From NCBI GenBank assembly GCA_033032175.1, contig CM065329.1, positions 11,910,985-11,974,984 of the forward strand: DNA of 64,000 bases, in the 5' to 3' direction. This stretch comes from Saturnia japonica. Taxonomy: Eukaryota; Arthropoda; Insecta; Lepidoptera; Saturniidae. Below are positions 1 to 64,000 of this stretch, one piece after another; positions within the stretch are counted from its first letter, which is position 1, and each line of letters starts with the position of its first letter. The notes under the pieces were generated by a model. That model ran no database searches. It was not told where the DNA came from and worked only from the letters and a program-made list of their open reading frames with translations. A program made the translations under genes and the position numbers.

Positions 1-19
1 TATTTCCAATTGACTCCAA

Positions 20-345
20 ATCATCATTATCAAAATTTCAGCTGAAAGACTGACTGCTGGACATTGGCTTTCCTAAAGGATCAACAAAACAATTGGTCCT
101 GTGCTGCCTACATCCAATGACTTCCCGCAACCTATACCAGGTTGTTGGGTTACCTTGTGGTCTACTCTGTTTCTTCCGGTACGTGGCCTTCACTCAAAAA
201 ACCTTCGAACCAATCGGCCATCTGTTCTTCAAGCTACAAGTCCTACCCACTGCCACTTAAATATAATAATTCTTAGGCCTATGTCAGTGAATTGGGGTTT
301 TCTGCAGATATTCTCATTTCTGATCCAATCTTGCAAAGAAACTTT
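20..345 (-). mobile_element. Degraded 3' end of an RTE-like LINE
   Basis: On the minus strand this stretch resembles the better preserved copy at 1991-2430: a CAT-rich tail ('atcatcattatc' on the plus strand), then the 'cagc.gaaagac..ctgctggacat' block, then an antisense coding remnant (IRNENICRKPQFTDI..KWQWVG). It is an old, frameshifted copy of the reverse-transcriptase C-terminal region and 3' end. Confidence 0.6.
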
Positions 346-347
346 GA

Positions 348-452
348 GGGGGTCGACGAAGTGTGACATTGTGTCACAAGGGATAGGGCCCCACAATTTT
401 GGACCCCTCCCCACCCCTTGTCACACAATGTCACACTTCGTCGACCCCCCCT
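348..452. repeat. Inverted repeat (hairpin) with about 33-bp arms
   Basis: The stretch 'ggggtcgacgaagtgtgac' (from about 349) recurs as its reverse complement near 430-450, with a spacer rich in C and G ('agggccccacaattttgg'). The arms are nearly perfect complements. It abuts the LINE remnant at 20-345 and may be its own small foldback element. Confidence 0.6.
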
Positions 453-1280
453 CCCGCCCCTAAACGTGTGACGTAATTTATGGATGGCCCCTAGACCAAT
501 TAGCCCAAATATTTTTAGGGTGTATATAAGACGTCTAAGCAACTGCCTGGAGAAAAATCTCATAATATTGCTGATTAATTATTTAGTAAAAAATTAAAAC
601 ATGAACTGAAAATTTAAAGCATGTAATAGTTGAATTTAGGTATTTTTAAATTGCTCTGAAATGTGTGCTGTTCATGGTTTTATATACCATCTGTGTTGAT
701 TTGCTGATTTTACTTATATTATGTTAGTTTTTTTTACCGACAGTGATGTTCAAAATTTTTTATTCTCCTGAACTATGCATAATAGACAAGCAAGAGTTTT
801 ACTGTTGTATTTCAACTTGTGACGACTTAATGTAATAAATAGTTTTTTTACTTCAGCCACATTCTATTTTGTATATAACAGATTGGCTGATAAAGTTTGT
901 CTATGTAAATATTATTACTACGTCTATCACTTACTTTACTTAATTAAAAATATGAAAATCAATTAAAAGCTGCAAATATACAAAGCAAACAATTCGAGCG
1001 TCAAGTTGCATTTTTATTTCATATAGGATCAGCTAAATAATCCTACAAATTGATTCAAACTATAGGGATCTGCAATAAAAAGAATGTCACAAAATTGCCT
1101 CCCAAATCCCAGCACTGTGCGTAACTTGGTGTTTAGGCATAATTTGAACCAATTGACTGATTGATTAATTACTATGAACGTAGCGGATTTAATTTAGAAA
1201 TTCATTATTACCCTAATTTTTATTCTACATGTAAAATACAGTTTTTAATAGACTAATCAAGAAAAATTATATCCACTTAC

Positions 1281-1573
1281 CTAATATCAGCGTATAACCA
1301 TAAAATTAAATTCGCTATCTTCGTGTAGACGAAAGATGAGGACAAATAGTTAATCATTGTAACACTTCCCGCCTTTCGAGTCCTCAGCATAACTACTATA
1401 ATTAGGAAAAATAGTATTTCCGTTTCTCTGGTATCCAATTCACAGTCCGCGCTCGGAAATAAAAAATTGCAAATATATGGTGTACGCTTGCTAATAACAT
1501 AAGATAAGCTGAGCAAAATATTAACCCAGTAATAGGGTTTTAATAATTGTTTCATATCACTCTTGAAAGACAT
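1281..1573 (-). CDS. TMX2: TMX2-like thioredoxin-related transmembrane protein, first coding exon (partial gene)
   Basis: Exon 1 encodes 97 complete codons plus two bases (AG) of an Arg codon, starting at ATG 1573 and ending at a good donor (AG|GTAAGT). The protein shows a PYY motif with a first hydrophobic stretch (about residues 12-28), a polar loop with CELDTRETEI, then a second hydrophobic stretch (FFLIIVVML) and SSFVYTKIANLILWLYADIR. This order matches the N-terminus of TMX2: PYY, then REVEI, then FSKVANTILFF..DIR. TMX2 is an ER/mitochondria-contact membrane protein of the thioredoxin-related family; its thioredoxin-like domain lies in later exons, which must be left of this window because I found none in 1-1280. 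The family call rests on motif order recalled from the vertebrate protein; the exon structure is read directly. Confidence 0.72.
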
Positions 1574-1990
1574 TGTATTTTGTAAAATATTTAGAATTTT
1601 TATACAAAACTACGTCTTCTTTTTACACTTGTGTTATTATTCTGTGACAACTGACAGGGTTGCCGTTATATTATAGACTGTAGTAAAAAAAAATGATTGC
1701 CGTGTTTTGGGGTATACATACGTACTAGGCACAATAGGTTGAAAACTTGCCGTGTCTCATACATATTTAATTAAAAATGAAAACTTTCGCGATTGTTTGT
1801 TACCTATAGTTATAGAGCATTAAAAATAAATTGGCCAAGTACGAGTATAGAACTCACGCTTTGATATGAAGAAAAGGAATTAAATGACAAGTTGGTTACA
1901 AGCTCTGGTTATTGGTCTATAGTTACAAGTTTTAGACTAAGTACAAAGAAACTGAAAAACTTATACCTAACAAAAATACATGGAGCTAAG
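1574..1990. other. Upstream region of the TMX2-like gene
   Basis: AT-rich sequence just upstream of the ATG at 1573, presumably holding the 5' UTR and promoter. I see no clear TATA box or other site that decides the start, and no other gene. Confidence 0.3.
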
Positions 1991-2440
1991 TTCATCATCA
2001 TCATCATTTCAGCCGCAGGACGTCCACTGCTGAACATAGGCCTCCCCCATAGATCTCCAGAGCGACCGATCTTGTGCGGCCTGCACCCAACGGCTCCCAG
2101 TAACCTTTATTATGTCGTCTTTCCATCTAGTGGGGGGCCTTCCTACGCTGCGCTTTCCAGTGCGTGGTCTCCACTCGAGAACCTTTCTGCCCCAACGTCC
2201 GTCAGTTCTCCGAACTATGTGCCCCGCCCACTGCCACTTCAACTTGCTAATCCTTTTGGCTATGTCGGTTACCTTAGTTTGTCTACGAATTTCCTCATTT
2301 CTGATTCGATCTCGTAGAGAAACACCAAGCATAGCCCTCTCCATAGCTCGCTGAGCGACCTTGAGCTTTCTTATGAGGCCCACAGTGAGCGACCACGTCT
2401 CTGTGCTGTATGTCATCACTGGCAACACACACTGGTCAAA
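1991..2440 (-). mobile_element. 3' end of an RTE-like LINE, with reverse-transcriptase C-terminus
   Basis: An open frame of about 139 codons on the minus strand (2009-2428) encodes a typical LINE reverse-transcriptase C-terminus: TYSTETWSLT, then RAMLGVSLRDRIRNEEIR, KLKWQWAGHIVRR, DGRWGRKVLEWRPR and GRPPTRWKDDI. The 3' end carries a short (CAT)n tail (plus strand 'catcatcatcatcatttcag') and the insect-wide block 'gccgcaggacgtccactgctg'. It is 5' truncated, as expected for LINE insertion. Family: RTE-like by motif; the exact clade is inference. Confidence 0.8.
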
Positions 2441-2469
2441 GACTTTCGTCTTGAGGCACTGAGGTATTA

Positions 2470-3457
2470 TAATAAAGTTAAGTTATTAAGTTATAATAAA
2501 CTAAATCACTGACCCACATGGATATCTACATAGGTAACCTACACACTTACTATATATACATTACACACCTAACACGTACCTACACAAATAACACATTTAC
2601 GTGCTCAAGTATTACACGATCCAGACTTTTTGTACTAGTCTTTTCGTAGAACTTCTTTATAAGTATATCTAAAAGAGATCAATGAAATTATGAATTTTAG
2701 TTATTAACGCAATTCACATTATTATTTTAAAATTATAATTCAATTGTAGGTATTAAAAATTTAAAGCTTTCCGGTTTATGTTATGCGAGAATGATTATTT
2801 TTAATTTAAAATGGCTATATGGAATCAATTTGGAACTATGCTCGCAGCTTTGTAACAAATAATGCAGCATTACGATATAAACTTTATCTCTATAATTAAT
2901 CAAAGTTATCCAACAAAATCTAAATATTTTTATAACGAAATAATATGAATTTATCTCTATATGTATTTTGAGATTTGTAAATAATATTACAAGCCAGTAT
3001 AAATGCTTCAGAATTGTCTACTAAAACCCATAATAAACTGTATTTTGATTTAAATTGTTTGCAAATACTATGGCAACTAATAAAAATTATTATTATTTGT
3101 AGTCGATTTCTATTGGTTTGTCGCGTTTCGAGATCACACGGTCAATCTATAAGCTGTCCTTTCATGCAAATTTTCTATACAAAATAATTTCGATGTTTCT
3201 TAAGTGGCAGGTGTCCTGCGACGGCTGTTTTATTAAAAAAAAAAAAGTTTTTATGTACAATAATTTATTTACAAAATTAAAGACTACAATTTACTGTAAT
3301 ATAAAAAGAGCGCGGAGAAGCGCTACAATTAAAACTGTCAGTAAAAAAATGGTGTGTACTCAAGTAAGCACGTAAAAAGTGACACCCCTTTGTGAAAAAA
3401 ACAAAAATAACTCCTTAACATGTTACGTACGTACGTGATGAAGTTAGGAATCAGTGA
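2470..3457. other. AT-rich intergenic sequence
   Basis: No gene, RNA or clear mobile element recognised. Short open frames here lack known motifs. Confidence 0.4.
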
Positions 3458-3465
3458 CATTCATT

Positions 3466-3801
3466 CGGCCCCGGATCTACGATTTTTTTGAACCGGGGCA
3501 AAAACTTGATATTGTCGCCCCTTCTCTCCAGCGTTTGAGATAAGTTGTTAAAAACACACAAATAAAATACTGGGTGGCATTTTTTGTAAAGTGGACAATA
3601 AGAACCCTTTAATTTTCTAAATCTTCTAAATTTTTCATTTGTGTGACTTCGTGTAAGAATTTTTCTAGAAGATAAAACCATGTTTTTTTTCTTTTGGCGC
3701 CAAGCATTTTATGAATCAATTTGTTTTTTTTCTTTGTCCACCATATTATGATTTTGGCGCCCCTTGAAACTGCCCAGTATGTCCCCCGAGATCCGGGGCT
3801 G
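3466..3801. mobile_element. hAT-like MITE with 8-bp target duplication
   Basis: Terminal inverted repeats start 'cggccccggatcta' on the left and, read inward from the right, 'cagccccggatctcgg'. Both ends are flanked by the direct 8-mer CATTCATT (3458-3465 and 3802-3809). An 8-bp duplication with termini near CAGGGCCCCGGA fits the hAT superfamily. There is no transposase, so the copy is non-autonomous (336 bp). Confidence 0.8.
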
Positions 3802-3814
3802 CATTCATTACTTT

Positions 3815-4970
3815 CACTTCTTTTTTTGTTGTGTGTGTTTCGTTTAAATTCTCTTACAAAATGTTTAAAAAGACAATAATATGAATTAACTTTATTATCG
3901 CTAATTTCTTAAAGTTGCACTACCGTTACATGATGCGGTGCGCAGTTATCAGTTTTACCGTCTACTAAACGCACCAAAAGAACTATATTTAAAATCGATC
4001 AAAATTCAATACGGTTACATAATTATAATAATAATAATAAACAAAGTTATTTTATTTTATTTTTTGTTCACTGTTCTTTCACGTAAAGTCTATCAATCAT
4101 TTATATGTATATTAATATGTTTTTATTGTATATTCATATCTGAATTTCTTAAGTCAAATGTCACACACAATACGTACTTTTAACCTGCTTTATTTGACGT
4201 CGATAGGCGTTTTTGCGGCATAATTTTTTATTATTTTTAAAGGTGTCTTAATAAATAAATATTAAACATGGATATTATTTTCAACGTATAAGGTATTTAC
4301 AAGGACTATATTAAACAAAAAAAAAAAAACAACTTGAATGATTTTGAAGAGTTCCCTGGTGTGTCTTCGAAGTTGAAGGTCGAATGCAATGAAATTAAAA
4401 TGGGACCACCTTTTAGGTACCCCCATTGAACAAAAAATGGTTATGGCTGAACATCCATAAAAAAACATTCAAATTGAGTAATGAAGTAGTCTTTTGTTGA
4501 GGTCTGTTAAAAATAATTTTCTAAAAGTTGTCTACTGAACGATTTTAGAGACCACTTTTTCAAGTACCTATTTACTTTATTAAATTATTTTTCGGGAGCT
4601 TTTTTAGATGTTCTCTCACAAATATGGAGGTAAAGGTAAGAAAACCCGTCTTATAAAGGGGGACAAGTTGAAAAGTGTCCAGGCTATAAGAAGCAAATTA
4701 TAATTATAGAACTCACCAAAATGGCGCTAGTGTAACAAGAGGGAATGATACTTTTGTAATTAAAAGTTTGTTGTGTGAAAATTTGTCCAAGTGAGCAAAA
4801 ATTAACATATAATCCTGGGTCATATTGACGGTATCTTTAAAATTTTACACGCAACATTTTTTCATGCATAGAGATGGTACTCGTGGTTTCTACCGTCCAT
4901 GCTCAAAGTACTTCACTCGTATAAAGGCAATTTATGAAAGGCTACTAACAAACAAGCATGAGTTTTTGGC
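3815..4970. other. AT-rich intergenic sequence with a dispersed repeat
   Basis: The block around 4380-4480 ('atggttatggctgaacatccataaaaa') is shared, in inverted orientation, with 5960-6000 ('tttatggatgttcagccataa'). It is therefore a repeat, not a gene, despite an open frame on the minus strand at 4262-4468. Nothing else recognised. Confidence 0.4.
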
Positions 4971-5288
4971 GGGATCTTGAAGTGACATGTTGTGGTTTTT
5001 ATTTTTAATTCATTTACTTAGGTTTTTGACCTTATATTATGTAATATTGGTGGCGTTTTGCGTGATATAGTTTAGTTTTTGTGCATAAGTGAGGTGGATT
5101 ATAAATATAAGCTGAAAGCATTCATTCCGAGATCCCACAAAAACTTCCTAGAAAGTTCTAACAAGGGAGCCACCATCTTGTTAGGATACTGATTCGTCAT
5201 AACATATGACAATATAATTCACTCGATAATGGCAGTAATGGTCTTCATTAAAGAGGACCGGTTGCCAAGTTAGGAAGAAGAAGAAGAA
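4971..5288 (+). mobile_element. Short (GAA)n-tailed retroposon, copy B
   Basis: Sense copy of the family described at 22188-22518. It begins near 'ttggcgggatcttgaagtgac', contains 'tgcgtgatatagtttagttttt' and 'gggagccaccatcttgtta', and ends 'ccaagttaggaagaagaag'. Three other copies lie in the window. It has no open frame and no tRNA-like promoter boxes that I can see. Confidence 0.75.
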
Positions 5289-5289
5289 C

Positions 5290-6273
5290 TAATAAGCATC
5301 TGCCGATTTTAGTGTTCAAAGACTTAACAGCGGTAATTCCATAGTACTACTATTTTTTTTTTAATTTTAACATAAGGTATATGAAATATGACTTTAGTTT
5401 TCCATCAGACTCATTACTAACGTTTCTCAGAGGACTTTGGTGATAATTGAAATATGAATATTGACCAGTGTTACCATATTTCTCAATGACTTTAGAAAAT
5501 TCTCTCATATTAATTGCTAAACATGTTAAACAAAATTATATTATTTACTTGAAATATTCTGCAAGCTTTATTACAATATTTTGAAATTGTTCACTTTAAG
5601 TACCATAGCATGTTTTAAATACACATTCCAGTAAAACCATGGAATCTCGACTCCATATATTTTACAATATTCGGATAATTCGTAAATGTCTCTGAAAAAT
5701 TGAGTGAAATTAAGGTGGCGTTACTATCGCAAAAGTGCTATTTTTGGTCATACAGTTGTAATGTATGGCCATAGATAAGGTAGTTATAAATATTTGTTTT
5801 TCCTATGTACCTTACGAAGTCTAGTAAATCAGTCTCGCAATATGTGTCATTGTTTCATTACGTTAAACATTCCAATAGTATGTTATTTTAGGCCGTTAGC
5901 ACCATTTTTTAACCGATTTAAAAAAAAAATAGGGAGCTTATTCAATTCGAATGCAAACATATTTTTTTATGGATGTTCAGCCATAACTTATTTGTTTATT
6001 AACCGATTTCGATGATTATTTTTTTGATCGAAGATACACCACGCAACTCCTTGAAATTATCAAAGTAGGTTTTCTTTTTTCTTAAAAATTGTCTTGATAC
6101 TGTTAACTTCAGGTCTTGATACTTAACGCCATTTTGTTAATCTTTGGAACACTTTTATAATTCATTTCAGTCAAATTCCCCTATGAGTCACAATACTTCC
6201 TTGTCGTTACCCTCTGTAGTCTCGACTGATAGCCTCGGAGATAATATTAAACAAAAAAAAACTTAGTTACATA
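5290..6273. other. Intergenic sequence and likely 3' UTR of the last zinc-finger exon
   Basis: AT-rich. It holds the second copy of the 'atggatgttcagccataa' repeat (about 5960-6000). The part nearest 6273 is probably the 3' UTR of the exon ending at 6274. No strong AATAAA sits close to the stop on the minus strand. Confidence 0.35.
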
Positions 6274-7506
6274 TCAATTAATTTCGGTTATATAAAACAG
6301 TCCTTGTACCGAATGCGCCCGGTCCATATGTTTCTTTAGCTCGTGTTTCCTTACAAAAGACGCCGTACATTGTACACAGTGCAACTTAACCCCTTTGTTG
6401 TGCTTCCGTTTGGCGTGCTCGCTTCTCCGCGACGCCGATATGAAACACTCGTCACAATCTTCACACTTGTACGGCTTCTCGCCTGTATGACGTCGCTTGT
6501 GATACACTGCGGCCATCCTAGTCACTAATTTCACTCCACATATATCACATTCGAAGTTCCTAGCGCGCGTGTGTACGACCGTATGCTCCGCGAGGCGGGC
6601 CGGCGTGTAAAACCGCTTCCCGCACCATTGACATTCGTGAGGCCTAACGTCCATGTGGATCCATAATATATGGTTTTTCAATTGCGGTCGAGACGTGTAC
6701 GTTTTACCGCAATAGTCACACGTGTAGTTGGCCAAATCGCGAATGTTCGATCTGCGATTGCGAGGTAACTGCGTGAGGTCAGGCTTCGCGTCCGGTTCAC
6801 ACTGAGACCTGTGCTCTCTATAACAGCCTCGGTTCGTGAACTGAGTCCCGCACGCCCTACATGTACGCACCATATGCATTTGGGCATGGTGATCAAACGT
6901 CACCTTTCTAGGAAAACTCCTCCCGCAGTCCGTACACGTGAAGGAGCCAGGTTTGTGACACCTCGCTACGTGTTCAGCCAAGTGAGTTTTTTCGGGAAAT
7001 AATAAGGGACAATCGGTACATAGGAGCACGTCGGTGCCGTGTACCGATTTCATATGTTCCTTCATTTTCTCACCGCGAAGGATAACCTCTCCACATATGA
7101 CGCACGCTTCCTTTTGCCCACTATTCATTAAGTGCATAGCTAAGTGGTGAGGACTCGAAAATATTTTCTCACAGTCCGGACAACTACAAGATGGCCCCGC
7201 ACGGTCGTTCCGCGGTTTTCTCCTAACAGGTTTTTTAGTCACAACCGCCCTCAGCCTGTCGAGTATCGTTTTGGGATCGCTGGCGTAGTCTTTTACCGTT
7301 TGTATGACAATGTCGTTTGGATGTATGAACGCACATAAGGATTTCATTGGGGTCGAAACAGTGAATGGCAAGGCGTTGAGACCGTTTACTGCTTTCGTCC
7401 ACACTTTCTGTGATGATTGAACGAAAGTGCGGAATTCGCCGGCCGCTAGCGCAGCGCTTACACAATTAACGCATGCGCCTTTTGGGCATAGTGACTCTTC
7501 GTGAAT
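6274..7506 (-). CDS. ZAD/C2H2 zinc-finger locus, alternative terminal exon 4 (distal)
   Basis: Terminal exon of 410 codons plus stop. It begins after a TTTCAG acceptor in phase 0, so an internal start is not needed. The first residues are the second half of a ZAD: LCPKGACVNC, GEF, then VW. A linker follows (residues about 45-100), then about ten zinc fingers: CPDCEKIF..H, an ACVICG finger, CTDC, CTDCGRSF, a C2HC finger (CRACGTQF..C), then five classic C2H2 fingers, one followed by the linker TGEKPY. The N-terminal half of the ZAD, including the CRIC pair, is not in or just upstream of this exon. The 1.5 kb upstream contains a LINE fragment and repeats only. It probably joins the ZAD exon at 19396-19581, giving a 472-aa DNA-binding factor. 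It could instead be a decayed gene that lost its 5' end, but the frame is fully open. Confidence 0.85.
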   Translation of the reverse strand: MHEESLCPKGACVNCVSAALAAGEFRTFVQSSQKVWTKAVNGLNALPFTVSTPMKSLCAFIHPNDIVIQTVKDYASDPKTILDRLRAVVTKKPVRRKPRNDRAGPSCSCPDCEKIFSSPHHLAMHLMNSGQKEACVICGEVILRGEKMKEHMKSVHGTDVLLCTDCPLLFPEKTHLAEHVARCHKPGSFTCTDCGRSFPRKVTFDHHAQMHMVRTCRACGTQFTNRGCYREHRSQCEPDAKPDLTQLPRNRRSNIRDLANYTCDYCGKTYTSRPQLKNHILWIHMDVRPHECQWCGKRFYTPARLAEHTVVHTRARNFECDICGVKLVTRMAAVYHKRRHTGEKPYKCEDCDECFISASRRSEHAKRKHNKGVKLHCVQCTASFVRKHELKKHMDRAHSVQGLFYITEIN

Positions 7507-7589
7507 CTGAAATGTTTCACAGTTAATTAATAAACATTAAGAAATTCAATAAGGCTAGTGTTCCCAAAGTAAATAAGTATCAAGAAGAA

Positions 7590-8290
7590 CTGGAGCAAGT
7601 GACTGTGTTTGTACACTTAGGATCGATGTTTACTAGGGATGGAAAGTGTAGAAGTAATATTGAAAGGAGAGTAAACACTGGGAAAATTGTGAATGGGGCG
7701 TTGCACACCTTTTTGAACAGCCATAAAATTTCTACGAAAGCTCGTCTGGTTGTGCATAGAGGAGTGTTGGTTCCAACAGGAGAGAAAGATGGGTGTGGCA
7801 AAAAAGCATGAAAGTAAAATAAATGCAGAAGAAATGAGAGCGTTAAAAAATATGTTAGGAGTGAAATTGAGTGACAGAATAAGTAATAGTGTGTTAAGAA
7901 AACGTTGTGGTGTAAAAGAAGATATAGTAACATGGATTGAGAGTGGGATGCTTAGATGGTTTAAGGGTGAATTAAAGAAGAACGACTGAACAGATTTATA
8001 GGCCGAGCGTGAATGAAAACGTTAGAGGAAGAAACGAACGTTTAACGATCAAATCGGGGACGTTCTGAAAAAAAGTTAGGTCAAGAGTACTCTAAACCGA
8101 CGAGCATGCATGAAAAGACTAATGAATGTTGAAGAATCGAAAGATGTATGCCAGGATCGTAGCAAGTGGAAGGACGTGGTCCTATCCTAGCCCGTTGGGA
8201 AAGAGGCGTGATTTATGTTTCCAAAGTATGCGCCGAGGCAAGCTGAGGCGCTGCATGGAGTAAGCAGCGGTGAATCAGAAAGTAAATTTC
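7590..8290 (+). mobile_element. LINE fragment (reverse-transcriptase C-terminal region), frameshifted
   Basis: Two overlapping frames encode LINE-type segments: VFVHLGSMFTRDGKCRSNI..RRVNTGKIVNGALH and STKARLVVHRGVLVPT in one frame (7599-7811), then KKHESKINAEEMRALKNMLG and GMLRWF in another (7750-7989). The join near 7780 lacks the usual LMYGSESW segment, so there is a small internal deletion. Further homologous sequence runs to about 8220 ('gcaagtggaaggacgtggtc'). A related fragment lies at 35230-35640. It sits in the presumed long intron of the zinc-finger locus. Confidence 0.8.
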
Positions 8291-8399
8291 AATAGTTTTT
8301 ATGAATGATTTTAAAATAGAATTTATGCAGGTAACATAATATAATAAAAGGAAACAAGAAACCCAACTGCAACACAATCACATATTTTTTTCCTATTTT

Positions 8400-8560
8400 T
8401 GCTTTTTATTTGAATCCCAAAAGACGTACTTAAATATTATATAGCCTATGTCACTTCCACAATGAAGACGAATCCAACGACACCTCGTATACTAAAATCC
8501 TTCAAGCTGTTTAGGCTACAAAGCGTGACAAAGAAGTAGACATACATACATACGCTCGAA
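8400..8560 (+). repeat. Dispersed repeat shared with 15610-15760
   Basis: The block 'cttaaatattatatagcctatgtcac' through 'agcgtgacaaagaa.tagacatac' recurs at 15610-15760 with few changes. It is typical of tails of Lepidopteran non-autonomous elements. No coding potential. Confidence 0.6.
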
Positions 8561-8935
8561 AGACATAACCCTCCTTTTCGTAGTCAGGTAATAAAATAGA
8601 CATTTTTTATTTTTGTTACCTTTAATACAAAGCTATCTGTAATGAAATGCGTTTACGGATGTTCAAATAATACTAACGAAATTAAATTTTATCGGTCTAA
8701 GTTTATCTCAAACTATTAAAAAAAGGTTTATTGATTGATTTTTTTGCAATGGCTACATTACTGAATCTATATTGCATAATGATTCCCGGTTATAGTATAA
8801 TCGAAATAATTGTAGACGCCAAGACTTTTCAATCGAGTTGTTTTTCAATTGTATCGATATAACCATAAAGCGTAGAAAGCTAAGGTGCACGGTGCTGTCG
8901 GGAACCGAATACAATTGAAAAATTAAACAATCGAC

Positions 8936-8941
8936 TTTATT
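8936..8941 (-). terminator. Poly(A) signal after zinc-finger terminal exon 3
   Basis: AATAAA on the minus strand, about 36 bp beyond the stop codon at 8977. It supports the exon at 8977-10209 being a true transcript end. Confidence 0.5.
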
Positions 8942-8976
8942 CACTCAAAGATGCACATCATTAATCTTACTAGTGT

Positions 8977-10209
8977 CTAACATTTCATCTTAAACCGTCT
9001 CTTCATGGGACCATCATTCGTCTTCTTGGGCACATTAATCACATCGAAATGGACAGATAAGTAATGCTTCTTCAATTCCCAAGGCCTTACAAATCTAGCA
9101 GAGCATTTGTCACAAGCATGTGGCATTTCCGTCGTGCCCCTGTGCCTTCGCTTCACATGATCCAGTCGTCTAGACGCTGAAAGGAATCGATCTCCACAAA
9201 TCTCACACTCGTAAGGACGTTCTCCGGTATGGATTCTCTGATGCAACTGATAACCCAGTTCCGTGCGCATTTTTGCTCCACAATAACATTGGAAGATTTT
9301 CCGCTCTTCCCTGTGAGTCTTTTGGTGAGACTTCAAATGGCCAAGCGTCGACGTTCGCTTCCCGCACTCTTGACAAGTAAACGGCAGCACATTAAGATGC
9401 TTTTGTATTATATGTACCTTTAAAGATGGCTTCTTATTGTACTCTATATTGCAATAATCGCATATGAATACGGATTGTTTGGGTTCCGCTTTGATTTTAC
9501 ACTGCTTTTGGTGATATTTGAAACATTGTCTATTGTAGAAGCTGCTATTGCAGGATTTGCAATAGAACAGCGTATGAGAGTACATGTGGGCTCGCAGCGC
9601 CCTGCTGTTGTTGAAACCAAAGCCGCAATAGCCGCAGGAAAACGTGTTCGGACCGTGTGTCGATAACCAATGCTGCTCAAATTCATTTTGCTCGTTGAAC
9701 ACCGCGTTACATACGTAGCAATCTATTACGGTTATTCCGTGAATTCCCAATAGATGCTTATGCAAACTGTTCTTTGGTACAACGCTACCACATTTCCTAC
9801 AAGCTCTTTTCAATGAATTTCGAAGATGATGGTTGAGAAATTCAGGATTAGTAAAGTTCATCCCACAATCCGGACACACGCAATTTATTAGTTCGAAAAT
9901 GCGTTTAGCTCTTCGTGTGGGCTTCTCTGTCACTTGCGGTTCTCTGAATTTATTATTCAGTTTATTCAACGCTTCATCTGGATTTGATGCTACATTAACC
10001 TGATCAGTGACCATTGAGATGTCATTACCGAAGAACACATATAATGTTTTGTCAGAATCTGTGGGTTCTTGTATGTTGGCAAAACATGTAGTGGTCTTTT
10101 CCCATTGGATGTTCGATTGGAGGCATAGTTCTCTGAAGTGGAATGATGTAATTGTGTCTTCGGAACATCGTCGGCAGAGACCCCGCGGCAGGACCGTCTC
10201 GTCCACCAT
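8977..10209 (-). CDS. ZAD/C2H2 zinc-finger locus, alternative terminal exon 3
   Basis: Terminal exon of 410 codons plus stop, following a TTTCAG acceptor. The first codon is ATG by chance (MVDETVLPRGLCRRC), which could make gene finders call it a stand-alone gene. Its start aligns with the ZAD second half of the sister exons: LPRGLCRRC, FRELC, QW, then LYVFFGND. After a linker come about ten fingers in the same order as in the sister exons, including the C2HC finger CKSCNSSFYNRQCF..C and the TGERPY linker. The frame upstream of the acceptor does not continue it, and the 340 bp to the next exon hold no CRIC-type pair. It most likely splices to the ZAD exon at 19396-19581. Role: sequence-specific DNA-binding nuclear protein; targets unknown. 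Confidence 0.87.
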   Translation of the reverse strand: MVDETVLPRGLCRRCSEDTITSFHFRELCLQSNIQWEKTTTCFANIQEPTDSDKTLYVFFGNDISMVTDQVNVASNPDEALNKLNNKFREPQVTEKPTRRAKRIFELINCVCPDCGMNFTNPEFLNHHLRNSLKRACRKCGSVVPKNSLHKHLLGIHGITVIDCYVCNAVFNEQNEFEQHWLSTHGPNTFSCGYCGFGFNNSRALRAHMYSHTLFYCKSCNSSFYNRQCFKYHQKQCKIKAEPKQSVFICDYCNIEYNKKPSLKVHIIQKHLNVLPFTCQECGKRTSTLGHLKSHQKTHREERKIFQCYCGAKMRTELGYQLHQRIHTGERPYECEICGDRFLSASRRLDHVKRRHRGTTEMPHACDKCSARFVRPWELKKHYLSVHFDVINVPKKTNDGPMKRRFKMKC

Positions 10210-10499
10210 CTGAAACGACGTCAGGTTTCAGTCTGCCCGTTTCCATTTTAATCTCCAACACATAGTAAACACCAATTTTTTTATGTAGAGTAGTGTAAAT
10301 AAAATATAATTTACGCAATGGCTGTAGACCAACTATTATTGTGCAATATAGTTTATCCGGAAAAAATAATTTCATTTCCTTTGTACCGACGTACTGTAAA
10401 AGTTGATCTACGTTTTACGTTTTTTGTTTTTGTTTTAATCAACAAAGAAAATAAAGAATTTCAAGTATCAATTAATCAAAATTCGAATAATTGTAGTAT

Positions 10500-10505
10500 T
10501 TTAAT
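10500..10505 (-). terminator. Possible poly(A) signal after zinc-finger terminal exon 2
   Basis: ATTAAA on the minus strand, about 45 bp beyond the stop at 10549. It is a weaker variant signal but well placed. Confidence 0.35.
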
Positions 10506-10548
10506 CGCTATATTAAACAACGTACATTAATTTAAAAAACGAGTGCCT

Positions 10549-11646
10549 TCATATATGAGATATACTGATAACATCGTGCTTGACATTTAAATGATTTTCG
10601 ATGCTTTTCTTTTGACGATAATCTTTCATACATATAGGACATTTATATTTTGTTTTCTTCACACCCTCCCACCTAATATGTTGTTTGTTGACGTGCCTTT
10701 CGTAACCTCGCCTCGAACTGAACTTAGATCCGCAAATTACACATAAGTACCTATCCGTAACTTTATTGTGAGTGTTATCATGCTCTGCTAAATGCACACG
10801 ACTGAGAAACTTCTTCCCGCATTTGTCGCACTGATACTGTTTTCCCGCCATATGATTGTAAATGATGTGCAGTTTTAGGGCGTTCCTAATCTTATATTCC
10901 TTGTTACAGTAGTCGCATACGTATGCCACTGATTTCTCTTTAATATAAGCACAATTACGGCCGTGACGTAAATAGCAAATTTTGTTCGAGAACTTTCTAT
11001 TGCATCCTGAACATATCGCAGATTTATGTTTGAACATGTGAGCGACAAGGTTGCTCTCTGTCGCGAAAGTTTCCTTGCATTCGACGCAAACGTGATTTCC
11101 CTTGTGTTTCGACATGTGAATATTGAGGGACGAATTTCTACTAAACACTTCAGAGCAAAAATTACAGGGGAAAATTGTTAATTGATGAGTCTTCAAATGA
11201 TCTCGAAAGACGTCGAGTTCCAAAATCATATTGCAATGGACGCACATTTTCTTGCCGATATTCTTTATATGAATATTGAATTTCATTATATTATTGAAAC
11301 TCGTTTGACATTCAGGGCAAACCAGTTTTACCCCGTTCTTCCTCACTGGATTCATTGCATCGCTTCTACAAATTTTTTGCACATTAAACTTATTATAACC
11401 TAAGTTACGTAACGCGTCCTTGACGGTTTTACTTTTTTTCGAACATGTATAGGTATGTAAGCCCTTAGATGCGATGACGTACAAACTTCTAGTCTTTTTA
11501 GGCACATTAATATCTTTCAAATAGAGGGTGATACTTTTCCAATGTCCGACAGATTCCGTGCAGAGTTGTATGAAAGGAACAAAGTTCATTATCTGTGCGA
11601 GGCATTCTTTGCACATTTTATTTGGCAGAATAGCGGACGTCTCCAC
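10549..11646 (-). CDS. ZAD/C2H2 zinc-finger locus, alternative terminal exon 2
   Basis: Terminal exon of 365 codons plus stop after a TTTTAG acceptor, phase 0, first codons GTG GAG. The ZAD second half is LPNKMCKEC, then FIQLC and HWKSI, with the downstream strand SLYVIASKG. The finger array follows the sister exons: CPECQTSF, CVHCNM, CNFCSEVF, CVECKETF, C2HC CSGCNRKFSNKICY..C, CDYCNKEY, CDKCGKKF, CVICGSKF, CPICMKDY. It is shorter than its sisters by one C-terminal finger. No start codon is needed if spliced to 19396-19581. It stands 340 bp from the next exon. Confidence 0.87.
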   Translation of the reverse strand: METSAILPNKMCKECLAQIMNFVPFIQLCTESVGHWKSITLYLKDINVPKKTRSLYVIASKGLHTYTCSKKSKTVKDALRNLGYNKFNVQKICRSDAMNPVRKNGVKLVCPECQTSFNNIMKFNIHIKNIGKKMCVHCNMILELDVFRDHLKTHQLTIFPCNFCSEVFSRNSSLNIHMSKHKGNHVCVECKETFATESNLVAHMFKHKSAICSGCNRKFSNKICYLRHGRNCAYIKEKSVAYVCDYCNKEYKIRNALKLHIIYNHMAGKQYQCDKCGKKFLSRVHLAEHDNTHNKVTDRYLCVICGSKFSSRRGYERHVNKQHIRWEGVKKTKYKCPICMKDYRQKKSIENHLNVKHDVISISHI

Positions 11647-11954
11647 CTAAAACAATATTTCTTCATGTACTCAAATGTCAATTCATCAATTCATGGTTAC
11701 AGAATTTCATAAATATGAAAATGTTTATGAATTTCAGAATTTATGTTTGTGTGAATCGAAAACAAAATATTTATATTTGAGAATTATGTGGTTGTTGCAA
11801 CCTTTATAACTCTGACGGATTATTTTGTCAATATTGCAACACTAAAGTGTATTTACTTGATAATGTAGTACAATGCAGTGTTTGTGCATACGGAGCATTA
11901 GATGATTGTTGTTTTAAAAAAGTTGTCTTTTAAATGAATGTTTAGCTGTTAGTC

Positions 11955-14900
11955 TACCTAATCTATACATATAATAAAAACGTAACTGATCGATGTCTGT
12001 ACATAGAAGATATATGAGAAAAACTATTGTCGGGGGTCTCTATCAACGCAGGAGAACCCAAAACAATGATTGTTAGAATTTTTGTCTGTTTGTCTGTTTG
12101 CCAACTTTTGTGCATTGCAACAACATTTAGTGTTTGTTTTACTTCAATAAGTTAATAAATAAAAAAGTTATATCAATTTAAAAAATCACGTCGAACATTT
12201 TTTTGATAAAAATGCTATAAAATAGCTCTTCAGTTGAATTGACAGAAATTTTAGTTATCTGTATATTATGGTTTGTAAAACGATGATGATCGAAACCTTT
12301 CATAAAGTTAAAAAATGAAGAGTTTAAAAATTGCATATTCCAATATAAGTTGACCTCATATCTATGTGATAAATCATATTAGAAGGGGGTCAACTTAGGC
12401 TGGATAAAGATCAGTTGAATATAGCTGCGCCGCTGCTAGGGATGGCAATTCATTTCGAAAAAGATTGATTCGAATCGAACTCTCATGATTCGATTCGCAA
12501 AAAAATCGATGTCTAAAAGATCGATCTCTCAAAAATTGATCTGTTTTCGATTCACTTTTGCATTTGTATTAACAATATAAAAAACACTAAAACAGAAAAT
12601 TAAAACGGAAACACAACAGTCGATCTTTTGTAATTTTTACCTTACTAAAGTATCAGTTATTACAGAGAAACATAGAAAGGTATAGAGAGAGAGAATTTAT
12701 TACAGGTATATAGGGAAAGAGAATTCATTTTAAAATTTTATTATTATAAACTGTTGTCGTTATTTTGCTGTTGGGTAATAATTTACAGTAAGTATTTTAA
12801 TTGGTAAATGACACCATAGAAAATGACTGTATAATGAATTGAATAATCCATACCTACTAATATTATACATGCGAAAGTAATTCTGTCTGTCCCGTCTGTT
12901 GCATTTTCAAGTTTAGACCGCTGAACCAATTTTATAGAACTTTGGTTGAGAAAGGTCATAGGCTACTTTTGGAAATAAAATTGGAAGGGGTTAAATGGGG
13001 GGGTGAAATGGGTGGTAAAAGTTCGTATAAAGAACCTAATTTTGATGAATTTTGATATAGAGATATGTAGGAATTTGGAGAAAGACTTTGGCTACCTTAT
13101 GTGGTGTAAATAAAACTATAATGGGTGAAATAGAGGTTGAAGGTTTGTACGAAGGACCCGTTAAACTAATTTTGATGAATAGAGATATATTAGACCTTGG
13201 AGACGGACATCGGTTACCTTATGGCGCAAAGATAAAACATTAAGGGATCAAATAGAGGATGAAATTTTGTACGAAGAACCCACTATTTCTCAATTTTGGG
13301 ATATGAAAATTCATATTTATGCAAAAACGAATCGGCAGGGTGGTACAATAAGAGATGATTTACAATACCATACACATAGAGTGATAAATCCATCTATGAT
13401 TTTCCATTGCTTTATCGTGTTTTGAGATCAGTCGGTGTATATGTATTAATATAGTGGGGTGGTAGGGATCGCGACCACCATATCTACATCTATACATATA
13501 ATAAAAGCGTAACTGATCGATGTCTGAACATAGAATATATATGAGAAAAACTATTATTGGGGGCCTTTATCAACGCAGCAGAACCCAAAACAATGAGTGT
13601 TAGAATTTTTTTGTTTGTCTGTTTGTCTTTTTGCCAACGTTGGTGCGCGCTAATCTCAGAAACGGCTTAACTGATTTGGAAACGGTTTCAACTAATATAT
13701 TTTGGTAAGGTTAACTTAACATTTAGTGTTGGTTTTGCTTCAATAAATTCATATATAAAAAAGTTATATCAATTTAAAAAATCACGTCGAACATTTGTTC
13801 GATAAAAGTGCTATAAAATAGCACTTCAGTTGTATTGTCTGAAACTTGGAAACTGGTTTGTAAAATGATGATTACATAAAGTTAAAAAATGTACAGTTTC
13901 AGAGACCTTGGAACTTTCCAATATGAGTTGACCTTACATCTATATAATAAATCATATTAATAAGTGGGTCACCCTAGGTTGGATATAACCACGCAAGCAA
14001 GTCGAGTGCCGCATCGCTGCTAGGCAATTCATTCCGAAAAAGATCGAATCGAATCAAACTATGATTTATCGATTCACAATAAATCGAGGTCTAAATAATC
14101 GATCTCTCCAAAAAATCAACCTTCTTTTATTCACTTTTCAGATTTGAGTTAACAATATAAAAATGTCTATTATAGAAAACAAACAGAATAATGGAACGAA
14201 TAATCCATACTAATATTATAGATGCGAAAGTAACTCTGTCTGTCCTGTCTGTTGCACTTCACGCCCTGAAATAGACGATGAAGGTTTGTACGAAGAACGC
14301 ATCAAACCGAATTTGATGAATTTTGGTATAGAGATATATTGGACCTTGAAGAAAGACATTGGCTTACCTTATGTCGTGAAAATAAAACTTTAAGAGGTGA
14401 AATAGGGGATGAAATTTTGTACGAAGAACCCACTATTTCTAAATTTAGGGATATGAAAATTCATATTTATGCTTTTAGGAAGAAATAACAGTATTTCGTG
14501 TTTTAAAAAATAAGGGTGATTTACAATACACATAGGACTCCACCCCTTGATACTAAGCAAAATGTTCCTGAGACATGCTTACATTATACAAAACATATGT
14601 CCATCCTATTAAGACATATAAGCTGCGCTACATTCGCACATGCGTCAAAGATCAACATTAACAAATTCCAAATCCTCCAAACCCGATTCTTACGTAAAAT
14701 TAACAAAGCCCCTTGGTACGTTGGTCGAATCGTATATTAAATATCTTACGCGATCGTACTTTCGTATACGTAAATATAATATTCCACAAAAATATTGTTC
14801 TTTAGTATATCTAAAAAAAGTCTCCGATAACATATGCCTATTTCTTAATAACATAAGCCACTATAAGGTATTTTGCGAGTTTTTATGTTGAAGATTAAAA

Positions 14901-15160
14901 ATTGAGCTATATTTTTAGGCTTATCATATTAATCCTTACGAACAAAGTTATTTCATCATAAAGACAATTTAAATTTTTCTTTTTATTGTATGTAATTAGG
15001 AAACATATTATAGTTTAGGAGAAAATGAAAAATTAAAATAATTTGTACTTGCGGGAAATGATAACAATTATGATAGACTACACGGGTCCGTCGCGTTGGC
15101 GGCGCTTTATTTGTTGGATAAAAACTCGGGTGAAACCGAGGGGCACAGCTAGTAAATAAA
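11955..15160. mobile_element. Cluster of non-autonomous Helitron-like repeats
   Basis: Two copies of a block starting 'tctatacatataataaaa.cgtaactgatcgatgtctg' (about 11965 and 13490) are each followed by 'tactaatattata.atgcgaaagtaa..ctgtctgtc' (about 12855 and 14205). A 'gggtgaaaccgaggggcacagctagta' end lies near 15130-15155. These arrangements are common in Lepidopteran genomes and usually assigned to Helitron-like elements. The CTAG-type end fits, but I see no Rep/helicase. The exact borders of each copy are not resolved. Confidence 0.5.
14520..14745 (+). pseudogene. Jockey-like LINE reverse-transcriptase fragment
   Basis: An open frame ends with INKFQILQTRFLRKINKAPWYV, matching the 'LQ..QN..LR....APW.V' segment just after the reverse transcriptase of Jockey-clade LINEs. 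It is a short remnant lodged within the Helitron-like cluster. Confidence 0.6.
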
Positions 15161-15315
15161 TATGACTGAAATTTCTATAACGACTCTTTCCTAGCACTCC
15201 TTGTGTAAAAAAATCTTATTAATATGGCCGTTGTGTATATCCTCAATTCTGCCAACGTCGAGTGAATAGTAAATTTTTCTACGTAATCTTTTACTAAACA
15301 AACATATATCTCTAA

Positions 15316-15545
15316 AAAGATGGCGGATATCTTTTTAAAACTGCCTCGGGAGTTTTGGTGGCAACTTAAAATGCATGCTGCTAATTATTATTTATAATCC
15401 ACTTCACTTATGCACAAAAACAAAAACTACATCACGTTAAATGACGCCAAAATTACATAACATTGGCCAAAATACAATTTTTTATGAATATAATATTAAA
15501 CCATCACACGACAGTTTAAGATCCCGCTAAGACCCTGGAGAAAAA
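15316..15545 (-). mobile_element. Short (GAA)n-tailed retroposon, partial copy D
   Basis: Matches the 5' two thirds of the family at 22188-22518: 'aagatggcgg', 'ccacttcacttatgcacaaaaac', 'acatcacg', 'agatcccgc'. The GAA tail is missing. Confidence 0.6.
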
Positions 15546-15559
15546 TAAGCAAAATTATT

Positions 15560-17310
15560 ATAAAGGAAGCAAAAAACCAGATTGCACAAAAACACTTGAG
15601 TAAAAAAAATATTCATCCTTTTTATTTGATTCTCAAACGTCTTACTTAAATATTATATAGCCTATGTCACTCCCACAATTACGACGAATTCAACGACATC
15701 TAGTATGCTAAAATCCATCAAGCCGTTTAGGTTACAGAGCGTGACAAAGAAATAGACATACTACCCTTGCGCAATAAGTTGAGACCTGGGGAGCGGTGAC
15801 GTCACAGACGCATGGTTGTACTGTGCACAAAAAATATCATAACAAGTTTCCACCCGCGACTTCGTCTCTGCTATTTTTCAACGTGGCTTTCGAAACTCCC
15901 GTTGCCATACAGTTTCTTTTTACTGCCTGATCAACAGGTAAACACAACTGTTTGTTCCATTTTTCGTTTTCAAAAAAGTCCAACACTTTTAACAAGAGAT
16001 TTCTCTCTCCACTATGTAAGTTTTACCCTTCATTATAACAATAAACTTAACACAAAAAATAACAATAAGATATAGCAGTAACTCTAATAACTATTAACGA
16101 AACAGTATCAAATAAGATTATAAAATCGGAGCGCGTCATCGTTACGTGACGTAAACCAGTACGAGACTAAGATTTAAAAAAAATGGCGTTGCCTTCAGTA
16201 CAATGAAGCTTTAGGGGAAGTTACAGAACGGGCAGAGGGTTGCATTCCAGGCAAGTCCCAACTTATCGCGCACGGGTAGTACATACATATGTAATTTCTA
16301 ATTAATCCTTTTAACTGACTTTATGATAATTTAGACTACAGGATCCAAGCATTTTAAAGAGTAACTACTTTTTTTTAAATTCACAAAGTACCTTATCAGT
16401 AGTATACACGTGTATAGTTTTACTTACAAAAAGATATGACAATTGTAATGACGGGCTGAATGGCGCGTAACAATAAATTACTATTAACAAATTAGTATAA
16501 GAGAACATTATTATCCCTTGTTGAGTGAGGAATTACGTGTATAAAAGTCAAGAAGAAAAGTCATAAAGTCATATGTGTATCAAGTATATAACACCCTCCC
16601 CAAATATAAAATTTTTATCCTTAGTACTTTCGGCTGGGCGATTGTGAGTCAAACACGACAATGACTGTTATAAATATATTTATAACAGTCAGCCACTTCC
16701 ACGAGCGAGTTTATCGCGGCGATATTATCGTCCTACCACTTCATTCTATAAGAACTCTATGAACGTGACTCTAAAACGCCAACGACTCGCTGCGACAACG
16801 AATTGACCTACTAATAGCGCGCTCGTTGCATAACGTGAAGCGCTCTCGCCCTTCTAAAGCCCGCCCAGAGCATTTCGCTTATTGACATTACTGAATGTCG
16901 CTCTTGCCTGTCACCGAACTGAGCTATTTTAAACACAATTACTGTGTAACGAGTTCTTGCGGATCCGCAGTAAACAGTAGCGACTCGCGGCGAGTCATCT
17001 CCATTCGCGACGATACGCTGACGGTAAAATAATCGTCTCGGGGACGTGACCCGATAATATCAGTGGCGCACTTGTGGCGATACACTCGCTCGTGACTTAG
17101 GCGACTAAGATCTAAGATACGCATTGAAGAGGCAAAAAGGTAAATATTGTTATGTGGCATCTCTGCAATCTTGTTATGACGTAAACCCCTTCCATGTAAC
17201 CCACACCTTAAACACTCATAGAAACTATAACACAGTTTGATTCTACACTATGTGCCTAAGTAGTATAGTTAAACATGTATAGTTATTGGTCGTACATAAT
17301 GCACATCAGC
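15560..17310. other. Repeat-rich sequence inside the presumed zinc-finger intron
   Basis: Holds the repeat shared with 8400-8560 (about 15610-15760) and a perfect 30-bp palindrome at 16662-16691. A GC-richer stretch from 16690 to 17160 has several CGCG-type words. No gene recognised. Confidence 0.4.
16662..16691. repeat. Perfect 30-bp palindrome
   Basis: Starts TGACTGTTATAAATA and is its own reverse complement over 30 bases. It could be the centre of a foldback element or a cruciform-prone site; no function is claimed. Confidence 0.7.
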
Positions 17311-17470
17311 TAAAGAGGGAGATAATCGCCTACTTTCGGATTCGTAGAGCATTGTCTCTGTCACTCAGTACATTATGTGACGTTTTGTCGCTTTCAAGCA
17401 CTGTTAGTGCTCTGTGTGACAGAGACGACGCTCTACGAAACTGAAAGTAACTGATTATCTCCTTTTTTAA
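17311..17470. mobile_element. Hairpin MITE with long terminal inverted repeats
   Basis: The left arm 'gagataatcgcctactttcg..ttcgtagagc.ttgtctctgtcac' is repeated inverted on the right ('gtgacagagacgacgctctacgaaa' to 'gattatctcc'). Arms are about 50 bp with few mismatches, and TA flanks both sides. About 155 bp long. Confidence 0.7.
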
Positions 17471-17541
17471 CTGTACCTGTGCCGGTAACTGTAATGGGGT
17501 TATTACATGGCAGGTATATCGCAGCCGATTTTGGTGCATAC

Positions 17542-17547
17542 TTTATT
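17542..17547 (-). terminator. Poly(A) signal after zinc-finger terminal exon 1
   Basis: AATAAA on the minus strand, about 90 bp beyond the stop at 17636, consistent with the transcript ending here. Confidence 0.45.
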
Positions 17548-17635
17548 CTGTCGTATTTTTGTGTCTTGGTGTTTCAACATCAAATAAATATTATTACTTT
17601 CTTTCACAGATGGTAAGTTATATCTTAATGACTGC

Positions 17636-18967
17636 TCATTGACTGTGATTTGATCTATTATGTACCAAAAGAGATCTCAAGCTAGCAAATTTTATATTGC
17701 ATTCACTACATTTATAAAGCCCACAACTCTTGTTAGAATGTACTGTTGATATGTGCTTCTTCAAACGATAAGGTAGCCTGAATTTTGCTGGACAATATTC
17801 ACAGGCTTGCTTTAAAACTATTTCTGAACTCCTGTGTGCTTTTCTTATATGTTCTGATCGTCTGGATGAAGCACTGAAGGATTCACCACATAACTTACAC
17901 ACGTAAGGCTTTTCACCTGTATGTAACCGTAGATGCTGACTATATCCTAATTTAGTTTTTAGAACAACTCCACAATGTTCACATTTGTAGCTTTCCATTA
18001 TTTCATGCTTCTTAATGTGAGTTGTCATGTGTGCAGCGGCTAGAAGCTTACCACAGTACACGCAAGGCCTGTGAGTGTTTTTAAGGTGGACTATTTGGAT
18101 GTGTGTGGCTACAAATTTCTTCTTGGAAAACTTCTTGTTACAATAATCACAATAACATTCCGTGTCTGCACTGCCTCGTAGGCCTACTTTAACTTGTTTG
18201 TCATTAGTTTTAACTAATACTGATAACTTGTGACTTGTTTGATGTAAGTCTATTCTATTTCTGTCCAAGTTACAGCACTTTTTAACATGGTGAAAATAGC
18301 ATGTTTGGTTTCGGAAGAGTTTAGAGCAACCGGGGCAATTTTTCGGTGTATGCACAGATAAATGTGCATTGTAACCATAGGTCGACTGGAAGCTACGTCC
18401 ACAATCACCGCATGTAGTTGCTCCTGCAGTGTGAGCTATCAATAAATGTACTTTATACTGTTGTGAAGATAATAACAATGCCGGACACTTTTTACAGTCA
18501 TAAGGTTTTTTGTTATGTATTTTGGTTAAATGTTGGACCAAATCATCACGTGACATAATACAGGCACATACATAACATGCACGTTTTGAATCTGATGATT
18601 CCTTCAAGTGCTTGTATAAATCATGAGCATAAATGAAATTTTTTCCACAGTTTGGACATTGACAGTGTAAACTTTTCATATAGTCTTTTCTTTTTGTATC
18701 TTTCACCTTTGATAGCCTGGTTGGTGCTGCCAACTGCTTCTCATCTTCTTTATGTTCTACAAAAGATATATGATCTTCCACCAATATAGCATAAACTTTT
18801 TTTGTATTTAAATCATGTTTATAATCTGGTATAGTTTCAAGCATATTAACAGTGTATTTCCAATGTTCAGATGCTCGTTGGCAGAGTTTACGAAATTCAC
18901 CTGCTTGAAAGGCTAATATGTAGCAAGTGGCACACAGCCCGTTGGGCAGGTCACCATCCACAGGCAC
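17636..18967 (-). CDS. ZAD/C2H2 zinc-finger locus, alternative terminal exon 1 (proximal)
   Basis: Terminal exon of 443 codons plus stop after a TTGCAG acceptor, first codons GTG CCT GTG. It is nearest to the ZAD exon, 428 bp away, and joins it in frame (ITGVE|VPVDGDLPNGLCATC), giving a 505-aa protein. The second ZAD half has LCATC, GEFRKLC and HWKYTV, then KVYAILVEDH. Fingers follow: CPNCGKNF, a CYVC finger, CKKC, CGDCGRSF, the C2HC finger CPGCSKLFRNQTCY..C, a linker of about 45 residues, CDYCNKKF, CVYCGKLL, CEHCGVVL, TGEKPYVCKLCGESF, CEYCPAKF, CSECNIKF. It carries one more C-terminal finger than its sisters. Product: ZAD-type zinc-finger protein, presumably a nuclear transcription factor or architectural protein. 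Confidence 0.9.
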   Translation of the reverse strand: MPVDGDLPNGLCATCYILAFQAGEFRKLCQRASEHWKYTVNMLETIPDYKHDLNTKKVYAILVEDHISFVEHKEDEKQLAAPTRLSKVKDTKRKDYMKSLHCQCPNCGKNFIYAHDLYKHLKESSDSKRACYVCACIMSRDDLVQHLTKIHNKKPYDCKKCPALLLSSQQYKVHLLIAHTAGATTCGDCGRSFQSTYGYNAHLSVHTPKNCPGCSKLFRNQTCYFHHVKKCCNLDRNRIDLHQTSHKLSVLVKTNDKQVKVGLRGSADTECYCDYCNKKFSKKKFVATHIQIVHLKNTHRPCVYCGKLLAAAHMTTHIKKHEIMESYKCEHCGVVLKTKLGYSQHLRLHTGEKPYVCKLCGESFSASSRRSEHIRKAHRSSEIVLKQACEYCPAKFRLPYRLKKHISTVHSNKSCGLYKCSECNIKFASLRSLLVHNRSNHSQ

Positions 18968-19395
18968 CTGCAATGATGGTGTTGGTCAAATGGCCACATT
19001 TTCATCTTCTATGGAAGTCTCATAACATAAATTCTTTTATATTTTTCATTTTTAATAATTTTAGAGTTTATAAAGCCAGTTGACACTATTATAATATAGA
19101 TAAAATGACGCTATCTCCGTAAACGCATTACATCCGATCCAAAGAATTTGTTAAATTTAGTTAAATATCATAGATATAATATAATTAAAAGTTATGCATA
19201 TAAATTTAATTTAATGAGTAAAAATAATAGATTCGACCTCAAAATGTAGCTCTTAATTATAGAAATATTTTTTTATTGAAATCACTTTTTCGCCATCTTG
19301 GCTCATGGTGCGCGGGAATAAAACCGTTCCGTTTTCCACAGAAAATAAACAAATGCACAATTTTGAGGTCGTATAGAATATTGAATTTTGATTAC
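18968..19395 (-). other. Intron between the ZAD exon and the proximal zinc-finger exon
   Basis: Bounded by GAG|GTAATC (donor) and TTGCAG|GTG (acceptor). AT-rich and repeat-poor. Confidence 0.7.
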
Positions 19396-19581
19396 CTCAA
19401 CACCCGTTATAGTTTCCAGTAGCTCGGCGAGAGTTACTGCCTTATCTCCATTTATCATTACATTATCGCCGAGAAAAACTCTCCCTTCCGATGTATCACC
19501 CATACATATACGGCATTTGTCTGCACCGTCACCTCTGACTATATGTGAAATTAACGCCTTCACGTCTACTTGACGATCCAT
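19396..19581 (-). CDS. ZAD exon: shared first coding exon of the zinc-finger locus
   Basis: Codes for 62 residues from ATG 19581. It contains the first zinc pair of a ZAD (C23-R-I-C26) and then GDNVMINGDKAVTLAELLETITGVE, the usual beta/alpha segment. It ends at a phase-0 donor. The second cysteine pair (C74..C77) is supplied by the next exon, so the ZAD is split by an intron. ZADs bind one zinc through four cysteines and mediate dimerisation. It is the only ZAD 5' half I find upstream of four compatible acceptors (18967, 11646, 10209, 7506), all phase 0. Sharing by alternative splicing is inference. Confidence 0.88.
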
Positions 19582-20273
19582 TTTCGTTTTTGTTATTTTC
19601 TAAACGAAAAGAAGAATAAAAATTATACATAAATTTGTAACTTACGACAGACATGAAAACTTAAAAATTAGCAAACGTCAAAAGTGAAAATTCCAATGAC
19701 TGTCAACATTACTAATAGTGACGCGGTGATATATAACTGTAAGCCGTTATCGAATAATAACATAAGCATGTTGTTTATTTATGCTATTCATAGAATTTTT
19801 CAACATAAACAATTATAGTATCTATAAATGTAATTTGGAAATTACAGGGAATAAGTTACAATACACTCCCAATTTTACATATATAAAGAAAGTAACTTTT
19901 AGCAAAAAAGTATATTAAATAATGCCACTAAACTTGATGATCCAATGACAGGTACTTAAAAACTAAATATCTCAGTTTATTGTTAATTTATTAATTGTTA
20001 TAAAATTTTATTTTACATTGCACAGCAAAACTCTCGGAAAACAGAACTAATTTCACAAATAAAATTATAGTGGTTCTATAATAAATTTTATTAAATACTT
20101 GCTGTGCCTGCGGCTTCGCTCACACGGACTACAAAATGCTGTCGATTGGGCACATGCGCGAATTTTGTTACCCCTGCTCTCGGTTATCAAAAATACTTGT
20201 TGTAATACATAAGTTAAGAACATTATATAGATAGAGACTTAGTTTAAAAAACTGTCTTACTTATAGTTACATA
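19582..20273. other. Promoter side of the zinc-finger locus, then old repeats
   Basis: The first 150 bp upstream of ATG 19581 probably hold the 5' UTR and start site. From about 20095 a degraded 'acttgctgtgcctgcggcttcgctc' repeat runs to about 20240. No other gene. Confidence 0.4.
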
Positions 20274-20431
20274 TGAAGGGTATAGGGAAATGCGATGGGG
20301 AGGGAAATAAACCTTTTATTATTATTAATTTGTTTTATTTTATTATAACACCGTTTTTTACCCTTAGACCACAGTAACCATAGTAACATATTAGTGATGT
20401 GTCACACTTAATAGGGATATACCTGTTAACA
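20274..20431 (-). repeat. 3' LTR of the copia element
   Basis: 158 bp, reading TGTTAACAGG...CCCTTCA on the minus strand. It matches the 5' LTR at 27752-27919 over most of its length ('ttattattatt', 'acaccgtttttt', 'gatgtgtc', 'ttaatagggatatacct'). Confidence 0.88.
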
Positions 20432-20440
20432 CCTTTTCCT
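20432..20440 (-). promoter_or_regulatory. Polypurine tract of the copia element
   Basis: AGGAAAAGG on the minus strand, touching the start of the 3' LTR; primes plus-strand synthesis in this class. Confidence 0.7.
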
Positions 20441-21808
20441 ATTGTTAAAATTGTTTACATTTTAAATAATACTTTCTGATCTATAATTTCTTTAGCGGAG
20501 GTGAGGAACAGAGAGTAAAGTTCCTCATCCGCCATAGAAAAAGGAGGATCCTCCGGCCAGACAGGTGCTATGTCTGGCGGGCAGCTGCCCCGACTGTTTT
20601 TTTTTTTTTTTTGAACTGACTACACTGTTAGCCTTAGGGGCCCTAAAGCCGCTGCGGCTTTTACAGCTTCACCGGACTTGGGGGCGAGCGCAGAGGGCAC
20701 TCAGCTGCGAAAGTTATAAGGACGACTCGCACGAGGGCGCCAGAGTGGCCGGACCTCGGCTCGGGCGGTCGTCGCGTACGCAAATAAGTCGCGAACTAAC
20801 TGAATCCCTACACCTACTATTCGAGCTAACTAAATTATACACATAGGCACGTTCCCTTCCTCCTGGGAGGAAGGAAGGAACCATGCGTATGTGTATTCAG
20901 TAATCGGAAATGTTTTCTACACTAACTAGCGCTAACTAACTAGCGTAAACAAAGAAAAAAAAAGGTCCCTCACAGAACCTATGTACCTGTGTGGTGTGCA
21001 CGTGTGTATGTTCATACGTGTGTAATGTAGTATGTGGGTAACTAAGTGCTGCACGTATAGTGTCACTTGTATCGCGCGGGCGGTTGCCTGACACAAGGGC
21101 TTCGCGCCGAGGAAACGGACCTAGGCTTGGGTCATCCGCTGAAGAGGGTGAACGTATGGAGTGTGCGGGAGCGAATTTGACCGCCCGTCCTCTGCAGAGA
21201 GAACGATGGTTACGCGGGCGTGGGCGCTGTCACGCTCTATTTGGAGAGACGAATCGATAGAGTTTATTGTACATACGAGTAAATAAAACTTTTTGCGCGG
21301 CCGGCATTTATGCCGGGTGGTCATGTGTTTCGCTGTCGAGACGGTGTAACGTCTCAACGAGGCGGGGGAAAGCGCATATGGTCTTGACGAGACCGTATCG
21401 CACTAGGTGGTCATTGTAGTCAATGACCTCCTGAATACCATGTTCACGAAGGAGCAGGATCATGAGATCATTGCTCGCAACGTGGGAGGGAGCGCGGGGC
21501 GCGGAATTATCCATCGCCATACGAGGCTGTGGATTAGGGCGACGGGGCCCCCATGCGTTCGGAGCCGAACGCACGGGTTGTGAATGACCGCGGGGCGCAG
21601 GAGGGCCGGCGGCGGCCAGGATCTGGCGAGGGAACCCCGACTGTTGTAGTCGGGTTCTTGTATATATACTCAACGATAGAGTTAATTTCTATAGCGCAAT
21701 GTAGGATAGTAGGATGCGTCCTATGTGGCTCGATAGATGTCGCTATGTGTCGCTACGTAGTTGTGTCGATGCATTGATGCGTCAGTTGTGGCGAGAGATG
21801 TCGCTACA
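20441..21808. mobile_element. Insertion in the copia 3' region (probable LTR-element fragment)
   Basis: About 1.37 kb of GC-richer DNA between the copia polypurine tract and its RNase H end. It is flanked by the 7-mer TTTTCCT (20434-20440 and 21809-21815). On the minus strand it starts 'tgtagcgacatctctcgcc' and later carries a TATATATA stretch and an open frame (see 21308-21673). The part at 20565-20850 belongs to another dispersed family: a poly-T run, then 'ctgcggcttttacagcttcacc'. Relatives of that family lie at 45410-45710 and 60830-60870. It may be a composite of more than one insertion; borders are approximate. Confidence 0.5.
21308..21673 (-). CDS. Unassigned ORF, possibly the start of a retroelement gag
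   Basis: Frame of 121 codons with a Pro/Arg-rich first half and a helical second half (NDLMILLLREHGIQEVIDYN, then GLVKTICAF). Its place just downstream of an LTR-like start ('tgtagcgacatc') and TATA stretch suggests a gag leader. I do not recognise the family, and no pol follows. Confidence 0.35.
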   Translation of the reverse strand: MSIYTRTRLQQSGFPRQILAAAGPPAPRGHSQPVRSAPNAWGPRRPNPQPRMAMDNSAPRAPSHVASNDLMILLLREHGIQEVIDYNDHLVRYGLVKTICAFPRLVETLHRLDSETHDHPA

Positions 21809-21838
21809 TTTTCCTTATTAAAATTTAAAGTTAGTGTT

Positions 21839-22187
21839 TTAACAGTAGGTGCTTCTTAAATTTAATAACTTAACAATATTTTTGCAATGAAAATTAAATT
21901 TATTATTTAATAATGATTTTGTTAATATATCTGCAGTTTGTTTATCAGTAGGACAATATTTAATATTTATTTTACCCTTTTTATAATTTTCATGGATGAA
22001 ATAGTACCTCACAACAATGTGTTTGGATCTCTTATTGAATGAACCTGTTTTGATCAGTTGAATAGAGCTTTGGTTATCAACATTCAATATCACTTCAACT
22101 TCAGTACCTATCAACTCTTTTAAAAATGACTTTAAATATAAGCATTCCTTACAGTAATCAGCCGCTGCTATATACTCTGCCTCAGTT
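21839..22187 (-). pseudogene. Copia RNase H domain, C-terminal part
   Basis: Encodes ILNVDNQSSIQLIKTGSFNKRSKHIVVRYYFI and KYCPTDKQTADILTKSL, the standard end of copia RNase H. Split from its N-terminal part (22532-22695) by a 331-bp insertion. Confidence 0.88.
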
Positions 22188-22518
22188 CTTCTTCTTCTTC
22201 TTCCTAACTTGGCAACCGGTCCTCTTTAATGAAGATCATTACTGCCATTATTGAGTGAATTATAGTGTCATGTGTTATGACGATTCAGTATCCTAACAAG
22301 ACGGTGGCTCCCTTGTTTAAACTTTCTAGGAAGATTTTGTGGGACCTCTGAATGAATGCTTTCAGCTTATATTTATAATGCACTTCAATTAAGCACAAAA
22401 ACCAAACTATATCACGCAAATTACCACCAATATTACATAATACAGGGTCAAAAACCTAAGTTAATGATTTAAAAATAAAAACCACAACATGTCACTTCAA
22501 GATCCCGCGAAAAACCTC
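22188..22518 (-). mobile_element. Short (GAA)n-tailed retroposon, copy A, with 13-bp target duplication
   Basis: Interrupts copia RNase H. The 13-mer CTCTGCCTCAGTT stands on both sides (22175-22187 and 22519-22531), so the insert is 331 bp. On the minus strand it starts 'aggtttttcgcgggatcttg' and ends in (GAA)4. A variable-length duplication plus a 3' simple tail points to LINE-driven retroposition. Relatives: 4971-5288 (+), 57909-58236 (-), 15316-15545 (-, partial). Confidence 0.85.
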
Positions 22519-22531
22519 CTCTGCCTCAGTT

Positions 22532-22695
22532 GATGAAAAAGCTACAATTGGTTGTCGTTTTGAATACCAAGACACCGCTCCTTTTGCTAACATTATTAAA
22601 TATCCCGTTGTACTGCGTCTAGTTTCAACACAATTTGTATAATCTGCATCACAGTATGCATTTAGTTTAGAAATATGTCCTCCTTTCTTGTACAT
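22532..22695 (-). pseudogene. Copia RNase H domain, N-terminal part
   Basis: Encodes KLNAYCDADYTNCVETRRST, TGYLIML and SWYSKRQPIVAFSSTEAEE, including the catalytic DAD region and the STAEAEY-like motif, here STEAEE. Confidence 0.88.
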
Positions 22696-23065
22696 TATTC
22701 CTTTCTGTCTTTTTCCGTTTAAATATTTTCTTTGCAGCTATCACATCATCTTTTGTAAGGTTTTCTATTTTTCTGCTTGCTTTGTTCACAGCTTGACTTA
22801 CATATGGCCTTGTTCTTGTTATAGATAAGTATAGAAGTCCTCCTATCAGTTCTCTATATGGGAAGTTTGTAGTATGTGTTTTGTGTTTCTGTTTTCTTTT
22901 CTGTATTACAGGGTGTATTAACCGACTTACAATCTTTCATACTAAATTTCTTCAATAGATTTTCAATGTAGCTTTCTTGTTTCAGTGTAATAATACCTTT
23001 TCAGTCTTCTTAACTTCAAATCCAATAAAAGTAGTCAGATCTTTGTATAATTTTATTTCAAATTC
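22696..23065 (-). pseudogene. Copia reverse transcriptase, C-terminal part
   Basis: Encodes FEIKLYKDLTTFIGFEVKKTE and downstream segments (AIN..PYRELIGGLLYLSITRTRPYV), with stops. It is continuous with 24440-25094 once the two inserts are removed. Confidence 0.8.
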
Positions 23066-23523
23066 TGTGCGCGGACCACCACGCACATTGGGAAACAGCC
23101 ACCGGATTTTACTTAGAAGGCTGTTAGCGCTTAAGAATCTGTCGCCCCTATGACAGGAATTCTTATCTTTAGCCACGTACGCTCGTTCGTCCAGCCGATG
23201 GGAACGTCCTGGATGTGGTGTGATGAGCTGGAGTACGTGACGCACGCAGGTTTGCCCGATTCACTTTTACTGGTCACTAAAGAATTGCATGACGTCTGAT
23301 TGTTTGTATTTTGTAATTACATAGGTATTTCCCGTATTCACCTCGAGTCGCACGCAGTTGCATGCGCCGGCGAAGCTCGACACTTTCTGACTGACGCCAT
23401 TTACAACGGCGCCACGAAGACGTTGTGGTTGGACGGGACAGTATGAGCGCTTCACAACGCTCTGCTATTGGTTGAATCCCATCACATTAAGCGACAGATT
23501 CAATACCTTTTATGGTTACGAAA
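23066..23523. mobile_element. Unidentified 458-bp insertion in copia reverse transcriptase
   Basis: GC-richer block that splits EKEF|EIK of the reverse transcriptase. The 7-mer CAAATTC lies on both sides (23059-23065 and 23524-23530). No coding motif or long terminal repeat seen. The superfamily is unknown. Confidence 0.55.
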
Positions 23524-23561
23524 CAAATTCCTTTTCTAGGCAGTTTAAAATCCTTATTAAT

Positions 23562-24434
23562 TGTTGGGTACGCGTCACTTCCCCTCTGCGTGAGGGAGGG
23601 GGGGGGGTGTGACTTTTCCCCGGTTCGGACGGGCGTTTTGTTGCGCCGGATGCCCGTCTCGTGGATACCGTACGGATGCCAGTGGGTTGCGTGATGTTAG
23701 TAGTGAGTAGTGAGGGGGTCCGGGGGGTGCAATAATGCACGACCGCTTGAGGTGCCGGGTCTTCAATGAAAGTCGTAATCTTGTTGTTGACTGTTCGCAG
23801 GACGACCAAAGCTTTCTTCTCGTTGTTACTTGTTACTTGTACTTGTAGACTCGTTGAATTTGCACCGTGCCCAATACGGCCCCTCTTCGAGCTTAAGTAG
23901 TTCGAGGAATGACCGTAAAGAGAGCCCCGTTTTGTTCCGTGTTTATTTCGTGTTTTAACTTTAGTTTTCGCTCTGGTTGCCCTGTTAGTCCTTTTATATT
24001 TCTCTCATTATATATCTTATATACACATGTCATATATCAAAATGTTCCTCTCGGTATTACCTATCTATTACATATTCACTTATAATATACATTAAGTATA
24101 TATTCTGTATATAAGCCAAAAACAATGTAATTTACGGACGACATCACTATTTTCCGTCCGTAAAGTCTCTATAATATTCGATATACTTACTCTATGCGTT
24201 AATCTATTCTATATTAGTCATATTTTCACATATGTGACACACAATACATAATCGTTCATATATATCTTAATATATAACATGCAACTTGTAACGTAGCGTA
24301 TTCGCTTACATTTCTCTATAATATTGTCTGTATCAATCTATTTTATCGTAACACATAGTATATAACACGTAAACACAATAATATCACATATTAACCTAAC
24401 AAGAAACATGAAAATGACTGTTCTGTCGCCAACA
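23562..24434 (+). mobile_element. Solo LTR (copy 1) of an unidentified LTR retrotransposon
   Basis: 873 bp, TGTTGGGTACG...TGTCGCCAACA, ending in the inverted hexamer TGTTGG/CCAACA. It is flanked by the 5-mer TTAAT (23557-23561 and 24435-24439). The inverted sister copy is at 30764-31547. It lies in copia reverse transcriptase, between the helix upstream of EKEF and the YLDDG box. Confidence 0.88.
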
Positions 24435-24439
24435 TTAAT

Positions 24440-25136
24440 ATTAGTTTTTCTTTCGCCACAGCAAGTCCATCATCTAAATAGATTGCTATTATTGTTGTAT
24501 TATCTTCATTTGTGAACACACACTGATCTGTTTTAGTTGCTGTCAATCCAAGTTTTAACATTGCTTTTGTAAATCTTTTATTCCATGTAATAGGAGCTCG
24601 TTTTAACCCATATATGGATTTCTTTAATTGACCGACTTATCCAGGCTGATTTTCATATCCATATGGTATATTCATATACACATATTCTTCCAGCTCTCCA
24701 TACAAGAACGCGGTCTTTACGTTGAATGTCATCATGTTATAGTCTTTAGAAGCAGCAAGTGCAAATAAAGATATTAAAGTTGACTGACTGACAACTGGAC
24801 TGTAAATTTCATTGTAGTCATTCTGTAAGTTGTAAGTTCATTCTGTTCAAATCCTCGTACGACAAGTCTAGATTTATATGTGCCATTTTCTTTCACACGA
24901 AATACCCATTTGTTTGTAAGTATTTTGTTATCTTTTGCTTCTTTCTTATCTACTATTTCCCAGGTATTATTGATTTCCAGGGATACCTTCTCCGAATTTA
25001 TAGCTTTTTTCCAGTATTCTCCCTCTTTGGATGTTACAGCCTCTCTGTAAGTAAATAAACTGAAGTCGTTTAGGTAAGTTAGAATCTGTTTCATTCTCTT
25101 ACTTCTTTTTAGGTTACCTTCTTCTTCATTGTGACT
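24440..25136 (-). pseudogene. Copia reverse transcriptase, N-terminal part with YLDDG box
   Basis: Encodes AINSEKVSLEINNTWEIV, LTNKWVFRVKENGTYKSRLV and, further on, IIAIYLDDGLAVA (minus strand about 24460-24500), the catalytic YVDD equivalent. Contains internal stops. Confidence 0.88.
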
Positions 25137-25409
25137 CTATTTTTCTCTTTCTGTGTTTTCTATTTCAGTTGCGTCTTCAAGAGTGTTAAAAATTTTATTT
25201 TCTTCTGTTCTGGTATTTTGTGCTGTCTCCATGTTTTCTGGAGACTTTTCATGATTTTCTGTAGTCTCTTCTTGGTTTTCTGTTATCTCTTCTTGGTCTT
25301 CTGTTATCTCTTCTTGTTCTTCTGTTGTCTCTTCATAAATTTCACTAGTACTAATTTTTCTTTTCTTATAATTTTTTTTCTGTTGTTCAGTTTCACTTTT
25401 TATGATCAC
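25137..25409 (-). pseudogene. Copia acidic low-complexity linker between integrase and reverse transcriptase
   Basis: Repetitive Glu/Thr-rich segment (EEITEDQEEITENQEETTEN). The DNA shows a tandem 'tcttcttgg.tttctgttatc' repeat. This matches the variable spacer between copia integrase and reverse transcriptase. Confidence 0.75.
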
Positions 25410-25457
25410 TATGTCCCTTGATATCTCTATTTTTCTCTCCTTGGCATTCCACAGTCT

Positions 25458-26004
25458 TTACCCATTATTAGTGTACCCACTCATTAATAGTTTCCTGCTT
25501 CTAGGATCTAGTTTCTTTACATTTGAATGTAACTGTTTTGCATAGACAGTAGAGCCAAACTTTTGCATATTAGATATATTAGACTTTGTTCCAACCCACA
25601 TTTCATATGGTGTTTTATTTTTTAGGGCATCATTTGGCAGTCCATTTAAAATATAAGTAGCACAGTATATAACTTCACCCCACATTTCCTTGTCTAATTT
25701 AGAATCAAAGAGTAATACTGTTGTCTTTTCTAACAATGTCCGGTTTAGCTGTTTGGCTTTGCCGTTTAATTGTGGCGAGTATGGCACTGTGTAGTCTAAT
25801 TTTATACCTTTTTGATGACACCATAGTTTAAAGTCGTTACTTGTATATTCGCCTCCGTTGTCACACCTTATAGTTTGTACTTTACTATTTTTCTCTTACT
25901 CGGTTTCTTCAATATAATTTTGAATTTCTTCTTTTACATCGCTCTTGTTCTTTAGTAAATATATCTTTGTAAAATGACTGTATTCATCCAATATTGTTAA
26001 TACT
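25458..26004 (-). pseudogene. Copia integrase core
   Basis: Encodes TILDEYSHFTKIYLLKNKSD, a stop, RCDNGGEYTSNDFKLWCHQK, YTVPYSPQLNGKAKQLNRTL and NKTPYEMWVGTK. These include the catalytic D, the DNGGEY box and the usual NG..ER region (here GKAKQLN). Confidence 0.88.
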
Positions 26005-26238
26005 GTACGGGACGCACCGTGCTACAATATTAGTATACTTAAACTAAAGCGTTTGCATACGCCGCGCATTGTGTTCCTTTTAAGCCAGGTTTAGTTATTA
26101 TATGTATTTATTCAGTGTTTGTTTGAATATAGCATCGACGACACTCATTCGGGAAGTTTTATTTATCATCCCCGAATCTATCATCACTATCATAACTGTT
26201 AGGTACGAGCCCCTACAAATACATATCTGTAACTATCA
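26005..26238. mobile_element. Short unidentified insertion/deletion in copia integrase
   Basis: Foreign AT-rich stretch replacing the codons between IIHTD and the TILDEYS box. No target duplication or terminal repeat resolved. Confidence 0.4.
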
Positions 26239-26765
26239 TGAGTCTCCGTCTGTATGTATTATTTGTAGGTTTCTTTCTACCCGAGTTCTAGTTGTATTAA
26301 ATGGTAGCCTTGACTGTTTAGCTTCTGCACATATTTCACACTGTTCTTGTAATATTTTTGGGCCTCGTATATTTCTGCCATCTGCCACTTTTGTTAGTGT
26401 CTCTAGTACCGATTTTCCTGGGTGTCCCAGTTTTGCATGCCATTCCAATGCTGTTCCTTTTTTTTTTGTTAATAAAGATTTATTTTTTCATTTGGCAGCT
26501 CATATTTTAAATTCACTGTGTATAAACCATTCTGTTTTTTCCCACTTAAAATTAAATTGGAATTTATATAAATCTCCACTTTATTCTTTGTGAACACCAC
26601 AGAGCAATAATTATTAGTAACACAATTAAAAGATAAAAGATTTTGTGCTAGGCCTGGTATTAATAAGGTATTTTGTAAATCACATGACATTCCTTGGACT
26701 CTACCTGTTCCTTTTGCTTTCATTTTTTCTTTGTTGGCTGGGTAAGCCCCAGAATTCAAAATCAA
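26239..26765 (-). pseudogene. Copia GAG-pre-integrase region
   Basis: Encodes EWHAKLGHPGKSVLETL, CEICAEAKQSRLPFN and, before them, QNTLLIPGLAQNLLSF and KNKVEIYIN, the standard zinc-binding HHCC region. One frameshift. Confidence 0.85.
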
Positions 26766-27257
26766 AATTCAAATCAATCTCTTCAAAATTGCTTAAGATT
26801 CCGGGGTAATTTGTCATATGCACCGTGCTTCCAGAGTCTACTATGAATTTTACTGAGTTCTGTTCAGAATTTTGTGTCAGAAAAGCAACACTTTTAGATT
26901 TTTTATTATCACCTTTTTTTTAAAGAAACAAGTTTCCTCTTTATGGATATATTTCTTACAAATGGTGCACCAACTGCTTTTTAATTTACAATCTTTCTCT
27001 TCATGGTTGTATCTTTTGCAAATAATGCACATCTTACAATCCTTTTTTAGATGGCCTATTTTGTGACATTTAAAACATTTTATGTTTTTATTCTCCGCTT
27101 TAAAAGCAACTTGTTTGTGCTCAGTTTTCCTTTTTAAAAATTTTTCTTCTGATAAGAGCCTGTTAGTTAAATTGGTAAGTGTCTTTTTATCATCCTATGT
27201 TGATTCCCATGCTGTGATGAAGAATTTATACTGACTTGGTATGTAGGTTAATATTTT
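26766..27257 (-). pseudogene. Copia zinc knuckle and protease region
   Basis: On the minus strand it reads KCFKCHKIGHLKKDCK (CCHC knuckle) and later VKFIVDSGSTVHMTNYPG (the aspartic protease DSG box). Frames are broken by an A-run indel near 26915. Confidence 0.85.
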
Positions 27258-27689
27258 TTATATCACCATATCGTCATCAATGTTTTGGTTAAGATTATGT
27301 AATCTCATTCTCAAATTTTCAATATCCATGATCAATTGTGACATTGACTGATTTTCATATTGAAACTTATAGAAATCTTGTAACAAAGAATACTTATTTC
27401 TTTCTTCAGTCCCTTCAAATACTGCACATAGTTTACTATACATTTCATGTGCATTTCTGCAATTTATTATATGCCCTTTTAGCTTTCTATCTATGGAATT
27501 CAATATCAACTTCTTTACCTTTGCATCCTTAATTTGAAATTCTGGTTTTCCTATCTTTTCTGGGTCTGTTTCTTTCAATACTTCCGATAGGTTAGATGCT
27601 GATACATGTATATTAAACTCAAATTTCCACATGTGAAAATTCTCAGAGTTAGTAAGTTTTTCAATATTTTCTTCTTGGTTATTAGTCAT
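27258..27689 (-). pseudogene. Copia gag N-terminal region
   Basis: 143 codons from ATG 27689: SENFHMWKFEFNIHV, then IINCRNAHEMYSKLCAVFEG, LQDFYKFQYENQSMSQ and MDIENLRMRLHNLNQNI. This is the UBN2-type gag of Ty1/copia elements. Open, but cut by a stop after IDDDMVI. Confidence 0.88.
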
Positions 27690-27730
27690 TTTTCCTTCTT
27701 TTTTCCTAAGTATATTTTTATTGGCACTGT

Positions 27731-27751
27731 TCTCACTCTGGGCCCATAACC
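27731..27751 (-). promoter_or_regulatory. Copia primer binding site
   Basis: Reads GGTTATGGGCCCAGAG on the minus strand, immediately inside the 5' LTR. It is the classic copia site pairing with an internal half-fragment of initiator methionine tRNA. Confidence 0.85.
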
Positions 27752-27919
27752 TGAAGGGTATTGGGAAATGCGCAGAGGAGAGAAATAAACCTTTTATTAT
27801 TATTATATAAATTGTTTTATTTTATTACAACACCGTTTTTTCCTTAGACCATAGTAACATAATAGTGATGTGTCCACAGAACAATTGTGACACACTTAAT
27901 AGGGATATACCTACTAACA
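27752..27919 (-). repeat. 5' LTR of the copia element
   Basis: 168 bp, reading TGTTAGTAGG...CCCTTCA on the minus strand, paired with 20274-20431. Contains 'tataataataataaaagg', which includes a TATA-like and an AATAAA-like word. Confidence 0.88.
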
Positions 27920-27924
27920 ACATT

Positions 27925-29290
27925 AACTGTCTTTTTGTAGTCAAGGGTTATTGTTAAGGGTTTAGTCAAATTTTGTAAATTGTCTCAAGCTGTAAAATTA
28001 TAATAATTTAACTTCTTCTAAATAAGGAGGATGTCATGAGTAGGTAACGTTACTATTGTGATAGAACGTCACTATTCGATAAGAGACAGGCTGTCAACGT
28101 GGCGTTACAACCACGGTCAGCTCACTGAGATGTCACAGTATAGAACATATAATAAAACCAAGGTCAATTGAAGCCCAGAATTATTATTTATATAATAAAC
28201 CGACCAAAAACCTTAGAAGATAAATATATACCCTTGTTGGGGTTTTTGTAAGTATTTTTAATATTTAAAATTATGTGGTACGTTAATTTGATATTTATCT
28301 TTCGGTGTACTCACCTTCTACACACTCACATTAGGCGTCCGAATTGATTCACCATAACCAGTTTTTGAAATAATAACTTTTTAGGGGAAGGTAAACCGCT
28401 TCGTAAAGTAACGCGTTACGACGCCACTCAGTATGGCCCTTCTCTACTCAGTGTTCTAATAAACATATTCAAGAATTGTAACTAAAGATAAAATATATTC
28501 TATAATAAATAAAAGATTTTATTAATAAATAACATTCCCTTACATTAACATATTAATATACATAAAGTTTAAGTAATAACCTAAGCTTTCTCAATTTAAA
28601 CAATTTCAAAAATAAATAGTTCATTTTAGATTAGTTTATGTTATCACTTCTGTTGTTTTTATTTTATTTGCGTGGAACCCTAATTCTTTTCCTTAAATAA
28701 AAGTAGCCTAAGTTACTCCTTATGATATCAACTATGTCCCTGGGGAAGTCTCATCAAAATCGGTTCAACCGTTTTGGAGATTACCCGGAACAAACAGACA
28801 GACAAAGGAAATTGGTTTGGCAACAGAGAGACCGTTGAAAAGAATGCGATGTGTGCACTCATGGCCTTTCCGTAAACCGTTTACCAGAACTGCATCGGGA
28901 TATGGAAGCACCGATGAAAGAGTCTTGTTCAGTCAAATTCAAAGTTCCTACTTCGAAGGATGCTGTTTGAGAAGGTTCGCAACGGACTATTCGCGTGACG
29001 TACGCTGGGCGCTAGAATCGATCTTCGCGAATCAAGATCCCTCTGGAACCTATTGCTGCAATACGCAGTAATTGATTACAAACAAAAGAAGACTCAACTC
29101 GTCAGGTGCAGGCGGTATCCCTGACCGCACTCTAAGTATGTGTGTGTGTGTGAAGTGAATTGTATGTACGTTGGTGTAACCGCCTCAAATCGCAGGACAC
29201 TAGAACCACAAGCAATCAGTTCAATTAAACTACTGGGACACCAACTCAACGTTACACAATACAAGGTAAAATCCAACTAAGATACTACCG
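27925..29290. other. Repeat-rich intergenic DNA with an unassigned ORF
   Basis: Contains an old repeat (28385-28470, 'cgttacgacgccactca') related to 45958-46050. Another repeat end is at 28740-28805 ('caaaatcggttcaaccgtttt', 'cccggaacaaacagacagac'). A plus-strand frame of 84 codons (28817-29071) has no family I recognise and no splice context. A short (GT)n run lies near 29144. Confidence 0.4.
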
Positions 29291-29294
29291 AAAA

Positions 29295-30260
29295 TTACTT
29301 GTGACGTATCGCTCTCCAAACCACAAGCAGAAGCGCCGTACTCAAACGCACAACGACGACTACTGTGCGTGTTAGCACCAGCCGTCGCGCTGAGCTAGGG
29401 GTGGGGCCCTTCGCCCGCCTATCATCGGAAAAGGCCACTAAGGGTATCCCCCTCGCGAGCCCTCTCCACGGTCTCTTTCTGCGAGATAACGTTCTCGCAG
29501 AAGGAGACCATTGCAATCCATGATCTCTCACTCTCGAGCATGGCTTTAACCACACTCGGCATAGAGAGGTCTCTTCCTACCACCGTGGCCAGAGCACGGC
29601 GCTGCCTGTCCCACGTAACACACTCCGAAAGAGTTTGCTGCGCAGTGTCCTCGGAAGCACCGTACTCGTGACATACGGTGGTGGGCTCCCTGCGCTCGAT
29701 CCGTTACAGGTACCCTCCGAAGCAGCCATGCCCAGACAGCATCTGCACCAGACGAAACGTCAGGGACTCTGCTTCCTAGTTATCCACCGTTTGAGAACCG
29801 GGTAGACGGCGTCTATGGTAAACCATCCATAGCGCGCATCCGCCAGGTCCTCATCCCATCCCCGCAACCCCTCTTCCTCGGCTCTCTGCCTAATTTGGGC
29901 AACCTCTGTGGTATCCGGAGGCTCTCCTCTTTCCTTCCTAGCCGCTTTAAACTGACATACGGCGACCAGCACCTCTGCCTCCAGCTCCAACGGTGGGGAG
30001 CCGGCGAGTGCAAATGCTGGCCCCGCGGACACCTACCGGTATCCGCGAACGACCCTTAGTGCTACAACACGCTGCGCTGCACACAGCACACGTTAGTTGT
30101 GGGCGCTAAGGTCATCCACCCAAATCGCTGCCCCGTAGACGGCCATGCTCAGCACGACCCCCGAATATAAACGGCGGCATCTCGTGCCTGGCCCTTCCGA
30201 ATTCGCAAGGAGCCGACCAAGTGCTACAGCAGCCCCAACAACTCACGGTCCGAGCCTATG
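29295..30260 (-). mobile_element. R1-clade LINE ORF2, C-terminal fragment with CCHC-like motif
   Basis: Minus-strand frames encode ALRVVRGYR, a stop, VSAGPAFALAGSPPLELEAE, then RWITRKQSP, TFRLVQMLSGHGCFGGYL, the cysteine/histidine block VCHEYGASEDTAQQTLSEC, and ESERSWIAMVSFCENVISQK. This order is characteristic of R1-type (TRAS/SART-like) elements after the reverse transcriptase. Several stops and frameshifts. Confidence 0.82.
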
Positions 30261-30269
30261 GACGGACGG

Positions 30270-30500
30270 ATTACTTTAATACACCTGTAATAAAAAGCTG
30301 TTATTTTGACATTACAAACAGAAACTTCAATTCAATTGATTGTAAAGTTACTTCTTCCCATTAACATTGTTCTAACCGTTACGGGGACAAACAGGCAGAT
30401 AAACATTTTTAAAATTGGTGTTTTGTTATGAGTACCGTATATACTTCCATATGCATTTAGTAAAAAAACTGTTATTTTAACATCACAATCAGACACTTCA
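30270..30500. repeat. Degraded copy of the 'aacagacacttcaatt' tail repeat
   Basis: Shares 'taataaaaagctgttattttgacattac' and 'ttatg..taccgtatatactt.catatgcattta' with 56680-56760 and 61975-62045. Confidence 0.55.
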
Positions 30501-30763
30501 ACTTAATTAATTTTATAGATGTTTATTTGACTTATCGATTAATTAAAGTTGGATATACGTAATCAAGAGTAAATCTTTTGTAGTTTATATTTTATTTATA
30601 GTTTATATATTATATAAGCCATAGAAATGAAGTTTTAAATAATATATTTTAGCGGTAGGGATGAGTAAAATATATCAATATTTTCTCATTCAATTATTGA
30701 TTACATTGTATATATTTTTAAATGTGATAAATCGATACTCTATATTTCTAATTACATTGTTTA

Positions 30764-31547
30764 TGTTGGCGACAGAACTGTTATTTTTGTGTCTTGTGTT
30801 AAGTTATTATGTGATATTATTGTGTTTATGTGTTATGTACTATGTGTTATGATAAAATAGATTGATATGGATGATATTATAGACAAATGTTAGCGACTAC
30901 GCTACATTATAAGTTGAATGTTATGTATTAAGTTGTATATAAATGCTTATGTATTGTGTGTCACATATATGGAAATAGAATTAATATAGAATAGATAAAT
31001 GCATAGAATAAGTCAATAGAGTAAAGATATTCAATGTTATAGAAACTTTACGAACGGAAAACGGTGATGCCGCCCGTAAATTGCATTGTTTTTGGCTTAT
31101 GTACGGAATATGTACTTGATGTATATAATATGTGAATGCTCAATGGATAGGTAATACGACAAGGAATATTTTTTACATATAACATGTATACACAAGATAT
31201 ATAATGAAAGAAATATAGAGAGATTAACAGGTCAACCAAAGTGAAAACTTAAATTAAAATACGAATTTAAGCGGGGCTCTCTTTACGGTCACTCTCCGAA
31301 CTACTTAAGCTTGAAGAGGTGCCGTATTGGGCACGGTGCAATTCAACGAGTCTACAAGTAACAACAAGAAGAAAGCTTTGGTCGTCCTGCGAACAATTAA
31401 TTGAAGATTTCGACTTTCATTGAAGACCCGACACCTCAAGCGGTCGTGCATTATTAACAACTACTACAAAAACAAAACGCCCGTCCAAACCTGGGAAGCG
31501 TTACACCCCCCTCCCTCACGCAGAGGGGAAGTAACGCGTACCCAACA
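30764..31547 (-). mobile_element. Solo LTR (copy 2), inverted relative to copy 1
   Basis: 784 bp; plus strand TGTTGGCGACAG...GTACCCAACA, the reverse complement of copy 1 at 23562-24434. Flanked by the 5-mer GTTTA (30759-30763 and 31548-31552), so it is an independent insertion. It is slightly shorter than copy 1 through internal deletions, including most of the GC-rich start. Confidence 0.88.
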
Positions 31548-31552
31548 GTTTA

Positions 31553-32280
31553 TCTATACTGTATGTGGCATGACTGATCACAACTTCGCGGTGGCGCGGT
31601 TGGTGAGATCTACCAATTAATCCGGATAGTTTTGTTTTTCAAAAAAGCTTAAAAGTAGATTTTAGTTCATTTTGGAAGTTTTTAAAAAAATACAATTTTG
31701 AATCAACTTCTGTACTAATGGCGATATAACAATTAATCGATTTTTTAACTAAGTTAATACAATTATTGGCTCTATTTGAAAATCGATACTATAAATGTTT
31801 TTAAATATTTTTCATTTGTCCTTCGCTATAGTGTTGCTACTTTAGTCACTTTTTAGTTAGATTTAGCCTCGTTTTGAGACTTGGCAGCTAGATCCCTAAA
31901 AATATATCGGTAGGTAAATAATTTAGCTACTTTTAAATTTATGTAGTTAATTAATGTATAATAATGAATGTATTCTTTTATTTTTTAAATACAAATGTAT
32001 GAAAAGTTAAAAAAGTTTGTGGCGCCTCATTCGCCACTATTTTTGTACTGGCTGTTTCTAATGGTTAATATTAAAAAATACTCAAGTGATGAGTGATGAC
32101 ATATCGGGAAGATATAAAAAATTCAGACTGTTGTTTTCACGTCACGTTATGTACTAAAACCTGTATTATTTTATTACAAAGTAAATGTGCTATAGCCCTA
32201 CTGACTAGCATTATTATTAAACCCGCCTCATTCGCCACTATTTATTCAATACCCCTTTTTGTTATTCTATTTACACTTTA
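31553..32280. other. AT-rich intergenic sequence
   Basis: The words 'gcctcattcgccactatttt' near 32023 and 32224 form a short direct repeat about 200 bp apart. No gene recognised. Confidence 0.35.
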
Positions 32281-32803
32281 AGCCGTCTCCACAGGCTTGG
32301 CGTTTGCCACAAACACCGAGAATCACCAAACACGTGCCATACACCGACCACAATCACCCAACACAAACACGGCATCCCCATGCTTGGCGAACGTGTTAGT
32401 ATATTCCGGTTAGGCAAACAAGGCGGACGTCGAGCTTGTGGCAGCGATTACTTTCGGGTTGACCTAATTTTATTTTAAACAAAAGGCAAAATGAAATTGA
32501 ACGAAAAAAAAGGAAAAGACGACGATGGTGGATGATAAAAATTAATAAGAATAATAACAACTAGCAACTTCGTCCACCGCCCGCAAGCTCGCGCGTACAA
32601 CTGATTGCTTACAAGCGTTTGGATACATCGAAAACATGTTTGTCGAACACCATTTGATTTGTGCACAAAAACCGACACCGACTCTGATCGCTGGCAAACA
32701 CAAACAAAAACAGGCAAACACAAGCAAACACCTATCCACACGTTTGTGTTTGCTGTTTTGTGTTTGATGTTTGCCATTGTATGCCAATCCTGTGGAGGCG
32801 GCT
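32281..32803. mobile_element. Harbinger-like MITE upstream of CCT7
   Basis: Starts 'agccgtctccacaggcttgg' and ends with the inverted match 'ccaatcctgtggaggcggct'. Flanked by the 3-mer TTA (32278-32280 and 32804-32806). A 3-bp TWA duplication fits the PIF/Harbinger superfamily. 523 bp, no transposase; ORFs inside are repeats of 'caaacac' words. Confidence 0.78.
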
Positions 32804-32806
32804 TTA

Positions 32807-33045
32807 CAGTTACTTTCTGTGCTTATTCACTTCTAGCTACATTTGCAGTTGTTATTCAATTTTCTAAATCTAGCAACATTCTCGGTACGATTTAGCTACT
32901 AGAAATAGCTACTACCTACTAGTGTTCCTTTGCCGAGGTGGCTACTAAAAAAATTGGTAATTATTGCAACACTGCGTTGAACGTCAAAAATGTCAAAATT
33001 GACCATTTAGTTTTGGTTTTTGGTTGAAAGGAAAAAAATATCAAA
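32807..33045 (+). promoter_or_regulatory. Probable CCT7 promoter and 5' UTR
   Basis: The 239 bp between the MITE and the CCT7 ATG. The ATG lies in 'tatcaaaATGg', an acceptable insect start context. No TATA box is evident. Confidence 0.45.
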
Positions 33046-33048
33046 ATG
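33046..33048 (+). CDS. CCT7: CCT7 coding exon 1 (start codon only)
   Basis: ATG followed at once by the donor GTAAAT. The next codon (CAA, Gln2) starts exon 2 after an 1880-bp intron. In exon 2 and just before it no in-frame ATG could replace it. Confidence 0.82.
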
Positions 33049-36000
33049 GTAAATAAACTTTAATTTTCTTCTATAATCCTTTAGTGTTACGCCATTTAAA
33101 TTTTAATAGTACAATTTTAGTAATGTTCTTGTTTCAATATAAAGTATATTTCCTGTGATATATGTGTAATTTAAGGCTTTATGTGTTTTAAAACCCTAGA
33201 AATTTTAATCTATTTAGATGTGTATTTACTGTAAAATAATGTTAGATATTATCATGAGGGGTATGAAAAATCTGCATTTATTCATTAATAAATGTAACGT
33301 AATTGAAATTAGTCGTATTACTCTGTATTACTACAAAGTTGTCGGCATTTTTCATGGCGATCTTCAATTGTCTATGAACCGCCACCATCTGTGCATGTGA
33401 CTATTAAATAATCACATAAAACCTCTAAAATGCGTATTAAATTGAACAAGAAATGTTATAATTGAACTAAAATTACGATTTGGAAACATTACAAGATCAC
33501 AAGATTCGAGTTTGTATGGTATATTTGGGTTATAGCTAACGTGACCATACGTCCCATTATGGGCGGAAAGTTCGGCTTTCAGGCAGTCTATCCTGTTGTC
33601 CCCAGCAAGAGTCAAAATGTCCCACTTTTGCTAACAAATCAAACGATAATTTAAATAACAAAAATAAGTATAAGGTTTTGACTTTATGGTTGATTATCTA
33701 TTGAACAAAACAAACATTTTAGTGCTAACACTGTCAACTATATGAACTTTCGTATAATTATTTTTTCTACATTTTATGTCTGTCAGGAAGAGTAACACTT
33801 GAATGCATAGAATATGGACAAGTGAATAAATACAGCAAAGTATCGCACTTCTGAGAGCAGTTTGATTAGTAAGACCAACAAAACATGTAATCCGCTGTAT
33901 TCTCAGTTTAAATCTAGAAGTGATATTTTAAAACAGATTCGCTCCGAGGGGCTTTGTGGACAATAAGACAAGATCAAAAAGCACTAAAAAATAGTTACCA
34001 AATTATATAGGCATCTCGCTTGCCTGTCCAGTTCCAACCTTAAGATGAAAACTAAGAATTTTATAGCAATTGTATTGGAAGCTGTGCTACTTTTCCTAGG
34101 CTTAAAATATTGTAATTTTCATCTAGTCTACTTTCAATACTCCTTTTCACTAGAGAAAAAACCTTATGACATAAATAAACATCAACTTTTAACCCATTAC
34201 TACGGATGGACATTGAAATAATAAAACAGATATATAGTGTAAACTCTTTATAACGATAAACTCCCTATAATGTTGAAGTGAGCCCAACTTGGTTGGTTTG
34301 CGTTAAAACCCACATATTGAAACACTCTTTATAGCGATACCCCATTTTCTATTACGAAGAAATGTGTAGGAAGACGATTCCACCACATATCTAGATATGA
34401 ATAGAATACATAAAATAATACAAAACAAGTACTGGCATAGCAAAAAACGTCAGACAAAGTTATCAGACTATATGTGTAAACAATAATTTATAAGCATTTA
34501 TTATCTAAGACATACATATTAAAAATTCTTGTTAATTTGGTTGTTTTTTTGTTCACTCCATATAATGATAACTCTCTATAACGACAAAAAATGCTAAGTC
34601 CCTTGAGTTTCGTTATAAAGAGTTTACACTGTATTGTGAATGAATAACAAAACTGTTTCTTGTAGATTGTATAAAAATTAATCTTTTAAGATAGTGTGTA
34701 ACTACAATTATAATAACTACATCGGACTACTTACTCAAAATAGGGAACTTTATCACACTGTCTTTTTTTATTTATTGAATTAATACCCCTCTAGAAAATT
34801 TGCAATAAATTTTTTTTTTATCTATTTAAAACTTGTAATTAATGACTTAATGAGTGAGTTTAATATTAAATATATTTGTTTTTATTGCGTATTGTATCCT
34901 TTTATATAATATAATAATTTTTTTCCAGCAACCACAAATCTTGCTGTTAAGAGAGGGCACAGATCAGACCCAGGGTAAACCACAGCTCATATCAAACATC
35001 AACGCCTGCCAGCTGGTTGTTGATGCTGTAAGTTGTCTAAATTTTATTACTTATACACTATGGATTTCAAATGAGATAATAACCACATTTTATTTTAACT
35101 TCACTCACTACTTACCAAAATTGTAATGCTAGCAAAAGAAAACATAATATAAAGTAAAACAGTATCTTACTGTTTGCAGTTTTGGTGTATTTTAAACCTT
35201 ATTCTTATTGTAACCTTTCTTATTATGTTTATGTTAGGAGTGAAATTAAGTGACAGGATAAGTAATAGTGTGATATGAGAATGTTGTGGTGTAAAAGATT
35301 TCAAAAGAATATATAGTCAGAGGGATTGTTTAGATGGTTTTGGCATGTAGAGAGGATGAGTGAAAGAAATTTTATTTTATTTTTTTGTTAAATATCTCCT
35401 ATCATTTTGAAATAAGAATGACTAGACATATAACATCAATGTGAATGGGAATGTTGGTAATAAAAGGTGTAGACAAAAGTCCCACAATCAAATAGGGGAT
35501 GTTTTGAAGAAAGGTCAGGTTAAGAGTACTCTGAACCGATAAGCATGTTGGAAAGATTAATGAATGTTGAAGAAGTGAAATTTATATGTCAGGATTATAG
35601 CAAATGGAAAGATGTGGTATCTACCTACCCTGTTGTATTAGTACCTACCATAGAAAAAACCTAACTAACTAACCATAGTACTTACCATAGAAAAAAAAAA
35701 TTCAATACAAACAATTCTTTTATGTGATTAAAAGAAGGAACTTCAAAAAATTTCTTTTTTCTTTGATCCATTTTTGAAATCCATCACAAAAAAAGGGGTG
35801 TTATAGTTTAATGTGTGTATCTGTGTGTCTGTCTGTGGTATTCTAGCTCACAAATGTTTGATTTGATATCATTTTTTTTTGTTGTTCAGCCATTTCAAGA
35901 TTATCAGCTCTTTTGTAGTTGATATATAGATGTGAGCGTGTTCCACAGATCGGATTTAGCCGATGCTGCCGTGTCATCTAGAATCTGTAGAATACGTAAC

Positions 36001-39000
36001 TCCTCACCAACTTACAGCAGAGATATTGTGTTTGGGCTCATTGAATGGTCTCAATGTATAGGTTACTTATGTGGGGGGCTTATTACATTTTAAATTTACC
36101 TTGTAAACTGTAATATCTCTTGAAATTTAAAATATTAGTATAGAAGTACATAAATAAATGTAATTTTTTTATTGTTAATTGATATCCTTCCTATTTTTAT
36201 TTCAGGTCCGCACAACACTTGGCCCAAGGGGCATGGACAAGCTGATAGTGGACCATAGCGGCAAGGCAGTGATTTCAAATGATGGAGCTACCATCATGAA
36301 GGTAATCATTTGAGCTCAACTTTAGATGCCTTTGAGTTTTGACTCCAAATTTTTTTTAACAATTAGATCACTTTTTATTTATTATAAAGCTAAATATAAA
36401 ATTTCATACTAAGAAAACAAATATTTTCTGAGAATAATTTTTTTAATAGAATTTTCTGTAAATTGGACAATACAAATGCCAGTTTTTAACACATGTTATA
36501 AAGTTTACTTTTGCAACAGAAGTTTCAACCATATTGCATAAATCACTCAAGTTTCTAAACATTTGTTTTTAGATATGTAATACTTCTTCTTTTATATATA
36601 TAAACCATTGTTTAAAATTTTTATATTTATAAAATTTAATTAAAGATATAATAAACTCAAAATTAGAAATTTTATCTAAAATTTTGTTTCCACACTTTTT
36701 CCTTCAGTGTTATTACTTCACCCCTCCTCTCCCTCCCCAATCATATTGAATAGTCCGATTCAGGGTAGTGTAATCTAAAGTCCATCATACTTTTGAGTGA
36801 GATGCATAAGGATTATGGGCTATGGTGGTTTTAAGACTAACCATAAAGAAATTGGCTTAGTTAAAGAAGCATAATTTACTAGAAATTACTAATAACTAAC
36901 TAATTTACTTAAAGATGATAGCCTAGTGGTACATGTGTGGTATATACAGATGTATATTAAAATCTTATTTCTTCAGGGCATGACCTTTCAAAATTAATTC
37001 TAAATTTTGATTTTTCCCTTTCAGCTGTTGGATATTGTGCACCCGGCTGCAAAGACATTAGTGGATATTGCTAAATCTCAGGATGCTGAGGTGAGTCAGT
37101 GTTTGTCACTCCCGATTTGGGTTCTCAACCATACTACAACATAATATAGTAGTATTGTATTTCGGATACATCGTTTTTAAGGATATTCATTACACAAGAA
37201 TACTAAATTTTAGTTGGATGGATAAAAAGATTTTTATGACACTTTTTGTAGACAAAAAATTCTCGAAGGATTATTTTTTGTAGCTTATATTGATACAATT
37301 TGAATATAATCAGCCAAAAAAAACATTGACAACCCTACTTACAGTGTAATTAAATTATGGCTTTAACTTATTGACTAACTAGCGGGCTAAATAGTCTTTT
37401 AATTGATTGGTGTTTAGTGAAGATTATGATTTGTGTTCAGGTTGGTGATGGTACTACTTCTGTGGTGATCTTAGCTGGTGAACTTCTGAAGAGATTGAGA
37501 CCTTTTGTCGAAGAAGGTTAGTTTTGTACTATCGTGAACAAGTTCTCTTCATATTTCCACAATGGTCTATTATCTATACTTAAGATTGATTTAAATTTAG
37601 TAAAAAAGAATTGCAAGCCTATGATTATAAACATACGGATCCAATTTCTGAAATGGTTGTGTGGATTCAAAGATTAAATATGAGGCGTTTTACATAAATA
37701 CGATTTAAGAATTTATGGCATTGTTTCTAATGTTGTACTTGTGACCCCAGTAATTAAACAAAATTTACCATTAATGACAACCTGATAGTATGTCATCACA
37801 AAATAATATTAAATGTACTTGAAAATAATATTTTTAATATTATAATCATCATTAATAGCTTAATAGTTAATGAAACGTAAATAACATGTTCTAAAAAATA
37901 TTGGCCATTAATATACGTAAAAAAAAGTCTCCGATAGCATATATCTATCTCTTATAAATAAGTCAGGATAAGGTGTTTTGAATTTATTTTTTTGTTGAAG
38001 ATTAAAATTTCATTTATGAGCATTATTTTTAAACAAAAGTTACTTCAACATAAAGACAATATTATGAAGATAAACTTTGTCTTTTACAGCATGTTATTTG
38101 GATGCATAGTTTGAAAGATAATGCAAAATTAAAATAATTCAACACTCGGCTCGGGTCTTTGTCTATATTAGTAGTGGCGCGAACAATTCGTGTGATGTCG
38201 CGATGTGACCATCTGGCCGCCCGATAAAAATATTATCTATACTGAAGTAATTAGAAATCATCAATCAGTGATTTCTTCTAAATTATGTGCAGCTGAAAAA
38301 GACAAAAAAAAAATCAAACCAAAAATCAAAATAATCTTTATTCAATTTAGACCCTAAAAAGGCACTTATGATTGTCAAAACACTACTGCCAGTTCGGAAA
38401 ATATCCCAGACATTGAGAAGAACCAGTAAGAAACTCGATCGGGTCGGAAACTCCACGTGAATCCCAAGTTGAGAAGCAGTGATCTATGGTATTACATGGT
38501 AGCATAAATTTATGAAGAAAATTTTTGAATCTGGAAGATTTTTTAAACTTTTTTATTGTAGGTGTCCACCCTCGGATCATCGTGCGCGCCGTGCGCACAG
38601 CGGCGAAGCTTGCCGTAGATAAGGTTAAAGAGCTGGCGGTGAAAATTGAAAAGAAATCACCAGAGGAACAGAAGTATGTTTTTATTTATAAACTTTCATA
38701 TTTCCTTTGTGGGATTTTATGGTGGTATGTGCTCGTATTTTGTTGGGCTTACTTCGTTTATGTAATTCAAGCCGATGATTAAAAACAGAAGGATCCATAT
38801 GCTGAATTTGCGGTGTGGACTCAAATGATAGTAGACATGAGGCTTGTTATAAAACAATATCATCAATACATAGTATAAAAGAAAGTCGTTATCCGTGTCC
38901 GTCTGTTTGTTCACTTTCTTCTTCTAAACCATGTAACGGATTTTTATGTGGTTATCACTGTCATTTAGAGGTTTTTAGGGCAGGGGTGTATAAGCAATAC

Positions 39001-42000
39001 ATTCCAATTAAGGTTTTTATAGTAGAGAAAATCCAATGTTTTGTAATCAAGTTATAAAAAATCAATTTTCCGGTGCTTTTGCTGGCTATACCTTAGGATA
39101 TACATTAAAATAATGTACTAAAAATTTTAGTTCTTCAAAAAACCTACAGAAAAGACTGTGATGGCATAACTCGTATCTCCTAAGATTGACTTGTAGTAAA
39201 CATTTTTAAATTAAAAAAATGTGTTTGTGTACCAGAGTACACAGGTAAGAAGTGAAACTTCTTTACGACATATCATTTTCTACTATTTGCAACTTCACGA
39301 AAATGGGGTAGATAAAGGCTTAAAGCCTTAAGAAAAACAATTTTTTCCGTATTAAATTAAAGCTATTTTATTATTATAGACATGCATACAATTAATGAGT
39401 AATTTATTTTATCATTATTCTTATTATAATATCATTGCTATTTATTTATTGTATTATATTTACAAGTTATGAATAAATAATTGGAATTATCTTTTCAAAG
39501 TAATACAATTATATGATGACAGTTAATCTTGTAGAAATGCAACGATTTTATAAAATTAAAAATGAATAAATAAATCATTAAAAACGAATAATTAAAAAAG
39601 ATTTATGTATACATATTTTTATTTTCTAATCGTGTTTTGTTTTATTTTTAAATTATTATTTAATTTATATTTTTTATTGTTTTTAGAATTAATAATGTTC
39701 ACTAGATTTACAGTCATATTTATTAATACTTGCTAATTTTAACAGATTTATATACATTCACTGATACTTACAATCAAAAAGTGAGGTTAACCTCAAATAA
39801 ATATTAAAATCATGCTCATACGTGTTGAATTTATAAAACGAAATATATAATCACTCTCACTTTTCTTGTAAATTCACTTAAATTTGAATAAGTCTTTTTA
39901 TTTTATCACTTTCAAATTAATATATTGTTATTCTTATTTCAAACCAAACTTCAAAACGAATATATTGTTGTTATTATAATAATATATTACATTATATTCT
40001 TTACGTCACTATACTAAACTTTGATAAAAAAAGCAACATGGCGCGTAACCGAAAAACGTGACGATTGCTACAAAAATTTCTCCCATACGTCGATAAAGAA
40101 GTTTCACTTCAAAAATAATTAAAAGTATTAAATACTTTCTTGTGAAACTATTTTCTCCAATTCAGTATTAATCCTTATCCAGATAAACATATTAGATGAC
40201 TGGGGCATTTAATGTATATTAAAATTGCCCTTTACTGTAGATCATTTAAATGAATACCGTAGTAGATATTACGGATTCAAAATTATGCGCAACCAAAGAA
40301 ATCACTCGCAGCGAAACGGTTGACCGGCACTTTGCACCTATGATGAATTGCGCGTCGCTAACTATGCACACTTTTCGTAACTATGAAGTTATGAATTATC
40401 AATACTAAAGCGATAAACCCTAAATCATGCTTTTTTAAACATGTAATATGTACACCATTTTGTAAATTGCACTCGTGCGAAGCTGGTGCGGGTCACTAGT
40501 AAATCTATATTAAAAACAATTTTTGATGTAAATTTTCTAACATAAGTCTGTATAATATCTACCAATAAACTTATATTTGTAATTCTAAAATAATAAATGA
40601 TGATATTTGTATTTGATTACATTGACAACTCCATACATGAAGTGAAGAACTCACCATACTTCACTTTGATTAATCTCTTGATGATATATGTCGTCAGGGA
40701 ACTTCTACGCAAGTGCGCCGAGACAGCGATGTCGTCCAAACTGATACACAGGCAGAAGGATCATTTCTCGAAGATGGTGGTTGACGCTGTGCTATCCCTG
40801 GACGCTCCCCTGCTACCGCTGGACATGATCGGTGAGTAAATCTTTGTGCTAAAACAAAGCTTGAATATCCATCTGTACTATCTAAGAAATGCCAAGTGTG
40901 GGTGCTGTAGGACTTCGGGGTCTGAATTGAGAGACCACTAAATATGTGTATTTCTCGTCGTAGCGTCTTGCTTTGATTAGCCGGTGGTTGTCCTGCTGTC
41001 TAAGGAGCCACCTCCACGAGCGGATATCGTCGTGACGGATCGCTGCGTTACTAAAACGACTCGTCGCGATTCCCAACGGATTGATGCGTGTTCAGAACAA
41101 GGTTGTTTTATTGAAAATAGGGAAATCAGAAGTTTCAATAGTTCTGTTTTGTGGGGAGTGCGCTACGAGTAGGTCGTGTCTCGCGGTGGACGCGCAGTGA
41201 GTCGTTGACGTTTTCCTCGTCAATGTCACTTGTTGCATAGCGGCGATAATGTCTCCGTGTTGCCTCCACACGTTTATAGAGTCTTCATATAACGAAGGGG
41301 CAGGAAGATAATGTCGCCGCGACAAATTTGCTCGTGGAGGTGGCACCTAAGGGGCCATTTATTATGTGATTTTGATACATTCTTCCACAATGCTTGCTTA
41401 CTTTCAGGCTGACAAAACTTCTGATAAAGCTTTATATGAAAAACAGATTCCCAGGCAAAAAGAATATAAAGTAAATCAATCTATCTATATTATACATATA
41501 TAAAAGGATAACAAACTGACTGACTGACATAACATGACAAGCGGGTTTCTTTTACATTGTAGATGAGCACTAAGGAAGGATTTTTGTAAATTTTACCGCT
41601 ATGGTGGTGAAAAAGTGGATGAAAGTTTGTCATTTTTGAAGATATGTCTATGAAAATTGATAATTAGCAATTAAGTTAGACAGTAAAAAGATGGACATAG
41701 CTAACTATGATGCGAGCGAATCCGCGGGAAAATCTCTAATCGATCGTAAAAGAAATAGCTGGTTTTATTAACAATGAATTGTGTTTACAGGTATAAAAAA
41801 GGTATCAGGAGGTGCTCTAGAAGATTCTTTTCTGGTCGCTGGAGTGGCTTTCAAAAAGACATTTTCCTATGCTGGTTTCGAGATGCAGCCCAAGAGTTAT
41901 GACAACTGCAAGATTGCTCTCCTGAATATCGAGTTGGAATTGAAAGCCGAGAGGGACAATGCTGAGGTAAATAGTTTCTGAAGATTCATATATTGTATTC

Positions 42001-45000
42001 TGAGGTCATTTTTGCATTGGTCAACCACAAACACATTCTAAGTGATGTTTTTTAAGGCTGGCGTCCACTAGGCGGGACACATCGCAATGGAAAAATCTGC
42101 CTGCCTATGTTTTGTATGAAACCTCGTGCACTGCGTTACAGCTCGTCCCGCCCTGATCCGTCGGCTGTTGTCGTACAAGTTCGTGCGCGACTGTCCTATG
42201 TTTCCGACAGACGTTGGCGTGGGTGCGGTATTAATCTAGTGCAATTGCTTAACGTAGACGCGCACTCACAGTACACTAAAGTTAACAGTACCAAGTCTTC
42301 ATATAAATTGCAGAAACTAAATCTAGTTAAACTTTAGTATGTCATTTATAACTAACTATACAAAGAGCTATCTATGTTCGTAGTTTCTCTGAAGGATAGA
42401 ATCAGAAATGATGTAATCAGATGGAAAACTAGGGTTATCAATAAAGCTCAAAGGATTTGCTTGTTGAAGTGGCAGTGAGGTGGCCACATATGCAGAAAAA
42501 CGGATAACTGATGGAGAAGACGAGTTCTGGAATGGATACTGCGTTTAGGTAAAATAGATGTGCTACAACCCGTGCAGGTTGGCTGGATTTGACTGGATGT
42601 GAACGACCAAGATCCGTTCCAGTGGCGATCTTTGGGGAGGCCTATGTCCAGATGTGGACAGATACAATGATGAAATGGAGGTTACCGTAAAACTGTGGCC
42701 ATGGAGTCCGGGCCATGTGACTGTGTTATGACGTTTCAGAAAATTATGTATCCTCTGTATTGTATATGGTATTTCAGGTATTGATTATACCAATATTATT
42801 TTAGATACGAGTGGATAATGTGAAAGAATACCAGAAAGTGGTAGATGCGGAATGGCAGATCCTGTATGACAAGCTTGCCGCATTGCATAAGAGCGGAGCC
42901 AATGTTGTGCTCAGCAGGCTGCCAATCGGTGATGTCGCCACACAATACTTTGCTGATCGGTGAGTTTAAAACCAACACTGAATTATGCTATCTAATTACT
43001 TTCGTTACGTTCCTTGTGACAAGTTGATTGAATGATGTCGTTACAACAATTCAAGCAATAAGTGTATTTTGGATGTTTAGGGATTTGGTTTGGAAGTTTC
43101 TAGAAAAACAAGCCAATGATTATAAACAAACGGATCCAATTTCTGAAGTGGTTATGTGGATGCATTTAATACATATGAGGCTTGTATAATAAGTTTTTTC
43201 AGGATTCAGATAACACAATTAAAAACGTACTTCTTGTCTATACCGCCTCGAATTCTAAACTGAACTCTGATCAGTCTTGCTTATATACCCATTAGAAAAA
43301 AAGGACTTTCTAGAAGTTGTTGATAAAACTTGATTTTTCTTTACAGATCAATAGTAGACTTAAATTGATGGTAATGTTTTATGGTGCCACCGTCATAACA
43401 GTCGTGTGTTTTGGTGTTGGTTCACAGTGACATGTTCTGCGCGGGGCGAGTCACCGAAGAGGACATGAAGAGGACGCAGCGCGCGTGCGGCGGCGCGGTC
43501 CTCTCCTCGGTCCGGGAGCTGGAGTCCGCGGCGCTCGGCAGCTGCGAACACTTCACCGAGCGGCAGGTCGGCCCCGATAGATATAACCTATTCACAGGTC
43601 AGTTATCCAATGTCACATACATATCAAAACATTTCACATAATTTCGACAATGGAAAAACGTACGTTTGATTAACTGTCGACATTGTTACTTATACCCGTA
43701 TATAGTAGTGAAAACGCCGTTTACATTTTACGTAAATAAGTTGGAAGTCAAACTCACTATTTAGATATTTACTAAACAGTGGTCGTACTTACAGTTTTTA
43801 TTCTTTTTATCACTCATTGTTTCCACTTGGTTGTCCAAAACAGAACTCTCCTGGCTTGGAACACAGCTTGCTTATATACCGAAATCACTAAGCAAGGTCT
43901 TGTAATTTACGACATCGTTTAAAAGGGGAAGTGTTCTATTCTTGGACCATTTATTATTGGTCTATGCAAAAGGAAGGATAAACTTTGAATGTGTGAGTAA
44001 ATACAGTGCTTTTCGTACCGACGAATATTTGATGTTTTGAGTAGATTTTAGACGTTTCCAGATATTTCGAGTTTATACATATTGTAACAATATATTACGG
44101 CCACTGAATGATATAAGTTTCTAGGTCCTGATTTTAGGCCCTGTTGGTAGGGGGACCTTCTACCTTTCTTATCTTCTCTTCTTGTTTTATAGTTAGTGTC
44201 CCAATCCACAGGATGCCCGGCCGCGAAGACCTGCACGTTGATACTCCGCGGCGGTGCCGAGCAGTTCCTAGAGGAGACGGAGCGCTCGCTGCACGACGCC
44301 ATCATGATAGTCAGGCGGACAATCAAGAACGACGCCGTGGTCGCCGGTGGCGGCGCCATCGACATGGAGCTCTCGCGGCACCTTCGCGAGTTCTCGAAGA
44401 CTGTGCCTGGGAAGGAGCAACTACTGCTGGCAGCCGCTGCGAGGGCTCTCGAGGCGATACCGCGTCAGCTCGCTGACAACGCCGGTCTCGACGCCACCAC
44501 GCTCCTCAACAAGCTGCGTCAGAAGCACCACCAGGGTAATCACACCATACATGCAATGATGACTTAGTTGTAGCATGTAGAAACACTACATCGATCGAAC
44601 ATTAAATCCCTGTAGTGAGACTGAGCTTTCAATGAAGGGAAACATCATGATGAAACCATGGTATGGTGATAGGATATTTTTAATAGACTCCAAATAAAAG
44701 GACTAATTTAGATGGTTCTTTTTTCGTTGGAAAGGGAATGCCTCTAAGGTGTTCCAGTTTTAATTTCATTGGCATTGAACTGGAACTTTGAAGACGCACC
44801 AGGGAACTCTTCAAAATAATAGAAATCGGTTTTCTTTTGTGTCAAAAATTGTCTTGTTTTTTCCTCGCCTGGCTAGTCTACCACCCTCAAGTTGAAAGTT
44901 GTTGCCATAGTTCTGGCAGCTGTGCTTGTCCACGGAAGAGCCACATTACACAATAATTATTAGTAGGATTCTGTCTCATCTATCCTGCAACTGCTATGAT

Positions 45001-46245
45001 CGAGGTCCTGGGTTCGATTCCCAAGTTGAGCAAAGTGTTATTGGGTTTTTCTATGAAATTCTCAGTAGCAGCTCGGAATTTAGCTTTATGCCCGATTAAT
45101 GGCAATAGGCACGCCCTCTATTACATGGGACCTAAAAACATACACGACGATCTGTGGGTGTACATTGGTACACCTCTGTCTAACCCTTCAGGGATACAGG
45201 CGTGAATGTATAATCTGCTATTATAAAAAAGTATCCCCACTGATATCCTCTTGTAAGCAGTGATTGTTTGTTTTCTTCAGGCGAGATCTGGTACGGTATC
45301 GACATCCAGAAGGAGGACATTGGGGACAACTTCGCATCCTGCGTCTGGGAACCGGCCATAGTAAAGATCAACGCCATCACGGCTGCCTGCGAAGCCGCTG
45401 CTCAGGTTATACTTTTTTTTTTAAGTGAAACTTCTTAGGACTTTCTACTGTTGGGCACGGTGGCCTTGACAGCTTCACTGGGCTTGTGCCATGTAAAAAG
45501 GACAAGAAGCGCAAAGGTGGCAATATGACCGAACCTCACTTGGGTTAACGTAGAACGCTGCGTACAGACAGAGTGAATGAAGGCTCAGAGTGATTCCGAT
45601 CGACACAGCACTCGATCACTCGCGTTCGCTGTTGTGTCCCACAGAAAATGCTGTGATGATCGGTCAAGCCTATTTTCTGCCTTTGCCCTGTCTATATGCA
45701 GCCTAATGGGCATAGATTAATTTTTTTGGGCGCCGTTGTGATAATTTTTTTAACAGTAGTTGAGAGCGGTATTTCTAGGACGCATCACGTTTAGACACAT
45801 TTCGTTACATGAGAGAGAATATGTAACGTAGATGGAAGGACAAAGATACGTTTATATGTTTGCGCGTAACTATTATTTCATTTACCGCCATCTACTGGTG
45901 TACATTAGAAGTACATTTATCATAGTTTTTTATGTGATCAATTCCTATTTATAATATTTTAAAAACGTAACTTAACCCGTTACGACGCCACTCTGTTTGG
46001 CTTCCCTTTCTCTCACGCATACGGCAGTAGTAGGCAGGCTCCTCCTCTCTCACTTTAATCCACAACCACCTTTTACAGCGTCTCGTTATTCGTGCCTTTT
46101 TTAAATTTAGTATTTCAGTCATTGTCATTTACCGGTTTTGTATTATTTTCAGATCCTATCAATAGACGAGACCATCAAGAACGTAAAGGGCGGCGGCGAT
46201 CAGCTTCCCCCCGGCCGCGGCATGGGACGCCCGCGCATGGGCTAA
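33046..46245 (+). CDS. CCT7: T-complex protein 1 subunit eta (CCT7), complete gene, 13 coding exons
   Basis: Eta subunit of the cytosolic chaperonin TRiC/CCT, the two-ring ATP-driven machine that folds actin, tubulin and many other proteins. Coding exons: 33046-33048, 34929-35027, 36206-36301, 37025-37090, 37441-37516, 38562-38673, 40698-40831, 41791-41966, 42805-42959, 43428-43597, 44212-44535, 45281-45405, 46153-46245. They total 1629 bp and 542 aa, about the human length (543). All introns obey GT..AG and frames join. Landmarks: [11 protein letters not shown] (from residue 38), [18 protein letters not shown] (residues 90-96, ATP site), Asp391 in SLHDAI (hydrolysis position), [10 protein letters not shown] (407-416), and a Gly/Arg-rich C-terminus ([12 protein letters not shown]). 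Introns hold LINE, SINE and MITE copies. A housekeeping gene; no neighbour shares its job. Confidence 0.96.
34235..34633. mobile_element. Pogo-like MITE in CCT7 intron 1
   Basis: Left end 'tagtgtaaactctttataacg', right end 'cgttataaagagtttacactg'. The near-identical inverted termini (CAGTGTAAACTC type) beside TA are typical of pogo/Tigger-derived MITEs. About 400 bp, with further internal 'tctctataacga' subrepeats. Confidence 0.75.
34929..35027 (+). CDS. CCT7: CCT7 coding exon 2 (residues 2-34)
   Basis: [20 protein letters not shown]...VVDA; acceptor TTCCAG, donor GTAAGT. The N-terminal strand and LLREGT...QG match the family. Confidence 0.95.
35230..35640 (+). mobile_element. LINE fragment in CCT7 intron 2
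   Basis: Related to 7590-8290: 'gttaggagtgaaatt.agtgacag.ataagtaatagtgtg', then 'ggtcaggttaagagtactctgaaccga' and 'gcaaatggaaagatgtggt'. Frames are closed by stops. Confidence 0.75.
36206..36301 (+). CDS. CCT7: CCT7 coding exon 3 (residues 35-66)
   Basis: [20 protein letters not shown] and [12 protein letters not shown], the nucleotide-binding loop region. Acceptor TTTCAG, donor GTAATC. Confidence 0.96.
37025..37090 (+). CDS. CCT7: CCT7 coding exon 4 (residues 67-88)
   Basis: [20 protein letters not shown] plus AE, highly conserved in CCT subunits. Acceptor TTTCAG, donor GTGAGT. Confidence 0.96.
37441..37516 (+). CDS. CCT7: CCT7 coding exon 5 (residues 89-114)
   Basis: [20 protein letters not shown] then PFVEEG; carries the GDGTT ATP-hydrolysis motif. 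Donor GTTAGT, phase 1. Confidence 0.96.
38562..38673 (+). CDS. CCT7: CCT7 coding exon 6 (residues 114-151)
   Basis: [38 protein letters not shown]. Acceptor TTGTAG, donor GTATGT. Confidence 0.95.
39248..40115. mobile_element. Inverted-repeat element in CCT7 intron 6
   Basis: 'agaagtgaaacttctttac' on the left matches, inverted, 'ataaagaagtttcacttc' on the right. The interior is very AT-rich without coding potential. The terminal word itself is a small palindrome. Target duplication not resolved. Confidence 0.55.
40698..40831 (+). CDS. CCT7: CCT7 coding exon 7 (residues 151-196)
   Basis: [44 protein letters not shown]. Acceptor GTCAG, donor GTGAGT. Confidence 0.95.
40882..41350. other. GC-rich foreign-looking block in CCT7 intron 7
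   Basis: About 470 bp of higher GC with many CG dinucleotides, bordered by 'gccaagtgtgggtgctg' and 'gtggaggtggcacc'. It contrasts with the AT-rich intron around it. Probably an inserted LTR or similar, but I could not find a convincing target duplication. Confidence 0.35.
41490..41745. repeat. Degraded Helitron-like repeat in CCT7 intron 7
   Basis: 'atattatacatatataaaaggataacaaactgactgactgac' at the left and 'gatgcgagcgaatccgcggg' at the right resemble the ends of the 11955-15160 family. Confidence 0.45.
41791..41966 (+). CDS. CCT7: CCT7 coding exon 8 (residues 196-254)
   Basis: [51 protein letters not shown]: the apical-domain start. Acceptor TTACAG, donor GTAAAT. Confidence 0.96.
42385..42680 (+). 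mobile_element. RTE-like LINE 3' fragment in CCT7 intron 8
   Basis: Degraded frames read [35 protein letters not shown] and [10 protein letters not shown], the same tail region as 1991-2440 in the opposite orientation. It ends near 'tacaatgatgaaatgg'. Confidence 0.75.
42805..42959 (+). CDS. CCT7: CCT7 coding exon 9 (residues 255-306)
   Basis: [51 protein letters not shown]. Acceptor TTTTAG, donor GTGAGT. Confidence 0.96.
43428..43597 (+). CDS. CCT7: CCT7 coding exon 10 (residues 306-363)
   Basis: [39 protein letters not shown], then RYNLFTG. GC-rich codon use compared with exons 2-6. Acceptor TTCACAG, donor GTCAGT. Confidence 0.96.
43720..44100 (+). repeat. About 380-bp dispersed repeat in CCT7 intron 10
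   Basis: Shared with 60340-60770 in the same orientation: 'ttacgtaaataa', 'gtggtcgt', 'tcgtttaaaaggg', 'ttttgagta', 'taacaatat'. No coding potential; perhaps an old LTR. Confidence 0.6.
44212..44535 (+). CDS. CCT7: CCT7 coding exon 11 (residues 363-471)
   Basis: [70 protein letters not shown]. Contains Asp391 of the hydrolysis site. Acceptor CCACAG, donor GTAATC. Confidence 0.97.
44965..45220 (+). mobile_element. tRNA-derived SINE in CCT7 intron 11
   Basis: Contains the pol III B box 'ggttcgattccc' after 'ctgctatgatcgaggtcct'. It aligns with 57546-57780 through 'tctatgaaattc.cagtag.agctc..a.tt.agctttatgcccga' to the 'ggcgtgaatg' end region. The A box is worn. Confidence 0.72.
45281..45405 (+). 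CDS. CCT7: CCT7 coding exon 12 (residues 471-512)
   Basis: [41 protein letters not shown]. Acceptor CTTCAG, donor GTTATA. Confidence 0.96.
45410..45710. repeat. Dispersed repeat directly after the CCT7 exon 12 donor
   Basis: Poly-T run, then 'aagtgaaacttctta', 'ggccttgacagcttcactgggcttg' and 'ggtggcaatatgaccgaacctc'. It resembles 20565-20800 ('ttacagcttcaccggacttg', 'gagtggccggacctcggctcg') and a short piece at 60830-60870. It begins only about 5 bp inside the intron. Confidence 0.55.
46153..46245 (+). CDS. CCT7: CCT7 coding exon 13 with stop (residues 513-542)
   Basis: [20 protein letters not shown] then [10 protein letters not shown] and TAA. The basic, Gly-rich tail is usual for CCT eta. 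Confidence 0.95.
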   Translation: MLSIDETIKNVKGGGDQLPPGRGMGRPRMG

Positions 46246-46862
46246 ACTCAACTATATAACACTTCTGCGAGTATGTCTGTCACTATACACGTATAGTGCG
46301 AATAGTGTAACTTGGCGCGCCTGTCGCCACTGCGTTCTAATTGTTTTAATCACTTTCGGTATAATTTTAAACCAATATTTTCGTAATAATAACACAAAGT
46401 TGTTAACTTAAAGTATTTCAGGGAGTCGAAAGTAACATTTCGAAATGGCGGTTTTAGTTCCAGAAATCGCCACCGCCAACTTATAGATGGCGCACTGTAT
46501 ATTCGGCGAAAAATGTTGTATTTTCCTCTTTTTTTTTTAATAAGGAAGTAGCAAACGGAAGCACAGACCTGCATTCGGCTATCCTGAAGAAATGCGTGGG
46601 AATGCCAGTCAGTTTTATGTTAGCACGGCCGCTTCCAGTGCAAATATTAGTTAGTGTTGCCACCGCAATCCAACTCTGCACAGATTTGAGGTACATCGTG
46701 CCAGTTTTAAAACTCCATAACTTTGTTTTTAATGTTTCTGGAGATTCCAACTTTTGATCTGTTGGTGACTTCAAGTTTTGCTTCAAGACTGCTCGTCTTG
46801 GCGCTTTAACGCTTTACATACTGTAATGACTTAGGGGATTAAGTTATTTTAGTTTTAAATGT

Positions 46863-46868
46863 AATAAA
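46863..46868 (+). terminator. Likely CCT7 poly(A) signal
   Basis: AATAAA about 620 bp past the stop; I saw none nearer. The 3' UTR between includes a stretch at 46480-46790 with a chance open frame on the other strand. Confidence 0.5.
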
Positions 46869-46869
46869 T

Positions 46870-47730
46870 ATTAACAAATTCACCCATCTGTTTTATTTAG
46901 AGATTACCTACCTTGTGTTGATACAGTAACATATATCTGTGCGCTCGGTATCTAACTACTTAGTAGATTCAGTTTACATTACGCGTTAATGCCGAATAAA
47001 GATGGTTATATCAAATACCTGTAAATCAACGCCATCTAGACTTCTCAGTGTATAATATTTATAGACGAGAGAAGTCTCATAACTTTTAGTAAATTATGTA
47101 GCCACAAGATGGCGCTAATTTATTTTATGTGCTCAGTAAATTTCAATAATAAATTAATCCCCATTGGCATTAGGTATAGCCATTGATATTGACCATGGAA
47201 GGGTTAAACATTTACGTACAGGCAACTACATGTTTTTTCATATTTGACCTTCGAACTTTCCGCCACATACTACAAACTTTTCATTAAATAAAACAACATA
47301 TTGTAATATAATTTAATAATAAGTAATGACTAGCTACAAACACAAATTTTGGAAACATTCAAATATAAATCTATATTATCTAATAAACAACAGCCAGAGT
47401 GACCGTAATATGGAAAACACTGTAACCTTCGTTAAATATAATTATCGAAAAATTAAATTTTAATGCCGTGTAAAATAACGAATAGTTGAACAAATAACCA
47501 CAGTTTAAGAATAGACAGTCGGACAACGGACAAGTTACAAACGTTGAAGGGCGGTTGCGAGCCCAAGCTGCGATACATCCGCTTGGGACACACCATTGCA
47601 GGTTACGTATCTAATTATTTTCAGCATTTCCCTTACTTGAGATAGCATTTGCCGGGAGATCACTTGCCTTTTACTAGCCTTACAGAAACCTTTTTTTATA
47701 GGAACTAACAAAACGAATTGCATCGATCAT
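46870..47730. other. Intergenic sequence between CCT7 and the mariner
   Basis: AT-rich; no gene or clear repeat recognised. Confidence 0.4.
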
Positions 47731-47731
47731 A

Positions 47732-49022
47732 CGAGGGCGGCACTGAAAATTTCGGGAATCAAGGAAGTGACACAACATTACTATTTAAAAATGTATTTAT
47801 TGCTTTTCGAAGTATTCTCCGCGAAATTTAACACATTTTTCCATACGATGGAACCAATCATTGAAGCAACCATTCCATTCAGAACTTGGGGTCTCCAAAA
47901 TGGCCGTTTTGTAGGCGTCCACAGCTTCTTCAGGTGATGAAAATCTCTGTCCACGCAATTTATTCTTTATTTTAGGGAAAGTATAGAAATCATTAGGGCT
48001 TAGGTCGGGGCTGTACAGCAGATGATCTAATAATTCTATGTTTGCTTGCTCTAAAAACTCTCTTGTTCTGTGCGCGGTGTGAGAACTCGCATTGTCGTGA
48101 TGGAGGATGATGCGGCGGTTGCCGTTCTCTTTACGGAGTTCAGAAACGACCTGTGGCAAACAAATGCTAGCATACCATTCTGCATTAACCGTTCTTTGTC
48201 CCTCAAGAGGAATAGTCGTAACATGGCCGGTTTTGGAGACAAACGTGGCCACCATTTTTTTTGCAACACTCCGTGAACGAATAATTTTTGTTGGCTTTAA
48301 CTCATTTTCGAACACCCAAACTCGTGACTGGTTTTTTGTTTCGGGTTCGTACGCGTATATCCAGGATTCGTCACCTGATACGATGTTGTATACAGCATTT
48401 GAAGATCCTGCGTGGAATCTTTCGAGAGTTCTGACGCACCAAGTAACGCGAGCCGCTTTTTGCTCTTCACAGAGCGAATGCGGTATCCATCGGGAAAACA
48501 ACTTTTTTACACCTAATTGTTCATGCAAGATTATTTGTATTTGACTCATGCCAATGTCTAAAGTTGCCTGAATTTCGCGGTATGTCACATGTCGATCTTC
48601 CTCAATCAGCTTACGCACAGCATCAACGTTTTCTTGGGGGACTGCAGTTTTTGGACGACCTTGACGAGGATCATCACTGAGCTTGACACGTCCACGTTGA
48701 AATTCAGCAAACCAGCGATAAATTGTGGTTTTGGATGGGGCTTCATCACCAAATGCAGAAATCATCCGGTCAACACACTTTTTTTGTTTTAAACCACTTC
48801 GAAAGTCATAATAAATCATCGCTCTTGAATTTTCTCGAGTCAATTCCATTTTCTCAACGACTAAACAAGTTTGACAAAACCTTGTGACAAGACCGAGAAT
48901 CTTTTTTTAAATAAATAAATGGTATTCGATTTTTAAAACCAAGGAGTTTTCAATTAAAAAGATTTTAATATGACAGAAACAGTGGAAATATTCCATTCCC
49001 GATACTTTTAGTGCAGCCTGCG
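47732..49022 (-). mobile_element. Full-length mariner transposon
   Basis: 1291 bp. Terminal inverted repeats of about 29 bp: left 'cgagggcggcactgaaaatt', right (read inward) 'cgcaggctgcactaaaagta', both followed by 'tcgggaat'. TA stands at each flank (47730-47731 and 49023-49024). One open transposase gene fills the middle (47797-48849). The two termini differ at several positions, so the copy is not very recent, yet the gene has no stop. Confidence 0.92.
47797..48849 (-). CDS. Mariner transposase, intact open frame
   Basis: 350 aa, usual length for mariner transposase (about 345-350), so the start at 48849 fits. The N-terminal paired helix-turn-helix region (about 1-115) includes KTTIYRWFAEFQRG and a second helix set ending VKKLFSRWIPHSL (WVPHEL-type linker motif). 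The catalytic domain has GDESWIYAY (first Asp), HHDNASSHTA (second Asp) and YSPDLSPNDFY (third Asp). Exactly 34 residues separate the second and third Asp, giving an intact D,D34D triad. The C-terminal MEKCVKFRGEYFEKQ also matches. One oddity: LLYSPDLSP in place of the common PPYSPDLAP. Cut-and-paste transposition at TA is the family function; whether this copy is active is not known. Confidence 0.94.
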   Translation of the reverse strand: MELTRENSRAMIYYDFRSGLKQKKCVDRMISAFGDEAPSKTTIYRWFAEFQRGRVKLSDDPRQGRPKTAVPQENVDAVRKLIEEDRHVTYREIQATLDIGMSQIQIILHEQLGVKKLFSRWIPHSLCEEQKAARVTWCVRTLERFHAGSSNAVYNIVSGDESWIYAYEPETKNQSRVWVFENELKPTKIIRSRSVAKKMVATFVSKTGHVTTIPLEGQRTVNAEWYASICLPQVVSELRKENGNRRIILHHDNASSHTAHRTREFLEQANIELLDHLLYSPDLSPNDFYTFPKIKNKLRGQRFSSPEEAVDAYKTAILETPSSEWNGCFNDWFHRMEKCVKFRGEYFEKQ

Positions 49023-49024
49023 TA

Positions 49025-49638
49025 ATATAAAAAATCTAAACATCTTGTTGTATACAACCACTACGCATAATATTTTTATTAATAGTGTTACAATTAGCTA
49101 ACAAATTAACTCATAAAAATTTGCCAGTTACGGTACTATCCTTAGACAATACTAACAAAGTTGAAAATTAAACAGAATTATTAGTAACTAGCTAGGTGCT
49201 CGCGACTTCGTCTGAGCAGGATTAGTACTTCGAGTAGCTTATCCATCCACACAAACTTTAAAATGTGCATTAGAAATATTAAAAAAAAAAACAATTTTGC
49301 ATTGTATTTATGGTTCACTATTTTGGCGATAATGGCTTACACATAAAGCATAGTTATATGCTGTCGCGAGCTTTTTTGTAGGACTATTTATGATAAACAT
49401 TTGCATTATACATTACATACGTGTAACTCTTTGCAGCGCACGCCAGAATAGCTCGCATTTTTTCATATTTACTTGACAATTATCATTATACTAGCTGGTA
49501 CCCGCGACTTCGTCTGCGTATTATTGTATATACACAAATTGATCTCGTAACACGACAAACCAAAAGAAAATCATAGATGGGTTTGTCACTATGTGTATGG
49601 TGGACGCGATCCCTACCACCCCGCTGTATTACTGCATA
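49025..49638. other. AT-rich DNA with degraded repeat ends
   Basis: Holds 'gctaggtgctcgcgacttcgtct' (49190) and 'actagctggtacccgcgacttcgtctgcg' (49491), relatives of the common Lepidopteran 'actagctgtgcccg' repeat, plus 'gataaaccatct.tgattttc'-type words. No gene. Confidence 0.45.
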
Positions 49639-49762
49639 TGTTGAAAAATTATGTATATGAATCGACCACTCACATCCCTATTTAGAGTGACACAACACTA
49701 TTATATAAAGTCACTCTAAATAGGGATGTGAGTGGTCGATTCATATACATAATTTTTCAACA
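49639..49762. repeat. Perfect palindrome: two 53-bp arms around an 18-bp loop
   Basis: Arms 49639-49691 and 49710-49762 are exact reverse complements. Each is the first 53 bp of the LTR of the neighbouring copia element (TGTTGAAAAATTATG...). The loop is the next 18 bp of the same LTR. Confidence 0.92.
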
Positions 49763-49820
49763 CTCCCCCTCACGAATATGCCTATTTTAATTTTAATACA
49801 AAACAATGTAACATTATGCA

Positions 49821-51047
49821 TTAATTTAAATTGTTATCACATAAACCAAGTCTTTCACGACATATCATAAATTTGTTTGATGGTAATGCTTTTGTGAGGA
49901 TATCAGCAGGCATATTCTCCGTGGGCATGTATTTCACTTCGATGTGGCCTTCTTGAATGGCTTCCGGGATGAAGTGCTGCTTGATGTCTATGTGCATAGA
50001 TTTTGCACTCACAATAGGATTAACACAGAGCTTCTGTGTTGCTTGGTTATCATTGTAGATAAGGATAAGATCTTGTTTTATCTTTATATCCGCCATCAAC
50101 TGTTTTAAATGAATAGCTTCTTTTGCACATTCTGTCAATGACATATATTCCGCTTCAGCGGTTGATAAAGCAACTGTCTTTTGCTTGCGTGATTCCCAGC
50201 TAATAGTAGCTCCACTCATTATAAAACATTGTCCAGCGTATGATCTTCTGTCAATGGTACATGATGCCCAGTCAGCATCAGCATATCCAATCACTAGCTT
50301 ATCACATTTTTTGTAACATAGTTTCAGGTCTATAGTACCCTTAAGGTAACGTAGAATTCTTTTTGCAGGGATAATTTTTTCAAATAGATTTTGATCATTG
50401 CACATGTGCGAAGTACATCCACTATCGAGTATCCATTTATTTTCTCGAAAATTTGGAATGTATGATGATAAACAAACTTCTTTTGCATAATTATTTGTTT
50501 CATTTTTATTTTGTTCTTTCTTACTGAACCAACAATTTTCTGTTTTGTGACCTAATTTTTGACAATTTGTGCATTTTATTTTATATTTTTTTTGCTCTTT
50601 ATTATCATTTTTATTTCTGAATTTATTACTTTTTTGTTTAGAGTAAAATGCTTCATCGTTGTTTGGTTTTCTATAATTATTTCGAGCTTCGCTTTCTTCA
50701 ATTATTTTAGTTTTTAGGTAATCGGGTGATGGTAGTGAATCTCTGGATTCAATCGCAATTCTGAAGTTTTTATAGGATTTTGGTAATGAATATAATAGCA
50801 TTATGCTTAATAGATCTATGTTTATGTCTATTTCCATGTCTTTTAATTTATCTACCAGATCCATAAACTCAGTAATATGTTCCCGAACATCAACTTCATT
50901 TGTCATTTTTGTAAGTAATAATTTTTTTAATAATGTAGCTTTCCGGGCAGGGCCTTTGCTTTCATATGCTGTTTGTAAAGTTTCCCATACCTCTTTTGCT
51001 GTTTTACACGTTTTTACCTGTTTCAGTTCAGATGGGGAGATCAACAA
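49821..51047 (-). CDS. Copia gag-protease fused in frame to RNase H
   Basis: Open frame of 408 codons. Residues about 1-130: UBN2-type gag (KEVWETLQTAYESKG, LKKLLLTKMTNEVDV, YSLPKSYKNFRIAIESRDSL). Residues about 155-175: the CCHC knuckle CTNCQKLGHKTENC. Then NKWILDSGCTSHMCND, the protease DSG box. Directly after FEKIIP comes AKRILRYLKGTIDLKLCYKK, the start of copia RNase H, running through YADADWASC and STAEAEYMSL to PADILTKALPSNKF and a stop. Integrase and reverse transcriptase are cleanly deleted without loss of frame. Upstream, the true gag start (51222) is cut off by a TGA at about 51117. Not autonomous; it could only move in trans. Confidence 0.88.
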   Translation of the reverse strand: MLISPSELKQVKTCKTAKEVWETLQTAYESKGPARKATLLKKLLLTKMTNEVDVREHITEFMDLVDKLKDMEIDINIDLLSIMLLYSLPKSYKNFRIAIESRDSLPSPDYLKTKIIEESEARNNYRKPNNDEAFYSKQKSNKFRNKNDNKEQKKYKIKCTNCQKLGHKTENCWFSKKEQNKNETNNYAKEVCLSSYIPNFRENKWILDSGCTSHMCNDQNLFEKIIPAKRILRYLKGTIDLKLCYKKCDKLVIGYADADWASCTIDRRSYAGQCFIMSGATISWESRKQKTVALSTAEAEYMSLTECAKEAIHLKQLMADIKIKQDLILIYNDNQATQKLCVNPIVSAKSMHIDIKQHFIPEAIQEGHIEVKYMPTENMPADILTKALPSNKFMICRERLGLCDNNLN

Positions 51048-51049
51048 AA

Positions 51050-51222
51050 ATAGTTCCGATCTTGCTAATAAATCTTTATTTTCGTCTTTGGACGACTCGG
51101 CGCTTGGTTCTATTCAACCCCATAATCCAATCTTAATTAGTACAGCTTGAGCTTGCACTTTCCAAGTGTCGTAATTTCCTTTTCGTAGTGGTTCAATTGA
51201 CGAATGCATTTTTGACGCCATT
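51050..51222 (-). pseudogene. Copia 2 gag N-terminus with premature stop
   Basis: From ATG about 51222: MASKMHSSIEPLRKG, NYDTWKVQAQAVLIKIGLWG, stop, IEPSAESSKDE, joining the frame of the 49821-51047 ORF. The single TGA separates a normal gag start from the rest. Confidence 0.8.
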
Positions 51223-51380
51223 ATCTGATTTCAAGAATTTTATTTTATTTCCTGTAAATCTTTCCATTTCATTTTTGTATTCTTTAAAATTTTTTAAAGC
51301 TTCATTTTTATGTTTCAGGAAATATACTCTACTGTATCGGCTGCATTCATCTATAAATGTTATGAAGTATCTGTTTTATG
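51223..51380 (-). pseudogene. Copia 2 integrase core fragment
   Basis: Minus strand reads RYFITFIDECSRYSRVYFLK, HKNEALKNFKEYKNEMERFT, GNKIKFLKSDNG. It stops exactly at the DNG box, where gag begins. Confidence 0.85.
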
Positions 51381-51581
51381 CCTGCTGATATCCTCACAAA
51401 AGCATTACCATCAAACAAATTTATGATATGTCGTGAAAGACTTGGTTTATGTGATAACAATTTAAATTAATGCATAATGTTACATTGTTTTGTATTAAAA
51501 TTAAAATAGGCATATTCGTGAGGGGGAGTGTTGAAAAATTATGTATATGAATCGACCACTCACATCCCTATTTAGAGTGAC
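51377..51581 (+). repeat. Inverted duplicate of the copia 2 terminus
   Basis: 205 bp equal to the reverse complement of 49710-49914. It encodes the RNase H end (PADILTKALPSNKF..) on the plus strand, then the polypurine tract (GAGGGGGAG) and the first 53 bp of the LTR. Confidence 0.9.
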
Positions 51582-51712
51582 ACAACACTATTATATAAAA
51601 TACAAGATGTCTGCTTTTCTGTGTTAGATATAAATATTACAAATGTGTTCTAATGCTTTAATTAAATAAAAGTCTCGCTATAATATAAAAGTGGTTTATT
51701 TAAAAGTAGACA
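51529..51712 (+). repeat. Copia 2 LTR (plus orientation), probable extent
   Basis: Begins TGTTGAAAAATTATG after a polypurine tract. It has TATATAA (51593 region) and AATAAA (51664-51670 region). A plausible TG..CA end is at 51712. The right end is inferred from the CA only. Confidence 0.55.
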
Positions 51713-51909
51713 GCTGCGTTGCACTCTACGAACAGCATATACACCGGTTGATCTCGGAACACGATAGACCAAAAGAAAATCATAGATGGGTTTATCACTA
51801 TGTGTATGGGTATTGTAATTATATGCTGATATGAATCCAATGCAGTAACCGTCCCAACAATAATTCGAAAAAATATTTAAATCACCCTTATTGTACCGGC
51901 TTGCGAGAA

Positions 51910-52890
51910 GGGGTTAGGTTAGGTTTCTATAAAAAAATCACCCCAATCCCAAGCGGCGGCGCACCGCGAGGGGATGCGTGGCTGGGGGGCAGTTCACTCA
52001 CGAGTGCGACCCCCGTCAGAGAACCGTCCAACTCTGACGGGTCACGTTAGGCTTACCCAGACACGGGGGCATTGCCTGGGTGGACCAACTCTTCCCCCAT
52101 TCTCGTGAGATTATAAATGAGTGAATCCAACTCAAACATTTTAACTCTTTTAAGGAAAGTAACAGTAGCGCCAGAATTGGTGCGGCATTGAGTGACGAGG
52201 GAGGTGCGGGGCATCAAAAGCGGACAAGAGATCCGCGGGACTTAGATACCAACCCTGTTGTGTCATCGAAGGTTACGACGACCCAGAGGGGCAAACCACA
52301 TGATCCGGGTACTTTGGCGGGTGGTAAACATGCGGATCTCGTAGAGGCAGATAGCCAGAGAGGGAGGGAGTCGATGAAGAGCGGTGGGTCGAGAAGGAAT
52401 TGGCCATCGAGACCCTCGATCCTGATAGGCTTCGAGCTCTGGATAGCGAGAAGGTTGCTAAGATTTACAAAGTCTGTAAGAAATTTGGCAACCTTAAAGG
52501 GTACCTGCATCAAGGACCTTAAGGGGGCGGCCAGTGTATTGTAGGAGATTGTGGCCACGTCCTTGACGCGCACCATGGCAGAAGAAACTCTCTGCCTCTG
52601 GCGCGTGGTTTTGAGTCTCCGCCGAGAGCTTGTGGAGATCCGAGCCATGCGTCAAAAGGCTGACGCGGAAGACGTAACTCCGCCGCCGTCTATTATGCCT
52701 CAGCCGGAACCTCAAGGGTTTAATGTCCTTGCAGATGCTATCCAGGGGTTGGAGCGCTCTTTCCAAAAATCTTTTGGAGAGTTGAGCGTCCGCCTGGTAG
52801 TGATGGAAAACCGCTTGGATCCGTCGACTCGTCCGCCTCTGGCTGCAGACAGACATTTTCTAAAGCTTCTTTAAGCTAATTTAACCAGCA
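51910..52890 (+). mobile_element. 5' end of an R1-like LINE (5' UTR and ORF1 start), 3' part missing
   Basis: GC-rich block starting 'ggttaggtttctata', followed by a long leader and frames typical of R1-type ORF1: SVRNLATLKGTCIKDLKG (52400-52540) and LTRTMAEETLCLWRVVLSLR RELVEIRAMRQ (52551-52874), the coiled-coil part before the CCHC knuckles. Homology stops near 52890, before the knuckles and ORF2. The ORF1 frame is shifted once near 52540. LINE copies usually lose their 5' end, so this 5'-only copy is unusual. Confidence 0.65.
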
Positions 52891-52899
52891 CTTGTATTT

Positions 52900-54447
52900 G
52901 TGTGAAAAACAGTCATTCTAACGCTTTTTTATGATGAAGTTGATAGCCAAACTAAGATAAAAATGATCGCCTACTTAAAAAGAGACAAATGCTCAGGTTT
53001 TAGCAAACGCTATGTCCCATCCAAGGAAGAACTATCCCAAAGTGGTTTGGTAAATTAAATTATTTTTTGTTTTTTTACATTTCTGGTTGTTTTTTTCTGG
53101 AAGCTTAAAGAAGAATATATCGTTTGAAGGTTGTAAAAGACACTGCCGAAACGGCTCTCAAATTAATGCAAGATTTTAACCAACTTATCACGCTGTGTCC
53201 ATTATCACAGAAATTTGTAACCGGACTGTAAAAAATCTACGCTAAAAAGATATTTACCCTGGCTGATTGTTATTACTTTATGTATATATGTTTATCTTAT
53301 TTTATTTGATATCCTTTTTCTTTTTTATTTGCATCGCATTTTGTAGTTTTATAGCAGACCGAAATATCAGGTCAAAACACGATTTTTGATATGATAAGGC
53401 ACTGGTAATAGTTTGAACCTTGGTGATATCCAACCAAAGTTTTGACGAAGAAAAGTTATTCCTCAAAGTGACGAGAAAAGACTTAAAAATCTAATAGCCC
53501 TGCATGAACACAATTAGATATAAAAGTGATTTAAAGATGCATTTGGCTAAACCTGGTTTTAAATTGAGTTGAAACTTAATGATGAACTTTGTCAATGAAA
53601 CAAAACGAAAGATCATCTAGTTCATACTGAACAATTTTTGGTATATTTGTCAAACATAGTATTAGAACAAAGAGAATGTCTGCAGTCAGAGTTACAAAAT
53701 ATATTGAATTGGGCACAAACAAATCCAAATGACCTAAATACAAATACTCTTTTTGAAAAAAATTCTCAGAATTTTGGTCCGAGTTCGTCTTCTTATAAGA
53801 ATTTGGAAACCATAATTAATCTTATATGTGGAACAAGAGCCGAGTGTATTGAAATTCGCCGTTGTAAAATATTATCAGAAATTCACAATAAGAATGTAAA
53901 GGCTTCATAAATAAACATACCTCCTACCTCCTAGTGAATAATTGTTATTTAGCCCAGAGGGCTTACAACCTCTAATGCAGAGTCTAGGAGGTCCGCAATC
54001 ATGGCTCAGCACTCCAACTTATGTGAGAAAACCTGTGCTCAAAACCAGGAATACAAAGATGTTCGGGCTAATAAATTGGTTGGTTCGAGGTATGCAAAAT
54101 TGTTTTTGTTGTCGTGGGACTCTGATGGATACCGGTGCGGCGGATAACATCTCACGACACACTTGTTATTGTGTCGGCGATATAGTGCATACCTAAAAGT
54201 GCTGTGCATATTTCGGCTTGGAGTAAACGCATTTGGAGCCTGGATCTCTTGGATTCATATCATCGGCGGAAAGGTAAGTGAGCCTTCATCCCGGTTATAG
54301 TATACCATATTCGGCGGTTATTTTGTGTGATATCTACTTCCAACCAGTTTAAAAATATACAGTCCACTTGATCTACAGAGGTAGAATATCGCACCCAGTG
54401 TGTGAGTGGTGGTTGCCAACACAAAAGACAAATAAGAAAAATTCCTT
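52900..54447 (+). pseudogene. Degraded retroelement coding region, possibly DIRS-like
   Basis: Scattered plus-strand frames, including 53638-53910 (EQRECLQSELQNILNWAQTN and FEKNSQNFGPSSSSYKNLET) and short frames at 53942-54196. They lie just upstream of the segment GFKGGCLKKHLQTWQQLGAK, which recalls the start of DIRS/Ngaro-type polyproteins ('GGRL..F...W..L....YIL'). The family is a guess from one motif; the frames are full of stops. Confidence 0.35.
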
Positions 54448-55420
54448 TCATTCAGAACAGGATAAATGACTACCAAATAGCCTCCGGATTCAAGGGTGGC
54501 TGTCTAAAAAAACATTTACAGACCTGGCAACAACTTGGTGCCAAAAAGTATATTTTAAAGATAGTTCACAGTTGCCATATAACTGTTGCAAAGCAAGCTA
54601 CACCAGCTACAAGAACTGTTTATTATATCCATATGGATAGCAAATGTTACGAGTAGATATAGGATCTCCACCAGGGAGTATAAGATCTGTTGTCGCCTCT
54701 AAGAGCTGGTTAGAAAATAGACCTGTTCAAGAGATATTATAAAGAGGAAATTGGAGATGTTTTGACGTTTTAAAAAAAAATTATTGTCGGAAAGTAGAAA
54801 AGAAAAATAATAATGAAACAGATTTCCTTCAATCTAATTTAACATCTGTACAGTTATCAGACTGTTTAGTCATTATAACTTGATTAATTCATAGATGATT
54901 AACATATAGTTTAATTTAATTTAATTTGTGAATTAATAGTCCAGTTTGAATTAAAGAAGCAATTAATAGACTTTATAATGTATGTTAATTTTTTATTTTA
55001 TACTAACTGTGCCCGTGGTTTCTCTCACGTGGACTACAGAATGCCCGCGCGAATCTTGCTCCCAGCTATTTTAAAGACAAAAATGCTTATTGTGGGTGTT
55101 CCTTAGAAGATAGATATATACTCTCCCGGACTTTTTTGTAGGTCTTTTTAATGCCTATGATTATGTGATACATTCATTTGCTATATCTCTTATGGTTTAC
55201 TCAGCATAAGCCATTAAGCGCCCGAATTGATTCACCAGGACCAGTTTTTTTAAAATATTTAAACCCTAATTATTTTTCTAAAATAAAAGTAGCCTAAGTT
55301 ACTCCCTATATCATCAGCTATCTATCAGTGAAAGTCCCGTCAAAATCGGTCCAACCGTTTCGGAGATTACCCGGAACAAACAGACAGACAGACAAAAATT
55401 AGAAAAATGGGCTTTTTGTT
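54448..55420 (+). mobile_element. Retroelement remnant with 'actagctgtgcccg' tail, copy 1 (left part)
   Basis: Nearly identical to 61003-61975: 'ttcattcagaacaggataaatgac' through the GGCLKKHLQTWQQLG coding remnant, 'gatttccttcaatctaatt', then 'ctgtgcccgtggttt.ctcacgtgg' (about 55008) and 'cccggaacaaacagac'. The unit is cut at 55420 by a mariner and resumes at about 56675. Confidence 0.8.
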
Positions 55421-56675
55421 ATATTAGGTCGGGGAAAAAGTGTTTTCGCATAACGTAGGTATAAACTTGTTATAAAATTTCTTTGGATGTACTATTTGTA
55501 TCTGGCTGGTTTTGGTAACATTAAAAAGTTTCAATTAAAAAATTTAAAAAAGTCCCGCTATTTTTCATTTGTTTTTCTCTGTAAAAATGAGTGAATCTAA
55601 TGAAGAAATTCGATACATTTTAAAATACTATTACAAAAAAGGCAAAAACGCAACTCAAGTAGCGAAAAAACTTTGTGATGTTTATGGACCTAATGCAGTG
55701 TCAGTAAAAGTAGCACAAAGTTGGTTCAAACGTTTTCAGTCCGGAAATTTTGATGTTAAAGATGCACCTGCTCTGGTCACCCCGATACGAATAAAATGGA
55801 CAGCATTTAAAAAAAAGTGGAGCAAGATCGGCATATCAGTAGTTATGATGTAGCCGAAGAACTGGAAATTGACCACAAAATAGTTTTAACCCGTTCGAAG
55901 AAAGCTGGCTATAACAAAAAGCTCGATATTTGAGTGCCACACGAACTCACTGAAAGAAACTTAATGAACCGTGTACTCATTTGCGATTACTTATTGAGAC
56001 GTAATGAAACCGAGCCGTTTTTGAAGAGACTGATAACTGGCGATGAAAAGTGGATCACGTACAACAAGAAATGCGAAAAAGGTCGTGGTCTACGGTCGGC
56101 CAGGCTTCACATTCTGTGGCTAAACCTGGGCTAACTCGAAATAAGGTGATGCTCTGTGTATGGTGGGACTGGAAGAGCATTGTTCATTATGAGCTTTTAC
56201 CGCCCGGCAAAACCATCGATTCGGATGTCTACTGCCAACAACTGATGACATTAAAGGAAGCAGTTGAGAGAAAGCGGCCGGAATTGATCAACAGGAAGGG
56301 TGTGGTCTTTCATCACGATAACGCTAGACCACACACATCTTTAGCCACTCAGCAAAAATTAAGGGAGTTTGGCTGGGAGGTGTTAGTGCATCCACCATAT
56401 AGCTCTGACCTTGCACCTTCAGATTTTCACCTGTTGTTTCGGACTCTTCATAATTCTTTAAGTTCTGTAAGGTTAACAAACTATTTGTTGCGTTTTTTTG
56501 ATCGGAAGTCCCAAAGTTTCTACAGCAACGGGATCATGTCTCTACCTACAAAATTGTAGAAAGTCATCCAACAAAACGGCACATATATACGGTAAATAAA
56601 TGTAAATAAACTTTGAAAAAAATTGTCTTGAGTTTTCATATAAAAATGCAAAGACATTTTTTCCCCGACCTATTA
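55421..56675 (+). mobile_element. Dead mariner inserted in the repeat
   Basis: Inverted termini: left 'taggtcggggaaaaagtgt', right (read inward) 'taggtcggggaaaaaatgt'. TA lies at each border. About 1.25 kb. The uninterrupted relative at 61975-62000 shows the empty site. Confidence 0.88.
55587..56558 (+). pseudogene. Mariner transposase pseudogene
   Basis: Pieces in several frames: MSESNEEIRYILKYYYKKGK and QSWFKRFQSGNFDVKDA (N-terminal domain), LLRRNETEPFLKRLITGDEK WITY (first Asp), VMLCVWWDWKSIVHYELLP, VVFHHDNARPHTS (second Asp), PPYSSDLAPSDFHL (third Asp). At least two frameshifts and stops (for example the TAG near 55851), so not functional. A different subfamily from the mariner at 47732-49022, judging by the termini and HHDNARPH motif. 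Confidence 0.9.
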
Positions 56676-56790
56676 TGTATCGTATATACTTTCATCTGTA
56701 TTTAGTAAAAAACTGTTATTTTGACATTACAAACAGACAAATCAATTTTATTTATTGTATAGAAGATGAATGAGATTTAATTTTGGTTTT
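56676..56790 (+). mobile_element. Retroelement/tail repeat copy 1 (right part)
   Basis: 'tgtatcgtatatactttcatctgtatttagtaaaaaactg' and 'acattacaaacagac', continuing copy 1 after the mariner. Confidence 0.75.
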
Positions 56791-57545
56791 CAGATATGTG
56801 TCAAAACAGCTACCAGGTCTTTTTAATTGTCAGGATGGAAGTAAGTAATTAATATTTTTAATGGTCTAAATTATTAACACAGAATGTTTCGAGAATGCAC
56901 TCAAAATTGTCGTTTAAAATAGTGCGAACATGGACTCAACGAGGTTACATCTTCAAAGATAAGTGAAACGTCACCGAACCGCCAACGAAATGTTTAAACG
57001 GAAACCATTCCGTCTGTAGCATAGATATCGGATGGCAAGATGGTGGCGAGTGTCCCAGAAGACCTGGTCCCAGCCATCATAAGCTTCAGTTTTCAACAAA
57101 TTTCAAAGCCAAAAGGAAAAATTAATTGAAGCACCACCATAAAATGACAATCATTAACAGATCAAATCACCCCTAGGGAACCAACACCAGAACCAAATAC
57201 GGCAGGTATCTTCTAAACCCACATCAGGACAAAGTCCCAAAACGGCGACACGACCAGGGACGGAGGATGACGGCACGATGTCATTCGGCATCGGCGAGCT
57301 GGGTATAGGAGAAGTTGAGGATCTCCTATATCCCAATAGAGTCCCTTTCGTCCAGAATTCCAGATGTAAAGTAATTCAATACAACCTCCATCAAAGTAGA
57401 CAACAGCTCGGCTACGTAAGTGGTTGTAGGACCACTTTACAACCATTGTTCTAATACAAGAGGCTTTATTTAGATCAGGAAAGGTGCTTACGCTCTCTAA
57501 CCTAGGAAGCAAGTGAATTACACGCAACAGCTTGCATCTATGCAT
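56791..57545. other. Intergenic DNA, nothing recognised
   Basis: GC content rises near 57200-57350. Open frames on the minus strand (57154-57545) carry no known motif. Confidence 0.3.
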
Positions 57546-57780
57546 CTAAAGAGCCTCATTAGCCTAGTGGTCCTAACCGGGACTGCTATGATCGAAGTCC
57601 GGGGTTCGATTCCCGGGTTGAGCATAGTTTGAGGTTTTTCTATGAAATTCCCAGTAGTAGCTCAAAGTTTGGCTTTGTGCCCGAATAATAGCAATAGGGT
57701 TGAACTTAAAAAAACTTACCCGGTGAACGGTAAGGTACATTTGTACTACTGGCGTGATGTTGTGTATATTATAAAAATGC
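57546..57780 (+). mobile_element. tRNA-derived SINE
   Basis: Pol III promoter boxes are clear: A-box region 'ttagcctagtggtcc' and B box 'ggttcgattccc'. The body shared with 44965-45220 follows ('tttttctatgaaattcccagtagtagctc', 'ggctttgtgcccga'). Not a true tRNA gene, because the fold beyond the boxes is lost. Confidence 0.82.
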
Positions 57781-57908
57781 GCAGGTCTTAACAGATTCCC
57801 ATTCCAGAGACCATAGGACTACTTACATGATGACCCAATTGTACACCACTGCAGTACTCGTATGGGCGTACATGTCGGAGATCGAGGGCCAACTGTCAGC
57901 ATCGGAGT

Positions 57909-58236
57909 CCTTCTTCTCCTTCTACCTAACTTGGCAAACTAGTCCTCTTTAATGAAGACAATTACCGACATTAACAAGTGAATATAGTATCTTGTCTTAT
58001 GACGATTTCAGTGTCCTAAACAAGATGGCGGCTCCCTTGTTAGAACTTTTTAGGGAGTTTTTGTGGGATCCCAGAACGCATGCTCTTAGTTAATGTTTAT
58101 AAACTTCACTTATGCACAAAAACCAAACTATATCACGCAAAACGCCACCAGTATTACTTAATATAGGGTTATAAACCCAAGCAAATGAATTAAAAACAAA
58201 AACCACAACATATCACAGCAAAATCCCGCCAAAAGC
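57909..58236 (-). mobile_element. Short (GAA)n-tailed retroposon, copy C
   Basis: Antisense copy of the 22188-22518 family: 'ttcttctccttctacctaacttgg', 'acaagatggcggctcccttgtta', 'tgcacaaaaaccaaactatatcacgc', 'aaaatcccgcc'. Confidence 0.78.
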
Positions 58237-58239
58237 TCT

Positions 58240-59495
58240 TTGCGTTGGAGTTATTGACTCAACTGATCGACAACTGTGACAGAGACTTGATGTCATCATT
58301 CGGACGGATTCCAATGCTCGCCGTCTGCTGTGGGACATGGAATACGATAAAAATCAAGACAGTAGATTATTTACTAACCTCGATATAATTAATACAGGGA
58401 CCACACCGTCCTTTCTTAACAGAAGAAGCAGAACAATCATGGCCTTGACCCTAGCTTCACAGCAGATGGTATCAAATCACCAAGTGGCATGTATCAGAGG
58501 AAGTTTGATGTTCAAACCACAAATGGATTTGATTTGATCGAAGGAAACTATTCCTTACAGGAACCGGCGAAAAACCAAACGAAATATATACACTAAACAC
58601 ATGGAAATTGGCTTCCACAATAAGCTAGTTCCTGCAAGGCTTGAGAACACAACAGATAGAAAAACAAGTAATGGAACTTACTAGCAGCTTAGTAAATAGC
58701 TATTGTTTAGCCTATCCGTTGACAAAGGAGACTAGGACAAATACTATGATGCAAAATCTAAGTACAAAGAAACACATAAGGTACAGGAGCAATGCATTGT
58801 GGAGGAAATTCTGTGGGAATATAGAATCGAACACACAAATAAACAGGATAAGTTCCTATCCAGTCAAAACCGATTATTGGTAGTGCTCTACTTGGAGCAG
58901 TCCAACTAGTGCGATTCCTCCACCGTACATAAGTTCGCAACTAAATAACTTAGTATTGTGTTCCCGCGGTGAGTAAGGTTTTCAGAGCTCTTTGGGGCAG
59001 AGGATTTGGCCAACCAACAATAATAGAACAAATTGAATGCGAGTGAAACCGTGAGGCACAGCTAGTAAAAACTGTTATCACATACACCGTAAGTTCCATC
59101 TTTTCCGCAAACACCAATGCGGAAAGAGCCCAGGGCTTATAAAATGCATTTACACTAAAACACAGCAGTTTTAAAACAGTTTTAAAAATGTACTATAGTT
59201 TGTCCAAAAAACCGATGTTTTACCAACACTAGCGAAATATAAAAGCACCGTGCATGGATATCGTCTATATAGACCAATAATCGTCTGATTCGAGCCAAAA
59301 GCCCACATCGCGCGGAGAACTGATCATGGCGAGTACCGGAATACACCCGAATAAGAGTCGTTTACATACTTGTATTCATGCCTATTTGTCTGTACGCAGC
59401 GAGTATTTAAACGATGCTCTTCAGTTCATCCAATCTCTCGATGACAGTCAGATGGTGAAGCTACAGCATTTCCTGCCCGACGAAGGAATCGCTGC
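58240..59495. other. Intergenic DNA and probable 3' UTR of the UPF0669-like gene
   Basis: A repeat end 'gtgaaaccgtgaggcacagctagt' lies near 59045-59070. Open frames at 58337-58883 have no known motif. The part next to 59495 on the minus strand is the likely 3' UTR of the gene ending at 59496. Confidence 0.35.
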
Positions 59496-59617
59496 TTACA
59501 TGAGAAACATTTCAAATACCATGTCCAGGATGCCTAGGAACTTTAGGAACCTCGGCTTGTTCTCTTCCTCGCCGGCCTGCGGTGAAGATTTCTCCTTGTT
59601 TCTCTTTTTCTCCATTT
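59496..59617 (-). CDS. UPF0669-like gene, last coding exon
   Basis: Acceptor GTTAACAG, then AA ATG GAG...; 40 codons to the TAA at 59496-59498. It is hidden under a longer chance frame on the plus strand. The phase (1) matches the donor of the previous exon. Confidence 0.65.
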
Positions 59618-62600
59618 CTGTTAACAATTATTATTTATATATTTAACTACAACTTTCTATTGAATGAAGATGTCGTGATAATTTTTCTTTTTGATAAACA
59701 ACAAGTACTTATGTAACAAAAGGTGGTTTTTGCGTGATGCGCGTACAACGGCAAACGTCGATTATTTTTTATATAGATAGATGATAAAAACGTTATATTT
59801 TATTGCTAAATACTATCTTGTAACAGTAGTGACTGGGCAAAACTGATAGGTGGTTTTAGGGTATTTTGATGTTTTATAACACCCGCTTTGGCTAGCTACC
59901 ACCCTCAAGTTAAAAAATTTGTCGGCAAACATAAGCGGAACATGCCTATAGAGTATAGACCTTGACTAGTGTTACCAGGAACTGTTAACAACTGTAGCAT
60001 TATTCTAAATTTTTTATATAACACGTCACAATAAATTCAAGTGGAAATACGTTCGAGAAACATTAGACGAATCTTTATTTATAAATATATAATCTTTGGT
60101 TACAAATAAAATATCGTCTTTATTTAGCAAGATGATTATACCAGTTTTATCGTGATGCGTCTTATGTCCTCTGTAGAGTGCCATCTTCTCCAAATCAGTT
60201 AGCTCCACAGAAGTATCGAGAAACACTTGGATGCTGTACTCCGAGATATCGCTAGACCAGTGCCCGAAAACACCAATACCTTTAAATAGAAATTATGATT
60301 TGTATTTTTAATTTTATCCTTTTTATTATTTTATTAAACGCTGTTAGATTTTACGTAAATAATTTATTAATACGCAGTAAAAAAAATCAAATAAAGTCAC
60401 TCTTCTGATCTTCACTATACTGTGGTCGTTATAATAGTATCTCTCTCTATGGTCCTCTTGCAGATTTCTTCCTTTTTATCGCTTGTTATTTCCACTTCGT
60501 TGTTCAAAACGGAACTGTCCTGGGTCGGAACACCAAAAAAATTAAAGGATCGAAATCACTAAAAATGTCTCTTACATTAGATCATCGTTTAAAAGGGGTG
60601 ATGTTTTATTTTTAGACCATTGTTTGTCGTATGAGGCAATCTGAGAGATATTAACATTTAATGTGTGAGTGAACTAAAGTGTTTTTAATAGGAACAAATA
60701 GATATTTGATATTTTGAGTACATTCTAGAAGATTGCAGACATTATTTTGTCAGATCATAACAATATTTTATTAGTTGGCTCTTGATAACATTTTATCTGA
60801 TTAGTGATTACACTATAAGCCGTCCAAGAAAACTCGACCCTCAGAGGGCTTTTACAGCTTCACGGGGCTTGATAATCATAAGTAAAGTTTGTATAAGATA
60901 AACTTAAATGGTATATAAGTAATTGGATGATATGAAATAATAAGTCAAACCGTATTTGTGTTAAATCATGGACGCACAGAGTTAAAAAAATCGATTTTTT
61001 TTTTTCATTCAGAACAGGATAAATGACTACCAAATAGCCTCCGGGTTCAAGGGTGGCTGTCTAAAAAACTTTTATAGGCCTGGCAACAACTTGGTGCCAA
61101 AAAGTATATTTTAAAAATAGTTTACAGTTGCCGTATAACTGTTGCAAAGCAAGCTACACCAGCTACAAGAACTATTATATCAGGATGGATAACAAATGTT
61201 ACGAGTAGATATAGGATCTCCACCAGGGAGTATAAGATCTGCTGTCGCCTCTAAGAGCTGGTTAGAAAATAGACCTGTTCAAGAGATATTATAAAGAGGA
61301 AATTGGAGATGTATTGACACTTTAAAAAAAAATTATTGTCAGAAAGTAGAAAAGAAAAGTAATAATGGAACAGATTTCCTTCAATCTAATTTCACATCTG
61401 TACAGTTTTCCAACTGTTTAGTCATTATAACTTGTTTAATTCATAGACGATTAACATACACTTTAATTTAATTGAATTTGTGAATGAATAGTCCAGTTTT
61501 AATTAAAGAAGCAATTAATAGACTTTATAATGTATGTTAATTTTTTATTTTATACTAGCTGTGCCCGTGGTTTCGCTCACGTGGACTACAGAATGCCCGC
61601 GCGAATCTTGCTCCTCCGCTCCCGGCTATTTTAAAGACAAAAATGCTTATTGTGGGTGTTTCTTAGAAGATAGATGTATACTCCTCTCCCGGACTTTTTT
61701 GTAGCTTTTTAATGCCTATAATTATGTAGTACAATTATTTTCTATATCTCTTATGGTTTACTCAGCATTAGTCATTTAAGCGCCCGAATTGTTTCACCGT
61801 GACCTGTATTTTTTATTTGTGCGGAAACCTAATTCTCTTTCTAAAATAAAAGTAGCCTCAGTTACTCCCTATATAATCAGCTATCTATCAGTGAAAGTCC
61901 CGTCAAAATCAGTCCAACCGTTTCGGAGATTACCCGGAACAAACAGACAGACAGAAAAAATTTTTAAAATGGGCTTTTTGTTAATGGTTTTGTATATACT
62001 TTCATATGCATTTAGTAAAAAGCTTTTATTTTGACATTACAAACAGACACTTCAATTTTATTACTTGTATAGGATGTATGTATGTACAAAATCTGTGAAT
62101 TCTGTTTTTGAAGTGAAAACTTCTATAGGAAGGTTTGGATAAAGAATAAATTTCTGTAAGTCGTCACCACATGATTATGTGACGTCTTAAGAATAAAAAA
62201 TAAATAAAATTATGTTACACATTAATATTTTATAAAGTTATTATTTCTTATTTTAAATTATATTTGTATTTTCTTAATTCTATTAATAATATTAATAATA
62301 CTTACTTCTATTATTATTATTAATTCTATTATTTAAAATTTAGGAAAAATATATATAATTTTAAGTTTTCACTTCTGCTGTTAATATTAATTAACCTTAT
62401 TTTAATATTCTTATGGTATGCTGAAAGGTTTGTCGGACACTCCATCTGCTCTAGAAATAATCTATACCGCAATATACATAGAGGTGCTTGGTAGCAGCTT
62501 ACTCAAGTGTTTAAGTATTTAAAAAGGTAAAATAATACAATTTCAAATGTAACTAAAATCTAAATACATAGTTACTTACAAGTAAATGGGTGCCCCACTC

Positions 62601-62734
62601 TTTTGCACCACAAGTAGAACATTAGCAAAAACATAAACTTACCTATAGGTCTGGGAAACTTTGATGGAATGTAGACCATGTCATGTCCGCATGTAGCAGA
62701 GCTGAAGCTGTTCTCTTCCACTTCATAACCGGGC
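59496..62734 (-). CDS. UPF0669 (C6orf120-like) protein, last three exons (partial gene)
   Basis: Three minus-strand exons join in frame: 62643-62734, 60142-60279, 59496-59617. The spliced reading gives PGYEVEENSFSSATCGHD, MVYIPSKFPRPIGIGVFGHW, SSDISEYSIQVFLDTS, then an acidic/basic tail (MEKKRNKEKSSPQAGEEENK) and a hydrophobic C-terminus (FLKFLGILDMVFEMFLM). The order 'PGYEV..ATCG..IP..F.RPIGIG.YGH..E....V..D' and a short hydrophobic end fit the UPF0669/C6orf120 family of small secreted proteins of unknown role. The first exons, with the signal peptide, lie right of the window. The family call is from memory of the vertebrate protein, so moderate. Confidence 0.65.
60142..60279 (-). CDS. UPF0669-like gene, second-last coding exon
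   Basis: GIGVFGHWSSDISEYSIQVF and LDTSVELTDLEKMALYRGHK. Acceptor AAAG|GT, donor ACTG|GTATAA (weak but in phase). Reading through the donor would give another 38 codons and a stop at 60026, a possible alternative end. Confidence 0.65.
60340..60770 (+). repeat. About 400-bp dispersed repeat in an intron of the UPF0669-like gene
   Basis: Second copy of the family at 43720-44100. Confidence 0.6.
61003..62080 (+). mobile_element. Retroelement remnant with 'actagctgtgcccg' tail, copy 2 (uninterrupted)
   Basis: Same unit as 54448-55420 plus 56676-56790, without the mariner. Starts after a T-run with 'ttcattcagaacagg' and ends 'acaaacagacacttcaattttatt'. The shared empty site 'gggctttttgttaatgg' is at about 61972-61988. 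Lies in an intron of the UPF0669-like gene. Confidence 0.82.
62643..62734 (-). CDS. UPF0669-like gene, third-last coding exon
   Basis: Acceptor TTTCCAG, donor GTAAGT. Encodes PGYEVEENSFSSATCGHD and MVYIPSKFPRPI. The ATCG cysteine is a family hallmark. Confidence 0.68.
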
Positions 62735-62739
62735 CTGGA

Positions 62740-64000
62740 AAATAACAATACAGGGCTGTGATGACCTTTTTTATCATTATCGGTTTAGCATTATGCCCAC
62801 AATCTCACCTGATCCCAACATGGTAATATGCTAAGCCTAGTGAAAGACTGGCTCCCAAGTTCAGCTGCCTGAACACACCTATTGGTGTTCGGAGGCAGAT
62901 TTTCAACTACAGGGTGGTAGCTAGCTATGAGGCCATTAGAAAAAGTTCTATCACCATGCAACCTGATGATTTATGAGTATCAGGTATTTATCAGGTTTTT
63001 ATGGCCTTATATTCTATATACTAGCTGTGCCCCACAGTTTCATCTGTGTTTGTTTTATATGACAAAAATCGCCAAAACACCTGTGTAGGCAATTTTTAAT
63101 ACTGTGTAAAGCTATTGACATTTTTATGAGGAACAAATTAATTTTTAAATTATAATACAGCCTATGTTATTTGCTGATACTGTAGCTTTACATTGGTGAA
63201 AGAATTTTTGAAATTGGTCTAGTAGTTTTTGAGTTTATCCATTACAAACAAACAAAAAATCAAATCTTTCCTCTTTATAATATTGTATAGATTATTATTA
63301 CTCAAAATCGATGTGTACCAATTTTGTATGATGTTGACTTCAATCATGCCAGCTCAGTTCTTCCAAGAAATCTACCAGTCACCCCATGTTTATATAGTCC
63401 TTAGTGTACCAAGATATTTAACAAGGCTTTTTCACACCAACTCTTTATACTCTCAAGTATATTAACTGACATCTCAAACACCTTTCAAGAGCTCCTAGGA
63501 GAGGAGGGTTCAAAGAGAGATAGGACACAGAGAAATTTCTTTATGATTTTCCTTTATTTGGACCAGTCCAACTGGTAGACCCTACAGAAGATCACAGCCA
63601 AATAACCTTGTGTAGTGTTTCTGAGGTGAGTAGGGGTTCCACAGCACAACGGGTATGGGAGTTCAAGGTTGGCAACACTTTAGTGATAATTATGGTGTTA
63701 CAAGATTCCATAGGCAACAGTAGCCACTTACCATCAGGCAGGTTACACAACAAGGATAAATAAGAGAAGCTATTTGGAAATATAATAATAGGGCTTGTGT
63801 GTCAGTGTGCTAAGCCCTTAAAGTTCAGAACAAAATAGGTCTACTATTGCTGCTTTGTGGTAGAATTAAGGGAGAATGTGGTGCTTTTACAGCTCATGTG
63901 CAGCTTCCAGAACAACTTATAGATTCTAGACAATAGACATTCAAAATCAGAAAATGCCAATGACACAAACTAAAAAGGGTTAAAGTTTAGAATCGATTGG
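62740..64000. other. Intronic DNA of the UPF0669-like gene with SINE-like repeats
   Basis: Repeats seen: 62775-62950 ('ggctcccaagttcagctgcctgaacac'), an 'actagctgtgccccacagtttcatctgtg' element from 63021 to about 63290, and 63650-63760 ('ggcaacagtagccacttaccatcaggcagg', a common Lepidopteran SINE end). No further exon of the minus-strand gene recognised before the window edge. Confidence 0.5.

Follow-up and report, generated by a model that had tools for sequence, protein, structure and literature searches.

A lepidopteran ZAD zinc-finger gene that probably encodes four transcription factors through alternative terminal exons

Main finding

A single ZAD zinc-finger gene of Lepidoptera, studied here in a 64-kb stretch of Saturnia japonica DNA (the window), very probably gives rise to four transcription factors through alternative terminal exons. 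The case rests on protein homology, not on splice or poly(A) motifs. In the proposed gene model, the transcript would start upstream of 19581 and include exon 1, whose phase-0 donor would be spliced to one large last exon out of four. The chosen exon would complete the ZAD with a second Cys pair, add a long stem helix and bring in a C2H2 array and a 3' end of its own. All four proteins would thus have the N-terminal half of the ZAD in common; they would be set apart by the residues that contact DNA and by half of the domain that forms the dimer.

One first exon and four terminal exons

The coding part of exon 1, common to all products, lies on the minus strand at 19396..19581. It provides the start codon, with a TAG in the same frame seven codons before it, and encodes 62 amino acids (MDRQ...GVE) with the first Cys pair of the ZAD (CRIC, residues 23 and 26), ending at the phase-0 donor GAG/GTAATC. 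An exon-1 profile made from 30 relatives was run on the 2034 stop-to-stop pieces (at least 20 aa) of the window and gave one convincing match, exon 1 itself, with 127.7 bits. The runner-up scored 11.5 bits at 19256-19396; this piece, whose translation is without CxxC, most probably reads intron 1 by chance. The sequence-only reading had placed a single first exon at these positions and had seen no second CRIC-type exon in the gaps between the arrays; coordinates and profile agree with it, and the profile finds no such exon elsewhere in the 64-kb window either. A different account of the locus would be a tandem row of four ZAD genes with separate first exons, three of which diverged or were missed, and tandem clusters of ZAD genes are described as common in the Drosophila cucoid clade in the available part of PMC9810180; that the profile retrieves only one exon in 64 kb argues against it.

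Four large exons lie downstream, all on the strand of exon 1 (4/4), and each carries the second half of a ZAD followed by a C2H2 array. Counted by a strict motif, exon A (17636..18967, minus strand) has 8 distinct fingers, exon B (10549..11646, minus), the least conserved type, has 7, exon C (8977..10209, minus) also has 7 and exon D (6274..7506, minus) has 9. Exon 1 is separated from A by intron 1 (18968..19395, minus, 428 bp), and the alternative introns leading on to B, C and D measure 7.7 to 11.9 kb. The acceptors end in YAG at 18968 (A), 11647 (B), 10210 (C) and 7507 (D). All four joins to exon 1 are in phase 0 and open through to the stop, over 365 to 443 codons past exon 1, with products of 505, 427, 472 and 472 aa for A, B, C and D, respectively. 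Each of the four exons begins at the same aligned codon, and residue 74 is the first Cys of the second pair in every product. Exon C starts with ATG in Saturnia japonica, a position occupied by V or I in six aligned C relatives. With a profile for the second half of the ZAD, the window gave four matches of 45.7 to 55.2 bits, and the next scored 13.0. Coordinates, joins and profile matches therefore bear out the earlier description of four large exons that open after phase-0 acceptors with aligned second ZAD halves, each reading through its own finger array to a stop. A tRNA scan found none.

It could be argued that A, the nearest array, is the only working gene and that B to D are duplicated exons in decay, as the shortest intron is that of A and B is the least conserved type. 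This is hardly credible, since every array keeps its long open frame, each array type shows a mean pairwise identity of 0.95 to 1.00 at its zinc ligands, and B, C and D are found joined to exon 1 elsewhere, D on a cDNA-sized contig.

AATAAA or ATTAAA occurs within 120 nt past the stop in three arrays (at 89 nt in A, 44 in B and 36 in C), and exon D has such a hexamer 274 nt from its stop. As background, the minus strand has such a hexamer in 26% of 120-nt windows and in 52% of 300-nt windows. The polypyrimidine tracts of A, B, C and D (12, 9, 11 and 10 of 20) are ordinary, the mean over 3478 AG sites being 9.6. The nearby poly(A) signals noticed earlier in three arrays are indeed present, but neither they nor the splice motifs are clearly above chance against the whole strand, and both were rejected as evidence.

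The splice cuts the ZAD domain

Against the curated cutoff of 28 bits for the Pfam family zf-AD (PF07776), exon 1 alone falls short at 15.4 bits, and the array exons alone give 11.2 (A), 16.4 (B) and 15.1 bits (C), with no match listed for D. The joined products, in contrast, score 37.6, 43.4, 41.3 and 35.9 bits (A to D), all above the cutoff, and carry two Cys pairs (23, 26 and 74, 77) with a spacing of about 50 residues. The Pfam scan also found zf-C2H2 in all four joined products and no BTB domain in them.

The AlphaFold2 model of a relative, P0055, has strands at residues 40-44 and 47-50, a helix at 51-59 and a long helix at 75-106; residues 1-4, 8-25 and 28-30 have a confidence below 50, and the initial Cys of the first pair is among them. 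The modelled strands and helices agree with the ZAD of Grauzone as described in the available part of PMC5509000. Modelled on this relative, exon 1 would form a beta hairpin and helix 1. In a Foldseek comparison of the model with the PDB, all 50 matches listed are zinc-finger arrays. Among solved structures, a search by sequence found three weak matches, CG2712, LD30467p and LD15650p (E 0.03 to 0.8), which we take to be ZAD structures.

As the splice falls within the ZAD, it is the alternative exons that hold the long stem helix and the second pair of cysteines, and both are exchanged together with the fingers. The dimerisation domain therefore varies too, and dimer partners may vary by isoform. 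The sequence-only reading had proposed one constant dimerisation domain combined with four DNA-binding modules: the four modules stand, but exon 1 by itself is only half a ZAD, and the stem helix belongs to the variable exons.

The same layout in relatives

Seven moths (Manduca, Ostrinia, Amyelois, Achroia, Plodia, Anticarsia and Cydia fagiglandana) each have two or three database proteins with identical residues 1-62 followed by different arrays (16 proteins). For every one of these species, two or more of the proteins are on contigs of equal size, presumably the same contig. The proteins from other moths are database models, and 103 of the 205 proteins among the matches listed were classified by their best-matching array. 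Exon 1 is present in 33 of the 103 (A 13, B 5, C 6, D 9), and all four arrays are thus joined to it in relatives. It is absent from the other 70, of which 57 are on lgn or jgi contigs and 13 are NCBI records starting at the array; two of the latter bear isoform names, P0017 (Galleria X2) and P0143 (Achroia X2). In Achroia, 'isoform X2' appears under two different names: P0067 is a B protein that includes exon 1 and P0143 a D protein that lacks it, and D may therefore be annotated there as a separate gene. This would suit the tandem genes considered above, and the models of other moths could in principle stem from tandem genes with identical first exons. However, the first 62 residues are identical, not just similar, across arrays in seven moths, and we regard four tandem genes as very improbable.

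Alignment and tree took 30 of the 33 exon-1 proteins, the fused models P0004, P0023 and P0034 being left out. In the tree of arrays (34 rows), the four types form four separate branches with SH-aLRT values of 99-100. Identity in exon 1 is alike within and between array types (0.76 vs 0.77), without type signal, and the second ZAD half is type-specific (0.43 within vs 0.28 between types). In P0055, which is encoded on a 1709-base contig and could be a retrocopy, exon 1 runs directly into D in a cDNA-like manner; about 11.9 kb lies between them in the window. The array order in fused models is A then C (Iphiclides) or C then D (Choristoneura, Danaus and Scirpophaga), the same as in Saturnia japonica. 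The second array of the fused model P0023 (Eumeta) was left without a type: B had been considered, but the scores of this array are similar for A (169), B (172), C (189) and D (179).

The proteins without exon 1 also bear on the acceptors. A usable C..C motif is present in 58 of the 70, and 26 of these have upstream residues; dropping P0028, P0031, P0155 and P0156, which had been mislocated on finger motifs, left 22 relatives with an upstream frame. The residue before the junction is Q in 20 of the 22 (all except P0017 and P0122), as an in-frame CAG acceptor would give. This count sees CAG acceptors only, because a TAG acceptor would close the frame.

The one-to-many layout that had been suggested for a search in relatives is supported by the identical 62-residue starts on different arrays in seven moths, the four array branches and P0055. 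The same evidence strongly supports the use of four modules by choice of last exon, with the correction that the shared part is not a whole ZAD.

Cis or trans joining

Trans-splicing could also yield the same four products: B, C and D, or else all arrays, would have promoters of their own and be linked to exon-1 transcripts in the manner of mod(mdg4), which uses this route in insects including Bombyx according to the available part of PMC4667647. The long introns to B, C and D would fit such a route, as would the NCBI models that begin at the array, including the two isoform-named ones. We nevertheless consider it rather unlikely: adjacent arrays keep the same direction and order in the fused models of four other species, and cis-splicing is enough because all exons lie on one strand. 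We infer that joining occurs in cis from one promoter, as the sequence-only reading proposed; internal promoters are conceivable as well. All four ends are probably used in Saturnia japonica, and the choice between them may be controlled by competition among acceptors and poly(A) sites.

A further, tentative suggestion, to which we give somewhat less than even weight, is that, with the splice inside the ZAD, every array brings along a dimer-interface half of its own. From the constant half would come the first Cys pair and a partner surface common to all, the stem helix of the variable half would set the pairing, and the four factors would mainly self-pair or pair in a set pattern. If this is true, set pairing of the four factors would bring chosen pairs of DNA sites together. 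In any case, four ZADs with an identical N-terminal half would be a natural experiment on ZAD pairing specificity.

Comparison with known systems

The orthologous lepidopteran loci (Manduca, Ostrinia, Achroia and others) have the same exon 1 and the same array types, with no basic difference, and public annotation already gives isoforms of them. Their products are annotated under unrelated names, such as zinc finger protein 39, OZF-like and XlCOF6. ZAD-family gene counts and names in moths and butterflies need care, because the four products bear unrelated names and arrays without exon 1 may be incomplete models. Judged by title or the start of the abstract, no published account of such a locus is among the matches listed, many further matches lying beyond these.

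Like the insect ZAD-C2H2 genes Grauzone, Pita, Zw5 and those of the cucoid clade, the locus places a ZAD with two Cys pairs and, by the model of P0055, a long second helix at the N-terminus, ahead of a C2H2 array. The Drosophila cucoid clade has grown by tandem gene duplication, whereas here the terminal exons have multiplied and one ZAD first half is common to all; the alternative 3' ends of cucoid shorten one array, with no array swap of the kind seen here, as far as the available part of PMC9810180 describes them.

To judge from exon anatomy and the proteins of relatives, the locus would resemble mod(mdg4) and lola in combining a constant 5' part with several alternative DNA-binding 3' exons. 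In lola of Drosophila, the constant exons encode a BTB domain and the 3' exons are alternative. In mod(mdg4), the constant 5' part contains a dimerisation domain, the N-terminal BTB domain encoded by the common 5' exon, and is joined to a choice of numerous 3' ends, the majority of which carry zinc-binding modules; some 3' parts are on the opposite strand and are trans-spliced (PMC4667647, available part). Unlike mod(mdg4), the present locus has a ZAD instead of BTB, its domain is cut by the splice with the second half variable, and all its exons are on one strand. As the Pfam scan shows zf-AD but no BTB, there is no sign of common descent with either gene. The sequence-only reading, which saw the lola and mod(mdg4) layout with ZAD replacing BTB, therefore holds for the constant and variable parts but not for the domain itself, as the constant exon of mod(mdg4) encodes the BTB domain and here the dimerisation domain is split. 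The gene would add a ZAD counterpart to the small group, with lola and mod(mdg4), that swaps DNA-binding ends on a shared dimerisation part, with the useful difference that its alternative exon also exchanges half of the dimerisation domain.

A ZAD divided between a probably shared exon and four array exons

The first coding exon (exon 1, 19396-19581, minus strand) encodes 62 residues with the first cysteine pair of the ZAD (CRIC) and ends at a phase-0 donor. Downstream on the same strand lie four large open exons, A (17636-18967), B (10549-11646), C (8977-10209) and D (6274-7506), exactly where the sequence-only reading had placed four phase-0 array exons served by one exon 1; each starts at a phase-0 YAG acceptor and stays open to a stop. 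Joining exon 1 to A, B, C or D gives 505, 427, 472 or 472 residues, and the second cysteine pair starts at residue 74 in all four. Exon 1 alone reaches 15.4 bits against Pfam zf-AD, below the cutoff of 28 bits, and the array exons alone reach 11.2 (A), 16.4 (B) and 15.1 (C), with no match listed for D. The joined products score 37.6, 43.4, 41.3 and 35.9 bits (A to D), all above the cutoff. The ZAD is divided between exon 1 and the array exons. Each of the 30 aligned exon-1-bearing relatives has a zf-AD match with an E-value of at most 0.001.

One relative's protein, P0055 (469 aa), runs from exon 1 into D on a contig of 1709 bases; exon 1 and D are ~11.9 kb apart in the window, so this contig looks like cDNA, although a retrocopy is possible. 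In 20 of 22 usable relatives whose reading frame continues through the intron end, Q precedes the junction, as an in-frame CAG acceptor would give.

In the AlphaFold2 model of P0055 (mean pLDDT 75.6, pTM 0.40), blocks of the ZAD have pLDDT values between 43 and 83, with values below 50 at residues 8-25. The exon 1 part forms strands at 40-44 and 47-50 and a helix at 51-59, and the alternative-exon part a 32-residue helix (75-106). A review (PMC5509000) describes the Grauzone ZAD as a zinc globule from which a long helix 2 extends as a stem; the ZAD forms an antiparallel dimer, and its folding needs both cysteine pairs. PMC5081699 reports an R5-Q74 hydrogen bond in the Grauzone dimer structure; dimerisation persists in Zw5 R14G, the counterpart change to R5. 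R24, the arginine beside the first cysteine, is invariant in 30 rows. If Grauzone R5 is the arginine adjoining the first cysteine, as we read it, the locus would hold that arginine constant and the stem variable.

After the ZAD, residues ~119-152 of the model form a small strand-strand-helix element, over which no Pfam family was reported. By eye, similar sequence follows the ZAD in all four window arrays, and the element may possibly be an undescribed linker domain.

Exons and other features in the window

Profiles of exon 1 and of the second ZAD half, built from 30 relatives, were run against 2034 stop-to-stop pieces of at least 20 aa on both strands of the 64-kb window. The exon-1 profile had a single convincing place (127.7 bits; runner-up 11.5), in agreement with the earlier claim that the gaps between the array exons show no second CRIC-type exon. 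The second-half profile had four (45.7, 46.7, 48.0 and 55.2 bits; next 13.0). Neither a second first exon nor a fifth array was found by profile in the 64 kb; a strongly diverged exon, or one beyond the ends of the window, may still exist. Elsewhere lie a TCP-1/cpn60 chaperonin subunit gene exon (44193-44564, plus strand; PF00118, 135.5 bits), an uninterrupted 369-aa Mos1/mariner-type transposase frame (47800-48906, minus; PF17906, 37.1 bits), a partial transposase piece (56047-56556, plus; PF01359, 84.6 bits), a copia-type retrotransposon gag with Pol_BBD (49824-51113, minus; Pfam) and, by eye, copia-type pol-like reading frames (~22000-28000, minus).

Evidence for the same layout in other moths and butterflies

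Three protein searches (best 120 of 1014, all 28 of 28, best 120 of 349) listed 205 different proteins, of which 103 were typed by best score: A 46, B 9, C 7 and D 41 among the matches listed. Exon 1 is present in 33 of these (A 13, B 5, C 6, D 9), counting P0004, in which exon 1 appears only from residue 27, and, under D, P0034, a fused model that runs from exon 1 into C and on into D. The 70 without exon 1, among the matches listed, comprise 57 lgn or jgi contigs and 13 NCBI records; we take 'lgn' to denote a collection of assembled read archives. Among the matches listed, the A product has its nearest named relative in Manduca sexta (66% identity), from which the window was taken to be lepidopteran. 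Since exon 1 occurs, among the matches listed, in Tuta, Cydia, pyraloids, noctuoids, Manduca, Papilio, pierids and Eumeta, the one-to-four layout looks old within Lepidoptera. The second array of P0023, a Eumeta protein, scores nearly equally to the four types (169 to 189 bits) and may represent either a fifth type or a highly diverged type.

The sequence-only reading had proposed seeking the one-to-many layout in relatives, and protein records consistent with it were found in seven species, all those with more than one exon-1 protein among the matches listed. In 16 proteins, residues 1-62 are identical inside each species and the remainder comes from different arrays: A, C and B in Manduca and Ostrinia, A and C in Amyelois, A and B in Achroia, D and C in Plodia, C and B in Anticarsia, and D and B in Cydia fagiglandana. 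In each species at least two proteins lie on equal-sized contigs; the Manduca A protein comes from another assembly than the other Manduca proteins. Fifteen of the 16 are named 'isoform X', with numbers that differ inside each species, from which we infer that those of one species belong to one gene. Against this stands Achroia, in which P0143 (D, without exon 1) and P0067 (B) are both 'isoform X2'. P0143 and P0017 (Galleria) are isoform-named models that begin at the array, without exon 1, and are either incomplete models or genuine proteins with half a ZAD.

Descent and constraint

In a tree of 34 array sequences that left exon 1 out, the types A (12), B (6), C (7) and D (9) each fall on one side of a branch (SH-aLRT 99 to 100; a quick method without bootstrap, with a warning for one long B branch). 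For exon 1, identity is 0.76 within and 0.77 between types, and for the second half 0.43 and 0.28 (138 and 423 pairs; between-type pairs include same-species pairs, which have exon 1 in common), the pattern expected if one common exon is joined to four distinct partners. By type, mean pairwise identity is 0.71 to 0.80 in exon 1 and 0.34 to 0.46 in the second ZAD half, and 21 of 62 exon 1 positions are invariant (30 rows). Measured against the second half of the same proteins, this conservation could reflect one exon serving four partners.

The predicted contact residues differ among the window's arrays. Conservation at DNA-contact positions exceeds that at the remaining finger positions in A (0.67 versus 0.57) and C (0.70 versus 0.55), does so slightly in D (0.68 versus 0.63) and does not in B (0.39 versus 0.39).

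Proposed production of the four proteins, and known systems

The most probable mechanism is a single promoter upstream of 19581 and competition among the four terminal exons, each with its own 3' end. Alternatively, B, C and D, or all arrays, could be transcribed from their own promoters and joined to exon-1 transcripts by trans-splicing, as in mod(mdg4). However, the arrays share a strand and keep a consistent order in other species (fused models give A-C once and C-D three times; the position of B is known from the window alone), which makes cis-splicing sufficient, and we consider trans-splicing unlikely.

No description of this locus was found among the papers listed, judged by titles and abstract openings, and ZAD or zf-AD is absent from the main text of the silkworm C2H2 gene paper (PMC6613534). 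Isoforms are already annotated in the databases for several moths; what is new here is therefore the recognition of the one-to-four layout and of the divided ZAD. Among known systems, mod(mdg4) and lola are covered in PMC4667647, and cucoid and the Drosophila ZAD clusters in PMC9810180.
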